Assembly: GCA_011772205.1 (NCBI GenBank)
Contig: WVZY01000008.1
Coordinates: 62,001 to 126,000 of the forward strand
DNA length: 64,000 nt
Source of the DNA: Candidatus Latescibacterota bacterium
GTDB taxonomy: Bacteria; Krumholzibacteriota; Krumholzibacteriia; WVZY01
Direction of reading: 5' to 3'
The notes below the pieces were generated by a model. That model was not told the DNA's origin. It did not search any database and saw only the letters and a list, made by a program, of their open reading frames with translations. Position 1 is the stretch's first letter; every line of letters starts with the position of its first letter. The position numbers and the translations under genes are program-made. Shown in pieces: positions 1 to 64,000 of the stretch.

Positions 1-147
1 GAAATAAGCAAAAGAAATAAAACTATTCTCAATAAATATCCGCGCATATTCCCTCTTGTAATGGTGCTTTCGTTGCGAGCATAACGATCAAGCGATCTGC
101 TATGGCGCTTGCCGACGCCACTATACGCCCTAGTTAATATTTACAGT

Positions 148-228
148 TCAAAAAGTATGCGAAACTCCCAGCGCCATCAGCAGAAAAGCCCTATCCTGGC
201 CTTCAGCCGAGGCCCTTGCTGATCCTCG
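148..228 (-). pseudogene. possible 3' remnant of an outer-membrane beta-barrel gene
   Basis: Reading the minus strand, 26 codons between two stops end in RAFLLMALGVSHTF and then TGA. An alternating hydrophobic terminal strand that finishes with Phe is the usual C-terminal signature of outer-membrane beta-barrel proteins. No start or longer reading frame is present upstream, so if real this is only the tail of a lost gene. The match is short and could be chance. I see nothing else in bases 1-296. Confidence 0.25.
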
Positions 229-296
229 CTAAAACACATTGCTGATTGGCCGTCGGCTGCAGAGGCTTGTCAAGTTGCTCATTATGCGAGTTCTCT

Positions 297-761
297 TTAT
301 TCTAAGTTTTTCAGATGCTTGGACATGATCGCATAAGGCGAATCGATGAATCCACAACGACGATAGGCTTCAATCGCTCGTTTGTTTCTCGTGTGAACGT
401 ACAGACGCAGGTCTGCCGCGCCACTATTTCGAGCTTCAGCCGACAATACCCCAATCATCATCTCGACAAGCCCTCGACCACGGTGACCTGGCACGACATA
501 CATACTCTGAATCCACCAATAGTCTTGAGCGTGCCAATCACTCCACTCTCTTACCACCGAGGTGCTCGCTACGACCTCGCCTTGGTTTGACTCGACAACC
601 CAGTACATCGCAACAGCCCTGTTCGATAGTCCTGCCTCCACGCCGCGCCGAACAATGGATGGGTCCCTTTCGTCTCCTTCCGCTTCGCGAGCTTCGGCTA
701 CCGCGAAAGAAACCAGGCTGTCGAGGTCTTTGTCCTGAGCTCTTCTAACAACGTAGTTCAT
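297..761 (-). CDS. GNAT family N-acetyltransferase
   Basis: A 154-residue acetyl-CoA-dependent N-acetyltransferase of unknown substrate. The acetyl-CoA pyrophosphate-binding loop is visible as VVPGHRGRGLVEMMI (the R/Q-x-x-G-x-G/A motif), followed by the family's C-terminal strand signature NKRAIEAYRRCGF. I chose the Met that begins MNYVVRRAQDKDL because GNAT domains normally open with this type of strand. The frame stays open upstream to 893, but those residues (rich in Arg, Ser and Gly) do not look like protein sequence. No clear ribosome binding site precedes either start. It lies in the same direction as the two small genes that follow on the minus strand. Confidence 0.75.
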   Translation of the reverse strand: MNYVVRRAQDKDLDSLVSFAVAEAREAEGDERDPSIVRRGVEAGLSNRAVAMYWVVESNQGEVVASTSVVREWSDWHAQDYWWIQSMYVVPGHRGRGLVEMMIGVLSAEARNSGAADLRLYVHTRNKRAIEAYRRCGFIDSPYAIMSKHLKNLE

Positions 762-897
762 CGGGTATTGATCAATCACGTCTTGGGTGGTCTTACGCCC
801 CCGTGCTAAGCTGCGAGCCGATCCTGTCGAGCCGGCTGCCCTACAGCCAGCGTGATAGGTTGGAGCCATCATCTTTAGCGGCTTGTCGGGCAATGTC

Positions 898-1164
898 CTA
901 TTTACTTAATAATGTTTCACAGAAGTTAAGATCGTCATAGCAGCATTCCATAAGACCACTTGTGGTTTTGCCCCATAGATTCACGGTCACTGCGCGAACA
1001 GCAGCCGTCGGTCCGAAATACGTGAGTGTGTCGTCCCGGTGTATGGTTGGACCGTACCAAGAATAATATCCCTGCACACCTGGAAGTTCATAGTAAACGA
1101 CCTCGGCCTGCGCGAAACCATAAAGCGCAATTAAAAGAAAAAGGATTGCAATTGAAATCTTCAA
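898..1164 (-). CDS. small secreted protein of unknown function
   Basis: An 88-residue protein that I do not recognise. It opens with a clear signal peptide, MKISIAILFLLIALYGFAQA, with cleavage expected after AQA. The mature part is about 68 residues, rich in Tyr and Trp, and carries three Cys near the C-terminus (ECCYDDLNFC). The start codon is TTG, with a weak AGGA just upstream. The mature part is short enough that this could be the 5' end of a longer, broken gene, but no continuation is visible. Confidence 0.5.
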   Translation of the reverse strand: MKISIAILFLLIALYGFAQAEVVYYELPGVQGYYSWYGPTIHRDDTLTYFGPTAAVRAVTVNLWGKTTSGLMECCYDDLNFCETLLSK

Positions 1165-1381
1165 ATTCCTATGACCTCATATTGATGATCTGTGCCTTTA
1201 ACGCAGAATGGCCTGCGTATGTCCTGCAGCCACGGAGTGGCTGTCAAGCGCATGTGCTCGCTGGGCGGCAGTAGACTAATGGCAAATGTCATGAGTAAAA
1301 CGGACCCCCTCCTGCACTACTGAAGGTGCACACGAGCCCACCAAGGCAATCCCAGGCCGTGATGGAAATCGCCTTGGCCCT

Positions 1382-1828
1382 CTACTCGCTGCTTGCAGGC
1401 GGCTGGTCGCTATTGGCGATCAGACGGGCGATCTTCCATGAGCCGTCAGGCTGGCGTTTTACGATGAACACGGACTTTCTTTCGTCCTCGATCGGCTCGC
1501 CACCGGCTCTTGGCATGGCCGTCACCGTGCAGGCACTCCGGAAGTGCCCCTAGTCCCCAGCTACTTCGACCTCCAAAAGCTCACCGCCTCCATTGACGGC
1601 GAATTCATCAAAGACGGATTGATACGGCGAACGAATAGCTTCCCTTCCAATCACGGCTGGCTGATTCTGAGGCATCAAGACCGGATCATCCGTGTAAAGG
1701 GCAAGAAGAGCACCGGCGTCACCGGCAAGCCACCCGGCATGCCATTCCTCAGCAAGCTGCCTGATCGCATCTGTATCTTCAGTTTGCCCGGCCATTCCCG
1801 TTACCGATGATGACGTGCCGCCTGACAT
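1382..1828 (-). pseudogene. DUF4440/SnoaL-like (NTF2-fold) protein interrupted by in-frame TAG
   Basis: The frame from 1828 encodes 92 residues of a DUF4440 domain (DAIRQLAEEWHAGWLAGDAG, then LYTDDPVLMPQNQPAVIGRE) and stops at a TAG at 1550-1552. The same frame continues without a shift for another 55 codons with the rest of the domain, including EPIEDERKSVFIVKRQPDGS and WKIARLIANSDQP, up to a second TAG at 1382-1384. The family normally has Trp just after the residues VAGD, so TGG to TAG is the simplest explanation. TAG is the normal terminator of other genes here (5360, 36685, 44569), so recoding is unlikely. It is either a recent nonsense mutation or a sequencing or assembly error. Confidence 0.7.
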
Positions 1829-2530
1829 TTAGTATCTTGCCCCATAGTGCCCAATACATCGCCAGGAAAAGGCAAGATATCACCAACCACCAATTCTTCT
1901 TAACCGCTCTAATACTCCATACTCATTAAATGTATACGTTAAAATGTTGGATCTTTCAGTGCTGGAAAAACAATGCCGTGCACGGATGACAAATCGAATA
2001 TGATCGGGTAAATGCGGAGTGCGGTTGAAGGCAGGTAATTTCTCGCGGATGAAACATCCCGCTCCCCGCCATTGTGTTTCGGGTGTAGAATACAAAACAG
2101 GATAGTCCACATGGATCCTCCCTGGAGGGTGCGGCTCCCCGTACCCTCAGGGTGGTGGGGGACATTTCTAGTGTAATACTTAAGTTATGTCGTGTCAACG
2201 CGCCAGGGAGCCTTTGGAAGATTTGCACACGGCCGTTCGCACTGCAGCATATCCCATGGAATCCCAAACCAGCTCGAAGCCTTTCATTCGCTCATTACAT
2301 AACACATTATTATTAAATGAATTAAAAGCATTTTGCGATCGAGATCAGAACGCCAATAAAGCGCTCGAAAAATTAGCATAGTCCTTTTCAACTCTGTTAT
2401 CTTATATATAACTATACGCATCGCCCGCTTTACTACGATGGCTACTGTTCCCGCCTGGGGCATTACCAGAAAAAGAGCAGCTCGCCATGTCTGGAACCCA
2501 GGCTAAAGACAAAATAGAGGCAGGCCCTAT
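1829..2530. other. 702-base stretch with no convincing gene
   Basis: Several short open frames exist on both strands, but none has a ribosome binding site, recognised motif or protein-like composition. A short GC-rich block with partial dyad symmetry lies at about 2116-2162 (it includes ACCCTCAGGGT). The AT-rich stretch at 2385-2420 may hold the promoter of the radical SAM gene that starts at 2531. Confidence 0.5.
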
Positions 2531-3808
2531 ATGTTCCCTGCACAAGAAAATCGATCCCCGACCCCTCCCAGCCACAAGTTCTCGAGACGCGAATTTCTCG
2601 AAACGGCAGCCCGTTTGGGCATCGTCCTAGGGAGCGCGGGGATCGCCCTCTCCTGCCCGCCATGGTTCAAACACCTGGTGGGTGCTGCAGCGGCCGCATC
2701 CACCCCACTCGATAAACTGCTGAAAGATGCCCCCCTTGCACGCTACTGGATATCGGCCAATTCCGAAGGCGTCCGGTGCTTGTCGTGCCACGCAGAAGAT
2801 GACGGAGTGGAGGGCACGCATTATGCCCACGAAAAACGCTTTGTGAAATGTCTTCTCTGCGCGCGGGAATGCCTCATTGAAGAAGGCGCCCGCGGACAAT
2901 GCCGGTCAAGAATGAATGTAAGCGGCAAGCTTCGAAGCCTCGTATATGGACGTCCTGTTTCGATCCACGTAGATCCGATCGAGAAGAAACCCTTTTTCCA
3001 TTTCCGCCCCGCTTCGGCGGCCTTTTCACTCGCCACCACGGGCTGTCCTCTGAGCTGCAAATTCTGCCAGAACTGGGAAATCTCCCAGGCAAGCCCCGAA
3101 GACTACGACACGAGATTCATCCCGCCGGAGAAAATCGTCAACGCAACGACCGACCACCGCGCTCCGATAATCGCATTCACTTACAACGAGCCAACGGTCT
3201 TTACCGAATACCTCACGGACATCGCCCGTATCGCGCGAAAACAAAACATCGCCAGCGTCCTCATCAGCTGCGGATTCATGAACGAGAAGCCCCTCGAAGA
3301 AATGTGCGATGTTCTGGATGCAATCAAAATCGATTTGAAAGGATTCAGTGAAGACTTTTACCGCCGGGTTTCGAGTGCCGAACTCAAACCGGTTCTCAGA
3401 AGCATCAAGCAGGTGCACAAAAGCGGCGTCCATCTGGAAATCGTCAATCTGGTCGTGCCTACATTGAACGACTCAAAAAAGATGCTTACGGATTTGGTGA
3501 AATGGGTGATGGGAGAATTGGGGGCGGATGTGCCGGTACATTTCACTCGCTTTCACCCGGATTACCAGATGCTGAACCTTCCCCCAACACCTGTGGCGAC
3601 GCTGGAACAGGCATACGAGATTGCCAAAGCAAACGGGATCCACTATCCTTTCGTAGGGAACGTACCCGGGCACCCAGGCAACAACACTCAATGCCCTGCG
3701 TGCGATAAAGTAGTAATTGCGAGAACCGGATTCTTCGTCACGGACCAGCACATAAAAAGCGGGCGCTGCGAATACTGCGACGAACCGATAGCAGGCGTTT
3801 GGGATTGA
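2531..3808 (+). CDS. amrS: AmmeMemoRadiSam system radical SAM enzyme with Tat-like leader
   Basis: A 425-residue radical S-adenosylmethionine enzyme of the family found with Memo and AMMECR1 proteins. The [4Fe-4S]-binding CxxxCxxC is CPLSCKFCQNW at about residue 171. It is preceded by cysteine pairs typical of this group (VRCLSCHAED, VKCLLCARECLIEEG) and followed by a C-terminal zinc-ribbon-like pair (CPACDK, CEYCDE). The N-terminus carries SRREFLETAARLG followed by a hydrophobic stretch, a good twin-arginine signal, which would place a folded Fe-S enzyme outside the cytoplasm or on the outer face of the membrane. The Memo-AMMECR1 gene starts 15 bases downstream. The reaction of this system is not settled to my knowledge. 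Confidence 0.9.
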   Translation: MFPAQENRSPTPPSHKFSRREFLETAARLGIVLGSAGIALSCPPWFKHLVGAAAAASTPLDKLLKDAPLARYWISANSEGVRCLSCHAEDDGVEGTHYAHEKRFVKCLLCARECLIEEGARGQCRSRMNVSGKLRSLVYGRPVSIHVDPIEKKPFFHFRPASAAFSLATTGCPLSCKFCQNWEISQASPEDYDTRFIPPEKIVNATTDHRAPIIAFTYNEPTVFTEYLTDIARIARKQNIASVLISCGFMNEKPLEEMCDVLDAIKIDLKGFSEDFYRRVSSAELKPVLRSIKQVHKSGVHLEIVNLVVPTLNDSKKMLTDLVKWVMGELGADVPVHFTRFHPDYQMLNLPPTPVATLEQAYEIAKANGIHYPFVGNVPGHPGNNTQCPACDKVVIARTGFFVTDQHIKSGRCEYCDEPIAGVWD

Positions 3809-3823
3809 TTTAGATAGAACTTC

Positions 3824-5362
3824 ATGAAGAAAGCTATTATACTTCTAGCACCGATCCTCCTTCTTAGCCAAAACGAAGCGATGGCCTCGAAAACCGATCG
3901 CAGATATAAAGCGAGTGTCCGCGAACCCGCGCGCGCCGATCAATTCTATCCAGGAGACCCAGCCCGACTGGAAAAAACGATCGATGCCTACATCAAAGAC
4001 GCCGTCCCACCTCATAAGGAAAAGCCGCTCGCCATAATTTCTCCTCACGCAGGCTATATATACTCAGGTCAGATCTGCGCGGATGCCTTCAACCAGGCGG
4101 CCGCTCATGATTACGATCTGATCGTTCTCCTTGGCACTAATCATACGAGCGGCGCGTTTCGAGGCGTATCGATCTATCCCGCAGGCGGTTACAAAACGCC
4201 CCTTGGCATCGCGGAGATAGACGATGCGCTCACTGCCGAGCTCATCGATGCGGACAAAGATTTCACATTCAAAGAGTCGGTGCACGTTCAGGAGCACTCG
4301 ATCGAAGTCATGGTGCCGTTTGTCCAGAAACTGTTCCCCGGCGCCAAGATTCTACCGGCCGTCGTCGGAACACCAGACCTCGACCTGTGCACGCGCTTCG
4401 GTGAGGCTCTTGCAAAAGCACTACGAGGTAAAAACGCGCTGATCGTTGCGAGCAGTGATCTGTCCCACTACCCCGAATACGAGAATGCGGTGAAGGCCGA
4501 TAAAAAGACGCTGGACGCGATCGTGAAAATGGACCCCGAGGAACTAAGAAGCACGATTCAAAAACAGCTCAGAGAGGGAATCCCCAACCTGTCCACATGC
4601 GCCTGCGGCCAGGCTCCAATACTAGCTGCGATGATTGCCGCGAAGAGACTTGGCGCGAAAGGGGCGCGGCTCATCAGCTACGCCAATTCAGGGGACACAC
4701 CGATTGGAAATCGCAGCCGCGTAGTCGGCTATGGCGCTGTTGCTTTTTATGATGATTTTGCGGAGAAGCCGCATCCCGAGGAACACCGGCCTGCTGAACC
4801 GAAAGACGAATTCATGCTCAATCGTCATCAAAAGAAGTCATTGCTCTCTTTTGCACGAAAAACAATCGAGCAATTCCTCGCAGCGGAAACTGTTCCGCTG
4901 GTCAGAGGTTTCGACCCCGTCCTCGAGAACAAAAAGGGTGCCTTCGTAACGCTCAACATGCACGAACGACTGAGGGGATGCATTGGACACATGGCGGAGG
5001 ATATGCCCCTTTGCCAGGTCGTCGGCTACTGTGCGACACAGGCCGCTTTCAATGACCGTCGCTTCTCACCCGTTACGTTGGAAGAATTACCGGACATCGA
5101 AATCGAAATCTCGGTCCTGACACCGTTTCAAGAAGTGGGCGGCGTGGAGGATATCCAGGTCGGGCGTGACGGAGTTTTGATAAAAAAGGGCGACCGCTCC
5201 GCCGTTTATCTCCCTTCCGTTCCCGTGGAGCAGGGCTGGAATCGTGAGGAGATGCTCGAGCATCTCTGCCTCAAAGCTGGGTTATCACGTAACGACTGGA
5301 AGAAGGGCGCGCGGTTCTTCACCTTCCAGGCAATGGCGTTTAGCGAGTCTGATCTAGAATAG
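3824..5362 (+). CDS. Memo-AMMECR1 fusion (AmmeMemoRadiSam system proteins B and A)
   Basis: This 512-residue protein joins two domains that are usually separate. The Memo domain (about residues 30-305) keeps the residues that line the metal site in human MEMO1: His in SPHAGYIYSG (residue ~74), His in LLGTNHT (~107) and Cys in CACGQAP (~261), as well as HVQEHSIEVMVPF. The AMMECR1 domain (about 330-510) has LRGCIGHM and FNDRRFSP, the family's most conserved segments. Residues 1-21 (MKKAIILLAPILLLSQNEAM) look like a Sec signal peptide, which matches the exported-looking radical SAM enzyme just upstream. It forms an operon with the genes on both sides. Confidence 0.92.
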   Translation: MKKAIILLAPILLLSQNEAMASKTDRRYKASVREPARADQFYPGDPARLEKTIDAYIKDAVPPHKEKPLAIISPHAGYIYSGQICADAFNQAAAHDYDLIVLLGTNHTSGAFRGVSIYPAGGYKTPLGIAEIDDALTAELIDADKDFTFKESVHVQEHSIEVMVPFVQKLFPGAKILPAVVGTPDLDLCTRFGEALAKALRGKNALIVASSDLSHYPEYENAVKADKKTLDAIVKMDPEELRSTIQKQLREGIPNLSTCACGQAPILAAMIAAKRLGAKGARLISYANSGDTPIGNRSRVVGYGAVAFYDDFAEKPHPEEHRPAEPKDEFMLNRHQKKSLLSFARKTIEQFLAAETVPLVRGFDPVLENKKGAFVTLNMHERLRGCIGHMAEDMPLCQVVGYCATQAAFNDRRFSPVTLEELPDIEIEISVLTPFQEVGGVEDIQVGRDGVLIKKGDRSAVYLPSVPVEQGWNREEMLEHLCLKAGLSRNDWKKGARFFTFQAMAFSESDLE

Positions 5363-5383
5363 TACGTTTCGAATCATCCTCCG

Positions 5384-7543
5384 GTGACTTTATATCTTCT
5401 CACCATCGGTTTCATTTCGATCCTCGGCCAGGTTGTGATTCTTCGCGAACTCAATGTCGCCTTTTACGGCATTGAATTGATCTACATACTGGCCATGGGG
5501 ATCTGGTTGCTCTGGTCCGCCGCCGGTGCATTGATCGGAAGAAGAGCCTACGCGCCCCCGGCAACCGTCGTCCGCTATTTATTCATTCTCTTTTCACTGT
5601 TGCTGCCCGTCGATGTGGCCTTTATCCGCGGCGCCAGAGTGTTGTTCGGCGGCATACCGGGTTCTTATCTTCCATTTGGCCTGCAGCTCGCGGCTATTTC
5701 TATCGCTCTTCTCCCGATCGGGATACTCATAGGCTTGCTGTTCCAATGGGCCGCAAAATTATATATCGCTAATGAGAGAACCCTTGCGCTCGCGTACGCG
5801 ATCGAAAGTGCGGGCGGGCTCGTCGGAGGGCTGGCCTCGACGCTGCTCCTCAAGTTTGGCATCCAGAACTTTACCATCGCCATCATTTGCAGCCTCGTGA
5901 CGGCTGGAATATTGTTGCTGCCTGCGAGAGAGAAACAAGGACGGCACAGATATGGCTTCATTGCTGCCTTCGGGATTTTCCTAGTCATTCTCCTCCTGTC
6001 TCCCGGGATCGACCATCGAATGACGCAATGGACGCATCCCAATCTTTTTGAATCCCGCGATTCTCCTTACAGCCGGATCACGATCGACAGCCGGGAAGAT
6101 CAGCTCGTGATGTTCGAAAACGACGCGTTTGCCTTCGAAACGGAAAGCGCCGCCTCGGAAGAACTCGTTCACCTCGCGGCCGTGCATCACGACAATTTGA
6201 AGGACGTCCTTATACTCGGCGGTGGTGTCGAAGGTTTACTGAGGGAGTTATCGAAACACAGTCCCCAGAGCGTCATTTATGTGGAGCTCAATCCTGTTCT
6301 GCTCGCATTGGCCGAGAAACATCTCCCCGAGGCCTACAAGGAGCCACTCAGGTCGAAAAATGTAACCGTTCGTACTACGGATCCTCGAAATTACCTAAAA
6401 AGCGCAGGTCTTTACGATCTCATACTGGTTGGAATGCCAGAACCTACGTCTGGCCAGTCCAACCGGTTTTTCACACGCGAGTTTTTCGCGCAATGCTCGG
6501 ATAGACTGAAGCCTGGAGGCGTATTGGCCTTTCGACTGCGCTCATCGGAAAACATATGGACTCAGCTCGTTACTTACAGAAATACGAGCATTCACCGCTC
6601 GCTGAAATCCGTATTTCAGGATCTAATCGTTCTTCCAGGTGTTACGAACACGATCATCGCATCGAACGCCTCACTCAGTCGGGATCCGGAGACATTGATC
6701 GGCAGATTCAACGACAAGAATATCGAAACGAGGCTCGTAACCCCGGAATACATCCACTATTTGTACACAAACGACAGATTCTTCGAAATTGCGAACCGCA
6801 TTGCCTCGGCAAATGTCCCCGCAAACACGGATATACGGCCCGTGTGCTACCGGTTTTCCAGCATGATCTGGCTGTCCAAGTTCATCCCCCAAATGATCAA
6901 CTGGGATCCCTCGTTCTTCGGGCGTTCGAGCGCAAACATTGTATCAAGCCTGTTGTTCATACTCGGTCTGGGAGCGCTGTTCTTACTCTCCCGCCGTAAA
7001 ATGCATTTACAACGGATCACACTCGCCGCGCTGGCGGGATTTATTGGGATGGTGCTGGAAACGATTTTAATCTTGCACTATCAAGTTAAGAGCGGCGTAC
7101 TTTTTCAAAATATCGGGATTCTATTGATGGTTTTCATGGCCGGACTGGCAGTGGGTTCCGTAGCCGTTCTGGATTCCGCCAGGGCTCACCTGCTGACATC
7201 CGGATCTATACCCAAAAGTCTAGGGCGAGGTTTGTTCATAGGCTTTGGGATTCTAAATTTGATTTTTATTGGATTGCTGAAACTCAACTATGCTTCAGGT
7301 CTATTGATCATATCGGTACTGTTGTTCTTGGCCGGCTTCTTCGTGTCCGGCATATTCGCATACGCCAGCCTGAGTGGAGTCAAAGATCAGAAGATCGTGG
7401 TCTCACCGCTCTACGCTGCCGATCTGTTGGGTGGGTGCATCGGATCGCTGCTGGGGAGCTTGTTGTTGATACCGCTTTTGGGGATGACTCAGTCGGCGGC
7501 CGTGATGCTCGCACTCGCTGTTGTTGCTCTTATACTAGTATAA
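5384..7543 (+). CDS. membrane-embedded spermidine-synthase-like protein
   Basis: A 719-residue protein with GTG start, 21 bases after the Memo-AMMECR1 gene. Residues 1-205 hold about six or seven hydrophobic helices, residues ~215-480 a Rossmann methyltransferase-fold domain of the spermidine/spermine synthase superfamily, and residues ~510-719 another membrane block. The nucleotide loop ILGGGVEGLL (~275) and YVELNPVLLALA are present. The catalytic YD-x-I-x-x-D segment of true spermidine synthases reads YDLILVGMPEP, so the usual catalytic Asp is missing. Polyamine synthesis is therefore doubtful. The steady association with a Memo/AMMECR1/radical SAM set suggests a role in the same membrane-associated modification. 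The substrate is unknown. Confidence 0.8.
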   Translation: MTLYLLTIGFISILGQVVILRELNVAFYGIELIYILAMGIWLLWSAAGALIGRRAYAPPATVVRYLFILFSLLLPVDVAFIRGARVLFGGIPGSYLPFGLQLAAISIALLPIGILIGLLFQWAAKLYIANERTLALAYAIESAGGLVGGLASTLLLKFGIQNFTIAIICSLVTAGILLLPAREKQGRHRYGFIAAFGIFLVILLLSPGIDHRMTQWTHPNLFESRDSPYSRITIDSREDQLVMFENDAFAFETESAASEELVHLAAVHHDNLKDVLILGGGVEGLLRELSKHSPQSVIYVELNPVLLALAEKHLPEAYKEPLRSKNVTVRTTDPRNYLKSAGLYDLILVGMPEPTSGQSNRFFTREFFAQCSDRLKPGGVLAFRLRSSENIWTQLVTYRNTSIHRSLKSVFQDLIVLPGVTNTIIASNASLSRDPETLIGRFNDKNIETRLVTPEYIHYLYTNDRFFEIANRIASANVPANTDIRPVCYRFSSMIWLSKFIPQMINWDPSFFGRSSANIVSSLLFILGLGALFLLSRRKMHLQRITLAALAGFIGMVLETILILHYQVKSGVLFQNIGILLMVFMAGLAVGSVAVLDSARAHLLTSGSIPKSLGRGLFIGFGILNLIFIGLLKLNYASGLLIISVLLFLAGFFVSGIFAYASLSGVKDQKIVVSPLYAADLLGGCIGSLLGSLLLIPLLGMTQSAAVMLALAVVALILV

Positions 7544-7615
7544 GAGTTTCAACGCGTCGGAAATGGATGACAAGGGAGTCTCGATAGCCGCGGGGCGTTT
7601 TTCGCAGCGCGCGGT

Positions 7616-8911
7616 TTAACTCGCTATTGACAGCGACAGCAGCACTTCCCTCATTTTATCCAGGGTAACCGCTAGATCTTCCTCACTGTGCGCCGCCGAA
7701 ATAAACAGCGCTTCGAACTGGGACGGGGCGATATACACGCCTGCTTTTAGTAAGCTCGCGAAGTACTGTGAGAACATGTCGGTGTCCGACTCGGTAGCAT
7801 CCGAATAGGTTTCGATACGTCCGGGCTTGAAAAACAGGCATCCCATGGAATTGACATGATTCAAAGAGAGGGGTAGCTCGTTCTCCTCGATGAGCGCGAT
7901 GCTTTTTCCAAAAAAATCATTCGCTTTTCTATTCAATTCGTCGAAAAAGCCCGGCCTCGAGATAATCTCCAGCGTCTTCAGACCGGCTGTTACGGCCAGG
8001 GGATTCCCCGAGAGAGTCCCGGCCTGATACACCGGACCCGAAGGAGCCACCGTTTTCATTATTTCTCTCTTGCCGCCGTAAGCACCGACCGGCAAACCAC
8101 CCCCGATGACCTTGCCCATCGTGGTCAAATCGGGCGCGATATTATAGAGCGCTTGCGCGCCTCCCGGATGCACGCGGAAGCCGGTCATCACCTCGTCGAA
8201 AATAAGCACGCTCCCATATTGGCTGCATAGCTTCCGTAATCCTTCAAGAAATCCGGGTCTAGGCGGGATGACTCCCATGTTTCCGGCAACAGGCTCTACG
8301 ATGACCGCGGCGATCTCTTTCCCCGACTCATCGAACAATTTCTCAACGGATCCCAGGTTATTGAACTCGCCCGTCAATGTATCCTGTGCGGAACCCTTCG
8401 GCACACCCGGGCTGCTGGGCTCGCCCAGCGTGAGTGCTCCGGAACCCGCTTTGATCAGAAAGCTGTCCCCGTGGCCATGATAGCAGCCCTCGAATTTTAC
8501 GATCTTGTCGCGCCCGGTAACCCCGCGGGCCAGTCGGACGGCGCTCATCGTTGCTTCCGTCCCGGAATTCACGAGGCGGACCATATCCACCGACGGCACC
8601 ATTTCGATAATCTTTTCGGCCAGAAGGACTTCGATCTCCGTGGGCGCACCAAAACTCGTGCCCCTTGCAGCAGTGTCCTTCAAGGCTTGGACAACTTCCT
8701 CGTGGGCATGGCCGAGGATGAGCGGTCCCCAGGAGCCTACATAATCGATATATTCGTTTCCATCGACATCCCGGATCTTGCTGCCCTTTGCCGAGGCGAT
8801 AAAAACCGGATCCAGATTGACGGATCTAAATGCCCGAACGGGTGAATTTACACCGCCCGGCATGACTTTGTTCGCTTTTTCGAAATGTTGCTTGCTAAGC
8901 TTCCTGTTCAC
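7616..8911 (-). CDS. hemL: glutamate-1-semialdehyde 2,1-aminomutase
   Basis: PLP enzyme that converts glutamate-1-semialdehyde to 5-aminolevulinate, the second step of the C5 tetrapyrrole pathway. At 431 residues it has the family's usual length. Visible signatures are [13 protein letters not shown] at the N-terminus, [27 protein letters not shown], and the PLP-lysine loop [18 protein letters not shown]. It is the last gene of the hem operon, 61 bases after hemB. Placing hemL and hemB at the 3' end resembles the hemAXCDBL order of Bacillus, although here hemE, hemN, hemH and hemY are inserted before them. Confidence 0.97.
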
Positions 8912-8972
8912 TTCACACTCCCGGTCATTTCCGGAGTAGATCCTTCACTCGTACCGCGTGTGTGGAATTTTC

Positions 8973-9953
8973 TCACTCGCTCAGCCACCCGGCCGCTTCT
9001 TTCGCGAAATACGTCAGAATGATGTCGGCTCCGGCGCGCTTGATGGACGTGAGCATCTCGAGCGCCACTCTCTTCTCATCCACCCAGCCGAGCTGCCCCG
9101 CTGCTTTCACGAGCGAGTACTCGCCGCTCACATTGTACGCTGCTACTGGAAGATCGATCTCCTGTCTGACGCGAGCGATGATGTCGAGATAGGGCATGGC
9201 GGGTTTCACCATGATGATATCGGCGCCTTCGGCCACATCCAGCTCCACCTCGAACAATGCTTCGCGGGCATTCGCCGGATCCATTTGATAAGAACGCCTG
9301 TCGCCGAACTGCGGCGTCGATTCGGCCGCATCACGGAAAGGACCGTAAAAAGCGGATGCATACTTCGCCGCGTAGCTCATGATCGGAATGTTGGCGTAGT
9401 TGTTTTCATCGAGCGCGTCACGAATGGCGCCCACCATGCCGTCTATCATGCCGGATGGTGCAACCATATCGACTCCGGCTTTCGCATGTGTGACGACCTG
9501 TCTGCCGAGCATTTCAAGAGTTGCGTCGTTGTCCAGCTCTCCGTTTACGATAGCCCCACAATGCCCGTGATCGGTATACTCGCAAAAGCACACATCCGTG
9601 ATGACGTACATTTCCGGCACTGCATCTTTGATTGCTCTTACCGAACGCTGGATGATTCCCTCGTCGCTGGTGGCATCGCTCCCCATTGGGTCTTTTTTGG
9701 CGGGAATACCGAACAGAATGATCGCCGGGATGCCCAGCGTATTCACTTCTCTCACTTCATCTACGAGCAAATCGGTGGACAGCTGACACACTCCTGGCAT
9801 TGAATTGACCGGATTTTTTACGCCTTTACCTTCGGTCACAAACAATGGATATACCATATCGTTTATAGATAGGGCGGTTTCACGAACCATCCGTCGGATG
9901 TTTTCGTTTTGGCGGAGTCTTCTCGGTCGAAAATAAGGATTAAACATCTTCAT
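8973..9953 (-). CDS. hemB: delta-aminolevulinic acid dehydratase (porphobilinogen synthase)
   Basis: Condenses two molecules of 5-aminolevulinate to porphobilinogen. The 326-residue protein has the Schiff-base lysine segment [13 protein letters not shown] and a cysteine-rich metal site, [14 protein letters not shown]. The three Cys there mark the zinc-dependent class, rather than the magnesium-dependent class in which they are replaced by Asp/Ala. It lies 27 bases after hemY and is followed by hemL. All features are standard for the family. Confidence 0.97.
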
Positions 9954-9980
9954 CCTTCCTCATGATACGCTTTTGAAGAA

Positions 9981-11378
9981 TTATGGCTGTGTGTCTCGGG
10001 TGCCGTCACCCATTCTCTCGGTAATCTTCTGAACGGTCTCGTGGGCGCACAGTACGCTGTCGCCAATGCCTATGCCGCGCCGGAAATTACCGGCGAAAAA
10101 CAAACCGTGAAATTCATTTTCGAGGTTATCGAACATGGCCTGATACTCCAGATATCCCATCGTGTATTGCGGGATCGCCCTCGGCCAACGCTTGATTCGA
10201 ACGAATATGGGCTGGCCGCGAAGACCAACCAGATCATTCAAGTCATTATATACGATTTCCCCCAAACGTTCGTCATCGAGTTCAGCATTTTGGGGTTGCC
10301 TTGCGCCCCCGACAAAGGTCGTAAAGGCCGCGAATCCTTCGGGTGCCCGGTCGGGAAAGATGGATGAACTCCAAATACTGCCCAGAATCTCCCGATTCTC
10401 CACTTTCGGGATCAAGAACCCAAAGCCGTCGAGCTCTCTCGCGATGTCTTCCTCTCGGAACGCCATAAAAACCACGGCGACGGGGGGATAGTTGATTTCG
10501 CTGATCCGCCGGGCTTCTTCAGGAGCCAGATCTTTGAGAATGCTGGACATAGCATCCGTCGGGACGGAGAGGACTACTGCTTCGAACTGCCTCTGCTCAG
10601 CTTTTCCGTCGATGTCCAGCTCGACCGAGAATAATCCCTCTTCGCGTATCTGCTTCACCTCGGCATTCAAAAACACCCTATCTCCCAAGCGCTCGGCCAG
10701 AGCGTTCGTGAACGCATCCATTCCACTCTTGAACGAAAACAGCCTCGCCCGATCTTTGCTCACCTCTCCTCTTTTCTTGCGCTCGCGGGCGCCTTTGATG
10801 GCTCCCTTGATCAGGCTTCCGTGCTTCTGTTCGAGGGCGTACAGCTTCGGGAACGCCGCCGGCGCGCTGAGAGATTCCGGATCGCCAGCGTAAACACCTG
10901 CAACAAAGGGATTTATGGCATAATCGAGAAACTCATCGCCCAAACGACGGCGGACAAAATCAGCCAGTGAGAGGTCTCTTTGATTGGTCGGTTTGATGAA
11001 CGGTTCTCTCAACAGCCGGAGCTTGGCTCGAGTGGAGAACAGCCCGGATTTGAGGAATTTTATGGGCGACATGGGAAGCGCGCATAGCTGCCCACCCTTG
11101 ACGATATATCGGTTATTCGATATCGCGTTTCCATAGACCTTATCTCCTTCGATGCCCAGCTCTCGGATCAGATCTCTCAGAACGTTTGATGTCTCGAGCG
11201 CGCTGTTGGGCCCCAGGTCGATCAAGAAGCCGTTCTGCCTCTCGGTAATGATGGTGCCACCCACACGGGACGCCCTCTCGAATACCGAAACATCGAAGCC
11301 GCTCTTAACGAGCCAATAGGCGGTGCTCAATCCTGAAATTCCTGCACCGATGACGGCTATGCGTTTGCCATTTGCCAT
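9981..11378 (-). CDS. hemY: protoporphyrinogen oxidase, FAD-dependent (HemY type)
   Basis: FAD enzyme that oxidises protoporphyrinogen IX to protoporphyrin IX. The FAD-binding motif is RIAVIGAGISGLSTAYWL at the very N-terminus, and the C-terminal FAD motif is LFFAGNFRRGIGIGDSV. I placed the start at the Met of MANGKRIAVIG because AAGGTGG precedes it by about eight bases. The frame stays open upstream to 11423, but those residues are basic and unlike the family. The length is then 465 residues. The HemY class normally uses oxygen as acceptor, which contrasts with the oxygen-independent HemN encoded two genes upstream. Some databases list this family as hemG. Confidence 0.93.
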   Translation of the reverse strand: MANGKRIAVIGAGISGLSTAYWLVKSGFDVSVFERASRVGGTIITERQNGFLIDLGPNSALETSNVLRDLIRELGIEGDKVYGNAISNNRYIVKGGQLCALPMSPIKFLKSGLFSTRAKLRLLREPFIKPTNQRDLSLADFVRRRLGDEFLDYAINPFVAGVYAGDPESLSAPAAFPKLYALEQKHGSLIKGAIKGARERKKRGEVSKDRARLFSFKSGMDAFTNALAERLGDRVFLNAEVKQIREEGLFSVELDIDGKAEQRQFEAVVLSVPTDAMSSILKDLAPEEARRISEINYPPVAVVFMAFREEDIARELDGFGFLIPKVENREILGSIWSSSIFPDRAPEGFAAFTTFVGGARQPQNAELDDERLGEIVYNDLNDLVGLRGQPIFVRIKRWPRAIPQYTMGYLEYQAMFDNLENEFHGLFFAGNFRRGIGIGDSVLCAHETVQKITERMGDGTRDTQP

Positions 11379-11477
11379 GCGTTGCCACCTTATGAATTTT
11401 TTTCGGCGCAGAGTCCGATCCATGTATGATCATTTGTATTCACATTCGAAGATTTCCGCATGTTCATGAGATGCAGC

Positions 11478-12455
11478 TCAATTCGACCATTTTTCGATAA
11501 CAATCTGCTTCAATGCATCGATGAACAGCGCATCCGTATTGAGCGCGCCGATACGCCGAAAGGTTTTGATCCCTTTGTTCAGTGCTCGATCTTTGAAGAA
11601 CATTCCGATTTCATAAACCGTCTCCGAATTGTCCGCCACGAAGCCTAGCGGGTAGACGAGCAGATGCTTGACGCCTTTTTCCGCTAGTTCGTCGATCTTA
11701 GCTGACGTAGCCGGTTCCAGCCATTTCACAGGTCCCAATTTGCTTTGATACGACAGATGCAATCCCACGCTATTGGGCAACAGGCTTTTGATCGCTTCCA
11801 CGGATCTTTCGACCTCATCCCTATAGGGATCCCCTTTTTTGATCAACCGGAGCGGAATGCTGTGAGCGCTCAGAAGGAGTTCGACAGGTTCCTCGTTTGA
11901 TACAGTGTCTTCACGCAGAGCTCGTTTTATCTGTTCGACCATGGCTTTTACGAAGGCCGGGTGATCCCCATAACGGTCGATGATAATCAGGTTTTCCCCG
12001 TCAAAATCCTTGCTTCGATTGAGATATTCGATGTGTTTGACGAGCGATCCGGTTGTTGATTTGGAATAAAATGGAAACAGAGTGACGACGACCAGCCTTT
12101 TAAAGCCATTGGCGACGATCTCACGCCATACATCGTCGATCAATGGATGCCAGTAGCGCATCGCCGGAAAAACCCTGAACTCATCCACACCCGTTGCATT
12201 CAGGCTTTCTTCCAGAAGTGCCGCCTGCTTTTGAGTAATTGCCGTTAAAGGCGTTTTTCCTCCGATTTTCTCATAGATCGCCTTGCTCTCCGGCTCGCGC
12301 TTCTTCGCCAGCCAGCGTGCGAACCGCTCGCGAATGATGCTCGGCATGGGAATATCAATGATATCCGGATCTCTGAAAAAATTGGAGAGATAAGGTCTAA
12401 CGGCGTCCAGTGAGTCGGGGCCACCTATGTTGGAAATCATCAATGCTGTCGCCAT
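11478..12455 (-). CDS. hemH: ferrochelatase
   Basis: Inserts Fe2+ into protoporphyrin IX (or coproporphyrin III in the alternative pathway) to complete heme. The 325-residue protein shows ISNIGGPDSLDAVRPYL at the N-terminus, the catalytic His segment LLLSAHSIPLRLIKKGDPY, and a C-terminal FVADNSETVYEI, all typical. With hemN and hemY in the same operon and no hemQ visible, the protoporphyrin-dependent route is the likely one. It lies 40 bases after hemN and 99 bases before hemY. Confidence 0.95.
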   Translation of the reverse strand: MATALMISNIGGPDSLDAVRPYLSNFFRDPDIIDIPMPSIIRERFARWLAKKREPESKAIYEKIGGKTPLTAITQKQAALLEESLNATGVDEFRVFPAMRYWHPLIDDVWREIVANGFKRLVVVTLFPFYSKSTTGSLVKHIEYLNRSKDFDGENLIIIDRYGDHPAFVKAMVEQIKRALREDTVSNEEPVELLLSAHSIPLRLIKKGDPYRDEVERSVEAIKSLLPNSVGLHLSYQSKLGPVKWLEPATSAKIDELAEKGVKHLLVYPLGFVADNSETVYEIGMFFKDRALNKGIKTFRRIGALNTDALFIDALKQIVIEKWSN

Positions 12456-12495
12456 TTGTTACCAAAGCCAATCTGTTATTTATTATGCAGTCACT

Positions 12496-13887
12496 TCAAA
12501 CGGTTTTAGAATACTGAGGGCCCTCGCTCGCTTCATCCTCCAGGTACGCATCGAAGTTCATGGCAATGTTTCGAATCAGCAGGCGACCTTGATCGGTTAC
12601 GAGAATGGTGCCATTTTCGAGAATGACAAGATCATCATTTCGAAAGGGCTTGAGACTCTCGAGTGCATTTTCGAAATAGGAATCGAAGTCTATATTATAT
12701 TTTTTCTCTATGCGCGCCTTCACGAGCCTGAAATTGCACATCAATTCCATGATGACCTCTCGCCGCAGCCGGTCATCCCCCGACAGCTCATAGCCCCGCA
12801 TGATGGGTAGCTGTCCTTCATCCAGCTTCTGGTAATATTCTTTGAGTTTCTTGTAATTCTGGACGTACAGCTTCGGAAGAAGACTGATGCTGGACATTCC
12901 CAAGGCGAACAGATCCAATCCTGCATTCGTCGAATATCCCTGGAAATTGCGGTACAAGGTACCTTCCCTCATCGCAACGGTCAACTCATCATCTGGTTTG
13001 GCGAAATGGTCCATACCAATATAGACGTATCCGTTATCCGTCAATCTCTCTATGCTCAGCTTGAGCAGCTGCAGTTTCACTTCTGGTGAAGGCAATGTCT
13101 CATCTCTGATCAGCTTCTGGTGCTTGATCATCTTCGGGAGGTGGGCGTAATTGAACACGGCCAGCCGATCCGGATCGAACCGGATAATCTTGTCCAGAGT
13201 CACAGAGAATTTTTCGACCGATTGGAACGGCAATCCGTACATCAGGTCTACGTTTACACTTTGAAAACCGAGCTCTCGGGCCCAATCGATCGTTTGCTTG
13301 GTAATGTCTTCTGGTTGAACGCGGTTGACCGATTCCTGAACTTTTGGATCGAAATCCTGAATGCCCATGCTGCAGCGGTTAAAACCGACTTCGCTCAACG
13401 CTGCCATATGATCTCTCGTCAGCCCACGCGGATCGATCTCCACGCCAACCTCGGCTCCATCCGTAAAATCGAACCGGTTGCGGACGGCATTTCCCAGTCG
13501 CCGTATTTGATCGGGAGGAAGATAGCTGGGCGTTCCCCCGCCCCAATGGAGCTGAGCAACCTTGCGGCCCTGGCTGATGAGAGGCCTAATGAGTTCGATT
13601 TCTTTTATCAAATACTCGACATATTCCTCGATGCGTTCCCTGTGATGGGTAACCAGCATGTTGCAGCCGCAGAAATAACAAAGCGTATCGCAGAAAGGGA
13701 GATGGAAATAAAGCGAGATGTCCTGATCACTCTTCAGGCGGTCGTTATCCTTGATGTGATCCACATATTGTTGCGGACCAATCCCTTCGTGGAAGTAAGG
13801 CGCGGTTGGATAGCTGGTATAGCGCGGCCCAGAGCGGCTGTACTTCTTCAACAGATCTATATTTACGATCAATTTATTTCTTCCCAT
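12496..13887 (-). CDS. hemN: oxygen-independent coproporphyrinogen III oxidase
   Basis: Radical SAM enzyme that decarboxylates coproporphyrinogen III to protoporphyrinogen IX without oxygen. At 463 residues it is full length. The cluster motif reads CDTLCYFCGCN, where the extra Cys after CxxxCxxC is a mark of genuine HemN rather than the HemW-like paralogues. HWGGGTPSYL follows, and the N-terminal segment YSRSGPRYTSYPTAPYFHEG is also HemN-specific. This supports heme synthesis under anoxic conditions. It lies between hemE (26 bases) and hemH (40 bases). Confidence 0.97.
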   Translation of the reverse strand: MGRNKLIVNIDLLKKYSRSGPRYTSYPTAPYFHEGIGPQQYVDHIKDNDRLKSDQDISLYFHLPFCDTLCYFCGCNMLVTHHRERIEEYVEYLIKEIELIRPLISQGRKVAQLHWGGGTPSYLPPDQIRRLGNAVRNRFDFTDGAEVGVEIDPRGLTRDHMAALSEVGFNRCSMGIQDFDPKVQESVNRVQPEDITKQTIDWARELGFQSVNVDLMYGLPFQSVEKFSVTLDKIIRFDPDRLAVFNYAHLPKMIKHQKLIRDETLPSPEVKLQLLKLSIERLTDNGYVYIGMDHFAKPDDELTVAMREGTLYRNFQGYSTNAGLDLFALGMSSISLLPKLYVQNYKKLKEYYQKLDEGQLPIMRGYELSGDDRLRREVIMELMCNFRLVKARIEKKYNIDFDSYFENALESLKPFRNDDLVILENGTILVTDQGRLLIRNIAMNFDAYLEDEASEGPQYSKTV

Positions 13888-13913
13888 TCCATTGCCTTTT
13901 CATGAATGAGCGA

Positions 13914-14975
13914 TTATGTAATGTCGCTGCTCGAATGTAATCTCTCGCTTTGAGAGCGGACTTCGTCTACGAGAAATTGGACGTTTTCCACAGGCACATC
14001 CGGCAGGATGCCGTGTCCAAGATTGAACACATGACCGCTCTCACCTTTGAACACTTGCAAAATGTTACTTACTTCCCGCTGAATGACCCCCCCGCCGCCG
14101 TAAAGCACGGTTGGATCCAAATTGCCCTGAAGAGCAGCAACCTTGCCGGCAAGAGCTTTTGCTTCCGCGATATCCGTCATCCAATCCACTCCCAGTACGT
14201 CCGCCCCACTATCGGCCAACACTTTGATGAATTCGATGCCGCCCTTGCTGAACAACGTAATCGGCACTCCGAGCGGTTTCAGCGCTGCGACGATTTTTCT
14301 CATGTAACTTGCGGAGAATTGACTGAAGAGATGAACGGGTAAAATCCCTCCCCACGTATCGAAGATCTGGAGCGCCTGCGCACCCGCATTCACCTGCATC
14401 GTGAGGTAGCGGATGACGGCTTCTGTCAGCATATTCAACAGGCGTGTGAGCCGATCGGGCTCGCTATACAGCAGCGTTTTGATATGTTTGAAATTACGCG
14501 TCGGCTTCCCCTCGACCATGTAGGTAGCCAGGGTAAAGGGTGATCCGCTGAATCCAATGAGCGGTACCGTTCCCGACAGCTCGGCGCTGATTAACTTGAC
14601 TGCTTCGCCAACATACTCGAGCTTTTGCTCGAGGCTCTCCGTGCTGAGGATCTCAAAATCTTTGTCTTCGAGAATTTGCGGCGACAGTTTCGGGCCGTGA
14701 TCTTCCATGAATTCCAGTTGCTGTCCCATCGCCTCGGGAATCACCAGAATATCCGAAAAGAGAATGGCCGCATCGAATTCAAAACGGCGTATGGGCTGCA
14801 AGGTGACTTCCATGGCCAGTTCCGGCGTTTTACAAACGGTGATGAAGTCATATTTTTCACGCACGCTCCGGTACTCGGGCAAATACCGCCCGGCCTGACG
14901 CATGATCCAAATAGGAGTTCGCCGCACAGGCCTCTTGTAGATCGCATCGATATATAATTGATTTTGATCCGTCAT
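13914..14975 (-). CDS. hemE: uroporphyrinogen decarboxylase
   Basis: Decarboxylates uroporphyrinogen III to coproporphyrinogen III, a cofactor-free reaction. The 353-residue protein has the family's N-terminal signature RRTPIWIMRQAGRYLPEYR, whose Arg residues bind the substrate carboxylates, then GFSGSPFTLATYMVEG and FNLGHGILPDVP near the C-terminus. GGAGGA lies upstream of the ATG. Its position after hemD commits the branch-point intermediate to heme rather than to siroheme. Confidence 0.97.
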   Translation of the reverse strand: MTDQNQLYIDAIYKRPVRRTPIWIMRQAGRYLPEYRSVREKYDFITVCKTPELAMEVTLQPIRRFEFDAAILFSDILVIPEAMGQQLEFMEDHGPKLSPQILEDKDFEILSTESLEQKLEYVGEAVKLISAELSGTVPLIGFSGSPFTLATYMVEGKPTRNFKHIKTLLYSEPDRLTRLLNMLTEAVIRYLTMQVNAGAQALQIFDTWGGILPVHLFSQFSASYMRKIVAALKPLGVPITLFSKGGIEFIKVLADSGADVLGVDWMTDIAEAKALAGKVAALQGNLDPTVLYGGGGVIQREVSNILQVFKGESGHVFNLGHGILPDVPVENVQFLVDEVRSQSERLHSSSDIT

Positions 14976-14993
14976 GGCGGCTCGGTTCCTCCA

Positions 14994-15764
14994 TCAATTT
15001 CTATTCGAGTAAAACGCAGCCAGCGCCTCAACGAAATCCTCTACAAGGCTTCTATCAGGTACGACATCCACGTTAAGATTCAGCTTCGCAATCGCTTTTG
15101 ATGTCGTCGGTCCGATAGCAGCGATAGTGACGGCGCTTTTCTTGATGTCTTCCACGATCGGCTCGCCAACTATTTCGATAAAATAATTGAACGCCGACGG
15201 GCTGAAAAACGTCAAACAATCGATCTCATCGTTTTTTATTTGCATACGCATACTCTCCGCGTCCACCGAGCGGTTCGCTACAGTATGGTAGACCACCAAT
15301 TTGTCCACACGGGCGCCGAGTTCGATCAGGCCCTCGGGCAATCTCCTGTAGGCGATGTTCGAGGTGGGCAGCAAGAACCGCGCACCCCTCAGCTCAAGAG
15401 CAGAGAACGCGTTCAGCAATCCACTAGCTGTGTGTTCATCGGGCACCAGGTCCGCTTTTCTGCCGCGCTTCTCGAGCGCTTCGGCGGTTCTCTTTCCGAC
15501 GGCTGCTACTTTGAAGGATTCGCCGGACAGGTTGAGCTCGTTCAATCGATCGAAAAAGTAATTCACTCCGTTCACACTCGTAAAAACGACCCAATCATAT
15601 GAACGCAAGCCCGATAACGCCGCATCGCAGGCCTGCCAGTCATCCGGTTCGCGAATCTCGATCGTTGGGAAAAAGATAGCTTTGCCTCCCAGCTCTTTGA
15701 TTCTCCGAGCCAAACTCTCTGCCTGGCTTTTATCCCTGGTAATGACAATCCTGCGGTTTCTCAT
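14994..15764 (-). CDS. hemD: uroporphyrinogen-III synthase
   Basis: Cyclises hydroxymethylbilane with inversion of ring D. The family is weakly conserved. The two-domain pattern is visible: IVITRDKSQAESLARRIKE at the N-terminus, DWVVFTSVNGVNYFF in the first domain, and DCLTFFSPSAFNYFIEI plus TIAAIGPTTSKAI in the second. I placed the start at MRNRRIVITRDK, five bases after the hemC stop. The frame is open upstream into hemC, but those residues are not family-like. The length of 256 residues is usual. Confidence 0.93.
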   Translation of the reverse strand: MRNRRIVITRDKSQAESLARRIKELGGKAIFFPTIEIREPDDWQACDAALSGLRSYDWVVFTSVNGVNYFFDRLNELNLSGESFKVAAVGKRTAEALEKRGRKADLVPDEHTASGLLNAFSALELRGARFLLPTSNIAYRRLPEGLIELGARVDKLVVYHTVANRSVDAESMRMQIKNDEIDCLTFFSPSAFNYFIEIVGEPIVEDIKKSAVTIAAIGPTTSKAIAKLNLNVDVVPDRSLVEDFVEALAAFYSNRN

Positions 15765-15769
15765 TTCGG

Positions 15770-16711
15770 TTACTCTTTCCGATACTGTCCAAGGAGCTCG
15801 AGAGCGCCACAAGCGATGAACTTCTCGGCCAGCTCTATTCCGGTCCTTTCGACGGCATCCTCATCTCCTTGATGACGCTCGATAAACGAAGTTCGACCAT
15901 CTTCGCTGCCCACAAAACCGATGATGACAATCGAATGACTTTCCACCTTTGCACGAGCACCGACCGGGAATTGACACCCGCTGTCCAGCCGATGCAAGAA
16001 TGCGCGTTCTGCAAGCACGGCTCTATGGGTCGCTGCGTGATCCAGACGTTCGACGATCTCTTTCGTTTGTTCATCGCCCTCCCTGATTTGAACGCCTATC
16101 GCTCCCTGTCCAACGCCGGGTATCATCTCCTCCGTGCTAAACGTATAATAGGAAACCTGATCCAATCCGAGACGCACCAGCGCCGCTTTGGCTATTACGA
16201 TCGCATCCAAATTCTCATTGCGGAGCTTGCGAAGCCGCGTATCGATGTTGCCGCGCAGGTCCTTTATTTCGAGATCGGGACGACGAGCCAGTAATTGAGA
16301 ACGCCTCCGAATGCTGCCCGTCGCCACCGCCGCTCCGTGACAAAGCTCCAGCAACGACCTCCCATCCTCTGTTACCAACACATCTTCCACGGGCCCCCTG
16401 GGCGGCACGGATCCGAGCGCCAGCCCTTCAGTCATCTTCGAGGGCAGATCTTTCAGACTGTGCACGGCAATGTCCACTGTCCGGTCGAGCAACGCTACCT
16501 CGATAGCCTTGGTGAACACACCCAGACCGCCAATGCTCGCCAGAGAAGAGCTTTGATCGCGGTCGCCTTCTGTTTTTACGATTACTTGTTCGAAGCTGAT
16601 ATCCGGAAAATTCCGTTTCAATTCGGCTTCTACAAATCCGGCCTGCCAAAGTGCAAGTTGGCTGCCGCGCGTTCCAATCCGAATTCGCTCCATGGCTCCC
16701 CGATCGATCAT
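15770..16711 (-). CDS. hemC: hydroxymethylbilane synthase (porphobilinogen deaminase)
   Basis: Polymerises four porphobilinogen units to hydroxymethylbilane. The 313-residue protein shows IRIGTRGSQLALWQ, HSLKDLPS, RGNIDTRLRKL and the dipyrromethane cofactor Cys in FLHRLDSGCQFPVGA. Its ATG overlaps the hemA stop codon by four bases (ATGA), which indicates translational coupling. A second in-frame Met six codons downstream is also possible as the start. Confidence 0.97.
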   Translation of the reverse strand: MIDRGAMERIRIGTRGSQLALWQAGFVEAELKRNFPDISFEQVIVKTEGDRDQSSSLASIGGLGVFTKAIEVALLDRTVDIAVHSLKDLPSKMTEGLALGSVPPRGPVEDVLVTEDGRSLLELCHGAAVATGSIRRRSQLLARRPDLEIKDLRGNIDTRLRKLRNENLDAIVIAKAALVRLGLDQVSYYTFSTEEMIPGVGQGAIGVQIREGDEQTKEIVERLDHAATHRAVLAERAFLHRLDSGCQFPVGARAKVESHSIVIIGFVGSEDGRTSFIERHQGDEDAVERTGIELAEKFIACGALELLGQYRKE

Positions 16712-17997
16712 TCCTGATCAAGTTCGTATAGATCGCGCATCAATTCGACATTTTGTTGATGGCGTTCTGGATCCGTGGCGGTTTTTTTCAACGTTTTTAT
16801 ATGCTGATGCATCAATTTGTTCATTATGCTCTGCGTGAGGTAGTCGATTTCATCCATGTTATCTTTGGGCAATCGCTTTCTCAATCGATTCATCTCACTG
16901 CGCCGAATATGGTCGAAATATCTTCTCAGGCGGTTGATGGTCGAAGATGTGGAATGCGTCGCGATCCACTTTTCGAACTCAACGACATATCGATCGAGGA
17001 TTTTGAACGACTTTGGCATCTCCTGCTTTCTTTTGTCCAAATTGATTTGTACGATTGCTTGCAAATCGTCGAGATTGTACAAATATATGCCATCAATCTT
17101 GTCTACGTCGGGATCGATGTCTCTCGGAATTGCCAGATCGATCAAGAACATCGGAGCGTACCGGCGCGCTTTGCTGATCTCACTCATGAATTCCGCACTC
17201 AATACATGGTCCGAACTCGAAGTTGCGGAAATCACAATATCCACGCCATTGAAAGCGGATGAGAGCTCATCGAATCCGTAAGCCTTCCCATTGAATCGAC
17301 CAGCCAGCTCCCTCGCTTTTTCGAGAGTCCGATTCACTACAGCGATGCTTCCCGCACCTTTCTCCAAAAAGTGCTGGGCGGCAAGCTCCGCTGTCTCACC
17401 TGCGCCTATTAGGAGAAGATGTCTGTCGTCGAATGTGTTGAAAATCTTTCTGGCAAGTTCAACCCCTGCAAAGCTGATGGAAACAGCACCGTCAGCCAGG
17501 AAGGTGTTCCTTCGTATTTTTTTTTGCGCTTGGAGACCAAAGCTGATAATTTTGTTCAGCAGTGAATCCGTTGTTTTCAGTTCCTTTGCCAGGTTATAAG
17601 CATCCTTGACCTGCCCCGTAATTTGCGGCTCTCCGACGACCTGCGCATCCAAGCTGGATATAACGCTGAAAAGGTGGCGAACTGCATCCAAACCAGTTAA
17701 AACATAAGCGTACTGCTCGTTGGTGAAATAACCGCTCTTCTTATAACCATCCAACCACCGCTGGATTTCTGGAATAACTGTTTCGTACTCTTCCGCGCTT
17801 ATATAAACCTCAGTGCGGTTGCATGTGGAAACAACTAGGCAACCGTCGATTTCGAATGCTTTCGACAGAGAGCGTAGGACGGATTCCTGCTCTTTCGCGT
17901 CCAGCGCCACCTTTTCTCTGATCTCTATTGGCGCGGTTTTGTGCGAAATCCCAATCAGAGCGATTGGTACGGAGTGATCCAGGTTCAACTCGCTCAT
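16708..17997 (-). CDS. hemA: glutamyl-tRNA reductase
   Basis: First committed enzyme of the C5 pathway; it reduces glutamyl-tRNA(Glu) to glutamate-1-semialdehyde with NADPH. The 429-residue protein contains IGISHKTAPIEIREK, the catalytic Cys in VVSTCNRTEVY, GEPQITGQVKDAY, the NADPH loop LLIGAGETAELAAQHF and a C-terminal dimerisation helix. It overlaps the upstream hemX/ccsA-like gene by one base and hemC by four, so the three are tightly coupled. Confidence 0.97.
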   Translation of the reverse strand: MSELNLDHSVPIALIGISHKTAPIEIREKVALDAKEQESVLRSLSKAFEIDGCLVVSTCNRTEVYISAEEYETVIPEIQRWLDGYKKSGYFTNEQYAYVLTGLDAVRHLFSVISSLDAQVVGEPQITGQVKDAYNLAKELKTTDSLLNKIISFGLQAQKKIRRNTFLADGAVSISFAGVELARKIFNTFDDRHLLLIGAGETAELAAQHFLEKGAGSIAVVNRTLEKARELAGRFNGKAYGFDELSSAFNGVDIVISATSSSDHVLSAEFMSEISKARRYAPMFLIDLAIPRDIDPDVDKIDGIYLYNLDDLQAIVQINLDKRKQEMPKSFKILDRYVVEFEKWIATHSTSSTINRLRRYFDHIRRSEMNRLRKRLPKDNMDEIDYLTQSIMNKLMHQHIKTLKKTATDPERHQQNVELMRDLYELDQE

Positions 17998-18821
17998 TAG
18001 TAGAACTTGTGAAATGTTTCAGTCAAAGTAAAGACTATGACTCCACTGGTCATTAAAATCAAAAAACCGGATAGCGAAAGATAAGCCATCCAGCGACCTC
18101 TCCATTTCATGGCACGCGCCAGGGCGTAACTAGTAAAGTATGAGAGCCAGATAATATCCGAAATGATCACTTTGGGATCAGCGAACCAGAATGATCCAAG
18201 AACTCTACTTGCCTGAACATGTCCCATAAATATGCCGACTCCCAGCAAGATAACTCCGATAGCCACAGACCGGATACTCATCGACTCGAGATAGTCCAAA
18301 GGTGGCATTTGGTGATAAATGGCCCCGAACCGCCGCTTTTTCATGTTCTGATGATGGATGATGTACATTAAGGCATAAATCGCGGATAAGGATAACGCTG
18401 TGTATCCCATGACCGTTAGCGAGGCATGTATGGCAAATGTCGGGCTGCTCAGCAGCTCGTTGGTCTCGCGCTCCCAAGTGTGGTTGAACGAAGAGATGAG
18501 CTGAAGCAAAAAGGCAAATGAAAGAATGAACAATCCCGAGGCCTTATTTTTTATCCCCGACTCGATGAGAAGGTAAATGAACAAAATGGAGAATGCCAAA
18601 AAAGAGAGCGCATCGAATGCTGTTGAAAACGGCATCGCTCGCAAGGAAGAGAGGCGAATCGCAATCTCTGCCGCATGAGAGATCAGGAGAGCAATCAAAA
18701 TAGGAAACGTCTTGTTCTCCAGCTCTTTCTTTTTCCCGAAAAAAATGTTGTAATATATATAAACGGCACAAAGATAGAATACCGGTAGAATATAACTAAG
18801 AATTTGGCTCAACTGCTTCAC
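17997..18821 (-). CDS. HemX/CcsA-like cytochrome c assembly family membrane protein
   Basis: A 274-residue polytopic protein with about eight hydrophobic helices, of the cytochrome c assembly (CcsA/CcmC/HemX) superfamily. The tryptophan-rich segment that handles heme in true CcsA (usually WxWDPKE) reads GSFWFADPKV, a weakened form typical of the HemX-like proteins encoded in hem operons. It starts with GTG, with AGGGAG upstream, and is the first gene behind the hem promoter. In Bacillus subtilis, HemX lowers the amount of HemA. A similar role here, or a role in heme delivery, is an inference from position. Confidence 0.85.
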   Translation of the reverse strand: MKQLSQILSYILPVFYLCAVYIYYNIFFGKKKELENKTFPILIALLISHAAEIAIRLSSLRAMPFSTAFDALSFLAFSILFIYLLIESGIKNKASGLFILSFAFLLQLISSFNHTWERETNELLSSPTFAIHASLTVMGYTALSLSAIYALMYIIHHQNMKKRRFGAIYHQMPPLDYLESMSIRSVAIGVILLGVGIFMGHVQASRVLGSFWFADPKVIISDIIWLSYFTSYALARAMKWRGRWMAYLSLSGFLILMTSGVIVFTLTETFHKFY

Positions 18822-18834
18822 AAGTACTCCCTAG

Positions 18835-18968
18835 ATTCGGCATAAATATTGATAATATAGGAGTTCTTACTCCAATAACAAGATTTCTAAATCTGAGTAG
18901 ATAAGAAATCCGGGATAGGAATTGTCTAGATAATGCTTCTATAAGCGAATATATATCTTATGCCGAAT
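18835..18968. repeat. 11-base inverted repeat flanking the hem promoter
   Basis: ATTCGGCATAA at 18835-18845 has its exact complement TTATGCCGAAT at 18958-18968. The two arms are 112 bases apart and enclose the promoter and two smaller palindromes, GGAGTTCTTACTCC (18860-18873) and AGATTTCTAAATCT (18881-18894). The proximal arm sits just before the ribosome binding site of the first hem gene. The arrangement could be a pair of operator half-sites or a DNA-looping arrangement. Confidence 0.55.
18854..18881 (-). promoter_or_regulatory. probable sigma70-type promoter of the hem operon
   Basis: On the minus strand TTGTTA (18876-18881) is followed after 16 bases by TATATT (18854-18859), with an overlapping TATTAT that gives an 18-base spacer. 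The spacer consists largely of a perfect palindrome, GGAGTAAGAACTCC (18860-18873). Transcription would start about 25 bases before the GTG at 18821. The palindrome lies where a repressor or a MerR-type activator would act. Confidence 0.5.
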
Positions 18969-18996
18969 AATAATCGTATATATTACGGATATCTAA

Positions 18997-19677
18997 TTAT
19001 TCCTCCAGTTTGATGCCCGCCATTTCTGCCATGACAGCAGCAATATCCTCAGCCAGGTCGTCCAGTTCCTTCCCGCTATACTCGCTAAAATAATTTACCT
19101 GGCCCAAGATCTCCAGCGATTCAATGTCAATGACTTTCAGGTAGGCGGACACCGCCGTGACATAAGGAGGCGCAGCCCGATATACCTCCATCACGAAAAA
19201 GGCGTTTCCGATGATAATCGCTTCGAGATCATACTGTTCGCGCAATTGCTCGAGCATATTCAAGCTGATGGCAAACGCGCTCTTGAGTTCGCCTGGCTTT
19301 TTCGATTCCTCGTCTTCCGGCAGAATCCTGACGGGCAGCTCCTGCAAAGAAAAACCTATGGAAGAGAGCTCCATCGAAATCAGGCCAGTTAGAGTTTCGC
19401 TCTCACGCGTGACCATCATTTCGGTTTCCGTGGGAGGAACGATAACCACGTTGTCCTCCCAGCGCTGAACCTTCAGTGTTGCTCTCGCAGAAGGCCACCC
19501 GGCCTTATAGCCGCCTATAGATGTGGATAACAGAGGATAGAAAGCGAGCCTCGATGGTATCCGTTCCACATCCCCTGATATGACACTGGTGAGTTTACCC
19601 GTTGTTCTGGTGCATCCTGCGGCAGCAAGAAGGAGGGCCAATGGGACCACCATATTGAATAAATGTATACGCACCAT
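18997..19677 (-). CDS. lipoprotein of unknown function
   Basis: A 226-residue protein with a lipoprotein signal (VPLALLLAAAGC, lipid attachment expected at that Cys). I do not recognise a named family. The mature part has alternating strands and a helix-rich end (IGFSLQELPVRI, DLEAIIIGNAFFVMEVY, YLKVIDIESLEILGQVNYF). This resembles the group of outer-membrane-associated lipoproteins with a CsgG/TolB-N-like fold, but that is a guess from pattern only. It lies upstream of the hem operon on the same strand, with its own 176-base gap to the next gene. Confidence 0.7.
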   Translation of the reverse strand: MVRIHLFNMVVPLALLLAAAGCTRTTGKLTSVISGDVERIPSRLAFYPLLSTSIGGYKAGWPSARATLKVQRWEDNVVIVPPTETEMMVTRESETLTGLISMELSSIGFSLQELPVRILPEDEESKKPGELKSAFAISLNMLEQLREQYDLEAIIIGNAFFVMEVYRAAPPYVTAVSAYLKVIDIESLEILGQVNYFSEYSGKELDDLAEDIAAVMAEMAGIKLEE

Positions 19678-19876
19678 TCAAACCTCCCCGGTGAAAAGAT
19701 GCGATTGATCGACTTGAGGGGTCCACATCGTTAAAGGGCGATTGAGATGCGACGGAACATCGTCTGCTCCAATCGCTCTTACGCGACGCCGCCGAAGATC
19801 GGTGGCGCATCCTGTCTCCATAGGCAATAATATATCCAATCGACTTAAAATTCCATTGTATTTCATTTCGGTGATT

Positions 19877-20974
19877 TCACCCGCTGGTGAAGTTCAACAG
19901 ATGCCGATTTCCAATCCGCACATTGACCAATCCGGCCCGACGTGCGGACGCTTCCGCATCTTCTGCATGGCGCAGCGACGTGCGGGGTAAATCGCACATA
20001 TAGAAATCGGGATGAAATGCAAGCAGCGAATATGGAATCTTATTGTTGACCGAAGCAATAAAACCCGCGATCTTCTCTACTTGATCTGCATCTACATACC
20101 CTGGAACGAGCAGCGTGCTGGCAACAACAAGAGGCAAATGCGGGCGCTCTGTATACCGCTTTGCGGCTCGCATAAAGTTGTCTTTGGCGCGCCGGTTGGA
20201 AACGCTCGTCAGAGCAAGATGCATCTCTTCATCGAATGCCTTCAGATCGAATTTGACGCACCCACCGGTTTTGAACGAATATTTCATTGCGGCATCGAGC
20301 AGTTTTGGATGCATCATCCCGTTCGTCTCCCAGCAGATTCGCACGCCTCGTTGAGCGAGGCGCTTGGACGCGGCAAGTGCATGAGCCATCTGCGAGGAGG
20401 GATCCCCCCCAAAGAAGCAGACGCAAAATGTTTGAGGATTCGCCTTCGATGCGAGCTCACCCGCGCCGATCGTTTTGCGTTTATACGGGGAGCTTCTTCG
20501 AAAATGCCAGTTCTGGCAAAAGAGACAATTTGCGGTGCAGCTTTCGTAAAACACGGCAAGGTTGTGGCGGCCAGGATGCCTGAATCCCTCGCACATCCAC
20601 TCCCCCACACAGTTCGTCGGAAGAGTATCACGGTACCACGACAGAAGACCACGTTCGGGTGTGCCGGCAAGATGGGTTAATTTGCCGTTGCGGGTTTCAC
20701 GAAGCCCACAGAAGCCATAACTGCCCTCTCCAATCACACACTCGTTGCTGCACAGCATGCACTTGATGCCGTCGGGATCGCGCGGCGGTCTTCCGGGCAA
20801 TCCGAAGCCGGCGCGCGAATCGATGTGGTTTGCTTCTAACATCGCGCGCGCTTCGGAAAATCTCGTACGCACGCAGCCAGCACACACTCCCAACGCGCCC
20901 GAAGTAGTCGATGACGCTCGATGGCAAATATGGCAGTGTTCTGATCTTGGGATTTTCATGTTGAGAGGCAGCAC
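19877..20974 (-). CDS. radical SAM protein, AmrS/PflA-like
   Basis: A 365-residue radical SAM protein. The cluster motif CTANCLFCQNW lies at about residue 148. It is preceded by a zinc-ribbon-like segment (CHICHR, CAGC) and by GIKCMLCSNECVIGEGSYGFCGLR, the same cysteine layout as the AmmeMemoRadiSam enzyme at 2531. Unlike that protein it has no signal peptide. ICWETNGMM and FDLKAFDEEMHL match the pyruvate-formate-lyase-activase-like group. The GTG start is uncertain, and an ATG five codons downstream (20959) is possible. It lies 52 bases after the HisN-like gene. The function is unknown. Confidence 0.82.
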   Translation of the reverse strand: MLPLNMKIPRSEHCHICHRASSTTSGALGVCAGCVRTRFSEARAMLEANHIDSRAGFGLPGRPPRDPDGIKCMLCSNECVIGEGSYGFCGLRETRNGKLTHLAGTPERGLLSWYRDTLPTNCVGEWMCEGFRHPGRHNLAVFYESCTANCLFCQNWHFRRSSPYKRKTIGAGELASKANPQTFCVCFFGGDPSSQMAHALAASKRLAQRGVRICWETNGMMHPKLLDAAMKYSFKTGGCVKFDLKAFDEEMHLALTSVSNRRAKDNFMRAAKRYTERPHLPLVVASTLLVPGYVDADQVEKIAGFIASVNNKIPYSLLAFHPDFYMCDLPRTSLRHAEDAEASARRAGLVNVRIGNRHLLNFTSG

Positions 20975-21026
20975 GATAAGTCCGTCAAGGCCACAGCGAT
21001 TCCTTTTTTTGAAGCCCCCGGAGAGC

Positions 21027-21806
21027 TTATATGCCGCGATTCACGATCCTGAGCGATTCTTCATGCACATGGCCATTCGACGTAACCAGACTGCCTCCAT
21101 AGATCGTGCGCTCACCCGTTAGGGTGGTAGCCTTTCCCCCAGCTTCCTCAACAATTACCTGCACTGCGGCGATATCCCAAGGTCTTACCACTGGATCGAT
21201 TGCGAGTTCTCCCGCGCCTTCAGCCACCAATGCGTGTTGGTAGAAGTCACCGAATCCGCGGGTTCTTTTTGCCATATTCATTAGAGCCTGGAATCCTTCC
21301 GGAGGGCGGATTTCTGCGGTCCCGCCCAGTTCGCCGTGGAAAAGCTGAGCGTGACTGAGATTTTGAATGCCTGCAACCTTGATACGGCGCTGTTTGCAGT
21401 ACGCCCCGTACCCTCTCGCCGCCCTCCACCGCATTCCAAGAGCGGGAGCTGAAATTAGACCTGCAATTACCTCGTCGCGCTGTACAATGGCGAGCAGGGT
21501 GGCAAAAATCGGAATCCCGCGAACGAAGTTTCGCGTTCCGTCAATGGGATCGATTATCAAACGCGAATCACTCGACGCTGGCGTTTCCCCCTGCTCCTCG
21601 CCACAAATGCCGAGGCCCGCGTGCTTTTCCCTGGTGAAGCCGCGGGCCATGTCTTCGATCGCACGGTCAGCATCCGTCACAGGGGTCATGTCCGTCTTAT
21701 CTTCAACTCGAAGCTCATGCGATCGAAAAAATTGCAGAGCGATCCCGTCCGCTCGATCTGCGATCTCCTCGAGAAAATTCAGCCACCGAAGCGGGTCCAT
21801 CTTCAT
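21027..21806 (-). CDS. inositol monophosphatase family protein, HisN-like
   Basis: A 259-residue Mg2+-dependent, Li+-sensitive-type phosphatase. The metal-binding residues are visible in CGEEQGE, DPIDGTRNFVRGIP and the C-terminal VRPWDIAAVQVIVEEAGG. The segment DPIDGTRNFVRGIPIFATLLA followed by GMRWRAARGYGAY is closest to bacterial histidinol-phosphatases (HisN) rather than SuhB. No other his gene is nearby. I chose the ATG at 21806 because GGAGGA lies nine bases upstream. The frame opens three codons earlier. Confidence 0.88.
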   Translation of the reverse strand: MKMDPLRWLNFLEEIADRADGIALQFFRSHELRVEDKTDMTPVTDADRAIEDMARGFTREKHAGLGICGEEQGETPASSDSRLIIDPIDGTRNFVRGIPIFATLLAIVQRDEVIAGLISAPALGMRWRAARGYGAYCKQRRIKVAGIQNLSHAQLFHGELGGTAEIRPPEGFQALMNMAKRTRGFGDFYQHALVAEGAGELAIDPVVRPWDIAAVQVIVEEAGGKATTLTGERTIYGGSLVTSNGHVHEESLRIVNRGI

Positions 21807-21901
21807 CCGTCCCATTCCTCCGGCTTCCGAAATCGCACGTTGCAGTCTCCATATATTGAAGCTAGCCGGGGGCTTAGCAATTATCCATGCATGGATTCTA
21901 C

Positions 21902-22117
21902 CTAGGAACCGCCTTCGTATTTGAAGGAGACTCTTATCTTCGCGCGGTAGGAATCAATTTTGCCATCTTTGAGCGATATATCCAGCTCGCTTATCTCCGC
22001 TACACGAAGATCCCGCAAGCTCGCCGAGGCCAGCTCGACGGCCGCGGCGGCCGCCTTCTCCCACGATTCCTTGCTGGTGCCTACCAGCTCGATCACCTTG
22101 TAAACGCTGTCCGCCAT
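21902..22117 (-). CDS. dodecin family protein
   Basis: A 71-residue protein that binds and stores flavin (or coenzyme A) as a hollow dodecamer. MADSVYKVIELVGTSKESW, then AAAAAVELASASLRDLRVAE and the third strand YRAKIRVSFKY cover the complete dodecin fold. AAAGGAG lies seven bases before the ATG, which decides the start against the longer open frame. It lies in a row of minus-strand genes between the barrel-like protein and the HisN-like phosphatase. Confidence 0.93.
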   Translation of the reverse strand: MADSVYKVIELVGTSKESWEKAAAAAVELASASLRDLRVAEISELDISLKDGKIDSYRAKIRVSFKYEGGS

Positions 22118-22142
22118 TTCACACTCCTTTCCACTGAAAAAA

Positions 22143-22835
22143 TCAATAGCCCAGCGCATTCAACGTAACCAATAGCGTGTATGCGTTCCTGCTTCCACCT
22201 CCCGCGAAACCGCCTTCGCTGCCGGTTCCGAAGATAAACTGAAACTCCACACTGTAGTGCGGGCTGAATTCATACCCGGCATTCGCTATGAACCCGAATC
22301 CCCCCACCACATTGGCATCATCCGATAGCAAATCTTCTTCAATGGGATCAGCAATAAGAGTTAGACCAAGGCCTCCTCCCAAGAAGAATGAGGGCGCTTT
22401 CTCCTCTAAATGATAATTCAAAGCCAGGCCGATCATCGAATGACTCGCCTTTATTGGAATAAATGGCAACGCAAGAGGGGTAATAACCATATACAGGATA
22501 CCCTTGAACGATTCCTCTCCCGCTGTGTCAAACCAGTCTTCATAAGCCTGCCCCAGCTCGGGAAGCCTGAATATGGACATCTTCTGGAAGTAATAAATCT
22601 GAGTTCTGTTATCCGTTGAATACCCAATTCTACAATTGAGCGCGAGCGCGCCCCGTGTTACGTTCCTGGAAGTATGGCCTAAATTTGTACGCACATGAGT
22701 CATGCCTGTCCCGATACTCATTCCGAGAATGAAACCCTTTCTCTGGCCGTCCCATGCCATTGCCTCGGGAGGAAAAACAAGCGCGCTGATAATAAAGATA
22801 AGGAAGAGTTTTAGAATGGTTGATTTAATTGGCAT
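22143..22835 (-). CDS. outer-membrane beta-barrel-like protein
   Basis: A 230-residue protein with a signal peptide (MPIKSTILKLFLIFIISALV, cleavage expected after MAWA-type residues near position 27). The mature part alternates short amphipathic strands with turns (GMSIGTGMTHVR, CRIGYSTDNRTQIYYF, YEFSPHYSVEFQFIFG), as in small OmpA-type or OMP_b-brl barrels. The end LLVTLNALGY is compatible with a terminal barrel strand. The start is set by AGAGGGAG just before the ATG at 22835. The function is unknown. Confidence 0.72.
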   Translation of the reverse strand: MPIKSTILKLFLIFIISALVFPPEAMAWDGQRKGFILGMSIGTGMTHVRTNLGHTSRNVTRGALALNCRIGYSTDNRTQIYYFQKMSIFRLPELGQAYEDWFDTAGEESFKGILYMVITPLALPFIPIKASHSMIGLALNYHLEEKAPSFFLGGGLGLTLIADPIEEDLLSDDANVVGGFGFIANAGYEFSPHYSVEFQFIFGTGSEGGFAGGGSRNAYTLLVTLNALGY

Positions 22836-22966
22836 TTTCTCCCTCTGCTTCCCGGCAGGAAATTGAATTACGGCCCCGTCGCGTTCAACGTCTAACATGC
22901 CTGCCATTTTTTTAGAGCGTCTTCAGAGTAACACGCCATAGATGCTCCTTCGCTCGAGCGTTGTCT

Positions 22967-23116
22967 TCATCTAGCCGAGCCCAGCCTCCATAAAATATAA
23001 GCCAGCAAGAAATAGAGAGGAGATTTGTCTGCATCCCTCAGGAAAACGCTTACAACGCCCAGAACGGCTGCCCCAAGCGCCAGCAGTCGGTCCAAGTAAC
23101 GAATTCCAGGTCTCAT
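22967..23116 (-). CDS. 49-residue predicted membrane protein
   Basis: A short frame beginning MRPGIRYLDRLLALGAAVL and ending AYILWRLGSAR. It has two hydrophobic segments (LLALGAAVLGVVSVFL and LYFLLAYILWRL) separated by a charged turn RDADKSP. This is the layout of a two-helix hairpin protein. It starts 23 bases after the DUF362 gene and shares its direction, so it may be co-transcribed. No strong ribosome binding site is visible, and I recognise no family. Confidence 0.5.
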   Translation of the reverse strand: MRPGIRYLDRLLALGAAVLGVVSVFLRDADKSPLYFLLAYILWRLGSAR

Positions 23117-23139
23117 TTGGTTTACTCAGCTTGCTTCGA

Positions 23140-24033
23140 TTAGATCAATATGTCATTTTTCCAACCGATTCTAATTAGATCGATTTTCTCGGGGTCCGCT
23201 GTACCCAGATGATGGCGCGTGTCGGCAAGAAAAACGTGCTTGGGTGGAGGGCTCAGCGGGCGTTCCTCGCCGAAAAATTGCCTGCGTTTGGCAAGAAGAA
23301 TACGGACTCCGGTAGAGTCGACTGCCACTGGATCTGATCCTACCAATAAACCCTTGTAGGTCCATACATATTTCGGACTGTAATGATGGGGGCCTAAGCC
23401 ATGGAACAAAGGAGTCAAGAGCACCAAGATATTGAGACGGGTTTTTCCGCTTACGATCGGGAGTTTCCATATCTTCGCCAGATCCGCACATGAGTCGTCA
23501 TGGTAGTCACTTGGACTTCTGACAAACATAATATAGTTTTTGATAAGACTCCCTACACCTGACCAATGGTGAGTCCGAAGAGGTCTCGTGTTGATGAGTG
23601 CCGTCGCATTGCGAAATCTGGAATCCCCCAACACGCCGCGATCCTTGATTCCGATATGCCCTTCAGAAACGCCCGCATCCATCACCCTTCTTTTGATAGC
23701 TTTTTCCAATCCTCTTGGAGTCGCCAGGTAAGACCAAACGTTGGTCTTGATCCCCACCTTGTCATCGGGAGCGATGATCCGCTTCCAGGCTTTGATAGGG
23801 TCGTTTTCGCCGAGGAGTGCCATTACCGCTTCATCCAACATCTCCTGGAGAACTTCGTCTCTTTGATTATTGAGATCGTCCAGAACATCCTTGTTCCTGA
23901 TCAGCACCACTCGCGCCTTCTTTTCTGATTGAGCAAAAAGCTCCTCGGGAGAACCTAGGAAGAGGGCGCCTGCTATGGCCGCCGATGTGCTGCTTTTCAG
24001 AAATTCCCTTCTTGTGAGAACCTTCGGTTTCAT
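23140..24033 (-). CDS. DUF362 domain protein with twin-arginine signal
   Basis: A 297-residue exported protein. The leader LTRREFLKSSTSAAIAGALF is a textbook Tat signal. The mature part has the DUF362 features DDKVGIKTNVWSYLATPRGL, INTRPLRTHHWSGVGSLIKN and LLVGSDPVAVDSTGVRIL. The family often carries Fe-S clusters, but this copy has very few Cys (DDSCADLAK), so a cluster is unlikely. The next gene upstream encodes a DUF6599 protein, a frequent partner of this family. The function is unknown, but the location is the periplasm. Confidence 0.87.
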   Translation of the reverse strand: MKPKVLTRREFLKSSTSAAIAGALFLGSPEELFAQSEKKARVVLIRNKDVLDDLNNQRDEVLQEMLDEAVMALLGENDPIKAWKRIIAPDDKVGIKTNVWSYLATPRGLEKAIKRRVMDAGVSEGHIGIKDRGVLGDSRFRNATALINTRPLRTHHWSGVGSLIKNYIMFVRSPSDYHDDSCADLAKIWKLPIVSGKTRLNILVLLTPLFHGLGPHHYSPKYVWTYKGLLVGSDPVAVDSTGVRILLAKRRQFFGEERPLSPPPKHVFLADTRHHLGTADPEKIDLIRIGWKNDILI

Positions 24034-24051
24034 GCTGTTCGTCCTTCCTGC

Positions 24052-24957
24052 TCAATCACCTCTCGATACCGCATCCATGAGTTTCAATGCTTCGTCTCTT
24101 GTTGGAGCGTTGAAAACAACTATAAGTAGCCTCTTGTTCAACTGACATCCGATCCACGTTCCATCTTCTATTCGAACAACAGCGTCCTCAGTAAGTTCCG
24201 GCAAGTAATGCTTCGCAAAATCCTTAAATCCCAGCTTTGCATTTTCTATATTCGCATATTGAACGAGGAGCAATATATGTCGCTTTCCTTTTTTGCCGTA
24301 TTTAGCTAGAACGGCTTGAGTGTCTTTATCGATGTGAAGTATATTCTCATCGGCAATATAATAGTGCGAGTTCAGCCAAACATAATGACGGAAATACCGG
24401 ATACTTTCTTCTGCAAGATCTTGCTTTGGAAGGAGTGCCACGATCCCAGGTAGAGGCCCTTCATGCGGAATTGATTCATCGATGCGCTTGGCAAGTTCGA
24501 ACACCGCTTTCTTGGATTGAGCCGTTTCAGGACTGGCAAGAACAGAGACGTAATAGTTGTTTTTCCAGAAGAGCAAAAGCCCTTCCGTATACTGCGAGCC
24601 TTGGCCAAAGGTACTATCCACAGTTTCCCGCGAGTGCGAAAACACACCGAACGCATCCTCGGAAGTGCCCATATCGAAGAGATCCAGTACGATATCCGGC
24701 TGCCCCTGTCTCGAATATGTCCGGGTAATGACGCTTTTAAACTGGTAGGACAGATAAAGCTCCGCACCGCCATCAATGTATTCATATAAAGTCTCACGAT
24801 CATAGGCTTGTTCTTTTTTGGAGAGATGCCAACCATCAACATCAGCGGGCAATAGAACAGCGCTATCAGATCTGGCTTCTTCCATACTCATAGCTCCAGA
24901 ATTGCATAACAAAAGAATCACTAACGCTGCGGCATATTTATAATTCATCATAGTCAT
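24052..24957 (-). CDS. DUF6599 family secreted protein
   Basis: A 301-residue protein with signal peptide MNYKYAAALVILLLCNSGAM. The mature part begins LLPADVDGWHLSKKEQAY, then TLYEYIDGGAELYLSYQF and LDLFDMGTSEDAFGVFSHSR, which are the hallmarks of DUF6599. The ATG follows directly after the stop codon of the upstream zinc-ribbon gene. The DUF362 gene lies 18 bases downstream, so the three genes form a tight unit. The function is not known. Confidence 0.85.
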   Translation of the reverse strand: MTMMNYKYAAALVILLLCNSGAMSMEEARSDSAVLLPADVDGWHLSKKEQAYDRETLYEYIDGGAELYLSYQFKSVITRTYSRQGQPDIVLDLFDMGTSEDAFGVFSHSRETVDSTFGQGSQYTEGLLLFWKNNYYVSVLASPETAQSKKAVFELAKRIDESIPHEGPLPGIVALLPKQDLAEESIRYFRHYVWLNSHYYIADENILHIDKDTQAVLAKYGKKGKRHILLLVQYANIENAKLGFKDFAKHYLPELTEDAVVRIEDGTWIGCQLNKRLLIVVFNAPTRDEALKLMDAVSRGD

Positions 24958-25467
24958 TCATCCCGAGAGATCCAGATCCCTCAGGATTTTCTCCGCACGA
25001 ATGACTTCCTGCACCGGAACCATAGCCTTTATTTCATTGATGATGTGCCCATCATACTCACCTGACGAACGAAATAACGTGTACTCCGGTCCACCCAAAG
25101 ATATTTGAGTGGCTTTCCTCGAATACAAGAACGGATGTAGGTGCGCCTGTTCGAGACAATTCGCTGCATGCTGTGCCTGGGCTGCATCGCTTATTCCATA
25201 TACGCGCGCCATTCCCTGATATATTTCATAGTCGCTATGAGCGGCACACAGGAACAATCCGCTCGTCCAACCACCGCAGATGCTGCAATACCCCGAGCAG
25301 CAAATAATGCAGGCACCTTCTGCCGCATCTTTTGGATGATTTGTGCAGAATATCTCCTCTTTGAATGGATACCCGCATTTTGGACAAAAATCATCGGACA
25401 TGCTAGCCATGCTTTTGCAGTGAGGGCAATTACGCTTGTCTTCCGATGCTTTGTCCGTTTTTTCCAT
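24958..25467 (-). CDS. zinc-ribbon protein with DUF2007-like C-terminus
   Basis: A 169-residue soluble protein rich in cysteine. It has a double zinc-ribbon (NCPHCKSMASMSDDFCPKCG), then a B-box-like knot (CTNHPKDAAEGACIICCSGYC, CGGWTSGLFLCAAH), and a C-terminal domain of about 70 residues that resembles DUF2007 (AAQAQHAANCLEQAHLHPFL and VPVQEVIRAEKILRDL). Such proteins are usually cytoplasmic binding or signalling modules. It opens the operon that continues with the DUF6599 and DUF362 genes. The partner is unknown. Confidence 0.7.
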   Translation of the reverse strand: MEKTDKASEDKRNCPHCKSMASMSDDFCPKCGYPFKEEIFCTNHPKDAAEGACIICCSGYCSICGGWTSGLFLCAAHSDYEIYQGMARVYGISDAAQAQHAANCLEQAHLHPFLYSRKATQISLGGPEYTLFRSSGEYDGHIINEIKAMVPVQEVIRAEKILRDLDLSG

Positions 25468-25614
25468 GTTCCAAGCCCTCCGCGAATTATATCCTAACGC
25501 GAATCAATCCCCGCATCAAGCGAGATCTGCTTATCATATCATAACAGCGGAGATTTTATCCGATCATCCAGCGAATTCGCAGTAAATAACAAGAGTCTGT
25601 ATACTACTCGGAAT

Positions 25615-26319
25615 TCAATCATCTTCGATCGATTCCTTCAAGGCTGCGCGTGCAAGCAGTCGTGTAGAATCGAGCGTCGACAAGGGGCAATCAGAAGGAT
25701 CAACGATTAAAGGAATTTCAGTACACCCCAGCACTACCGCATCACAGCCCCGATCTTTTAGTGCCCGGATGACCTCGTTGAAGTATAATCTCGAGGGTTC
25801 GAGAAAAATGCCTTTCACGAGCTCCTTGAAAATGATTTCGTCGATTTTCTCTCGATTATTCTCATCCGGGATCATACATGATATTCCAAACTCCTCCAGC
25901 ACTTCTGTATATACGGGGCTAACCATGAGATATTTTGTCCCCATCAAACCCAAGCTTCTAAAGCTCTGGCTCGCCGCTTCTCGTGCGACGGCTTTGGCAA
26001 TATGCAACCACGGAATCGGTGATTCCCGGGAGACGAAACCAAATGCCTGGTGAATTGTGTTGTCGGGTGAAATGGCGAAATCAGCTCCCGCCTTTGCGAG
26101 TTTGTTTGCCGAGGACAGCATGATATCTGCGACCGCCCTCCAGTTCCCTGCTCGAATATGCGTCATGTAATCACCAAGTGGATGAGTGTGCATCGTGATC
26201 TCGGGATGCATGTGTTCACCCATCAGGTCAGGCGCTTCGGTGCAAATGGTGCGGTAACAGAGAGCGGCTCCCTCCGCGCTACAGGCGATTATTCCAATGT
26301 GTTTTGGCATGTCGATCAT
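25615..26319 (-). CDS. aspartate/glutamate racemase family protein with an altered first active-site motif
   Basis: A 234-residue cofactor-independent racemase-fold protein. The N-terminal HIGIIACSAEGAALCYRTI and the second catalytic Cys in DAVVLGCTEIPLIV are present. The first active-site motif, normally a Cys/Thr-Asn-Thr-x-His, reads SPDNTIHQAF, so the usual first Cys is replaced by Asp and no Cys is close by. It may racemise in one direction only, act as an isomerase or decarboxylase of the wider Asp/Glu/hydantoin superfamily, or be inactive. It is a single gene with no ribosome binding site of note. Confidence 0.8.
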   Translation of the reverse strand: MIDMPKHIGIIACSAEGAALCYRTICTEAPDLMGEHMHPEITMHTHPLGDYMTHIRAGNWRAVADIMLSSANKLAKAGADFAISPDNTIHQAFGFVSRESPIPWLHIAKAVAREAASQSFRSLGLMGTKYLMVSPVYTEVLEEFGISCMIPDENNREKIDEIIFKELVKGIFLEPSRLYFNEVIRALKDRGCDAVVLGCTEIPLIVDPSDCPLSTLDSTRLLARAALKESIEDD

Positions 26320-26456
26320 TTCTGTTGAACACCAACTATCACTCAGAAATCCGAAAACATCACGCGTGCATCACATTGTTAGCGCAGTCATTATATGCTG
26401 TGATTTCTATGTCACCTTGTCACCTGCAAAAGAGACAAACATTCCTTGTCTCGGCC

Positions 26457-26948
26457 TCAACGCCGCATATAGCCCCGATCTTCGTCTTCGAAGTGCATTT
26501 CGAACAAGACAGCATCCTCTCCAAATCCACAATTCCTGTAGAATTCTCTGGCTCTGGTATTTCGTCTTTCCGTACTGACTTCGACTTCACAGCACCCAAT
26601 CTCGCGGCATTTATTCACTGCCTCAAGCAGCAACCGGCGGCCTATTCCTCTGCCACTATACTCCTTTGAAACGACGAGTTCGTCGATCAAGCCTGACAGC
26701 TTGCGGTGAACAATCGTTCTTCTAATCGCAACATTGACAAGCCCGGCTACAGAAGTACCGACTCTCGCGACCATGACATGGTGCATTGGATCGTTGATGA
26801 TCTGGCAAAAATTTTCCGCGGCACATTCCATGCTCACACTTTCTACCTGTTCCACCGCATCCAACAATTCCATGATTAATGGTTGGACGGCTGTCAGATC
26901 ATGCATCGTTGCTTCAACGATCTCAACATTCTTCAGCAATCCGGTCAT
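26457..26948 (-). CDS. GNAT family N-acetyltransferase
   Basis: A 163-residue acetyltransferase. The acetyl-CoA loop is SKEYSGRGIGRRLLLEAV, preceded by the strand LSGLIDELVVS and followed by NTRAREFYRNCGFGEDAVLF. AAGGGG lies before the ATG. The substrate cannot be told from the sequence. Another GNAT gene lies 88 bases upstream on the same strand, but the two are only distantly alike. Confidence 0.88.
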   Translation of the reverse strand: MTGLLKNVEIVEATMHDLTAVQPLIMELLDAVEQVESVSMECAAENFCQIINDPMHHVMVARVGTSVAGLVNVAIRRTIVHRKLSGLIDELVVSKEYSGRGIGRRLLLEAVNKCREIGCCEVEVSTERRNTRAREFYRNCGFGEDAVLFEMHFEDEDRGYMRR

Positions 26949-27035
26949 CGCTATCCCCTTTTGGCTAACCTTACTGAAAGAAAGCTACAGAACTAGTTCA
27001 CGATTTAGCACAACTCGACAACCAGGTGGTTGTGT

Positions 27036-27512
27036 TTACAGATTCTTCGCCAACCGATTCAAGAAATCCCCGAATCCAAGTTGCTTCCAAAAAGCCTGAG
27101 ATGCTTCATTGGTGGAAGCTACCTGCAGTTCAATTCGCCCGATGCCTCGTTCCTTTAGCCACGACTCCACTCTCTTGAAAAGTAATGTCCCCACGCCCTT
27201 CCCGCGGTGACTCTCGGCCACAGCAATATCCTGAATGAATCCAAATTGTTCAATTTCCAATACCGGCGGGTAATCCATTATGGTTGCCATACAGTACCCT
27301 ATCGGCTTGCCCCCATCCACTGCAACCAAGATCAGCCAATTGGAGCTGTCAATATTTGTCCGAACGAAATCCGCAAAGCGCTCATGCCCATCCTTAGATC
27401 GTGTGAAAAAATTATCGAGCCCCCTGTGGAAATCCATGAACTCTCGCCAGAGTTCAGCAAGGATGTCGACATCCTGGGCACTCGCTTCGCGAACTTTAAT
27501 TTCTGACTCCAT
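27036..27512 (-). CDS. GNAT family N-acetyltransferase
   Basis: A 158-residue acetyltransferase with motif A FIQDIAVAESHRGKGVGTLL and motif B NEASQAFWKQLGF. The N-terminus IKVREASAQDVDILAELWREF is typical of the family. The substrate is unknown. It sits between an alcohol dehydrogenase gene (upstream, same strand) and another GNAT gene. Confidence 0.88.
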   Translation of the reverse strand: MESEIKVREASAQDVDILAELWREFMDFHRGLDNFFTRSKDGHERFADFVRTNIDSSNWLILVAVDGGKPIGYCMATIMDYPPVLEIEQFGFIQDIAVAESHRGKGVGTLLFKRVESWLKERGIGRIELQVASTNEASQAFWKQLGFGDFLNRLAKNL

Positions 27513-27582
27513 CTTACATCCGTTCAGCTCAGAATTGAGTTAGTGCCAGCACTGATTTATTAACCATGGACTCAAGCATGGC

Positions 27583-28611
27583 TCAACCGATCTTCAAGAC
27601 CTTTGCCCCTCGAATCTTCCTCTCTTGGAGCTCGATCAACGCCCGGTTCGCTTCTTTCAATTCGTACTCCTGTACCTCGGGTTTGATACGCATGTCGGCG
27701 GCCAAGGACAGAAATTCGCTCACATCTTTTCTGCTGACATTGGCTACGCTCTTAATCTCCTTTTCCATCCACAAATGAGTGGCATAATCCAAGTGTAATA
27801 GATAATCCTTGTCTATCTCTTCTTTTCGGATTGCATTAATGATCAATCTGCCGCCGGATTCTAGGTTATTTAAAGCGTTCACAATTGGCTTCCATACAGG
27901 TGTGGTGTCAATGATGCAATCCAGCTTGTCGGGCGGCTTATCCGATGTATCACCCGCCCAGGAAGCCCCAAGTTCCTTCGAAAATTCCCTTTCCTTTTCG
28001 CTCCTTGCAAAAACGTATACTGTCACATTCGGATATCGATGCCTTACCATTTTGAGTACGAGATGAGCCGATGCACCGAATCCAGTCAAGCCGAGTTTTT
28101 GCCCATCTTTGAGAGCTGCCAATCTTAGAGATCGATAGCCTATGGCACCAGCACATAACAATGGTGCCGCTTCGGAATCGGAAAACACTTCTGGAATAGG
28201 GTAGGCGAAACCTTCCGGTGCGGCCATATACTCCGCATAGCCGCCATTGGCGTCCCTTCCCGTAGCTTTGAAATCCGGACATAGATTTTCATTGCCATTC
28301 AAGCAGAATTCGCACTTACCACACGCAGAATAGATCCAGGCAACCCCCACTCTGTCTCCAGCTTTGAAAATATTGGCTTTACTGCCAGTTTTTTCGACTC
28401 GGCCAACTACCTGATGACCCAAGACGACAGGTAACTTCGGTGGAGGAGTTCTACCTTCAATTTCATCCAATTCCGTATGACAAACACCGCTTGTCAGAAC
28501 CCTCACTAAAATCTCATTTTCTTCGACGATTGGATCCGGCAAGATGGCGAATTCCAGCGGAGTTTTGTTCCTCTGGAGGCTGCAGAGTTCATTTAAGATC
28601 ATGGCTTTCAT
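27583..28611 (-). CDS. zinc-dependent alcohol dehydrogenase family protein
   Basis: A 342-residue medium-chain dehydrogenase. Catalytic zinc ligands are Cys in SGVCHTELDEIEG, His in VVLGHQVVG and Cys in APLLCAGAIGYR. The structural zinc loop is CGKCEFCLNGNENLC. The nucleotide-binding loop GLTGFGASAHLVLK is slightly degenerate (GxGxxA). It resembles the AdhA-like group with a lipoamide/alkanol-type preference, but the substrate is uncertain. GGAAGGA lies before the ATG. No pathway partner is adjacent. Confidence 0.9.
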   Translation of the reverse strand: MKAMILNELCSLQRNKTPLEFAILPDPIVEENEILVRVLTSGVCHTELDEIEGRTPPPKLPVVLGHQVVGRVEKTGSKANIFKAGDRVGVAWIYSACGKCEFCLNGNENLCPDFKATGRDANGGYAEYMAAPEGFAYPIPEVFSDSEAAPLLCAGAIGYRSLRLAALKDGQKLGLTGFGASAHLVLKMVRHRYPNVTVYVFARSEKEREFSKELGASWAGDTSDKPPDKLDCIIDTTPVWKPIVNALNNLESGGRLIINAIRKEEIDKDYLLHLDYATHLWMEKEIKSVANVSRKDVSEFLSLAADMRIKPEVQEYELKEANRALIELQERKIRGAKVLKIG

Positions 28612-28720
28612 GATGATGCTTCCTTCCTATGCGGGTATTTGCCATTATTGAAACGCCCATCGTTTCAGACGGCGAGTTCTCGGTGCCTGACCCACTGAAC
28701 GGTGGAAGATATCTGCTATC

Positions 28721-29461
28721 TCACCCCCACAGCATCGTCTCGAGATAATCCCTCAGGCGCCCTGCCGTTCTGAATTTTTTGAGAATAAGGTTGTGTTTCA
28801 GTCCGCAGCAGATCGCCTTCGCCTCAGGCGAGCACTTGGCATAGTGTTTGGCTCCACCTATTGCATCGTAGAAAATGCGGATCAAATCGAACACATCTTG
28901 TTGAATGTTCTCTTGCTTCGGTGCGGCCCATTGGAACATGTCCACGAGTTTCAAATCGAAGCCAAGACCATACCGCCTCACGATTATATTGTCCGTATGA
29001 AGATCGCCGTGATATTCGCGCAGGTTGTGGATGCTCTCGATCCCCGAGGCCAGCGAATGCAGCAAGTGCATCCCCTCGAAAACGCTCAATCGCTTCCCCG
29101 GTTGCCTTTTCAGGAAATCGCTCAACAGTTCGCCTTCCACATATTCCGACACCAGGAAGGTTACGGGTTGCCGCCTGAAAGTAATCGTCTCTTGCGTTTG
29201 GTACTGAATCACAATCGGGGAGTGGCGGAGCTTATGGAGTTTCTTCGCATACCAGATCGCCGTCCGATTCTTGGGATTTCGCTGTGGAAAGAAAAACTTC
29301 GCGGCCCGCGTGATTCCGGTCGATAGCTCGCGGATTTCGTAGACTTCGCCTTCCCACCCCGCCCCAATTAGCGAGACGAGTTCGTATTTCCCTGCGAGCT
29401 TTCTCCCCGGGAGGAAATCGAAACTGTCAATATAGAGGCGCTTGCCATGTCCTCCAGCCAT
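28721..29461 (-). CDS. small protein kinase-like protein
   Basis: A 246-residue protein kinase domain with little else. The glycine loop LIGAGWEGEVYEI, the ATP-anchoring Lys in ITRAAKFFF, the catalytic loop HGDLHTDNI (the usual HRD Arg is Gly) and the Mg-binding Asp in KLVDMF (usually DFG) are present. The helix-C Glu is not obvious. The HGDLHTDN form occurs in RIO-like and phosphotransferase-like kinases. There is no transmembrane or sensor region. A strong AAGGAGG precedes the ATG. The substrate is unknown. Confidence 0.8.
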   Translation of the reverse strand: MAGGHGKRLYIDSFDFLPGRKLAGKYELVSLIGAGWEGEVYEIRELSTGITRAAKFFFPQRNPKNRTAIWYAKKLHKLRHSPIVIQYQTQETITFRRQPVTFLVSEYVEGELLSDFLKRQPGKRLSVFEGMHLLHSLASGIESIHNLREYHGDLHTDNIIVRRYGLGFDLKLVDMFQWAAPKQENIQQDVFDLIRIFYDAIGGAKHYAKCSPEAKAICCGLKHNLILKKFRTAGRLRDYLETMLWG

Positions 29462-29489
29462 CGAACCTCCTTTTCATTTCATAATCGTA

Positions 29490-29729
29490 TTACTGACCCT
29501 CCAATTCAGCAACCCTTGCTTTCAGCCCATTGATGGTCTGCTGCTGATCTTGGATAGCCCGCACCAATATTGGTATTAGCTCTTCATATTCGATCCCCTT
29601 ATACGTGATGGAAGCTCGCTCTGGTTCATTGCCTGTGATTCCGCCTTCCTTGCCATGAGGGGCGCGGCGAGCAGTGTTCATCGTCCTGTGGGCGGAGTGC
29701 TCACGCCCATATGCTCCATCCCAATTCAA
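29490..29729 (-). pseudogene. C-terminal fragment of a tail-fibre/S74-type chaperone domain protein
   Basis: The last 40 residues, SITYKGIEYEELIPILVRAI followed by QDQQQTINGLKARVAELEGQ, match the end of the intramolecular chaperone (peptidase S74, endosialidase-type) domain that closes many phage tail fibres and bacterial trimeric surface proteins. The catalytic Ser-Asp part and the fibre are absent. The residues before the match look non-coding, and the start would be TTG. It is best seen as the remnant of a larger surface or phage gene. Confidence 0.5.
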
Positions 29730-29944
29730 ACCGCAATATGCCGTTCACACCGTGTCTCTGCTGCCGAGTCGTTGTCCCGAGGCGGGTACCCGGTCATTTT
29801 AGCATTCTAAAAGGATATCACAAGCGAATCTTAATCTACGCTTCCGATCTAACCTCGAAAGGCATTTTCTTCGTTGTTATTATAAGGAGATTAACCATCA
29901 GAATCGAGGACTAGCCACCTGAGCAACTATAATCATGGTAAGCA

Positions 29945-30115
29945 ATGAACCTCACGGCCGAATACAAACCGGTCTGGGATCATTTAGCTTCGACGGAATC
30001 TACTCCAATCGTCCTGCGCCGTGTCACAGAAGGGGGGATGGCTTATACAATAACGCGCGGCGGAAAACGTTTCACGGCGATCAAGGCACCGTTGGTATTT
30101 ATCCCTGACGCATGA
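29945..30115 (+). CDS. 56-residue hypothetical protein
   Basis: A short frame beginning MNLTAEYKPVWDHLASTEST and ending KRFTAIKAPLVFIPDA. The composition is protein-like, but I recognise no family and see no ribosome binding site. It is the only candidate in the 468-base gap between the tail-fibre fragment and the ACT gene. It may be a gene fragment. Confidence 0.25.
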   Translation: MNLTAEYKPVWDHLASTESTPIVLRRVTEGGMAYTITRGGKRFTAIKAPLVFIPDA

Positions 30116-30197
30116 AGGTTAATTAGCTCTGGCAGATATGAGGAAATAGTGAATGAGCGCTCCTGGAGCGCCAATTCAAGAAGATCGAAGACTCTAC

Positions 30198-30611
30198 CTA
30201 TACGTCGAGAACCCGCGCTGCATTGTCGTAATCTTCGGGCTTTACATGCATGATGTAGCCGTAGCCGCCCTTCCCATCGGTAACCCCGCTCGATGAGTAT
30301 ACATTGATGTTCTCATCACAGAGTTTTCGGTGGATTTCGACAAGAGCGCCCAACCGATCATCCCCCTGAACGAGGAATGCACGATGAGGACCTGTAAGCA
30401 CGAAATCCGAATCCTCTGCAAGCCGGACCAGCTTATCGACATTGTCTGGAAAAAGAACGATTTGCGTGCGCTCCGGTCCAACCGGTACCGCTGTAAAAGC
30501 GAGAAGATTCACTCCTCCTTCAGCAAGCGAGTTCAATATCCGGCACCCCTCTCCAGGCCTGTCATAAACCGTCGTATAAAAATATTCGACGCTACGAATC
30601 TTGGCACTCAT
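30198..30611 (-). CDS. ACT domain protein
   Basis: A 137-residue protein made of two ACT-like halves. The first is VEYFYTTVYDRPGEGCRILN with GGVNLLAFTAVPVG, the second HRAFLVQGDDRLGALVEIHR with ENINVYSSSGVTDGKGGYGY. ACT domains bind amino acids or related ligands and regulate enzymes. As a free-standing protein its target is unknown. AAGGAG lies nine bases before the ATG. Confidence 0.85.
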   Translation of the reverse strand: MSAKIRSVEYFYTTVYDRPGEGCRILNSLAEGGVNLLAFTAVPVGPERTQIVLFPDNVDKLVRLAEDSDFVLTGPHRAFLVQGDDRLGALVEIHRKLCDENINVYSSSGVTDGKGGYGYIMHVKPEDYDNAARVLDV

Positions 30612-30723
30612 TGGTCACTCTCCTTCGTTTCAACCGAGTATGATCAACGAGTCGCTGGAACAACTGCGCGCGGACGGCCGGCGCAGCGTGATTTAGTTGA
30701 ATCATGTCAGCGTGAAAGGCTAA

Positions 30724-31344
30724 TTATTGTCCCCAGGGATAATGATCCCTTTCCACACAATAGCTTCCCACCTGCGAAGCAGCGCTTTTCGAAATGAATT
30801 CGTGCTTCCCTTCCCTAGAAGTGGAATTCTCAGGAGAGCCAAGATCGATTGTGAACTCCAGCTTTTCGTCACCTTCGTATACATAGAGTTCGACGACGAC
30901 GAGCCTGTACTCTCCGGGCGATAGATTCTCGATTCTGTAGTCGACATCGAAAAGACAGAGACAGGCACACCCCCCACCGCTCAGATCTTCACGTTCCACT
31001 ACGGTGATCGTACCATTTTCGATCGTGATATCCGCTAAAACCTCGGTGGGACAGCAATTGAACGCTGCATTGATGTGCTTGAGCAGCAGTACGCTGCCTG
31101 GGGTGTACTCATATTCGATGCAATCCAGATTGGAAGGCGTTAGGGAATCATCAGCTGTTAGCAGATGGCTCTTGCAGCCGGTATGTCCGATAACCATTCC
31201 GGTGGGATTGAGTTCTTCGATATTGGTGCCGGTTGCTCGTTCTTCACTGCATCCATTGAAAAAGAAGATCAATAATATGGGTATCAGCAAGTGAGGGACA
31301 CTAATTAACCTGTTATTTCGGTATATATTGCCTTTAATGTCCAT
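30724..31344 (-). CDS. lipoprotein of unknown function
   Basis: A 206-residue protein with signal LLIPILLIFFFNGC; lipid attachment is expected at that Cys. The mature part is a beta-rich domain with paired cysteines (HTGCKSHLL, NLDCIEYEYTPGSVLLLKHI, FNCCPTEVLADI, GGGCACLCLFDVDYRIENL). It resembles no family I can name, but the order of Cys suggests disulfides. CAGGTGAG lies before the ATG. It faces away from the secreted-protein gene at 31548, so the region between them probably carries promoters for both. Confidence 0.65.
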   Translation of the reverse strand: MDIKGNIYRNNRLISVPHLLIPILLIFFFNGCSEERATGTNIEELNPTGMVIGHTGCKSHLLTADDSLTPSNLDCIEYEYTPGSVLLLKHINAAFNCCPTEVLADITIENGTITVVEREDLSGGGCACLCLFDVDYRIENLSPGEYRLVVVELYVYEGDEKLEFTIDLGSPENSTSREGKHEFISKSAASQVGSYCVERDHYPWGQ

Positions 31345-31547
31345 AAACTCACCTGCACTACAGAGATCTTCTACGTAAAAAATGTAGTCCGATTGATTTC
31401 TCTTGTCAATTATTCAAACAGCAAGTTATTTATAGAATGGAAACCAGCCGCTCTCTATTGCAGAAAACCCACCAGAGCTATTCACCTACCGGCGATCAAG
31501 AACGCAGCGGGCTCAATGTCTACCGGACTTCCCAAAGGAGGTGAACC

Positions 31548-32108
31548 ATGAAAAGGCTCTTATTACTCGGAGTTGTTGTCTTGTTCATTAGTACGGTTTC
31601 ATTCGCGCAAGGCGGGCTTATTGGATTGTATATTGATCCGTGGGGCGACGACTGTGACATCGAAGACTGCAAGGTTGAGATCATCAACGTTTACGTTGTC
31701 CACAAGTTTGCTCCGAGTCCCTCGGCATGCCAGTTTATGATAGTGTCCAGCGATGGATTCACGGGAGCTTATCTCGGAGAAGAAACTCCTCTCATGAATG
31801 GCTGCATGTTTGGTAACTCCCAGCGAGGCATAAGCATAGCCTATGGCGAGTGCGCTTCCACGCCCGTTCATATCCTCACTCTCAGGTACTATTTATATGG
31901 CACATCAAAACCTAACAGCTACCTCCAAGTAGTGGGCGATCCCACGAATGTGACTCCAGGCATTTATATCGTGGATTGCACGACTCCGCCCACGCTGATT
32001 CCAGCCATTGGCGGCAGGGCTTATATCAACGGTGATGGGACAGTGTCGTGTTCCACCACGCCGGTGGAACCTACATCATGGGGGAGGATCAAGTCCTTGT
32101 ACAAGTAA
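31548..32108 (+). CDS. secreted protein with C-terminal WGRIKSLYK tail
   Basis: A 186-residue protein with signal peptide MKRLLLLGVVVLFISTVSFA. The mature part is beta-rich with several Cys (DDCDIEDCKVEII, SACQFMIVSSDGF, GCMFG). It ends in VEPTSWGRIKSLYK. I recall such short tails on many secreted proteins of uncultured FCB-related bacteria, so the tail may be a sorting or anchoring signal; this is recollection, not a search result. AAAGGAGGTGAACC forms a very strong ribosome binding site. The function is unknown. Confidence 0.7.
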   Translation: MKRLLLLGVVVLFISTVSFAQGGLIGLYIDPWGDDCDIEDCKVEIINVYVVHKFAPSPSACQFMIVSSDGFTGAYLGEETPLMNGCMFGNSQRGISIAYGECASTPVHILTLRYYLYGTSKPNSYLQVVGDPTNVTPGIYIVDCTTPPTLIPAIGGRAYINGDGTVSCSTTPVEPTSWGRIKSLYK

Positions 32109-32156
32109 GGAGGGCGATTTTCATCATCTGAATGGTAAATGTCGATAGTCGCGGGA

Positions 32157-33746
32157 TCATAATTCCCGACTCTTGATCCCGAACGCAAGAACGGTCCGGT
32201 CATCGTCCTGGACAGCGCCGTTTGCAAATTGATCCACATCTTTTATCAAACGTTCAACAAGCTTGCTCGTTTGTTCGTCCCGATCGCGCTGCAGTAATGC
32301 CTCCAGCCGCTCCCTTCCGTACTCGGTACCTTCCGCGTCCGTTGCTTCTATGATTCCGTCCGTGGCCATCAAAACTTTATCTCCCTGTTCCAGGACTCGG
32401 CAAGCCGGCTCCACGGGGATGTCCTCGAGGACGCCCAGGATCATGGCCGGGGCACCGGTCAGATATTCCGCTGGACTGGATGGATCAGCCGGGATGAGGA
32501 GAGGCTCGGGCGAGTGCCCTCCATTCACATAGCAAAGCTCGCCGGTTCGGTGGTCGTACATGCCAACGAAGACGGCCGCAAAGCTGTCCTCTGGAGTCAG
32601 AGCATACAAACGCCTGTTCAGCTGGCGCACAAAATCTTCGAGCGGGCTGCTTTCCTCGATCCATCCTTGAAACGCCGCTTTCAACACGGCCGTAATGAAC
32701 GCCGCGGACATTCCATGGCCGCTGACGTCGGCGAATAGAACGGCTACTTTGTTGGGTTCGACCTCCCTAACGTCAAAATAATCCCCGCCGACTTCGGTTT
32801 GTGGGTCAAAAGCGGATGCCCAATCGACTTTTCCGGATAACGGCATATTCGTGATGTCGGGCAGCATTTGCTCCTGAATCGTCCTTGCGCGCGAGAGATC
32901 ATCTTGAATCCGCTTTGCATAGTTTGTCAGATCTTGATTTGCCTTCCCCAGCCGATACGCCTTCTCCTCGTTGTCGTATTCAAGACTTCCGACGATCATA
33001 AAGAAAAGATACACCATTGCAAACAGAGTGGCTGACGCCAGAATCGATAAGCTCAAGAGAATCCATCGACTGCCGTTCGCCAAATAAATCACAAGCGGTA
33101 TCAAAGCAATCCCTGCAACGAGCAAGGCGTATCGGGGCGCTGACTGGAACAGCGCGCGATGATCCCCAAAGCTTCGATGCCGCTTCTCGAACCAGAGCAC
33201 CACCCGACTGAACGGTGTGAGACAGTAAGAATAGGAGACGCTTAAACGATTTTCCTTGAGCCATGTGCGCATGCATGATACTTCGACTCCCTCGTCGCTC
33301 ACCAACTTGCCGACGCTGCCTCCTGCAGCTCGACCTCGATGCCATGCGGTCAAGGCCCTGCGATGGGCATACAAAAATACCACCATATCTTCTATCTGGT
33401 TCTCCTCGAGCCGCACTCCCAATTCCAGACACTCTATCTCCATAGACCTGAAAAATGCCCCGGTAAGCAAGAAAGTATCGGGCATCTCAATCTCATCCAA
33501 ATCGGCACCCCCCACCCGGATTTCATTCTCGATCGTGATTTCGAGCAGAAGTGTGGACAGGCCTTTCTCAGCAGCGAACGGCAGCGCTTGCTTTTCCAAC
33601 CAACTTGCAAACCGGCGCAACTCCACCGAGAAAGGCGTGAACATCAACCGCCACGCGGCCAGGCGGAGGCGAATCGTTTCGACTAAAGTAGGCCACCAGC
33701 CAGAGTAGCCATTTTTGAGGTCAGAAATATCTAAAGGTTTGCTCAT
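32157..33746 (-). CDS. membrane-bound SpoIIE/PP2C-type serine/threonine phosphatase
   Basis: A 529-residue protein. Residues 1-200 form a soluble N-terminal region of unknown type. Two hydrophobic helices follow (YALLVAGIALIPLVIYLA, then ILASATLFAMVYLFFMIVG), a coiled coil (NYAKRIQDDLSRARTIQEQM) and a SpoIIE domain to the end. The metal-binding motifs GGDYFD, LFADVSGHGMSAAF, YVNGGHSPEPLL, LMATDGIIEA and DDDRTVLAFG are all present, so it should be active. Such proteins usually act on anti-sigma-factor antagonists, but no such partner is adjacent. GAGG precedes the ATG at 33746. Confidence 0.9.
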   Translation of the reverse strand: MSKPLDISDLKNGYSGWWPTLVETIRLRLAAWRLMFTPFSVELRRFASWLEKQALPFAAEKGLSTLLLEITIENEIRVGGADLDEIEMPDTFLLTGAFFRSMEIECLELGVRLEENQIEDMVVFLYAHRRALTAWHRGRAAGGSVGKLVSDEGVEVSCMRTWLKENRLSVSYSYCLTPFSRVVLWFEKRHRSFGDHRALFQSAPRYALLVAGIALIPLVIYLANGSRWILLSLSILASATLFAMVYLFFMIVGSLEYDNEEKAYRLGKANQDLTNYAKRIQDDLSRARTIQEQMLPDITNMPLSGKVDWASAFDPQTEVGGDYFDVREVEPNKVAVLFADVSGHGMSAAFITAVLKAAFQGWIEESSPLEDFVRQLNRRLYALTPEDSFAAVFVGMYDHRTGELCYVNGGHSPEPLLIPADPSSPAEYLTGAPAMILGVLEDIPVEPACRVLEQGDKVLMATDGIIEATDAEGTEYGRERLEALLQRDRDEQTSKLVERLIKDVDQFANGAVQDDDRTVLAFGIKSREL

Positions 33747-34319
33747 TATTTGCCTCATCCTTTTGGAAATTGGTCGGGCGAATTGTCAAATCATTGCAGG
33801 CAGCGTTGTTGTATCCGCCGAGAGATCACTTTCGACAACTAAATAAGATATGTCGGATGCAAAATGGTTTCCCAATGAAGAGAAAATTGAAGAGGTGACT
33901 GATTAACTTATTATAAAAGTTGAGATTTGGGGGCTTGAATTCTGAGATGCAAAGCTTCGAAGAGCGCCTCATCGGCTTCTTGCTCGGTGCCGTGTGCGGA
34001 CCTTCGGACCGAGCTTGCAATTCGCTGGGTCAGTGCCTTTCCCAGCTTTCTGCTATGACTCTGGAGAAGCTCTGGAAGTCGCTCGATTCCGCACCTGTTC
34101 TCGTTGACATATTGTGCCTCTATGATTCTTGCTGCAACGAAAAGGAGCACGCTTTTGCATGCGATCTCCTGTATATTTCTAAATCCATTGTTGCTGTACC
34201 GCACAAAGGGAATGTATAATTCCTCTCCGATTCAATGGCAGCCTCGTGAATCACAGCCATTTGAATTTTATTAATACTAATCGATCCTAGCACGGCCTAG
34301 CGTATTGAAAGAGAAAAGG
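33747..34319. other. 573-base divergent gap, no convincing gene
   Basis: This lies between the divergent SpoIIE and M41-like genes. A 97-residue frame on the minus strand (33911-34204, GTG start) has protein-like composition (RLPELLQSHSRKLGKAL, EQEADEALFEALHLR) but no ribosome binding site and no recognisable family. An equally long frame overlaps it on the plus strand. I leave both uncalled. Promoters of both flanking genes must lie here, but I see no clear hexamers. Confidence 0.4.
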
Positions 34320-34832
34320 ATGGTCAAACAGCAACAATATCATTCTTCGAAACATCGCCGGGCAGCTGCTTACCGCGAGGCGGGACATGCCGTGGTCGCT
34401 TGGGATTGTGGGATTCTGCTCGAGCCCTTATCCATTCGCTCGAGAAGACGCCGGGCGAGGCAGAACGTTTGGAATGCACCGCTGGGCTCCATCGATCCCG
34501 ATTGGATTCGCCGCGCGAGGCCTGATATGCTCATCGAACGACTGGCGATGATATGTCTTGCGGGACCCATCGCCGAGCAACGATTCAGCCCAGGCGCTCC
34601 CAGCGAACCGGCTTCCAGGCAAAGAAAGCAAGATGCGGAAGCCCTTCTGAAATTCTTGTATCAGTCAAAAGAACAGCGTTCCCAAAAACGCCGGCGGTTG
34701 GAGGCAAAGGTGGAACAATTTCTCAGCCGCAGCAAAAACCGGGAAATCACGGAGCGGCTTGCCGAAGCTTTGTTCAAACACGGCACCCTTTCGGGAGACA
34801 AGGCAAGACAAATTATTGAAAAGACAAAATAA
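34320..34832 (+). CDS. M41-like (FtsH peptidase-domain-like) protein with altered zinc motif
   Basis: A 170-residue protein with an N-terminal AAYREAGHAVVAWDCGI. This matches the first helix of FtsH-type M41 peptidases, where the zinc motif is HEAGH, but the first His is Arg here. LAMICLAGPIAEQRF matches the next conserved element of the family. Asp, the third ligand expected further on, cannot be placed with confidence. The rest is basic and helical (RRRLEAKVEQFLSRSKNREI). There is no AAA domain. It may be a catalytically dead relative. A TTG at 34305 is an alternative start. Confidence 0.65.
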   Translation: MVKQQQYHSSKHRRAAAYREAGHAVVAWDCGILLEPLSIRSRRRRARQNVWNAPLGSIDPDWIRRARPDMLIERLAMICLAGPIAEQRFSPGAPSEPASRQRKQDAEALLKFLYQSKEQRSQKRRRLEAKVEQFLSRSKNREITERLAEALFKHGTLSGDKARQIIEKTK

Positions 34833-34890
34833 AGCACTTCAATTCGCAAGCTTACTTTTGAACAGGATCTGATATGCAGGAGGTAGAGAG

Positions 34891-36687
34891 ATGAAGCGGT
34901 TCTTGACGGTTATTTTGATTGGATTTGCATTGGTAGGGTGTGCGTCAAAAGCCAAGATTCAACAAGAGGCTCAGGCTTTCCTCGACGCTTACACCGCGGA
35001 ATACAAGGCGCTGGCCTACGCGGCGGACAAAGCCGATTGGAAATCCAACACGATGATAATAGAAGGCGACACGACCAATGCCTATGCCACACGGAAGGCA
35101 AAAGAAGCTCTTGCCGCTTTCACGGGCAGTTCCGCCAATATCGAGGCCGCACAAGAGTTCCTTGGCCGCCGCAATAAGTTGACACCGCTCCAGGTCCGCC
35201 AGCTCGAGAAAATCCTTTACATGGCAGCGAACAATCCGCAAACGGTTCCCGATCTCGTCGAGGCCCGGATCAAAGCCGAAACCGAGCAGACGGAGAAATT
35301 GTATGGATTCGATTTCAAGATCAATGGTGCATCCATATCCACGAACGACATCGATCAGATTCTAAAAACAGAAACTCAGCTTCCAAGAAGGCTCGAGGCA
35401 TGGCGGGCGAGCAAAGAAGTCGGGGCCAGTTTGAAGGATGGTTTGGTGAATCTACAGCGCCTCCGGAATGAAACGGTGCGGGCACTTGGATACAACGACT
35501 ACTGCTCCTACCAGGTGTCCGATTACGGCATGGAAACCCAAGAACTCCTCGATCTCATGCTGCAGCTCAACCGTGAATTGAGACCTCTTTACCGCGAGAT
35601 TCATACGTACGCGAGATACGAGCTGGCGAAACGATACGGAGTAGAGGAGGTTCCCGACATGCTCCCTGCACACTGGCTGCCAAACCGGTGGGGGCAGGAC
35701 TGGACCTCTATGATCACGGTAGAGGGTTTTGATCTCGATGGAGCCCTCCAGGACAAAACAGCAAAATGGTTGCTCGAGCAGGCAGAGCGGTTTTACATAA
35801 GCCTGGGGTTTCCCGAGCTGCCGGGGACGTTTTGGGAATGGTCGAGCCTGTATCCGCTGCCGCCGGACGCCGGTTACAAGAAAAACAACCATGCGTCCGC
35901 CTGGCACCTCGACCTCGACAAAGACGTCCGCTGTTTGATGAGTGTGGTTCCCAGCTCCGAGTGGTATGAAACGACCCACCACGAGTTGGGGCACATCTAT
36001 TATTACATGTCGTACAGTAATCCTGATGTGCCCATCCTGCTGCGCCAAGGCGCCAACCGCGCCTTCCATGAAGCCATCGGCAGCTTGCTCGGTCTTGCAT
36101 CCATGCAGAAGCCCTTCATTGCTCATCTGGGACTGCTTCCTACGGAGGCACAAGCCCACGAGCTACAATCGCTCCTCAAGGAAGCACTCAATTATGTCGT
36201 GTTCATCCCCTGGTCGGCCGGTGTCATGACCGAGTTCGAGTACGAGCTGTATGCAAAAGAGCTTCCCAGAGACCAATTCAACAAACGCTGGTGGGAGCTA
36301 AAGTCGAAATATCAGGGAATCGTTCCACCTTCACCTCGCGGAGAGGAGCATTGCGACCCGGCTTCAAAAACCCACATCACCGACGATCCGGCCCAATACT
36401 ACGATTATGCGCTCTCGTACGTTATTCTCTTCCAGCTGCATGACCACATTGCGAGAAACATCCTCCGCCAGGATCCGCACGCTACGAATTATTATGGCGA
36501 CAAAGAGCTGGGTAAATTCTTGCGTGATCTTCTCTATCCCGGAGGTACTCGAGACTGGCGCGAGCTCCTGCGAGAGACAACAGGAGAAGACCTTAGCGCA
36601 AACGCAATGCTCAGGTATTTCGAGCCCTTGATGGCTTATCTCAAGAAAGCGAATGAGGGAAGAAAACACACCCTGCCGGACGTGTAG
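34891..36687 (+). CDS. M2 family peptidyl-dipeptidase (ACE-like), lipoprotein
   Basis: A 598-residue zinc metallopeptidase that removes C-terminal dipeptides. The leader VILIGFALVGCAS is a lipoprotein signal. The zinc motif is ETTHHELGHIYYYMSYSN, and the downstream Glu ligand sits in NRAFHEAIGSLLGLAS, both as in angiotensin-converting enzyme. The length matches bacterial M2 enzymes. GGAGG precedes the ATG. The protein should sit in the inner or outer membrane facing the periplasm and help use peptides. A large hairpin follows the stop codon. Confidence 0.93.
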   Translation: MKRFLTVILIGFALVGCASKAKIQQEAQAFLDAYTAEYKALAYAADKADWKSNTMIIEGDTTNAYATRKAKEALAAFTGSSANIEAAQEFLGRRNKLTPLQVRQLEKILYMAANNPQTVPDLVEARIKAETEQTEKLYGFDFKINGASISTNDIDQILKTETQLPRRLEAWRASKEVGASLKDGLVNLQRLRNETVRALGYNDYCSYQVSDYGMETQELLDLMLQLNRELRPLYREIHTYARYELAKRYGVEEVPDMLPAHWLPNRWGQDWTSMITVEGFDLDGALQDKTAKWLLEQAERFYISLGFPELPGTFWEWSSLYPLPPDAGYKKNNHASAWHLDLDKDVRCLMSVVPSSEWYETTHHELGHIYYYMSYSNPDVPILLRQGANRAFHEAIGSLLGLASMQKPFIAHLGLLPTEAQAHELQSLLKEALNYVVFIPWSAGVMTEFEYELYAKELPRDQFNKRWWELKSKYQGIVPPSPRGEEHCDPASKTHITDDPAQYYDYALSYVILFQLHDHIARNILRQDPHATNYYGDKELGKFLRDLLYPGGTRDWRELLRETTGEDLSANAMLRYFEPLMAYLKKANEGRKHTLPDV

Positions 36688-36737
36688 AATTAGAGGCATA
36701 CCGTTATTATAGCCTAGAAATGAATTACGAAAAGCTG

Positions 36738-36789
36738 GAGCGTCTCGATCGCCCCTTGGCTCATTGTCCTCGCGGCGATCGAGGCGCTC
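36738..36789. terminator. long hairpin between convergent genes
   Basis: GAGCGTCTCGATCGCC (36738-36753) pairs with GGCGATCGAGGCGCTC (36774-36789) over 16 bases with one mismatch and a 20-base loop. It lies just after the M2 peptidase stop and before the end of the convergent tricorn fragment. There is no T-tract on either side, so it could be a bidirectional hairpin that protects or ends transcripts rather than a classical intrinsic terminator. Confidence 0.5.
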
Positions 36790-36810
36790 GATGCAACGTG
36801 CAGTTAACTC

Positions 36811-37401
36811 TCAGCGCTCCTCCATAGGAATTTTATAATCGTATTCCCGCGGTTTCTGGGCGAGCCGCTCCAAAAGGTATTCGATTGCCTTCTCGAGCTG
36901 GACATCCCCGCCTGCATTTTCCATCTCTGGAGGACTCTCCACCAGCATGTCCGGCTCGATACCTTGACTTTCGAGCATCTCACCGGTGCTCAATTCCCAT
37001 ATCCCCGTATGGGCCTTCCGGATCATTCCACCATCGATCAGGACATGAGACCTCACCGCAATAACATAACCTAACGTGGGAATGCCAATCAACGTACCCA
37101 ATCCTCTCTCCCTTACCGCGCTCGGAAAAACTTCCGCGTCGGAGAACGAATACTCATTGATGAGAACGACAACCTCACCATAGAAACCCTCCTCGGGTCT
37201 CTCGATCGTTGACTCCCCCCGCTTTTTTGTTACGTGGTAGGGCCTTCTCTCGAGATAGTCGATAATCCGCTCATCGATATCGCCGCCTCCATTGTAGCGA
37301 ACGTCGATGATGATCGCATCTTTGTAGCGGAACTTCTCGAACTTTTCCTCGAATTCCCGCCATCCGCTTCGCATCATATTCGGGAGATGCATGTACTTCA
37401 A
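36811..37401 (-). pseudogene. C-terminal fragment of a tricorn-type protease
   Basis: About 196 residues match the S41 core of tricorn protease: KYMHLPNMMRSGWREF, DAIIIDVRYNGGGDID, and the nucleophile loop LINEYSFSDAEVFPSAV with GTLIGIPTLGYVI. Full tricorn proteins are over 1000 residues with two beta-propellers and a PDZ domain, none of which is found upstream. In-frame stops appear about 16 codons before the first TTG. It is best read as the surviving 3' end of a deleted gene. The catalytic Ser is kept but the rest of the catalytic set is lost. Confidence 0.75.
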
Positions 37402-37942
37402 GCGATAGGTCCTCGGAATCGTTTGAAATCCGCGATCTATCTTTTATCTACTTGCCTTCAGCCTGAATACGGCCTGAGCTTTGATTAGCTTTTTAAGGGT
37501 GGGCGTATCAGCCACAGTCAAGCCCGTGCGCCTTATCTATTTTAATATTGCACTAAGATCCTACGAAAAGCAAGGATAAGATGTTTCGTAACAATTACTT
37601 GGAAAACCGTATTATCCCGAAACCAATGCGCAACGCGAAGGTTTTGTGCGCTTTTTCACAAGAGAGAGTAGTTTTTTATTACCAAGAACTTACCCGTTTC
37701 GTCAACTACATTGTAATTGCCGGCAAGATCAACTAAACGAAGACCGGCCGATCACATCGACATTCCGAAAAAATTAGGAGCTGCAACAACTATTTTTCAC
37801 CATACTTGGTAACCGCAACCGAGTCTAAACAGCGAACCTTATTTGTTTTTAGACAGATCTAGCTGGTGTATACTCAGTCAGCTAGTGGCCATCTCTTATA
37901 TTGGGTTCCCATGCGTTTTCCTTCGATCAGGGGAGGTAATCT
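37402..37942. other. 541-base gap with scattered gene debris
   Basis: No complete gene is visible. On the minus strand at about 37656-37757 a 30-codon frame contains LVDLAGNYNVVDETGKFLVI, which looks like a strand-turn-strand piece of a beta-propeller or similar secreted protein. It is closed by stops on both sides. Together with the tricorn fragment this suggests a deleted region. The promoter of the cytochrome gene must be near the right end; GGGGAGG at 37930 is its ribosome binding site. Confidence 0.4.
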
Positions 37943-37945
37943 GTG

Positions 37946-39307
37946 ATGCGAAAGCGATGCTTCATAGGAGGCACCGGCATTATCCTGGCATCAAGGCTCT
38001 TACTACCACTTTCGGGGATCAACGGATCTACACTCGGCCTGTATCCGTACGACCGCTTCGACGAGCCCGACATCTGCGCCGAATGTCACATCGATATATC
38101 GAGTCAGTACTCGCAATCCTTGATGTCGCAATGCTTCACTCATATGTGGGACGAGATCGAGTATTTCGAACTCGCGCTACCACACAGCCAAAAAGAACCA
38201 AAGGTTGCCGAAGTGGAAGCAGGTTGCAACGGCTGTCATGCACCGCTCGCTTACCTCGCGGGCGATATCCCTCCCAAGCGCCCGGCGGAAGGGACGCGTG
38301 CCAATGAGAGCGTTTCCTGCGACATCTGTCACACGATGACCGGCTTCGAAGGGGATACTCCATTCAACTTCAACTATGCCCACGAGCCGGGGGATACAAA
38401 GCAAGGCGTCCGCAAGGGAACGGAAAGCCCCGGCCACTTGATAAAGGTGAATCCGTTCCTAAACACTGCCGAGTTATGCGGCGTCTGCCACAACGAGAAG
38501 GATCCATTTGGACAATGGGTGAAAGCGACACATCTCGAGTGGAAGGACGGACCGTATGCAAAGGCCGGCATCACTTGCCAGGACTGTCACCTCCCGGCCG
38601 CTCCCGGGAAAAGCGATCCGGAAGATGGCATAGAACATCCGGATGTCCGCCAACACCTCTTTCATGGAGCGCATGATACGGGAAAACTCTTGGGATCAAT
38701 AGAAGTGCGGATTCACCCAAACATGACAAATGCGGCGCCGGGCGACGAAGTCAAACTCACCGCCGTGGTCATAAACGCAAAAGCGGGCCACATGATCCCG
38801 TCGGGATCGGCGGAGGAGCGCGTCGTTTGGATTCATGTCGAAGCGGTGGACGCGGACGGCCGCAGACATCATCTGCCCGTGGATCGAAAAGGCTTCGACG
38901 GCGAAGCATTCACCATCGCGTCTTCGACTGAGATGGCTTACCAGGATATCGGTGAGATCCAGGATATTCCTGAATTCCAAGGCCTCAAACGGGACGGTAG
39001 CGTTCCGGACGGGGACCGCATCTTTCGACTTCCCTATCTCGACCCACAAGGCCGGATGACGATCGCGCAGTGGAACACGGCAGGCTTCGGCCCGGATTAT
39101 CGCCTCGCACCGCTGGAGGCCGTAACGGAAGGTTATACGTGGAAACTCTCCGAAGATATGCCTGAAGGACCGGTGATTGTGCGGGCCACGGTGTGGTACT
39201 CGCGGCTCATCGATTCGGTTGCGCAGTTCCTAGCAGTGCCCGCCGCTGAATACGAACCGGTAAAGATCAGCGAGCACGCAACGACATTCACGATTGTGCA
39301 ACACTAG
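37946..39307 (+). CDS. pentaheme c-type cytochrome
   Basis: A 453-residue multiheme cytochrome. Five CxxCH heme sites are visible: CAECH (~45), CNGCH (~94), CDICH (~126), CGVCH (~178) and CQDCH (~211). They all lie in the first half; the second half is a beta-rich domain (EVRIHPNMTNAAPGDEVKLT, NAKAGHMIPSGSAEERVVWI). The N-terminus MRKRCFIGGTGIILASRLLL is an uncleaved anchor or signal. The arrangement resembles periplasmic nitrite- or hydroxylamine-type and other cytochrome c554-like proteins, but the role is not known. GGGGAGG precedes the start; GTG at 37943 is also possible. Confidence 0.88.
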   Translation: MRKRCFIGGTGIILASRLLLPLSGINGSTLGLYPYDRFDEPDICAECHIDISSQYSQSLMSQCFTHMWDEIEYFELALPHSQKEPKVAEVEAGCNGCHAPLAYLAGDIPPKRPAEGTRANESVSCDICHTMTGFEGDTPFNFNYAHEPGDTKQGVRKGTESPGHLIKVNPFLNTAELCGVCHNEKDPFGQWVKATHLEWKDGPYAKAGITCQDCHLPAAPGKSDPEDGIEHPDVRQHLFHGAHDTGKLLGSIEVRIHPNMTNAAPGDEVKLTAVVINAKAGHMIPSGSAEERVVWIHVEAVDADGRRHHLPVDRKGFDGEAFTIASSTEMAYQDIGEIQDIPEFQGLKRDGSVPDGDRIFRLPYLDPQGRMTIAQWNTAGFGPDYRLAPLEAVTEGYTWKLSEDMPEGPVIVRATVWYSRLIDSVAQFLAVPAAEYEPVKISEHATTFTIVQH

Positions 39308-39364
39308 CTTGCATACATCTAAGAGGGGAATGTTGCGCAGCGCGCTATAACTTTAGACGCGCGC

Positions 39365-39482
39365 GAGGAGGGGTGCTGTGTGATGGGGCTGACGAACCAT
39401 TGCGCGGAGCGAGCGAGGATCCTCCGCCGAAGGCGGATAGCCGAGCGAAGCGGGCGCAGGTGAGGAAGCCCCATCATGCAGC
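39365..39482. repeat. dispersed palindromic intergenic repeat, copy A
   Basis: The element is bounded by near-perfect inverted arms, GCTGTGTGATGGGGCT (39375-39390) and AGCCCCATCATGCAGC (39467-39482), 14 of 16 paired. Inside is a second perfect hairpin, TCCGCC-GAA-GGCGGA. The inner 58 bases at 39392-39449 recur at 44497-44554 with three mismatches. It sits between the convergent cytochrome and ychF genes. The form recalls REP/BIME or MITE-type elements. Confidence 0.8.
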
Positions 39483-39579
39483 GACCATGCGAGGACCATG
39501 AGCCGAAGGGTGATAGAGGCACGCCACCTGGATAGCTTCAGATCATCGTGAAGGCGTGACTGCCCAGGACGGCTGCTGA

Positions 39580-40653
39580 TCATACGTTGAATCTCACATG
39601 CAGAATATCGCCGTCTTCTACAGTATAGTCCCGCCCTTTGACGTAGTGCTTGCCTTCGCTCTTTGCTTTCTCCTCGCTGCCCAGGCGCACGAGGTCTTCG
39701 AACTTCGTTACTTCGGCCCGGATGAAACCCCTTTCGAGATCGCTGTGAATCGTGCCCGCCGCGCGGAGAGCCGTCGAACCTTTTGGAACGAACCACTGCC
39801 GGAGCTCCCCACCAGTTACGGTGAAAAACGATACCAGCCCGAGCGCCTCGATGCAGGCTCGAGTGAGCGTGTGAAGAGCGGGATGATCGATTCCCATTTC
39901 CTTCATGAATGCGACGCGTTCTTCCTCGGACTCGAGAGAAGCAATTTCCAGCTCCGCTTTAGCGGGGACTCTAACAAAGAAAATATTGAGTGCTTCATAC
40001 CGTTCTTTGAGGCCAGGCAGTATGCTGTCGTCCCCGAGCTGATCATCGGAGACGTTCAAGACTACGATTAACTGTTTTCTAGTTAGCAGAGGGTAACTCG
40101 CAAGGACCTTTTCGTCATCACGTGATAGCGAAAAGAGCCTCAGCGGTTGTTCGTCTTCGAGGTGTGTTTTGAGGCCCTCGAGCAGTTCCCGTTCTCCGAC
40201 GGCGGCTTCGTCCTTCATCTTTTTCAACTTGCTCTTTATCCGTTCTAGACGCTTCTCGATGAACAACAAGTCGTGGAGAATCAGTTCTGAGTTGACGAAC
40301 TCGATATCCCTCTGGTGGTTTACCGAGCCCGACGTGTGATAAATCGCATCATCCTCGAAAACCCGCACTACATGGCAAAGCGCGTCAGCATCAACCATTT
40401 CATCGAAAAGATCGCTCTCTGAAATGTTTCGGGCTTCGATTCTGGGGAGCAGGGTGAATTCGATTCTCGCCCGCGTATGCTTCCGTGGAGAATAAATTGA
40501 GAGTAGCGTATCGAACCGGGGATCTTGAACCTCGGCCATCCCCCTGATCGACTTCATTGGGTCGTGCCGCTTTTCCAGAGCGCCACTTCCCGCGAGCAGC
40601 TGGAAAAGCGTCTTTTTCCCGGTCTGCGGCAGGCCGATGATACCGATGTCCAT
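39580..40653 (-). CDS. divergent YchF-like GTPase/ATPase
   Basis: A 357-residue member of the YchF (OLA1) family. The P-loop is altered from GxPNVGKSTLF to GLPQTGKKTLF, and the switch-II DxAG motif expected near residue 70 is absent (FTLLPRIEARNISESD). The C-terminal TGS-like domain is fully conserved (ELRQWFVPKGSTALRAAGTI, DLERGFIRAEV, KGRDYTVEDGDILHVRFNV). True YchF is an ATPase linked to ribosomes and oxidative stress; this variant may bind nucleotide without hydrolysing it. It lies 93 bases after the Rieske gene. Confidence 0.82.
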   Translation of the reverse strand: MDIGIIGLPQTGKKTLFQLLAGSGALEKRHDPMKSIRGMAEVQDPRFDTLLSIYSPRKHTRARIEFTLLPRIEARNISESDLFDEMVDADALCHVVRVFEDDAIYHTSGSVNHQRDIEFVNSELILHDLLFIEKRLERIKSKLKKMKDEAAVGERELLEGLKTHLEDEQPLRLFSLSRDDEKVLASYPLLTRKQLIVVLNVSDDQLGDDSILPGLKERYEALNIFFVRVPAKAELEIASLESEEERVAFMKEMGIDHPALHTLTRACIEALGLVSFFTVTGGELRQWFVPKGSTALRAAGTIHSDLERGFIRAEVTKFEDLVRLGSEEKAKSEGKHYVKGRDYTVEDGDILHVRFNV

Positions 40654-40746
40654 GGGTCCACCATTTCGGATCGAACGAACGCCGCCTTATGGGCAAAATC
40701 GGATTTCGATCGTCGGTCGGGGAGGTTCGCTGCTAGATCAATGTGG

Positions 40747-41064
40747 CTACACGTCTTCGATCTCAATATAAACGTCGTCTCCCTCTATGGAGATGGGGTA
40801 AGACGCCACGTGCGTCATGGCTGGAGGCGACAGTACCTCTCCCGTTCGAACATCGAAGGCAGCGCCGTGCAGCGGGCACATGACTTCGCAGGTTTCAGGA
40901 TCGAACTCCCCTTCTGACAGAAGAGCTTCCTCGTGAGAGCAGGTATCCGAGATTGCGTGAAGCTGCCCGCCGACGTTCGCAATGAGCACCATCTCGCCCT
41001 CTATCTCAAATCCCTGAATCGTGTCCTCAGGAATATCGGTTTTCTGGCACACTTTGATTTTCAC
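40747..41064 (-). CDS. Rieske-type [2Fe-2S] ferredoxin
   Basis: A 105-residue soluble Rieske protein. The cluster ligands are Cys and His in DTCSHEEALLSEGEF and in MCPLHGAAFDVRTGE, the normal CxH...CxxH pair. It resembles the ferredoxin components of dioxygenases and the small NirD-type subunits. I chose the GTG at 41064 because AAGGAG lies eight bases upstream. The frame is open for 18 more codons. It is encoded between the transhydrogenase genes and ychF, all in one direction; the electron partner is unknown. Confidence 0.88.
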   Translation of the reverse strand: MKIKVCQKTDIPEDTIQGFEIEGEMVLIANVGGQLHAISDTCSHEEALLSEGEFDPETCEVMCPLHGAAFDVRTGEVLSPPAMTHVASYPISIEGDDVYIEIEDV

Positions 41065-41140
41065 AATGTTTACTCCTTGTACAGTGTCCGCAAGCGCTTG
41101 AACCGCTACCTTGCGCAACCATTCGCATACAATGAGCAGA

Positions 41141-42529
41141 TCAACTTTCTTTCAAAGCAGCAATCAGCTCGAGCACTGCTTTCTTACCGTCACCGAACAT
41201 CATTAACGTGTTATCTGCTGCGAACAGTGGATTGGGGATGCCGGCAAAACCCGGACTCAGGCTCCGCTTCACAACAACCACCGTCCGCGCTTTATCCACG
41301 TCGATGATCGGCATGCCGGCAATGGGACTCGAGGGATCGGTACGCGCTACGGGATTGACGACGTCGTTTGCACCGATCACCATGGCCACATCCACCTGTG
41401 CCATGGTTGGATTGATGTCGTCCATTTCCTTTAGCTTGTCATATTCGACGTTCGCTTCGGCGAGCAGCACATTCATGTGTCCCGGCATTCGCCCGGCCAC
41501 CGGGTGGATCGCATACTCCACCTCGCACTCTCTCGACTCGAGGAGATTCGCGAGATCGCGGACGGCATGCTGCGCCTGTGCGACAGCCATTCCGTAGCCC
41601 GGCACGATCACGGCGCGTCGCGCCGTATCGAACAGCATCGCCACTTCTTCGGGGCTCGCGGATTTAACCTTCCCCGCGTACACCTCATCGGCCGTTGCCG
41701 TTGCCTCGGTCGGGCCGAGCGTTCCAAACAGGACGTTCGACAGCGACCGGTTCATCGCCTTGCACATGATGCTGGTGAGGATGAGACCGGAGGCACCGAC
41801 CAGTGAACCAGCGATGATCAGCACGTTGTTCGACAGGACGAAGCCGGTTGATGCTGCGGCAAGACCCGAATAGGAATTCAATAGAGCAATCACAACCGGC
41901 ATGTCAGCCCCGCCGATGGGGATCGTCAACAAGATACCAAGGATCGATCCGACACCGACCAGCACCCAGTACGCAGTGACGAATGTCGGATTCAACACGA
42001 TCCACACGCCCAGAGCGACCGCGATTGCTCCGAGAACGGCATTCAGTACATGCTGGCCGGGAAAATGAATGGCATTCCCGCTGATCACTTCCTGCAGTTT
42101 TCCAAACGCAACGAGACTTCCCCAGAATGTCACGGCGCCGATAATTCCCGAGGTGACCGTCGCGATGGTGAGCTGGAGGTTGTCCACGTCCCCGAGAAGC
42201 CCCGCCTCGATGAGTGCTGCTCCCGCAACGAGCACGGAGGCCCCACCTCCGAATCCGTTGAAAAGCGCTACCAGCTGAGGCATGGCCGTCATTTGAATCC
42301 TGACTGCGAGAACGGCACCAATGGCCGCCCCGACGACCAACCCCGCAATGATCATATCGAAGCTGATGATTCGCCTGTCGATCAGGGTCACTATGATGGC
42401 GAGCAGCATTCCGAGAGCACCGAGGAGATTCCCGCGCACCGCTGTCCTTGGATGCGCGAGACCTTTCAGGCCGAAGATGAAAAGAACGGAAGCAAGAAGA
42501 TAAGTGATATTAATAATGGCTACCTGCAT
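41141..42529 (-). CDS. pntB: NAD(P) transhydrogenase subunit beta
   Basis: The 462-residue proton-translocating subunit with about eight membrane helices followed by the NADP(H)-binding domain III. Visible motifs are VPGYGMAVAQAQHAVRDLA, the NADP loop region IGANDVVNPVARTDPSSPIA and VVVKRSLSPGFAGIPNPLF. Together with PntA1 and PntA2 it uses the proton gradient to move hydride from NADH to NADP+. It lies 67 bases after pntA2. Confidence 0.96.
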   Translation of the reverse strand: MQVAIINITYLLASVLFIFGLKGLAHPRTAVRGNLLGALGMLLAIIVTLIDRRIISFDMIIAGLVVGAAIGAVLAVRIQMTAMPQLVALFNGFGGGASVLVAGAALIEAGLLGDVDNLQLTIATVTSGIIGAVTFWGSLVAFGKLQEVISGNAIHFPGQHVLNAVLGAIAVALGVWIVLNPTFVTAYWVLVGVGSILGILLTIPIGGADMPVVIALLNSYSGLAAASTGFVLSNNVLIIAGSLVGASGLILTSIMCKAMNRSLSNVLFGTLGPTEATATADEVYAGKVKSASPEEVAMLFDTARRAVIVPGYGMAVAQAQHAVRDLANLLESRECEVEYAIHPVAGRMPGHMNVLLAEANVEYDKLKEMDDINPTMAQVDVAMVIGANDVVNPVARTDPSSPIAGMPIIDVDKARTVVVVKRSLSPGFAGIPNPLFAADNTLMMFGDGKKAVLELIAALKES

Positions 42530-42596
42530 CTTCAGTTCCTTTGAACATCAAAATGATTTCCCGCCTTGTTTCGAAACTCGTTCGCGGGTGGGTCGA

Positions 42597-42878
42597 TCAA
42601 TCTTTTTTCCTGAACATTTGAAGCATGCGGTTGGTGACGAGAAATCCACCCACGACGTTTATCGCGGCAAACACAACAGCGCAGAAACCGAGTATAGTGG
42701 TCAGCGTAGTCTGCTGCGAACCGGCTGATATGAGCGCTCCAATCAGCGTTATACCTGAAATCGCATTGGAACCCGACATCAACGGCGTATGGAGCGTAGG
42801 TGGGACCTTTGTGATCACTTCAAAGCCGACAAAGATTGCCAGCACAAAAATCGTTAGCACGCCAACAAATACTTCCAC
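42597..42878 (-). CDS. pntA2: NAD(P) transhydrogenase subunit alpha, membrane part
   Basis: A 93-residue membrane protein with three helices (VGVLTIFVLAIFVGFEVI, ISGITLIGALISAG, TILGFCAVVFAAINVVGGFL), the domain II segment that in Escherichia coli is fused to the end of PntA. TKVPPTLHTPLMSGSNAISG is the conserved proton-channel segment. It starts one base before the end of pntA1, which shows the split three-gene form of the enzyme found in many bacteria. Confidence 0.95.
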   Translation of the reverse strand: MEVFVGVLTIFVLAIFVGFEVITKVPPTLHTPLMSGSNAISGITLIGALISAGSQQTTLTTILGFCAVVFAAINVVGGFLVTNRMLQMFRKKD

Positions 42879-44083
42879 TACGACTGCCTCCCTTCGGATG
42901 ATTCGGCAGGGCTCAAGCCCAGAAGCTCCCGAACATGCGGATTCACCACATCGCCATCCCGAGTCACCAGGGTATCGCGTATGATTTCATCCTCCATGTT
43001 GAGGTTGAGGGCTCCATCCTTGATCATGTTCAACAGGAATGTCGTTATGTTCCTTGCGTACATTTGACTCGAATGATAGGGCACAGTGGAGGGCAAATTA
43101 ACGGGACCGAGTATCGTGACTCCATGAACTTCAACCTTTTCGCCAGCTCTCGTCAATTCGCAGTTGCCTCCTCGTTCGGCGGCGAGATCGAGAATGACCG
43201 AGCCAGGGGCCATTCCCTTCACCATTTCCTCCGTAAGGAGCACCGGGGCTTTTTTACCCGGCACGGCCGCTGTCGTAATCACCACATCGTTGTCGGCAAC
43301 GATGCGCGTCATCATCTCCCGCTGTTTCTTGTAGAACTCCTCTCCCATCGCCTTGGCGTAACCGCCTTTGTCCTCGGCATCACTTGTCTCGAGCTCGAGT
43401 TCGATGAACTTGGCCCCCAAACTTTCCACTTGTTCCTTCACCGCGGGACGAACGTCATATGAGCTTACCACTGCACCGAGGCGTTTGGCCGTTGCAATGG
43501 CTTGAAGACCTGCCACACCTGCGCCAACGATAAAAGCGCGCGCCGGGGCAATGGTTCCCGCGGCCGTCATGAACATCGGGAATATCCGCGGCAACTCCGC
43601 TGAAGCGAGGAGCACCGCCTTGTAGCCAGCCACGGTAGCCATCGACGACAGGGCATCCATGGTCTGGGCCCTTGTGATCCTCGGCAATAGCTCCATTGAG
43701 AAATGGATGACTCCGCGCTCGGCAAGCTCCTTGTTGAGGGTGGGCTCGGAAAGGGGTTCGGAAAAACCGATGATGACCTGTCCCGAACGCATTCGGATCA
43801 GGTCCGCGCGACCGGCTTCCGGATTGGCACCGAGCGCGCGCACCTGGAGGATCACATCAGCGAGCGAGAACAGCTCGTCCCGCGTCGCAGCGATCCGTGC
43901 ACCCTTTTCCTCGTAATCGCTATCGAGAAATCCCGCGCCGATACCCGCACTTTTCTCGATCAGGACATCGATGTCCTTCTTGATGAGTCCTGGAATGACG
44001 GCTGGAACGAGCGCGACGCGCCGCTCATTCGGAAATGTCTCCTCAGGAACTCCGACAACCAAATGCTTCTCGACCGCTGTCAT
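42878..44083 (-). CDS. pntA1: NAD(P) transhydrogenase subunit alpha, soluble part
   Basis: The 401-residue NAD(H)-binding domain I. PEETFPNERRVALVPAVIPG at the N-terminus, the dinucleotide motif FIVGAGVAGLQAIATAKRLG and the mobile loop DNDVVITTAAVPGKKAPVLL match the alanine dehydrogenase/PntA family. It opens the pntA1-pntA2-pntB operon, probably followed by the Rieske and ychF genes. The promoter should lie in 44084-44250. Confidence 0.95.
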   Translation of the reverse strand: MTAVEKHLVVGVPEETFPNERRVALVPAVIPGLIKKDIDVLIEKSAGIGAGFLDSDYEEKGARIAATRDELFSLADVILQVRALGANPEAGRADLIRMRSGQVIIGFSEPLSEPTLNKELAERGVIHFSMELLPRITRAQTMDALSSMATVAGYKAVLLASAELPRIFPMFMTAAGTIAPARAFIVGAGVAGLQAIATAKRLGAVVSSYDVRPAVKEQVESLGAKFIELELETSDAEDKGGYAKAMGEEFYKKQREMMTRIVADNDVVITTAAVPGKKAPVLLTEEMVKGMAPGSVILDLAAERGGNCELTRAGEKVEVHGVTILGPVNLPSTVPYHSSQMYARNITTFLLNMIKDGALNLNMEDEIIRDTLVTRDGDVVNPHVRELLGLSPAESSEGRQS

Positions 44084-44299
44084 GGCAACGCGTGACCCCC
44101 TTTCCGCAAAGCGTTCAACGATGCTTTAGAAATGCCGCCGCAAGGCGTTTTGGACGCAGTCTCCTGACGGATGCGATATGGATGCGCTGTTGTGAAAATG
44201 TCTCGAATTAGTCTACGTAAGATAACACGGGCCGAGATATCTCAAAAGGAGAATTTTTAGAAAATTTCTACCTGCAGCGGAGGATCTTCGTAGAGCAAT
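44084..44299. other. gap upstream of pntA1, nothing recognised
   Basis: No gene is visible; the right-hand part of the same 485-base gap is filled by the repeat block that starts near 44300. The promoter of the transhydrogenase operon is expected here, but I see no convincing hexamer pair. Confidence 0.4.
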
Positions 44300-44554
44300 T
44301 GCGTGATAGAAACGACGATCCACTGCGCGAAACGAGGGAGGAATGCTGCATGACGCGTGTGACGAACCATTGCGCGGAAGCTTGCGGGAAGGCTCCTTCG
44401 GCGTGAGCAACCTTTACGTGGAACGAGGGAGGAGTGCTGCGTGATGAGGCTGATGAACCATTGCGCGGAGCGAGCGGGAAGCCTCCGTGGGGGGTAACGA
44501 ACCGTTACGCGGAGCGAGCGAGGATCCTCCGCCGAAAGCGGATAGCCGAGCGAA
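44300..44554. repeat. degenerate tandem block of the dispersed palindromic repeat
   Basis: At least three and perhaps four copies of the element at 39365-39482 lie in a row, each with a core like GACGAACCATTGCGCGGA. Cores start near 44361, 44451 and 44497, with a weaker one near 44311. The last core (44497-44554) agrees with copy A in 55 of 58 bases and keeps the CCTCCGCCGAAAGCGG hairpin. The block runs right up to the stop codon of hypE. The open frames that cross it are not protein-like. Confidence 0.75.
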
Positions 44555-44568
44555 AAGGCAGCCCAGAC

Positions 44569-45624
44569 CTAGCAAATCCGCGGGAGCTGCTCGCCGCTCA
44601 AGCGATCCAGGATTCGATGGGTTCCGATCCGGCTCTTCAACCGAAGCGCACCGGGTGTGTCCTCGGTAACTTTGCCAATAATGGAAGCGCTCTCGCCCAG
44701 CGGATGGGATCTCATCCGTTCCAACGTTCTTTCGGCTTCATTTGGTGGAACAAATGCAACAAATCGGCCCTCATTCGCCACGTACAGAGGATCGAAGCCC
44801 AGAATCTCGCATGCGCCTTGCACATCTTCCCTCACTGGAATGGCGCGTTCCTCGAGGGTGATGCCGATTCCGCCCACCTCAGCGATCTCGACAAGTGCGC
44901 TCACGAGTCCGCCGCGCGTGAGGTCGCGCATGCAATGAATATCGATCCCTGCTTCGATGAGATTCATGACGATGTCTACGAGAGGTGCCGAATCACTTTC
45001 GATCGTCGACTCAAAGGAAAGATTTTCGCGAACGGCCATGATTGCGATGCCATGTCGCCCTACATCCCCGTTGAGAAGAAGCACATCACCGGGGCGAACG
45101 GAGGATGGTGTGAGCACGAGGTCATGGGGAACCACGCCGATGCCTGCCGTATTGATAAAAATTGCATCTCCTTTGCCTCGATCCACCACTTTCGTATCTC
45201 CCGTGACCAGCTCGACTCCAGCCTCCCTGGCCGCCGCATCCATCGAGCGGACCACACGCCACAGCGTTTCCATAGGGAGGCCTTCTTCTAGGATGAATCC
45301 AGCGCTCAAAAATTTCGCACGCGCACCGCACATTGCCAGATCGTTCACGGTGCCGTGGACGGCAAGCGAACCAATGTCGCCGCCCGGGAAGAACAGAGGG
45401 TGAACCACGTAGGAGTCCGTAGTGAATGCAATGCAGTGCGTCCCCGGTAGTATGACCGCGCCGTCGTGGCGCTCATCGAGATGCTGGTTCTTGAATGTCG
45501 AGATAAACATCCTTTCGATCAACTGGCTCATTAGAGTGCCACCGCCACCGTGTGCAAGCAGGATGTTTGGATAGTCGGATATCGGGAACGGGCAGCTCAG
45601 AGAAAATTCCTCGGGCTCCTTCAT
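44569..45624 (-). CDS. hypE: hydrogenase expression/formation protein HypE
   Basis: Dehydrates the carbamoyl group on its own C-terminal Cys to a thiocyanate, the source of the CN ligands of the [NiFe] site. The 351-residue protein begins with the glycine-rich ATP segment [16 protein letters not shown] and ends with the essential PRIC. ALCHVV-type errors are absent, and [18 protein letters not shown] is the family's central motif. It overlaps hypD by four bases. Its stop codon is TAG. Confidence 0.97.
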
Positions 45625-46793
45625 GCGACATCACCCCCGGAATTCGATTTTTCATCTGGATTTGAGTTGAAGTCCGAAGAACCACCGGTCGTCGATTTCC
45701 TTTCGGACTGCCGGCTGCGATACCGGTAGTACGCCGCGCAGGCTCCTTCGCTGGATACCATCGTTGCGCCAAGCGGGTGTTCGGGTGTGCACCGGTTCCC
45801 GAAAGCGGGACACTGATTCGGCTTGAGTACTCCCTGGAGCACAAGACCACTGTGACATTCCTGAGGTTCTTCGATGTCTCTTCGAGTGAGATCGAACTGC
45901 AATTCGGCATCGTATTTCGCATACCGCCGTTTGAGACCGAAACCGCTTCTGGGGATTTCCCCGACACCCCGCCATTTCCGTGGCCGAACCTCGAAGATCT
46001 CTTGAATGATTCGCTGGGCTTCCCTGTTTCCCTCTCTCCGAACGGATCGGGTGTACTGATTCTCCACCTCGGCGCGCCCCTCCTCGAGCTGTTTCACCGC
46101 CATATAGAGTCCCTGGAGGATATCCAGAGGCTCGAATGCCGTTACAACGATAGGCACGTTGTATCGCAGTGCGATCGGTTCGTATTCGGTGTATCCCATC
46201 ACGGTGCACACATGGCCGGCTGCGAGAAATGCTTGCACGCGATTTTTCGGCGACGCAAGGATCGCCTCGATCGCCGGGGGTACGAGGACGTGCGACACGA
46301 GGAGCGAGAAATTGTCGATACCTTTTTGGTGCGCAATATAGACGGCCATTGCATTGGCCGGTGCAGTCGTCTCGAACCCCACGGCAAAAAACACCACCTT
46401 ACGATCGGGATTCTCTTCGGCGAGCCGCACCGCATCCAACGGCGAATAAACGATGCGCACATCGCCCCCTTTTGATTTAATCCCGAGTAGATCAGTATCC
46501 GCTCCCGGTACCCGAAGCATATCGCCGAACGAACAGAAGATCACCTCTGGAATAGAGGCGATCTCAATGGCTTTTTCAATGAGTTCGAGTGGCGTCACGC
46601 AAACGGGGCAGCCGGGACCATGAACCAGCGTAATGCTGGGGGGAAGAAGCTCGTCGATACCGAACTTCACGATTGTGTGAGTTTGACCACCGCAGATCTC
46701 CATGATGGTCCAGGGCTTTGTGGTGATAAGAGCAATTGCGTGGGCGAATTTCCGGGCAGCTGCTTCATCCCGGTATTCATCAACGTATTTCAT
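45621..46793 (-). CDS. hypD: hydrogenase expression/formation protein HypD
   Basis: The [4Fe-4S] scaffold on which, with HypC, the Fe(CN)2CO unit is built. [36 protein letters not shown] and [19 protein letters not shown] are diagnostic. At 390 residues it is slightly long because of a Ser/Asn/Asp-rich tail ([19 protein letters not shown]). It lies 21 bases after hypC and overlaps hypE. Confidence 0.97.
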
Positions 46794-46814
46794 CGTTTCT
46801 CCGGCTTGCCCGTC

Positions 46815-47096
46815 TCATTTATTTCCGGGTTCAGCTCCATTGTCGTACATCCCTTCCGAGGTTCTCCCTATCTCATCCATCTCCTCGAGGTAAGAAAAGA
46901 CTTCCATAGCCTCCTTCTCGTCCAGCCGGCTGATTGCAAAACCGACATGTACGATAACATAGTCGCCAACTCGCACTTCCGGCACATAGGCGAGGTTCAC
47001 CTTTTTTACGATGCCGCCAAAACTCACCCGGGCCGTCCTCAAAATCGGGTCGCTGCCATGGATTTCCAATACTTTTCCGGGCACGGCAAGACACAT
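46815..47096 (-). CDS. hypC: HypC/HybG/HupF family hydrogenase chaperone
   Basis: A 93-residue chaperone that carries the Fe(CN)2CO unit to the hydrogenase large subunit. It begins MCLAVPGKVLEIHG, and the Cys after the initiator Met is the essential residue. I set the start there although the frame is open into hypF, since every HypC starts this way. It lies five bases after the hypF stop. The C-terminus is a little longer than usual (SEGMYDNGAEPGNK). Confidence 0.95.
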   Translation of the reverse strand: MCLAVPGKVLEIHGSDPILRTARVSFGGIVKKVNLAYVPEVRVGDYVIVHVGFAISRLDEKEAMEVFSYLEEMDEIGRTSEGMYDNGAEPGNK

Positions 47097-47101
47097 ATCC
47101 A

Positions 47102-49453
47102 CTACCTTTCTTTCGAGAGAACGCGGGCCGCAGCTGCGATCTGTCCAAGAGCGATGCCTCCATCGTTCGGCGGCACGCGTTGATGCCAGTATGGATGAAA
47201 ACCCCTCTCTTTCAACATCACAATTGCTTTTTCGGCAAGATAGCGATTCTGAAAACACCCGCCAGAAAGAACCACGCGCTCTTCTCCAACCAGGATCGCG
47301 ACATCCACGATGATGGTCACAAGCGAGTTGTGAAATTTCGCCGCTATCGTACCTGCAGAACCGCCGGCCGCCAAATCCTCCAGAATTCCGGACACAATCG
47401 GAGACCAGTCTATCACACGGTTGGTCCGTGAGGAGTCCTTCGTGCTCGCCTCATCAAGGATCTCGAATGGATAGCTCTCGGTGGTTCCACCGCCCTCTGC
47501 GCAAAACTCGAGTGCCATCGCTGCTTGCCCCTCGAATCGGGTAACGAAATGAAGCCCTAGTAATGCAGCAACGCCGTCAAAAAGACGCCCTGCGCTCGAA
47601 GTGAGCGGCGTATGGATATTATGCTGTAGCATTGCGAGAAGGATACCTTTTTCACGAGATGAAAAGCTCTCAAATGGCTTGATCCCATCCCGGTCGAACA
47701 GTTTTTCACCGAACATCTCATATAGAAGCCCGACCGCCGAACGTCTCGGCTCTTTGATTGCTTGATCACCACCGGGGAGTTGGAACACTCGAAAGCATGC
47801 CTCGCGGCTGAATCCACTCTCGGTGATCTTCAAGAACTCACCACCCCACACCGTACCGTCCATCCCGTAACCGGTGCCATCCCACGAAACGCCTAGCGCA
47901 CTCCCATGAATCCCATTTTCCGCCATGCAAGACAGAATATGCGCGTAATGGTGTTGTACTCGAACCACATTCACATCGAGCTTTTCGGCGAAACGTGTCG
48001 AGACATAGTCGGGATGCGCGTCGCACGCGACTGCTCCCGGTTCGATCGAATAGAGATCCTCGAGATCCGAAATCACACGGCGAAATGCGTTGAAAGATTC
48101 TGATGTCTCGAGGTCTCCAATGTGCTGGCTGATCCACACGTCATTTCCGCGCCCAAGTGCAACCGTATTTTTCAAATGGGCACCGACAGAGAGGACGACC
48201 GGCGCCTTGGATTCGATCATGACCGGAAGGGGCGCGTATCCGCGGGCCCGTCTGAGCACGAGTTCCCTCCCGGCAACAATCCGCGCCACCGAATCATCTA
48301 CATGGCGGACGATGGGGCGATCATGAACGAGGAACCAATCGGCAACGCCGCCCAATCGATCCAGCGCTTCCCCATCATCGATGCAGATTGGCTCCTCCGA
48401 CCGGTTACCGCTAGTTGCAACAACCGGGCAGTCGAGATCTGTCATCAACAAGTGATGAAGCGGCGTATACGGCAGCATCGCTCCAAGGTAGGGATTCCGC
48501 GGTGCCACCTCCTCGCTGACTGCACCCGCGCCTGACGCTCCGGGATGTATCCGTTTGAGAAGAACAATCGGGGATTCCGGTGATTGGAGGAGCCGCTCTT
48601 CGAGGGCAGATACTTCGCAGTGTTCTCTTATCGCCCGAAGCGTTGGAAACATGAGCGCGAACGGTTTTTCCTCCCTGAGCTTCCGTTCCCTCAACCGTCG
48701 AACAGCGTCTCGCCGCCTCGCATCAACGAGCAGTTGATAGCCCCCGACGCCTTTGAGCGCAACAATCGCCCCCCCGTGGATGGCCCGCGCTGCCTCGTCA
48801 AGTGCGGCATCCCCTTTGGCGATGGGAATCCCTTTCGGATCCCACAGTTCCAGGTGCGGCCCGCAATCCGGACAGGCATTCGGCTGAGCGTGAAACCGGC
48901 GGTCCATGGGATTCTCGTATTCAGCCCGGCAGGACTCGCACATTTCGAACCGCTTCATTGTCGTCCGCTGCCGGTCATACGGAAGCGCTTCTATAATGCT
49001 GAACCGCGGTCCGCAGTGCGTGCAGTTGGTGAACGGATATCGGTAGCGCCTGTTGTTGGGATCGAATACCTCCCGAAGACATTCTTTGCAGGTAGAGATA
49101 TCCGGCAGGACCAGCGCCGTTTTCTCCCCCTTGTCCTCGCTTTTTCTTATCTCGAAATCTCTGTACCCGATAGGATCGAGAAAGATCGGCTCGATGCTTT
49201 GGATGAATGCATTCGGCGGTACATCCGATTGAACCGAAAGAAGGAACTGCTTCAAGCGTTCGTCGCTGCCCTCGACTTCGATCAAAACGCCGTGCGGCGT
49301 ATTCACCACCCAACCATTGAGCGCCATTTCAGAAGCGAGCCTGTATATAAATGGACGGAATCCCACGCCCTGAACGGCGCCACGGATCACGACTCGAAGG
49401 CGTTCCTGCTCGGTGATTTCCTTGTCTTTATCCGAACTCTTCACCAACTTCAT
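47102..49453 (-). CDS. hypF: carbamoyltransferase HypF
   Basis: Activates carbamoyl phosphate and passes the carbamoyl group to HypE. The 783-residue protein has an acylphosphatase-like domain (RLRVVIRGAVQGVGFRPFIY), two zinc fingers (CKECLREVF with NCTHCGPRF; CESCRAEYE with ACPDCGPH), a YrdC-like domain (PFALMFPTLRAIREH) and a Kae1-like carbamoyltransferase domain (VQHHYAHILSCMAENG). AGGAG directly touches the ATG, so a GTG three codons on (49444) may be the true start. It opens the hypFCDE operon. Confidence 0.96.
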   Translation of the reverse strand: MKLVKSSDKDKEITEQERLRVVIRGAVQGVGFRPFIYRLASEMALNGWVVNTPHGVLIEVEGSDERLKQFLLSVQSDVPPNAFIQSIEPIFLDPIGYRDFEIRKSEDKGEKTALVLPDISTCKECLREVFDPNNRRYRYPFTNCTHCGPRFSIIEALPYDRQRTTMKRFEMCESCRAEYENPMDRRFHAQPNACPDCGPHLELWDPKGIPIAKGDAALDEAARAIHGGAIVALKGVGGYQLLVDARRRDAVRRLRERKLREEKPFALMFPTLRAIREHCEVSALEERLLQSPESPIVLLKRIHPGASGAGAVSEEVAPRNPYLGAMLPYTPLHHLLMTDLDCPVVATSGNRSEEPICIDDGEALDRLGGVADWFLVHDRPIVRHVDDSVARIVAGRELVLRRARGYAPLPVMIESKAPVVLSVGAHLKNTVALGRGNDVWISQHIGDLETSESFNAFRRVISDLEDLYSIEPGAVACDAHPDYVSTRFAEKLDVNVVRVQHHYAHILSCMAENGIHGSALGVSWDGTGYGMDGTVWGGEFLKITESGFSREACFRVFQLPGGDQAIKEPRRSAVGLLYEMFGEKLFDRDGIKPFESFSSREKGILLAMLQHNIHTPLTSSAGRLFDGVAALLGLHFVTRFEGQAAMALEFCAEGGGTTESYPFEILDEASTKDSSRTNRVIDWSPIVSGILEDLAAGGSAGTIAAKFHNSLVTIIVDVAILVGEERVVLSGGCFQNRYLAEKAIVMLKERGFHPYWHQRVPPNDGGIALGQIAAAARVLSKER

Positions 49454-49911
49454 CTCCTGCTATTGTAAGCGGTGATTCAACCCATGCATGATCTCCCTGA
49501 GCTCGCGCTATAACATCAATCTTGGATCCAAAAATGCTGCAATTGATCTCACGCAGATCATTGGGTGGGACACCACCACCGATTGCCGGATCTCGCGCAG
49601 CCTGCCGCATCAAGATACGTAATTGTTGGTAATTTAACCTGTTAAGCACTCCCCGGTCAAGGCGTGGTATCGTCCATGGCTGAAGTCGGCTGCATCCGTG
49701 CACCGTTTCACAGCAACATCTTCTCTATAGTATAAATAAGCCGGTATACCTACATAGAAAGCCCAAAGCAGTCTTAAAATCTCAAACATCTCCATTCTCT
49801 CGTCGAAAATCCTTGTCTTCGCGAAATGTTTCGTGATAATGGTTGCACCAGATCGAATGCGTAACTCCTTAAGTAATAAGACCAGTAGAGTTTGATCGGC
49901 CGCAAAGGGCA

Positions 49912-49940
49912 TTGACAATCGCTCCTCGCTCTGCCATATT
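49912..49940 (+). promoter_or_regulatory. probable sigma70-type promoter of the hydrogenase/Hdr operon
   Basis: A perfect TTGACA (49912-49917) is followed after exactly 17 bases by CATATT (49935-49940, four of six matches). Transcription would begin near 49947, giving a leader of about 80 bases before the ATG at 50026, which has GGGAGG upstream. The predicted start point falls on the CRP/FNR-type palindrome. Confidence 0.6.
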
Positions 49941-49945
49941 TGAGT

Positions 49946-49961
49946 TGTGAAAGTTTTCACA
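49946..49961. promoter_or_regulatory. CRP/FNR-family operator, perfect palindrome
   Basis: TGTGAAAGTTTTCACA is a perfect dyad of seven base pairs around a two-base centre and fits the CRP consensus TGTGA-N6-TCACA exactly. It covers the predicted start point of the plus-strand promoter, a position expected for repression of that promoter. It could serve as an activator site for the divergent hypF operon. Members of this regulator family sense cAMP, oxygen, CO or redox state; which one acts here is unknown. Confidence 0.6.
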
Positions 49962-50025
49962 TATTGATCCCCTCTGTCTCCTCAGCGTTTATCGCTGCAA
50001 CCAATTCAGCGCTGGGAGGGTACGA

Positions 50026-50535
50026 ATGGAAGATAAGCACCTGACTTCTCTGGAAGCTCTGGGGATTGCCATTCGTTCCGAGATCGATGCGCAAGCTCTT
50101 TACACCGAACTTGCCGCCCGCACGGACTCCGATCCCATCAAACAGAGAATCCAACAGCTTGCCAAAGAAGAAAAACAGCACGAAGAACTGCTTAAAGAAC
50201 TTTACCAAAAAACTTTCCCAGACGTACCGCTCAAATTGCCGCCATCCGTACTCCCTTCCAAAATGAGCACCAAAGAGAAGCGGGCAAAGATGTCTCCGCT
50301 GGATGTGATCAGCTTCGCGATGGAACAGGAACGGCATTCCCGGGAGTTTTACCTGGATGCAGCAAACAAGACGAACGAACCATCGGGCGTCAGGCTCTTA
50401 CGGTTCCTAGCGGATATGGAGTACACACACGAAATGAGATTGAAAGCGGAGTATGAAATGTTAATCCGCTACCCGAACTACTTCGACTCAGGTGTCGAAC
50501 CTTGGAAACCTGAACAGCGGATGAGGAAGAAGTAG
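50026..50535 (+). CDS. rubrerythrin/ferritin-like diiron protein
   Basis: A 169-residue four-helix-bundle protein. The iron ligands appear as Glu in SEIDAQALYTEL, EEKQHEELL, then MEQERHSREFY and DMEYTHEMRLKAE, giving the two ExxH pairs of a di-iron site. There is no rubredoxin domain. Proteins of this type scavenge peroxide or store iron. As first gene of the hydrogenase/Hdr operon (36 bases before hdrC) it probably protects the Fe-S complex from oxidants. GGGAGG precedes the ATG. Confidence 0.85.
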   Translation: MEDKHLTSLEALGIAIRSEIDAQALYTELAARTDSDPIKQRIQQLAKEEKQHEELLKELYQKTFPDVPLKLPPSVLPSKMSTKEKRAKMSPLDVISFAMEQERHSREFYLDAANKTNEPSGVRLLRFLADMEYTHEMRLKAEYEMLIRYPNYFDSGVEPWKPEQRMRKK

Positions 50536-50571
50536 GGCTCTTTCCAGACAACTTGAATTGAAGAGGTACGG

Positions 50572-51285
50572 ATGATGGAAGGTGACCGAGTAGCGTTCAA
50601 GCTCTCCACGCCGGGAGTCTTACCCAAATCAGAGCGAAAGCTCAGAGAAGAGTTTCTCTCCCAGCTCGAGCTCGTCCCAGGTGGAGAAAAAATCAAATCG
50701 TGCATCCAGTGCGGAACCTGCACAGGGTCCTGTCCCGTGAGCTACGTGATGGACATTTCTCCAAGGGAGGTTATAGCCCGTTTCAGGATCGGCGATATCG
50801 AATCGATCTTGAAATCTCGAACCATTTGGGTTTGCGCTTCCTGCTACGCTTGCACCACCCGCTGCCCCTCGGGAATCCGGATAACGGACATCCTGTATGC
50901 GATGAAAAGAACGGCTATTGAGGAAGGCATTTTTCCCTCCCGCTTCCCGGTCTACACGATGTCCGAAGGCTTCGTGAAAAACGTGAATCGATATGGCAGA
51001 AACCATGAGATGGGACTTCTCGTGAGCTTTTACTTGCGGACCTCACCGTTGAAGCTCCTGAAAATGCTGCCCCTTGGTTGGCGGCTTTTCAAGCGGAAGC
51101 GGATTTCTTTCACTCCTATGAAAATCAAACGGTTGGATCAAATAAAGAGCATCGTCGCAAAGGCCGAATCCCAAGTAATGCCCTCAGAAAAAGCTTCTAT
51201 CATGGTTGCCTCCACAGTCGGCTACGGATCTACGACAGAAGTGAAGCAACGAGCCGCAGGCGCAGCCCAAGGAGGTGCGAAATGA
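50572..51285 (+). CDS. hdrC: heterodisulfide reductase subunit C-like protein
   Basis: A 237-residue protein with two [4Fe-4S] clusters, KSCIQCGTCTGSCPVSYVM (~43) and VCASCYACTTRCPSG (~87), which pass electrons between HdrA and HdrB. The first 180 residues match HdrC; the C-terminal 50 residues are basic and then Ala/Gly-rich (EVKQRAAGAAQGG) and are not conserved in the family. Its stop overlaps the start of hdrB by four bases (ATGA). Confidence 0.93.
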   Translation: MMEGDRVAFKLSTPGVLPKSERKLREEFLSQLELVPGGEKIKSCIQCGTCTGSCPVSYVMDISPREVIARFRIGDIESILKSRTIWVCASCYACTTRCPSGIRITDILYAMKRTAIEEGIFPSRFPVYTMSEGFVKNVNRYGRNHEMGLLVSFYLRTSPLKLLKMLPLGWRLFKRKRISFTPMKIKRLDQIKSIVAKAESQVMPSEKASIMVASTVGYGSTTEVKQRAAGAAQGGAK

Positions 51286-52157
51286 AGTACCTTTATTATC
51301 CTGGGTGCAGCCTGGAGTCAACGGGCAAGCCATACGACGTTTCCGTCCGAACCGTTTTCAAGCTCTTGGGTTTCGAACTCGAAGAAATAGCAGATTGGAA
51401 CTGCTGCGGGGCGACGGCTTACATGTCGGTTAAGGAAACAGTTGCGCTTTCGATTTCTGCCCGCGTCCTGGCGTTGGCCGAAAAAATCGGAGGCGAAATC
51501 ATCGCGCCTTGCTCCTCGTGCTATACGATATTGTCAAAAACGAACCGCGATCTCAAAGCCAATCCCGAGTTGGAAGAGCTGGTAAAGGAAGCACTCGATG
51601 CAGGAGGTCTGACGTACAACGGCACCGTCAGTGTGCGTCATCCACTCGACGTTCTCGTAAACGATATCGGAATCGAGTTGATCACAGCAAAAGCTGTTCG
51701 ATCGCTCCATGGATTGAAGACTGCCAACTACTATGGATGCCAGCTGGTAAGACCTGAGAAGGGATTCGACGATCGGGAGTTTCCCACGTCGATGGACAAC
51801 CTATTCGCAAGCCTCGGCGCGGAGAATGTTTACTTCCCTGCGAAAGTTCGCTGCTGCGGTGGAATGCTCATGACAACCTTCACCGAAGTCGGCCTGAAGC
51901 TCAATCATGACATCCTCCAGAGAGCCAAAGAGAACGCTGCGGACGTGATTCTCACCACGTGCCCAATGTGCCACATCAACCTTGAAGGATATCAGTCGGA
52001 GATCAACAAGAAATTCCATACCAACTTCAATATGCCTATAGTGTACTTCACACAACTCCTCGGATGGGCACTGGGGGCAGGAATGGAAGAAGTGGGAATG
52101 GAGCTCAACCTGATTCCTATCGAACACCGTGTAGTGGGAGGGGTGGTGACACGATGA
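51282..52157 (+). CDS. hdrB: heterodisulfide reductase subunit B-like protein
   Basis: A 291-residue protein with two CCG domains, which in methanogens hold the noncubane clusters that cleave the CoM-S-S-CoB disulfide. The ligand sets are visible: YYPGCSLESTG, WNCCGATAYM and APCSSCY; then YYGCQLVRPEKG, VRCCGGMLMTT and TCPMCHINLEG. I set the start at MKYLYYPGCS, which has GGAGG upstream and overlaps hdrC by ATGA. Coenzymes M and B are not expected here, so the true substrate is unknown. Confidence 0.93.
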   Translation: MKYLYYPGCSLESTGKPYDVSVRTVFKLLGFELEEIADWNCCGATAYMSVKETVALSISARVLALAEKIGGEIIAPCSSCYTILSKTNRDLKANPELEELVKEALDAGGLTYNGTVSVRHPLDVLVNDIGIELITAKAVRSLHGLKTANYYGCQLVRPEKGFDDREFPTSMDNLFASLGAENVYFPAKVRCCGGMLMTTFTEVGLKLNHDILQRAKENAADVILTTCPMCHINLEGYQSEINKKFHTNFNMPIVYFTQLLGWALGAGMEEVGMELNLIPIEHRVVGGVVTR

Positions 52158-55100
52158 ACAATCGAATTGGTGTGTTTATCTGTCACTGTGGGGTCAATAT
52201 ATCGACAACTGTGGATGTTGAGGAAGTCACAGAGTTCGCTTCCAAGCAACCGAATGTCGTTGTGGCGCGGAACTACAAGTTCATGTGCTCGGAACCCGGT
52301 CAAGCGATGATCCAGAAGGACATAGGGGAAAACCACCTGGATGCCGTCGTTGTGGCCGCCTGTTCTCCCCAGATGCACGAACTAACCTTCCGCAACGCAT
52401 GCGAGGAAGGCGGGATCAATCGATACCTCTTCCAGATGTCGAACATCCGCGAGCACTGCTCGTGGATTCATGACAAGAAAACCGCTGCTACGCAGAAAGC
52501 TGAAGCTCTCGTTAACGCGGCGATCCGCAGAGTCGCGTGGCACGAGCCACTCGAACCCACTTTCTCCGAGGTCAATCCGGCTACACTCATCGTTGGGGCC
52601 GGAATTGCCGGCATACAAGCTGCGCTCGAAATCGCGGAATCCGGCAATCCGGTATACCTCGTTGAAAAAGAGTCAACAATAGGCGGGAAAATGGCGAAAT
52701 TCGATAAAACGTTCCCGACGCTGGATTGCGCCGCGTGTATCCTCACGCCGAAGATGGTCTCCATCAGTCACCGCAAGAATATCCACCTTATGACAATGGC
52801 CCATGTGGAGAAGGTTGACGGATTCATCGGGAACTTCAAAGTGACTGTTAGAAAAAAGGCCCGCTATGTAAACGAAAAATGCACCTCTTGCAATGACTGC
52901 GTGGATGTCTGCCCTGTGAAAGTTCCGCATTATTTCGATGAATACCATTCCGAACGAACTGCAATCCACAAGGCGTTTCCACAAGCGGTTCCCAATACGT
53001 ACGTGATCGACAAACAAGAGAAACCTCCATGTATCGAGGCATGTCCCATTCGGCAGGAGGCAGCTGGTTATGTGGCGCTCATTCGAGAAAGGCGGTTCAA
53101 AGAGGCGGCCGAGCTCATCCGGCTGAGGAATCCGCTGCCCGTTGTTTGTGGGAGGGTTTGCTACCACCCGTGCGAGACCGAATGCAATCGCGATTATGTC
53201 GAAAAACCTATAGCCATCCAGTATCTCAAGCGATTTGCTCTCGATTGGGCACGAGAACAAGGCGAGAGTATCGAACCGCCCAAGATTGAACGCCGTGCAG
53301 AAAAGGTTGCGGTCATCGGTTCCGGACCTGCCGGTTTGACCTGTGCGCACGACTTGGCGGCGAAAGGCTACGATGTCGCTGTCTTCGAAAAGCTCTCTGA
53401 ACTTGGAGGGATGCTCCGGGTAGGAATCCCTGCATATCGGCTCCCCCGTCATCTCCTCAAGGAAGAGCTCGATTATTTGAAGAAGCTCGGCATCACGTTC
53501 AAGATGAACGCTGAGTTTGGGAAAAAGATAACGATCAACAGGTTGAAGGAGGAAGGTTACCAGGCGATTTTCCTGGCCGCTGGTGCACACGCGGGTGTGA
53601 CACTCGATATCCTGGGAGAAGGCAGCGAAGGTGTCATCTCCGGCGTTGACTATCTTAGAAGAGTGAACCTCGGGATAGAGAGTCATACAGGCAGGAATGT
53701 GGCTGTCATCGGAGGTGGAAACACGGCCATGGATGCAGCCCGGACAGCGCTCCGTGAAGGTGCTGAAAAGGTAACGATTCTTTATCGCCGGACACGTGCC
53801 GAAATGCCAGCCGCGCCTCATGAAGTCGACGATGCCGAGGAAGAGGGAATCCGCATTCACTATCTAATTGCTCCAACAGCGATTGCCCGAGGGCCCGATG
53901 GGAAACTGGATGTGACGTGCATCAACATAGAGCTGGGCGAACCGGACGCTTCCGGAAGGCGGCGACCCATTCCGATCAAGGGTTCGGAGCATGTCCTCGA
54001 ATTCGATATGGTCATCCCGGCGATCAGCCAGAATCCAGATCCGAAGCTGTTCTCCAATGGAGGGGATCAGCTCAAGAAAAGTAGATGGGGGACAATAGAA
54101 GTCGACGAGGAAAGCCTCAAGACCAACATCGATGGCGTGTTCTCAGGAGGAGACGTCGTACTCGGGCCGTCTACCGTGATCGCTTCGATGGGCGCTGGCA
54201 GACGCGCCGCCGAGTCCATTGACAAATGCATCAATGGGCAACCTCTCGAGAATTTCCAAACTCACATGCCAAAGGAGAGGATCGCTCGAGGCGAAGACTT
54301 CCGGCCGCATTCCTATGCACCCATGTTCAAAGACATCCCCAAATCAGACCGTGTTGGCATGCGCAAGCTCCCCGCTCACGCACGAGTCAAAGGCTACGAC
54401 GAGGTGGAGCTTGGATTTAGTGAAGAAGAAGCGGTGCGGGAAGCATCCAGGTGTCTCAACTGCGGCGTTTGTGTCGAATGCCTTGCCTGCGTCAAGACCT
54501 GCCAGCCAGAAGCCATTGACCACCGGATGCAAAATGAACTCGTTGACATTGAGGTTGGGCAAATCCTTCTCGCAACCGGCTACGATCTGTTCGACGCAAG
54601 TCACGCCGCACAATTCGGCTACGGCAAGCTCGACAATGTCTTATCCAGTCTCGAATTCGAAAGGATGCTGTCTTCCACAGGGCCGACGGGAGGGAAACTC
54701 CTCTGCAAAAACGGGAAGGAACCAAGAGCCATCGGCATTATTCACTGCATTGGATCCAGGGACGAGAACTACCACAAGTATTGCTCGAGAGTTTGTTGTA
54801 TGTATGCCCTCAAGTTCGCACACCTGGTGAAAGATCGTACCGACGCAGAAGTCTATCAGTTTTACATCGACATGCGTGCTTACGGAAAAGGCTTCGAAGA
54901 GTTCTACAACAGGGTTCTCATGGAAGCAGCGACGGTGATCCGCGGTAAGGTTGCCGAGGTTGTCCCATCCGGCCCCACACTAAAAGAACAGGGACACCTC
55001 GTGATTCGGTGCGAAGATACACTGGTATCCAAATTCAGGGAGATCCCGGTCGACATGGTAGTGCTCTGCAACGCGATAGAGCCTACGGCCGATTCCGAGG

Positions 55101-55543
55101 ATATACGGAGGCTCTTCTCCATCTCGCGTTCTCCGGACGGTTTCTACCTCGAACGCCATCCGAAGCTGGATCCAACGGCCACGATGACGGACGGTATATA
55201 CATCGCCGGCTGCTGCCAGGGGCCGAAAGATATTCCGGATACAGTGTCCCAGGCGGCCGGGGCGGCTGCCAGAATGTTGGCGATCATCGCCAAGGGCAAA
55301 GTCGAGCTCGATCCCATCCGTGCGGAGATCCAGGAAGAACTCTGTTCCGGTTGCCGCATTTGCAACAGCCTGTGCCCTTACTTCGCTATTGATTTCGATG
55401 CAGAAAAGAAAATCTCAATAATAAATACCGCTCTCTGCAAAGGATGCGGTACGTGCGTGGCTGCGTGTCCCGCCGCTGCCATCACTGGCAAAGGATTTAC
55501 GAACAATCAAATTTTCGCTGAAATCGAAGGGATGTTGGTATGA
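52154..55543 (+). CDS. hdrA: HdrA with inserted NAD(P)H-binding GltD-like domain
   Basis: A 1129-residue flavoprotein, far longer than plain HdrA (about 650). Order: an N-terminal HdrA domain (IGVFICHCGVNI), an FAD site (LIVGAGIAGIQAALEIAE, ~145) with TLDCAACILTPKM, and a ferredoxin half (CTSCNDCVDVCPV, ~242). Then comes a full glutamate-synthase small-subunit/NfnB-like module (~290-720): PCIEACPIRQEAAGY, FAD loop VAVIGSGPAGLTCAHDLA (~385), NAD(P) loop VAVIGGGNTAMDAARTAL (~515) with LYRRTRAEMPAAP. HdrA resumes with CLNCGVCVECLACVKTC (~766) and ends in two clusters (CSGCRICNSLCP, CKGCGTCVAACP). The ATG overlaps the hdrB stop. It should carry at least two FAD and be the bifurcating core. Confidence 0.93.
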   Translation: MNNRIGVFICHCGVNISTTVDVEEVTEFASKQPNVVVARNYKFMCSEPGQAMIQKDIGENHLDAVVVAACSPQMHELTFRNACEEGGINRYLFQMSNIREHCSWIHDKKTAATQKAEALVNAAIRRVAWHEPLEPTFSEVNPATLIVGAGIAGIQAALEIAESGNPVYLVEKESTIGGKMAKFDKTFPTLDCAACILTPKMVSISHRKNIHLMTMAHVEKVDGFIGNFKVTVRKKARYVNEKCTSCNDCVDVCPVKVPHYFDEYHSERTAIHKAFPQAVPNTYVIDKQEKPPCIEACPIRQEAAGYVALIRERRFKEAAELIRLRNPLPVVCGRVCYHPCETECNRDYVEKPIAIQYLKRFALDWAREQGESIEPPKIERRAEKVAVIGSGPAGLTCAHDLAAKGYDVAVFEKLSELGGMLRVGIPAYRLPRHLLKEELDYLKKLGITFKMNAEFGKKITINRLKEEGYQAIFLAAGAHAGVTLDILGEGSEGVISGVDYLRRVNLGIESHTGRNVAVIGGGNTAMDAARTALREGAEKVTILYRRTRAEMPAAPHEVDDAEEEGIRIHYLIAPTAIARGPDGKLDVTCINIELGEPDASGRRRPIPIKGSEHVLEFDMVIPAISQNPDPKLFSNGGDQLKKSRWGTIEVDEESLKTNIDGVFSGGDVVLGPSTVIASMGAGRRAAESIDKCINGQPLENFQTHMPKERIARGEDFRPHSYAPMFKDIPKSDRVGMRKLPAHARVKGYDEVELGFSEEEAVREASRCLNCGVCVECLACVKTCQPEAIDHRMQNELVDIEVGQILLATGYDLFDASHAAQFGYGKLDNVLSSLEFERMLSSTGPTGGKLLCKNGKEPRAIGIIHCIGSRDENYHKYCSRVCCMYALKFAHLVKDRTDAEVYQFYIDMRAYGKGFEEFYNRVLMEAATVIRGKVAEVVPSGPTLKEQGHLVIRCEDTLVSKFREIPVDMVVLCNAIEPTADSEDIRRLFSISRSPDGFYLERHPKLDPTATMTDGIYIAGCCQGPKDIPDTVSQAAGAAARMLAIIAKGKVELDPIRAEIQEELCSGCRICNSLCPYFAIDFDAEKKISIINTALCKGCGTCVAACPAAAITGKGFTNNQIFAEIEGMLV

Positions 55544-55977
55544 GTGGCTTCGAACCCAAGATCCTTGCATTTCTTTGCAATTGGTGTTCGTACTCCGGGG
55601 CGGATCTTGCCGGCGTTTCCCGTTTGAAGATGCCTCCCAATGTTAGACCTATCCGAGTCATGTGCTCGGGACGTGTTGACCCTGCTTTCGTGCTGAAAGC
55701 ATTCGCCTCCGGAGCGGACGGTGTACTCATTGGAGGATGTCATCCCGGCGATTGCCATTACGCGGAAGGAAACTACAAGGCGCTAAGGCGCGCACTGTTC
55801 CTTCAAAGGATGCTGGAGCTTCAAGGCGTTGATCCCAGACGGTTGAGAATCGAATGGATTTCCGCTTCCGAAGCAGACCGGTATGCCGGAGTCGTAGCGG
55901 ATATGACGGAAATTGTTCGGGCATTGGGGCCGCTGAACCTGGACCGCTGGGAGAAAGTGCGCATTAGAAAGAGATAA
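55540..55977 (+). CDS. mvhD: F420-nonreducing hydrogenase iron-sulfur subunit D-like
   Basis: A 145-residue [2Fe-2S] protein that connects the hydrogenase to HdrA. LAFLCNWCSYSGADLAGVSR, VMCSGRVDPAFVLKAFASGA and IGGCHPGDCHYAEGN contain the conserved Cys residues of the family. Its ATG overlaps the hdrA stop by four bases, so the two are translated together and probably in equal amounts. Confidence 0.96.
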   Translation: MSGFEPKILAFLCNWCSYSGADLAGVSRLKMPPNVRPIRVMCSGRVDPAFVLKAFASGADGVLIGGCHPGDCHYAEGNYKALRRALFLQRMLELQGVDPRRLRIEWISASEADRYAGVVADMTEIVRALGPLNLDRWEKVRIRKR

Positions 55978-55981
55978 AACC

Positions 55982-56941
55982 GTGGGCAAGCCAAAACTAG
56001 CGCTTTACTGGGCGGCCAGCTGCGGAGGATGCGAAATCGCCGTTCTGGACATCGAGGAAAAAATCCTCGAAGTGGATGCGTCTTTCGATATCGTATTTTG
56101 GCCCTGCGCCATGGATTTCAAGGTCAAGGATGTCGAGGCGAAGGCAGATGGAGAGATCGACATCTGCCTGTTTAACGGAGGGATCCGGACCTCCGAAAAC
56201 GAGCATATGGCAAAACTTCTTCGACAAAAATCGAAGGTAATGGTAGCGTTTGGGTCCTGCGCTCATGAAGGATGCATACCGGGCCTCGCCAACCTCTATA
56301 CCCGCGAAGGGATCTTCGAGAGGATCTATTTCGATACCCAAACGACGAACAATCCGGAAAAGGTAATTCCACGGCCAAGCACCAAAGTGCCAGAGGGCGA
56401 GCTGGAGATCCCCGTGTTCAACGAAAGGCTTAAACCACTCGATGGGGTAGTGAAGGTCGATTACTACGTCCCCGGTTGTCCGCCACAACCGCGCCAGGTT
56501 TGGGCAGTCTTAGAACATTTGATTCAAGGAAAACCACCGCCGCCGGTTGGATCGGTGCTCGGAGCCGAAAATAAAACGTGCTGCGACGAGTGCCCTCGCA
56601 CTCGGGAAGAAAAGAAAATACGGAAGTTCTATCGGCTTCACGAAATAACCGTCGATGAAAACAAGTGTTTGATGGATGAGGGAATCATCTGCTGTGGCCC
56701 GGCAACGCGCTCTGGCTGCGGCGCCCTTTGCGTAAGCGCCGGAATCCCATGCAGGGGCTGCTACGGTCCCCCACCGGACTCACCCGATCAGGGTGCCAAA
56801 ATGCTGGCAGCGCTGAGTTCTGTTATCGACTCTCAGGATCCCGACGAAATCCAGGCTATCATTAATACTATCGAGGATCCAGTCGGGACCTTCTACAGGT
56901 TCAGCCTGGCGCACTCAATGATTGAAAGGAATCGGAAATGA
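55982..56941 (+). CDS. mvhG: [NiFe] hydrogenase small subunit (group 3c type)
   Basis: A 319-residue electron-transfer subunit. YWAASCGGCEIAVLDIEE and FGSCAHEGCIPGLANL hold the proximal-cluster ligands together with VPGCPPQPRQVW. The C-terminal half has further clusters (CCDECP, GIICCGPATRSGCGALC, PCRGCYGPPP). There is no twin-arginine signal, so the enzyme is cytoplasmic. The start is GTG, four bases after the mvhD stop, and the end overlaps mvhA by four bases. Confidence 0.95.
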   Translation: MGKPKLALYWAASCGGCEIAVLDIEEKILEVDASFDIVFWPCAMDFKVKDVEAKADGEIDICLFNGGIRTSENEHMAKLLRQKSKVMVAFGSCAHEGCIPGLANLYTREGIFERIYFDTQTTNNPEKVIPRPSTKVPEGELEIPVFNERLKPLDGVVKVDYYVPGCPPQPRQVWAVLEHLIQGKPPPPVGSVLGAENKTCCDECPRTREEKKIRKFYRLHEITVDENKCLMDEGIICCGPATRSGCGALCVSAGIPCRGCYGPPPDSPDQGAKMLAALSSVIDSQDPDEIQAIINTIEDPVGTFYRFSLAHSMIERNRK

Positions 56942-58401
56942 AAAAGCTCTCCATCGATCCTATTACCCGTCTGGAGGGACATGGGAAGATCGACATCTTT
57001 TTGAACGATGAGGGTGAGGTCGCCAACTGTTACTTTCTCGTTCCCGAACTGAGAGGCTTCGAGAAATTCTGCGAAGGGCGGCCTGTAGAGGAACTTCCAC
57101 GCATCCTAACCCGAATCTGCGGCGTTTGCCCCGAAGCGCACCATATGGCTTCAGCCAAGGCTTGCGATGCCGTTTACCATGTCGAGATCCCAAGGGCCGG
57201 GAGATTGCTCCGAGAGCTGATTTATGCTGCGTTCTGCGTGGCGGATCATACCGTCCACTTCTACGCGCTCGGAGGACCGGACTTCGTCGTCGGACCGGAT
57301 GCGCCACCAGCCGAAAGAAATGTCCTCGGTCTCATACGGAAAGTAGGTTTGGAGGCGGGTAAGAAGGTTATTCGCACTCGCTCGATGGTACACGAGATCA
57401 TCGACACCGTGGGAGGGAAAGCGATCCATCCGGTAAGCTCGATACCTGGAGGCATTACAACTCATCTGACCGAAGAGCAGAGGAGTAAGTTCATCGAATA
57501 CGCGAAGGAGATGGTGGAGTTCGGAAAATTCTCAATCAAAGTTGTCGATGACATCGTTCTAGCGAACAAAGCATACGTTGACCTAATCCTCTCCGATACC
57601 TACGCGCACAAGACCCACTCGATGGGCATCGTGGATGAGAACAACCACGTCAACTTTTACGATGGCAAGATCCGCGTAGTTGACACGAAGGGCAAGGAAA
57701 TCCACAAATTCGACGCAAGGGATTACAAGGATGTTCTTGCCGAGCACGTGGAGCCTTGGACATACCTCAAATTCCCCTACATTAAATCCATCGGTTGGAA
57801 GGGATTTATCGACGGTCAGGATTCAGGCGTGTACAAAGCTACTCCGCTTTCCAGGTTGAACGCCGGAGACGGGATGGCCACGCCGTTGGCTCAGGCTGAG
57901 TATGAACGATTCTACGAAACTCTCGGAGGCAAGCCCGTTCACGCCACCCTTGCAACTCACTGGGCGCGGGTCATCGAGCTGCTCTACGCGGCTGAATGGA
58001 CGCTCAACACGCTCCAGGATCCCGAGATCACCAGCACTGAAACACGCGTGATTCCGACTGAAACGCCAGATGAAGGGATTGGTGTGGTGGAAGCACCACG
58101 CGGAACACTTTATCATCACTACATCACGAACGATAAAGGGATCGTTCAGAAGGTCAACCTCATCGTGGGCACCACGAACAACCATGCGGCGATTTCGATG
58201 TCGATAAAGAAAGCGGCGCACGGTTTGATCAAGAAGGGAACCGAGATAACGGACGCCACTCTCAACATGATCGAAATGGCTTTCCGGGCGTACGATCCGT
58301 GTTTCGCATGCGCCACGCACTCGCTTCCCGGGCAAATGCCCCTCGAGTTGAGAATTCGCTCTCCGCAAGGGGAGATCATCGATAGAGTGAAGCGCTTGTA
58401 A
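56938..58401 (+). CDS. mvhA: [NiFe] hydrogenase large subunit (group 3c type)
   Basis: The 487-residue catalytic subunit. The two Cys pairs that bind the NiFe site are ILTRICGVCPEAHHMASAKA near residue 60 and YDPCFACATHSLPG near the C-terminus. After the final His there are 26 residues (from SLPGQMPLELRI), a C-terminal extension to be cut off by the protease encoded next. The combination with mvhD, mvhG and hdrABC puts it in the electron-bifurcating group 3c rather than in the uptake groups. Confidence 0.97.
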   Translation: MKKLSIDPITRLEGHGKIDIFLNDEGEVANCYFLVPELRGFEKFCEGRPVEELPRILTRICGVCPEAHHMASAKACDAVYHVEIPRAGRLLRELIYAAFCVADHTVHFYALGGPDFVVGPDAPPAERNVLGLIRKVGLEAGKKVIRTRSMVHEIIDTVGGKAIHPVSSIPGGITTHLTEEQRSKFIEYAKEMVEFGKFSIKVVDDIVLANKAYVDLILSDTYAHKTHSMGIVDENNHVNFYDGKIRVVDTKGKEIHKFDARDYKDVLAEHVEPWTYLKFPYIKSIGWKGFIDGQDSGVYKATPLSRLNAGDGMATPLAQAEYERFYETLGGKPVHATLATHWARVIELLYAAEWTLNTLQDPEITSTETRVIPTETPDEGIGVVEAPRGTLYHHYITNDKGIVQKVNLIVGTTNNHAAISMSIKKAAHGLIKKGTEITDATLNMIEMAFRAYDPCFACATHSLPGQMPLELRIRSPQGEIIDRVKRL

Positions 58402-58461
58402 CGCTCACCATTAGCGGTCTGGAATGGATCGGCGCACCGGGTAAGAAAGGAAAGGGCCGTT

Positions 58462-58944
58462 GTGACAGCCGAAAAACAGAAGATTCTTGTGCTGGGTCTC
58501 GGGAATCCGATCCTAAGTGACGACGGCGTTGGTATTTTTGCCGTCCGCCAGGCCGCCTCTTTATTCCAGAATCAGCGGGTGACCTTTGAGGAATGTTCGC
58601 TTGCAGGCTTTGGCTTCCTCGATAGAATCACCGGCTACGACAAGCTGATCATCGCAGATGCAGTCCAATGGCAGCGCAGCCCTCCAGGCACGATCATTAC
58701 GCTGGGCCTTGACGATTTAGAGGATGAGCCTCATCTTCGAAACTTCCACACACTGTCGCTCGCAGGCACGCTGAGGCTCGCAGACGAGATGAGCGTGCAA
58801 AGACCACAGGAAATAGTTATATTCGCTGTAGAAGCTGCCGACTGTTCCACATTTTCTGAACAATGCACGCCGGAAGTGCAACCGGCTGTGCTCAAAATAG
58901 CCGAGATGATCGTCGACCAGATAAAAAAGTGGCTTGGATCCTGA
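58462..58944 (+). CDS. hydrogenase maturation protease
   Basis: A 160-residue M52-type endopeptidase that removes the C-terminal extension of the large subunit after nickel insertion. LVLGLGNPILSDDGVGIFAV holds the first metal-binding acidic residue; DKLIIADAVQ and FHTLSLAGTLRLAD follow, with the usual Asp and His. The start is GTG with AAAGGAAAGGG upstream, 60 bases after mvhA. It is placed so that it can act on MvhA alone; no second large subunit is seen. Confidence 0.93.
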   Translation: MTAEKQKILVLGLGNPILSDDGVGIFAVRQAASLFQNQRVTFEECSLAGFGFLDRITGYDKLIIADAVQWQRSPPGTIITLGLDDLEDEPHLRNFHTLSLAGTLRLADEMSVQRPQEIVIFAVEAADCSTFSEQCTPEVQPAVLKIAEMIVDQIKKWLGS

Positions 58945-58964
58945 ACTGTGTGGGAGGAAGCGAT

Positions 58965-59309
58965 ATGCATGAGATAGGGATTGCTCAAAGTATCATCGAA
59001 AAGATCGAAGAAAAATTGCAGGATGTAAAAGTGCCGATAACAATCCTAAACATCACTGTGCTGTTAGGAAAAGCGGCGAATGTGAACGCGGAGTCCTTGC
59101 AGTTCGGATTCGATGTGGCAAAAGAGCCCAGCAGTATTCCCTTTGCCAAACTCGTTATAGAGGAAGAACCGGTCCGTCTTGGTTGCCCCCACTGCCACCA
59201 AAGCTATACAGCAGATGTCATCGAACTGGAATGCCGCCTCTGTGGAAAAGCTCCTTTGAACGTCCTTAGCGGGAGAGATATCCAAATCATCGACATCGAG
59301 TACGAGTGA
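58965..59309 (+). CDS. hypA: hydrogenase nickel incorporation protein HypA
   Basis: A 114-residue nickel metallochaperone. MHEIGIAQSIIEKIEEKL is the nickel-binding N-terminus (MHE), and the zinc site is CPHC with CRLC. GGAGG precedes the ATG. The frame is open upstream into the protease gene, but all HypA proteins begin MHE. The partner GTPase HypB is not encoded in this window; it must lie elsewhere or be replaced. Confidence 0.95.
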   Translation: MHEIGIAQSIIEKIEEKLQDVKVPITILNITVLLGKAANVNAESLQFGFDVAKEPSSIPFAKLVIEEEPVRLGCPHCHQSYTADVIELECRLCGKAPLNVLSGRDIQIIDIEYE

Positions 59310-59379
59310 CCTGTACGGAGTGACCCAAGGCATTCTCCGATTGCTCTTGTGCAATATCGGCTCGTAATCTCTTAATGTG

Positions 59380-59404
59380 AAAAAACCTCGGCAATATCCG
59401 AGAG
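59380..59404 (-). terminator. intrinsic terminator of the DUF885 gene
   Basis: Read on the minus strand, CTCGG-ATATTG-CCGAG forms a stem of five pairs with a six-base loop and is followed by GTTTTTTC. It starts a few bases after the stop codon of the DUF885 lipoprotein gene. The stem is short but the T-run is good. Confidence 0.6.
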
Positions 59405-59409
59405 ATATG

Positions 59410-61161
59410 TTAAATCCCTACCAATTCCTTTATGAACTTGGGTGGAGGAGAGCCAAAAGACAGCACCCTGTCGTGCATTGCCTTCAGATTACCGGTGCCA
59501 AACTTCGCCTCATATGCCTCCCTTATATCATTGACTTCCGAGATACCAACAAAATAAGTCGAGAGCTGCGCTGACGTGAGAACTGCCCGGCGCCATTTCC
59601 CCGCGGCCTCTCCTTCTTCTTGAAATCCCTCATTCATCATCAGCGCTATCGCTTCTCGCTCCGTCATGCCTGCTGTATGGATTTTCTGGTCAAGGATTGC
59701 ATTGATGATTACTCTGAGCAGCATTTTCAACTGCTGCATTTTGACTTCCGGACCACCGAATCCTTTTTCCACCATCAGCTGCTCGCTGTACACCGCCCAC
59801 CCCTCGATAAACGTCCCGCTGTTGAATATGGCGCGAATCATCGTTGGGGCACGGAATTTATTCGAGTGCATGATCTGCAGATAATGGCCCGGCATCCCCT
59901 CATGAACGCTTAGATTGCGGAGCATATACTTGTTGTACTCCCGGAAAAAAGATGTCACCCGCTCTTTGGACCAGTCATCGGGCGTGGGCGAGATGGAATA
60001 GAATGTTTTTGCATCCTCTTCGAAAGGACCGGGGGCATCGCAATGGGCAACGGCCACACCACGTTGGTACTCGGGCATAACGATGAGTTCGATCGGTTCT
60101 GTAGGAATCGTCACCAGATCGTGAGCTCTCACAAAATCCGTGCATTCCTTCAGGTAGATCCGTGCAAACGAGACAATCGTTTCATTGTCAGGGCGATCAT
60201 CGGCGAGTTTATCGAGTACGGATTTGACCACATGTTTCCTATCGGCCAGCTTTACAGGATCTTTTTGCCCTGGATAAAACTTACGAAACAGAGGAAGAGC
60301 CGTTTCATAGATCAATTCCTGTGTTGTTTTGAGTTCCGCCTGAGCACGCTGCAGAATTTCTTCCTTAGAAAGACTGGATGCAAGCGCATAGCGAAGTTTC
60401 TTGCGATACTTGTCGTCACCGAGACGAAAGTCGCCGTCGGACCGGAGTAGGAGTTCCTCCTCCAACCACAAGCCGTAGGATTCCAGCGCTTCGACGGCCC
60501 GCTTTTGTACCGGTTCGACGTCGCTCTTGAGTTCGGGCACCTGATCGAGGAAAGTCTTTAGCTCTTCGCGAATCAAGGTTATTGTGCCTTTGTTCTGCAG
60601 GATAGCCGTTTCCGTGTGAACTCGTGGGGGATTCTTCAAATTCATCTTGGCGAAGACAATGCGATCGGGGATTTCTTGCAACCTCCCTTTGACGTGCAAC
60701 AACCTGTCTTTTAGCGGCGCAAAATCGCGGGCTATCAGGTCATAGATAGCCCCGCCAGCATTATAAACGCGTGGGTTCCATTCGTATCCCCGGAGTGTGT
60801 CCAGCTCGAATATCATCCGCTGGACATTGTGCTTCATAATCTCGTGATCAATGCGATTCACCTGGCTCAGGCGGGCGACATTGATGGAACCAAGCGAATC
60901 GAGGTACGCTCGATGGAGATTCAATCTCGTTTCGATACCGGCTGTGCTGTAATCATTCAGTCGATCATCGTACCGATGATCGCCGAGATTCGTGGCCCAT
61001 TCGGGATACACTGCAAGCAGACGTTCGATATAATTGTTCGCCAAGGCTTCAAATTTGGCATTTTCACTTTGCGTTGGTGCGCACGCGAACAATGAGAGAG
61101 CCGCCGTAAGGCGCAACAAAAATAGAAAACGCATCTTTCGAGATCTATTTTTCTCAACCAT
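59410..61161 (-). CDS. DUF885 family metallopeptidase-like lipoprotein
   Basis: A 583-residue protein with a basic N-terminus and a lipoprotein signal (FLFLLRLTAALSLFAC). The DUF885 zinc-type motif is LSVHEGMPGHYLQIMHS (HExxxGH), with ALMMNEGFQEEGEAAGKWRR and GTFIEGWAVYSEQLMVEKGF, all characteristic. I chose the ATG at 61161, with GGAAGG seven bases upstream; it overlaps the end of trmO by eight bases. It probably cleaves peptides in the periplasm; the substrate is unknown. Confidence 0.9.
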   Translation of the reverse strand: MVEKNRSRKMRFLFLLRLTAALSLFACAPTQSENAKFEALANNYIERLLAVYPEWATNLGDHRYDDRLNDYSTAGIETRLNLHRAYLDSLGSINVARLSQVNRIDHEIMKHNVQRMIFELDTLRGYEWNPRVYNAGGAIYDLIARDFAPLKDRLLHVKGRLQEIPDRIVFAKMNLKNPPRVHTETAILQNKGTITLIREELKTFLDQVPELKSDVEPVQKRAVEALESYGLWLEEELLLRSDGDFRLGDDKYRKKLRYALASSLSKEEILQRAQAELKTTQELIYETALPLFRKFYPGQKDPVKLADRKHVVKSVLDKLADDRPDNETIVSFARIYLKECTDFVRAHDLVTIPTEPIELIVMPEYQRGVAVAHCDAPGPFEEDAKTFYSISPTPDDWSKERVTSFFREYNKYMLRNLSVHEGMPGHYLQIMHSNKFRAPTMIRAIFNSGTFIEGWAVYSEQLMVEKGFGGPEVKMQQLKMLLRVIINAILDQKIHTAGMTEREAIALMMNEGFQEEGEAAGKWRRAVLTSAQLSTYFVGISEVNDIREAYEAKFGTGNLKAMHDRVLSFGSPPPKFIKELVGI

Positions 61162-61642
61162 TGACAAACCTTCCGTTCGATTCCATATCGGACAGACGCC
61201 TCAACTTGCTCTCGAGCCAGCCAATCCGGATGTTTTGAGCCGCATCGAAATCCGGCACATATGGCTTGATATCCAACAATGGAGTGCCATCAACGATGTC
61301 AACGTCCGAAATATAGAGAGCCGCTTCTTCGATCTCGATGAGCCGGACAACCGAAATACCTATTGGATTCGGCCGTCTCGGAGCCCGAGTCGCAAAAAGG
61401 CCCCGTCGTGTATCGTCCAGGAAGGGGATAACGGTCAGATCAAAACCGGTAGATAGGTGAAGGTGATAGATCAAGATGATATGCGAAAACCCATCCAGAT
61501 CCTGAAGCGCAGCCTTGTATTTAACGTCAACCTCGACCGTTCCCTCGATCCCACGAGCCGCTGCGGGCTGTATCGGCATTCCTGCGATTTCTTTAAACGG
61601 TGAATGAACAACGCCGATTGGCTCGTAGCATATGGTTTTCAC
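61154..61642 (-). CDS. trmO: tRNA (N6-threonylcarbamoyladenosine37-N6)-methyltransferase TrmO
   Basis: A 162-residue beta-barrel methyltransferase that adds the methyl group of m6t6A37 in tRNA. YEPIGVVHSPFKEIAGMPIQ, FSHIILIYHLH, FATRAPRRPNPIGISVVRLI and DGTPLLDIKPYVPDFD are the family's signatures. The length suits the archaeal-type short form without a C-terminal domain. The start is GTG with GGGAGG upstream. The gene was formerly called tsaA or yaeB. Confidence 0.94.
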   Translation of the reverse strand: MKTICYEPIGVVHSPFKEIAGMPIQPAAARGIEGTVEVDVKYKAALQDLDGFSHIILIYHLHLSTGFDLTVIPFLDDTRRGLFATRAPRRPNPIGISVVRLIEIEEAALYISDVDIVDGTPLLDIKPYVPDFDAAQNIRIGWLESKLRRLSDMESNGRFVNG

Positions 61643-61814
61643 GCGGCACCTCCCAAAGCAAAATCAACCCATCAACCATATCACACAGCTCCTTTACTGT
61701 CCTTTTTTTCTTGCGCTGAATCCCTCAATAATCGAAAATCTCAGCTGCCAAAGAGCTACTCGATTCGGTGGCGCGAACAACCACAACCTGTACCATTACC
61801 TAACCTCTTGACTT

Positions 61815-62849
61815 ATGGCTACTTGGCTGCCGCGAAAGACAAACAGCACGCCTCAAGCCGGTCTTTTCCGAGGCATTACCCTGCTTGTTTCGCTCCTTAT
61901 TGTGGGGACGATCGGCTTTTCGATCACCGAAGGCTGGGATATTCACGACTCTTTCTATATGACGATCATCACCGTCTCCACCGTCGGTTACGGAGAAGTC
62001 CATCCGCTACACACAAGCGGACGAATCTTCGCCAGTATTCTGATTCTGACATGGCTCGGGACGGCTTTTTATACAACCACCCGGCTGGGACAATGGGTAC
62101 TTGAGGGAAAGCTCCGTGACGTGCTCGAAAGGAGAAGACTAATGAAGGACATCCAGAAGATGAAAGGACATACCGTAGTGTGCGGATTCGGCAGGATCGG
62201 TCAGATCGTTGCCGAGGGTCTCGAGCGCGAGGGAGTGGAGTTCTGTGTTGCGGAAACCAACCGCGAAATAGAAGCGGACTTGCAGAGCACCGGCTATCGT
62301 TACATCATCGGCGATGCAACAGAAGAGTCCATTCTGGAGGAAGCTGGGGTGTTGAAGGCGAAAACGCTGCTAGCCCTCCTCCCAACGGATGCGGACAATC
62401 TATATGTCACCATTGCGGCAAAGGAGATGAATCCAAATATCACTGTGATCGCCCGTGCGCTCGACGACAGGGCCGAGGTCCGGTTGAAACGCAGCGGCGC
62501 GGACAAAGTCGTGTCGCCTTACAAGACGGCCGGATTGCAAGTGCTCAATGTCGCCATAAAGCCCACCGTGGTTGAATTCATGGAGCTCGTCACTTCGAAG
62601 CAGCATCTCTCATTGGGACTCGAGGAGGTGGTGGTAACCGAAGCATCTGGATTGAACGGTCTCTCTCTCCTGGATGCCGGAATCCGAAGCCGGTTCGGCG
62701 TGATTATCGTCGCCATAAAGAGGGCCAGCGGCGAGATGGTATTCAATCCGGTGGCGGATGAAAAGATCCAGGCAGGAGACATCCTCGTAACGATCGGGAA
62801 GGAACCGGACCTGGAAAGGCTGGTAGCGAGCTGCTTGGCTTCTTCTTGA
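61815..62849 (+). CDS. potassium channel with RCK (TrkA-N/TrkA-C) domain
   Basis: A 344-residue K+ channel. Two membrane helices flank the selectivity filter TVSTVGYGEVHPLHTSGRIF. The TrkA-N domain follows (HTVVCGFGRIGQIVAEGLER, Rossmann NAD-type loop), then EANVLR-like helices and a TrkA-C domain (GLNGLSLLDAGIRSRFGVII, IQAGDILVTIG). This is the layout of MthK-type channels gated by ligands such as nucleotides or Ca2+. It is a single gene. Confidence 0.92.
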   Translation: MATWLPRKTNSTPQAGLFRGITLLVSLLIVGTIGFSITEGWDIHDSFYMTIITVSTVGYGEVHPLHTSGRIFASILILTWLGTAFYTTTRLGQWVLEGKLRDVLERRRLMKDIQKMKGHTVVCGFGRIGQIVAEGLEREGVEFCVAETNREIEADLQSTGYRYIIGDATEESILEEAGVLKAKTLLALLPTDADNLYVTIAAKEMNPNITVIARALDDRAEVRLKRSGADKVVSPYKTAGLQVLNVAIKPTVVEFMELVTSKQHLSLGLEEVVVTEASGLNGLSLLDAGIRSRFGVIIVAIKRASGEMVFNPVADEKIQAGDILVTIGKEPDLERLVASCLASS

Positions 62850-62869
62850 CCTTCGATCTCCCATCCACC

Positions 62870-64000
62870 TTACATTCCCAACACCCGTCCGCGTGCCCAA
62901 TCCAGATCACCCACCAGCGCTGCAATGTCGCTCCCGTCCGTGCGGTAGTTGGTAATGCAAGCGCGAAGCGCCGGCTTCCCACCCCCCAGCTTCGTGGTCG
63001 ATATCCATGCTTTACCTGATGAAACGATCTCACCGGCTATCGCATCGAGATAGTCTATCGACCTCCCCTGCGGATGCTCCGTATCCACGAAGCAGACGAT
63101 TGGAAGCGGCGTCTTGTTGACAATTTCCCAACCATGGGCTTGCAGGCTATCCTTGAGGTGGATTCCCACGGCCGTCTGGTTCCGGATCGTTTCTTCGTAT
63201 CCCTTCCACCCTGCAACGGCAAGAGAGAGAAATACTTTCAGCCCTATAAAGCGGCGTGACCATTGGATGGTGTACGCATAAGGATCCGCCACGTCCAGAC
63301 CGGCGGCTTCTTTCGGCATGTAGAGCGTGGGAATGCGGAACGCTTTTTCGAGTATCTCCGCATCGCTGGTAATAAAAAGCCCGGCTGCCATCGGTACAGA
63401 TAGCCATTTGTGTGCATCGAAGGTGATCGAATTGCTGCGCTCGATGCCCTCCAGCAAGTGGCGAAGCTCGGGAACCAGCACTGCCGCGCCTCCCCATGCG
63501 GCGTCTGCATGAAACCACAGCTCCTCTTCTTCAGCCACCTCGGCGATCGGTATGATGGGATCGATAGTCCCGGCACTGGTGGTTCCCACGGTGGCCGCAA
63601 TCATAAACGGAGCGCACCCTGCTTTCCTGTCACGCCGGATCTGCGATTGCAGCTCCGAGGGAATCATTCGAAGATCCGTATCGACCGGCACTTCACGAAC
63701 CGCCTCGGCTCCGATTCCGCTGATGCGCGCTGCCCTCAACAGCGAATGGTGGCTCTCCGAAGACACGTAGAGGGTTGGCTGTGCTTCGAGCGACCTTATA
63801 CCCTTTGTCCCGTATTCGGGGAATGCTCGGACCAGCGCAACCAGCACAGCAGTGTGGTTCGCTTCGGCGCCAGCGTTCGTAAACGTGCCATCTGTATCCG
63901 ACGCGGGATATCCAAAACGCGTGCCGAATGCGCGCACGAGGTGCCGCTCGATCTCGATGGCGAGCGGGCTGTGACTCCAAGCAGCGAGCTGAGGATTGAA
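62870..64000 (-). CDS. PLP-dependent (aromatic-L-amino-acid type) decarboxylase, partial
   Basis: The frame runs off the right edge of the window; about 377 C-terminal residues are present. The visible segments QLAAWSHSPLAIEIER, FTNAGAEANHTAVLVALV, TVGTTSAGTIDPIIPIAE, LWFHADAAWGGAAVLVPELR and the PLP-lysine SITFDAHKWLSVPMAAGLF are typical of group II decarboxylases. The product would be an amine such as tryptamine or tyramine. The end, RVLGM, is normal for the family. It converges with the K+ channel gene. Confidence 0.9.
   Translation of the reverse strand, partial: FNPQLAAWSHSPLAIEIERHLVRAFGTRFGYPASDTDGTFTNAGAEANHTAVLVALVRAFPEYGTKGIRSLEAQPTLYVSSESHHSLLRAARISGIGAEAVREVPVDTDLRMIPSELQSQIRRDRKAGCAPFMIAATVGTTSAGTIDPIIPIAEVAEEEELWFHADAAWGGAAVLVPELRHLLEGIERSNSITFDAHKWLSVPMAAGLFITSDAEILEKAFRIPTLYMPKEAAGLDVADPYAYTIQWSRRFIGLKVFLSLAVAGWKGYEETIRNQTAVGIHLKDSLQAHGWEIVNKTPLPIVCFVDTEHPQGRSIDYLDAIAGEIVSSGKAWISTTKLGGGKPALRACITNYRTDGSDIAALVGDLDWARGRVLGM

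Follow-up and report, generated by a model that had tools for sequence, protein, structure and literature searches.

Our results point to a variant of the AmmeMemoRadiSam system that is located in the cell envelope and runs parallel to a cytoplasmic set, with heme c as the probable point of electron entry and a membrane partner that may handle an adenosyl compound, a reading that we consider likely as a whole. The three genes concerned belong to recognizable families, and the trio is conserved. The window, by which we mean the whole stretch of DNA analyzed (64,000 nt, positions 62,001 to 126,000 of contig WVZY01000008.1, assembly GCA_011772205.1, Candidatus Latescibacterota bacterium), carries them on one strand with intergenic gaps of 15 and 21 bp, an operon-like spacing:

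2531..3808, forward strand: RS, AmmeMemoRadiSam radical SAM enzyme, 425 aa, with a Tat leader (TIGR04337, PF04055)
3824..5362, forward strand: MA, Memo-AMMECR1 fusion, 512 aa, with a Sec-type leader (TIGR04336, TIGR04335, PF01875, PF01871)
5384..7543, forward strand: SS, MFS-like membrane protein with a spermidine-synthase-like domain, 719 aa (PF01564)

These open reading frame coordinates and family matches agree with the original prediction, which had placed the same three gene types here, and its central proposal, that an AmmeMemoRadiSam set is exported and goes together with a membrane protein, gains support from the conservation of both the leaders and the trio. It had not mentioned a CXXCH motif in RS, nor the MFS-like architecture and predicted periplasmic placement of SS, all of which are described herein.

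The survey of gene neighborhoods that had been suggested as a check found the trio to be conserved. Specifically, 54 named loci extend 4.5 kb or more beyond RS on its downstream side; of these, 46 have MA, 44 SS, and 43 both. Eleven genomes were examined either for want of a partner close to RS or on account of an unusual RS, and SS was found in 10 of them and MA in 10; MA and SS are immediate neighbors, away from RS, in Desulfonema magnum and a relative. In Desulfonema magnum (L158/L166), the Memo protein is exported and without an in-frame AMMECR1 half, SS follows directly, and RS is about 2 Mb away. Further, of 78 genomes (the host's own and those of relatives), 24 had SS as well as a leader-type RS, 7 had only that RS, 4 had only SS, and 43 had neither, with several of the single cases at contig ends; the corresponding Fisher p of 3.9e-10 overstates the co-occurrence because related genomes are not independent. 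A wider conserved operon was rejected, as the clustering of all neighbors revealed no widely shared fourth gene, none being present in more than 15 of 104 loci. Also rejected as part of the operon was a run encoding an ABC-2 permease, ABC_transp_aux, and DUF4340, which is confined to some relatives. In other families (L045, L046, L056, and others), this run adjoins RS and MA of the exported type, and in the host it lies directly upstream of the Memo-AMMECR1 gene of the cytoplasmic set (L067, 5156-10456, own contig 8).

RS is an AmmeMemoRadiSam radical SAM enzyme by its match to TIGR04337 (355.7 bits, cut-off 220), and its AF2 model (pLDDT 90.0) has pyruvate formate-lyase activating enzyme as the nearest PDB fold (TMt 0.81). 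The two share this fold and the CxxxCxxC motif, whereas the activating enzyme is cytoplasmic, is 17-18% identical to RS, and has neither a leader nor the extra Cys sites nor CXXCH. Three cysteine sites of RS are invariant in both of our alignments (A1 and A2):

2849..2902, forward strand: N-terminal four-Cys site C107, C110, C114, C124, common to the cytoplasmic enzymes
3044..3067, forward strand: radical SAM cluster motif C172xxxC176xxC179
3692..3778, forward strand: C-terminal four-Cys site C388, C391, C413, C416

MA, in turn, matches TIGR04336 (Memo-like protein B) with 253.7 bits against a cut-off of 26 and TIGR04335 (AMMECR1-like protein A) with 170 against a cut-off of 99. Its metal-site-type residues H75, H107, H154, H158, and C261 are conserved and are present in the cytoplasmic paralogue too. 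Judged by these invariant residues, both the radical SAM and the Memo sites are retained. The Memo part also matches PF02900 just below the cut-off of that model, and Memo resembles LigB-type dioxygenases.

The host genome encodes a second set. A second RS on contig 68 fits the family model far better than the window RS (649 bits, full length), a second Memo-AMMECR1 fusion is found on contig 8, and leaders are absent from both. RS matches in relatives separate into two groups, a leader-type one with about 44-61% identity and a cytoplasmic one with about 36-44%, and most of the relatives' genomes with a leader-type RS carry a cytoplasmic-type RS too. Because the two coexist in the host and in most leader-type genomes, the exported set would be an addition rather than a relocation. 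Relative to the cytoplasmic form, with which it shares the radical SAM, Memo, and AMMECR1 families (TIGR04337/04336/04335) and intact Cys sites and metal-site-type residues, the window set adds leaders on RS and MA, a conserved third membrane gene, and, in this clade, CXXCH.

The leaders, called from motif and hydropathy readings, lie at the following positions:

2582..2599, forward strand: twin-arginine motif SRREFL (RS aa 18-23), then a hydrophobic stretch; an RRx[FIL] type leader in most orthologues
3824..3886, forward strand: MA leader MKKAIILLAPILLLSQNEAMA, next residue S; a hydrophobic leader in orthologues

Both had been predicted, the former as twin-arginine-type and the latter as Sec-type, and both are kept in kind among orthologues of several phyla. 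Specifically, the leader-group RS share the consensus [S/T/D/G]RRx[FIL] and, after it, a hydrophobic stretch, with very few exceptions; 85 of the 101 RS rows in a quick tree have the Tat motif and 2 more a KR variant, while none of the cytoplasmic RS paralogues in the comparison has it. Among MA orthologues, 59 of 61 begin with a hydrophobic leader, many ending in a lipobox-like Cys, a pattern that reads as Sec/lipoprotein-type. RS therefore bears the mark of a Tat substrate, an RR pair before a hydrophobic stretch that is kept in orthologues, and the host encodes TatC (227.5 bits, 254 aa frame). These conserved features strongly suggest that RS and MA are exported and that SS is oriented as described below, both of which we hold to be very probable. 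Next to the RS with the KR leader, a further protein that has a Tat leader, with CxxCPRRC at its N-terminus, is encoded on the reverse strand (L154, 9120-10166) and may be another exported radical SAM-like enzyme.

Two alternatives would place the chemistry in the cytoplasm. In the first, what reads as a leader is a wrongly called start or an N-terminal anchor, and the enzymes stay inside, as three RS rows with no room for a leader (L140, L149, and L152) and, in some MA proteins, an internal Met immediately ahead of the Memo domain might suggest. We regard this as very improbable, given that orthologues from different phyla keep the RR motif and the hydrophobic stretch, that nearly all MA orthologues have leaders, and that positive charge precedes the hydrophobic stretch (N-in, C-out), so that even uncleaved leaders would still put the catalytic domains outside. 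The same charge pattern speaks against the possibility, raised with the original prediction, of anchors that leave those domains in the cytoplasm. SS is present in both of the leaderless-RS genomes searched for it (L140 and L149), and the L149 genome has a leader-bearing MA despite its leaderless RS. The internal Met recurs in L046, L056, L063, and other MA genes and could be a second start that yields a cytoplasmic form. In the second alternative, RS acts before or during export, or for a single turnover with SAM bound in the cytoplasm, and neither periplasmic SAM nor a periplasmic reductant is needed. Tat is generally known to export folded, cofactor-loaded proteins, which suits this scenario, but a conserved SS domain predicted to lie outside does not, and MA, with its Sec-type leader, would not fold in the cytoplasm; we consider this scenario improbable. 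Hence, an envelope location for RS and MA is the reading that we carry forward.

The third component, SS, matches PF01564 with 77 bits, and in its AF2 model (pLDDT 87.7) seven helices precede the synthase-like domain:

6035..6928, forward strand: spermidine-synthase-like domain of SS (aa 218-515), between TM7 and TM8, predicted to be periplasmic from loop charges
6431..6433, forward strand: Gly350 at the position of the catalytic Asp (VGMPEP vs DSxDP), from alignments to Thermus SpeE and among orthologues

Over 52 orthologues, the loops after TM2, 4, 6, 8, 10, and 12 have on average 2.6, 2.2, 2.5, 3.5, 3.7, and 1.7 Lys/Arg residues, against 1.0, 2.0, 0.1, 0.7, 0.4, and 0 in the odd loops, and loops 6 and 8, which flank the domain, are strongly K/R-rich. 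Since the domain forms the loop between TM7 and TM8, the positive-inside rule predicts that it should face the periplasm. The membrane halves (aa 1-180 and 544-719) align with each other by profile over 164 columns (E 6.7e-7), TM1 with TM9, so the core appears to have an MFS-like 6+6 layout, with two additional helices that take the domain across the membrane. A fold search with SS returned the spermidine synthase domain, but not the membrane core, among the best matches; the PDB matches of the domain are spermidine synthases (TMt about 0.7-0.8).

The active site is altered in the manner originally predicted, as Gly350 of the VGMPEP motif stands where spermidine synthases have the catalytic Asp. 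The ribose-binding-type Glu301 is invariant among orthologues, Asp333 and GGG are nearly so, and a new stretch, PePxSxQxNRFYT, is conserved. We infer that the domain binds an adenosyl compound but does not carry out the classic aminopropyl transfer. A transferase role, in which the domain on the periplasmic side acts on the substrate shared with RS and MA and takes SAM or a similar adenosyl compound as donor (such as the transfer of an aminopropyl or aminocarboxypropyl group by an altered chemistry), is conceivable but doubtful: the fold, the retained Glu301 and Asp333, and the new motif would accord with it, while the Gly in the catalytic position argues against it and the 6+6 MFS-like core suggests transport. 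The fused MFS/spermidine synthases (NF037959) and membrane SpeE (PRK03612) also join a transmembrane core to a spermidine-synthase-like domain, but SS scores below both models (34.3 bits, cut-off 40, and 102 bits, cut-off 472, respectively). It differs from them in lacking the catalytic Asp and in its tie to AmmeMemoRadiSam, and probably also in a domain that sits between two six-helix halves with two extra helices.

The requirement for SAM and for a reductant of very low potential is the reason why radical SAM chemistry is regarded as cytoplasmic. For the reductant, a candidate answer in the window's clade (66 rows, support 100), based on a motif and its pattern of inheritance, would be heme c, whose putative site lies between the leader and the catalytic core of RS in the clade alignment:

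2777..2791, forward strand: CXXCH (C83-L-S-C86-H87), putative heme c attachment site in RS
2828..2830, forward strand: His100, which lies 6 residues ahead of core Cys107; candidate for the distal ligand of the heme

CxxC is present in 49 of the 66 clade rows; in each of these, His comes next and another His follows before the core begins, placed exactly six residues ahead of Cys107 in 41 of them. CXXCH and the later His are absent together from the other 17 rows, which are mostly Smithella and Syntrophaceae and include one truncated by a contig end (L126). RS thus conserves CXXCH in a probably exported protein, as c-type heme proteins do, and the pattern matches that expected of a heme c site. 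The motif does not occur in any row from the remaining exported RS clades; this absence, together with its loss in the Syntrophaceae/Smithella group, implies that heme is not essential to all exported members. For the synthase that would attach the heme, Cytochrom_C_asm proved non-discriminating as a marker because it also matches a HemX-like heme gene, and CcmF_C and ResB were used instead. CcmF or ResB is present in all 24 tested genomes with CXXCH against 11 of 14 clade genomes without it, a weak association (hypergeometric p about 0.04) that is phylogenetically nested and drawn from incomplete genomes; the host has a cytochrome c synthase, with CcmF_C at 234.9 bits alongside Cytochrom_C_asm matches.

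We therefore lean toward a covalently bound heme c at C83-C86-H87. As an alternative within an exported set, CXXCH and the later His could bind zinc or play a structural role, with electrons coming from elsewhere. Four conserved ligands could make a Cys2His2 metal site, and relatives without CXXCH keep the remainder of RS; the invariant His directly after the second Cys is, by contrast, the hallmark of heme c, and a cytochrome c synthase is encoded in every genome with CXXCH that was tested, which leaves a zinc or structural role rather unlikely. Tat normally transports folded proteins, and heme c attachment needs an unfolded segment. Attachment of heme to a Tat-exported RS would, hence, need the stretch at aa 81-100, modeled as flexible (pLDDT 68-77), to be accessible.

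With heme c as the preferred reading, the system might work as follows. RS would fold with its iron-sulfur cluster in the cytoplasm and then be exported by Tat, while MA would be exported by Sec and, in relatives, often be lipid-anchored; SS would present an adenosyl-binding, catalytically altered synthase-like domain to the periplasm. In the window's clade, electrons could move from the heme c to the SAM cluster, possibly by way of the extra Cys sites, a route that we hold with less confidence than the heme itself. The remaining steps are the most speculative: SS might carry SAM, or a different adenosyl compound, over the membrane to RS or take away 5'-deoxyadenosine, a role that we judge less likely than not, and RS and Memo-AMMECR1 would then modify an envelope substrate. 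We know of no source of periplasmic SAM. The most complete version, a periplasmic radical SAM enzyme reduced via its own covalent heme c, with a dedicated transporter-like partner supplying SAM or removing the nucleoside product, is speculative and, taken whole, unlikely.

If true, a widespread exported system would overturn the cytoplasm-only view of this chemistry, imply SAM or a relative of it outside the inner membrane, and introduce a new electron route from heme c to iron-sulfur clusters. Human relatives of Memo and AMMECR1 are linked to disease, and the exported form offers a handle on Memo/AMMECR1 function, as its substrate must be reachable from the cell envelope. The published open-access literature, to which our search was confined, held no description of an exported AmmeMemoRadiSam form and no matches for a periplasmic radical SAM enzyme or for AMMECR1 together with LigB. 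AmmeMemoRadiSam itself appeared only in passing, and its activity was undescribed in the papers found. Among these, a Memo-Ammecr1-type radical SAM enzyme was mentioned only in PMC7159879, in connection with peptide processing.

Two further heme-related features lie in the window. A long heme biosynthesis run on the reverse strand (7616-18821), convergent with the trio and directly after it, includes hemL, hemB, porphobilinogen deaminase, glutamyl-tRNA reductase, and a HemX-like Cytochrom_C_asm protein; its placement next to the trio is not conserved in relatives. Farther along, on the forward strand (37943-39307), is a gene for a protein with five CXXCH motifs and weak similarity to MtrC/cytochrome c7.
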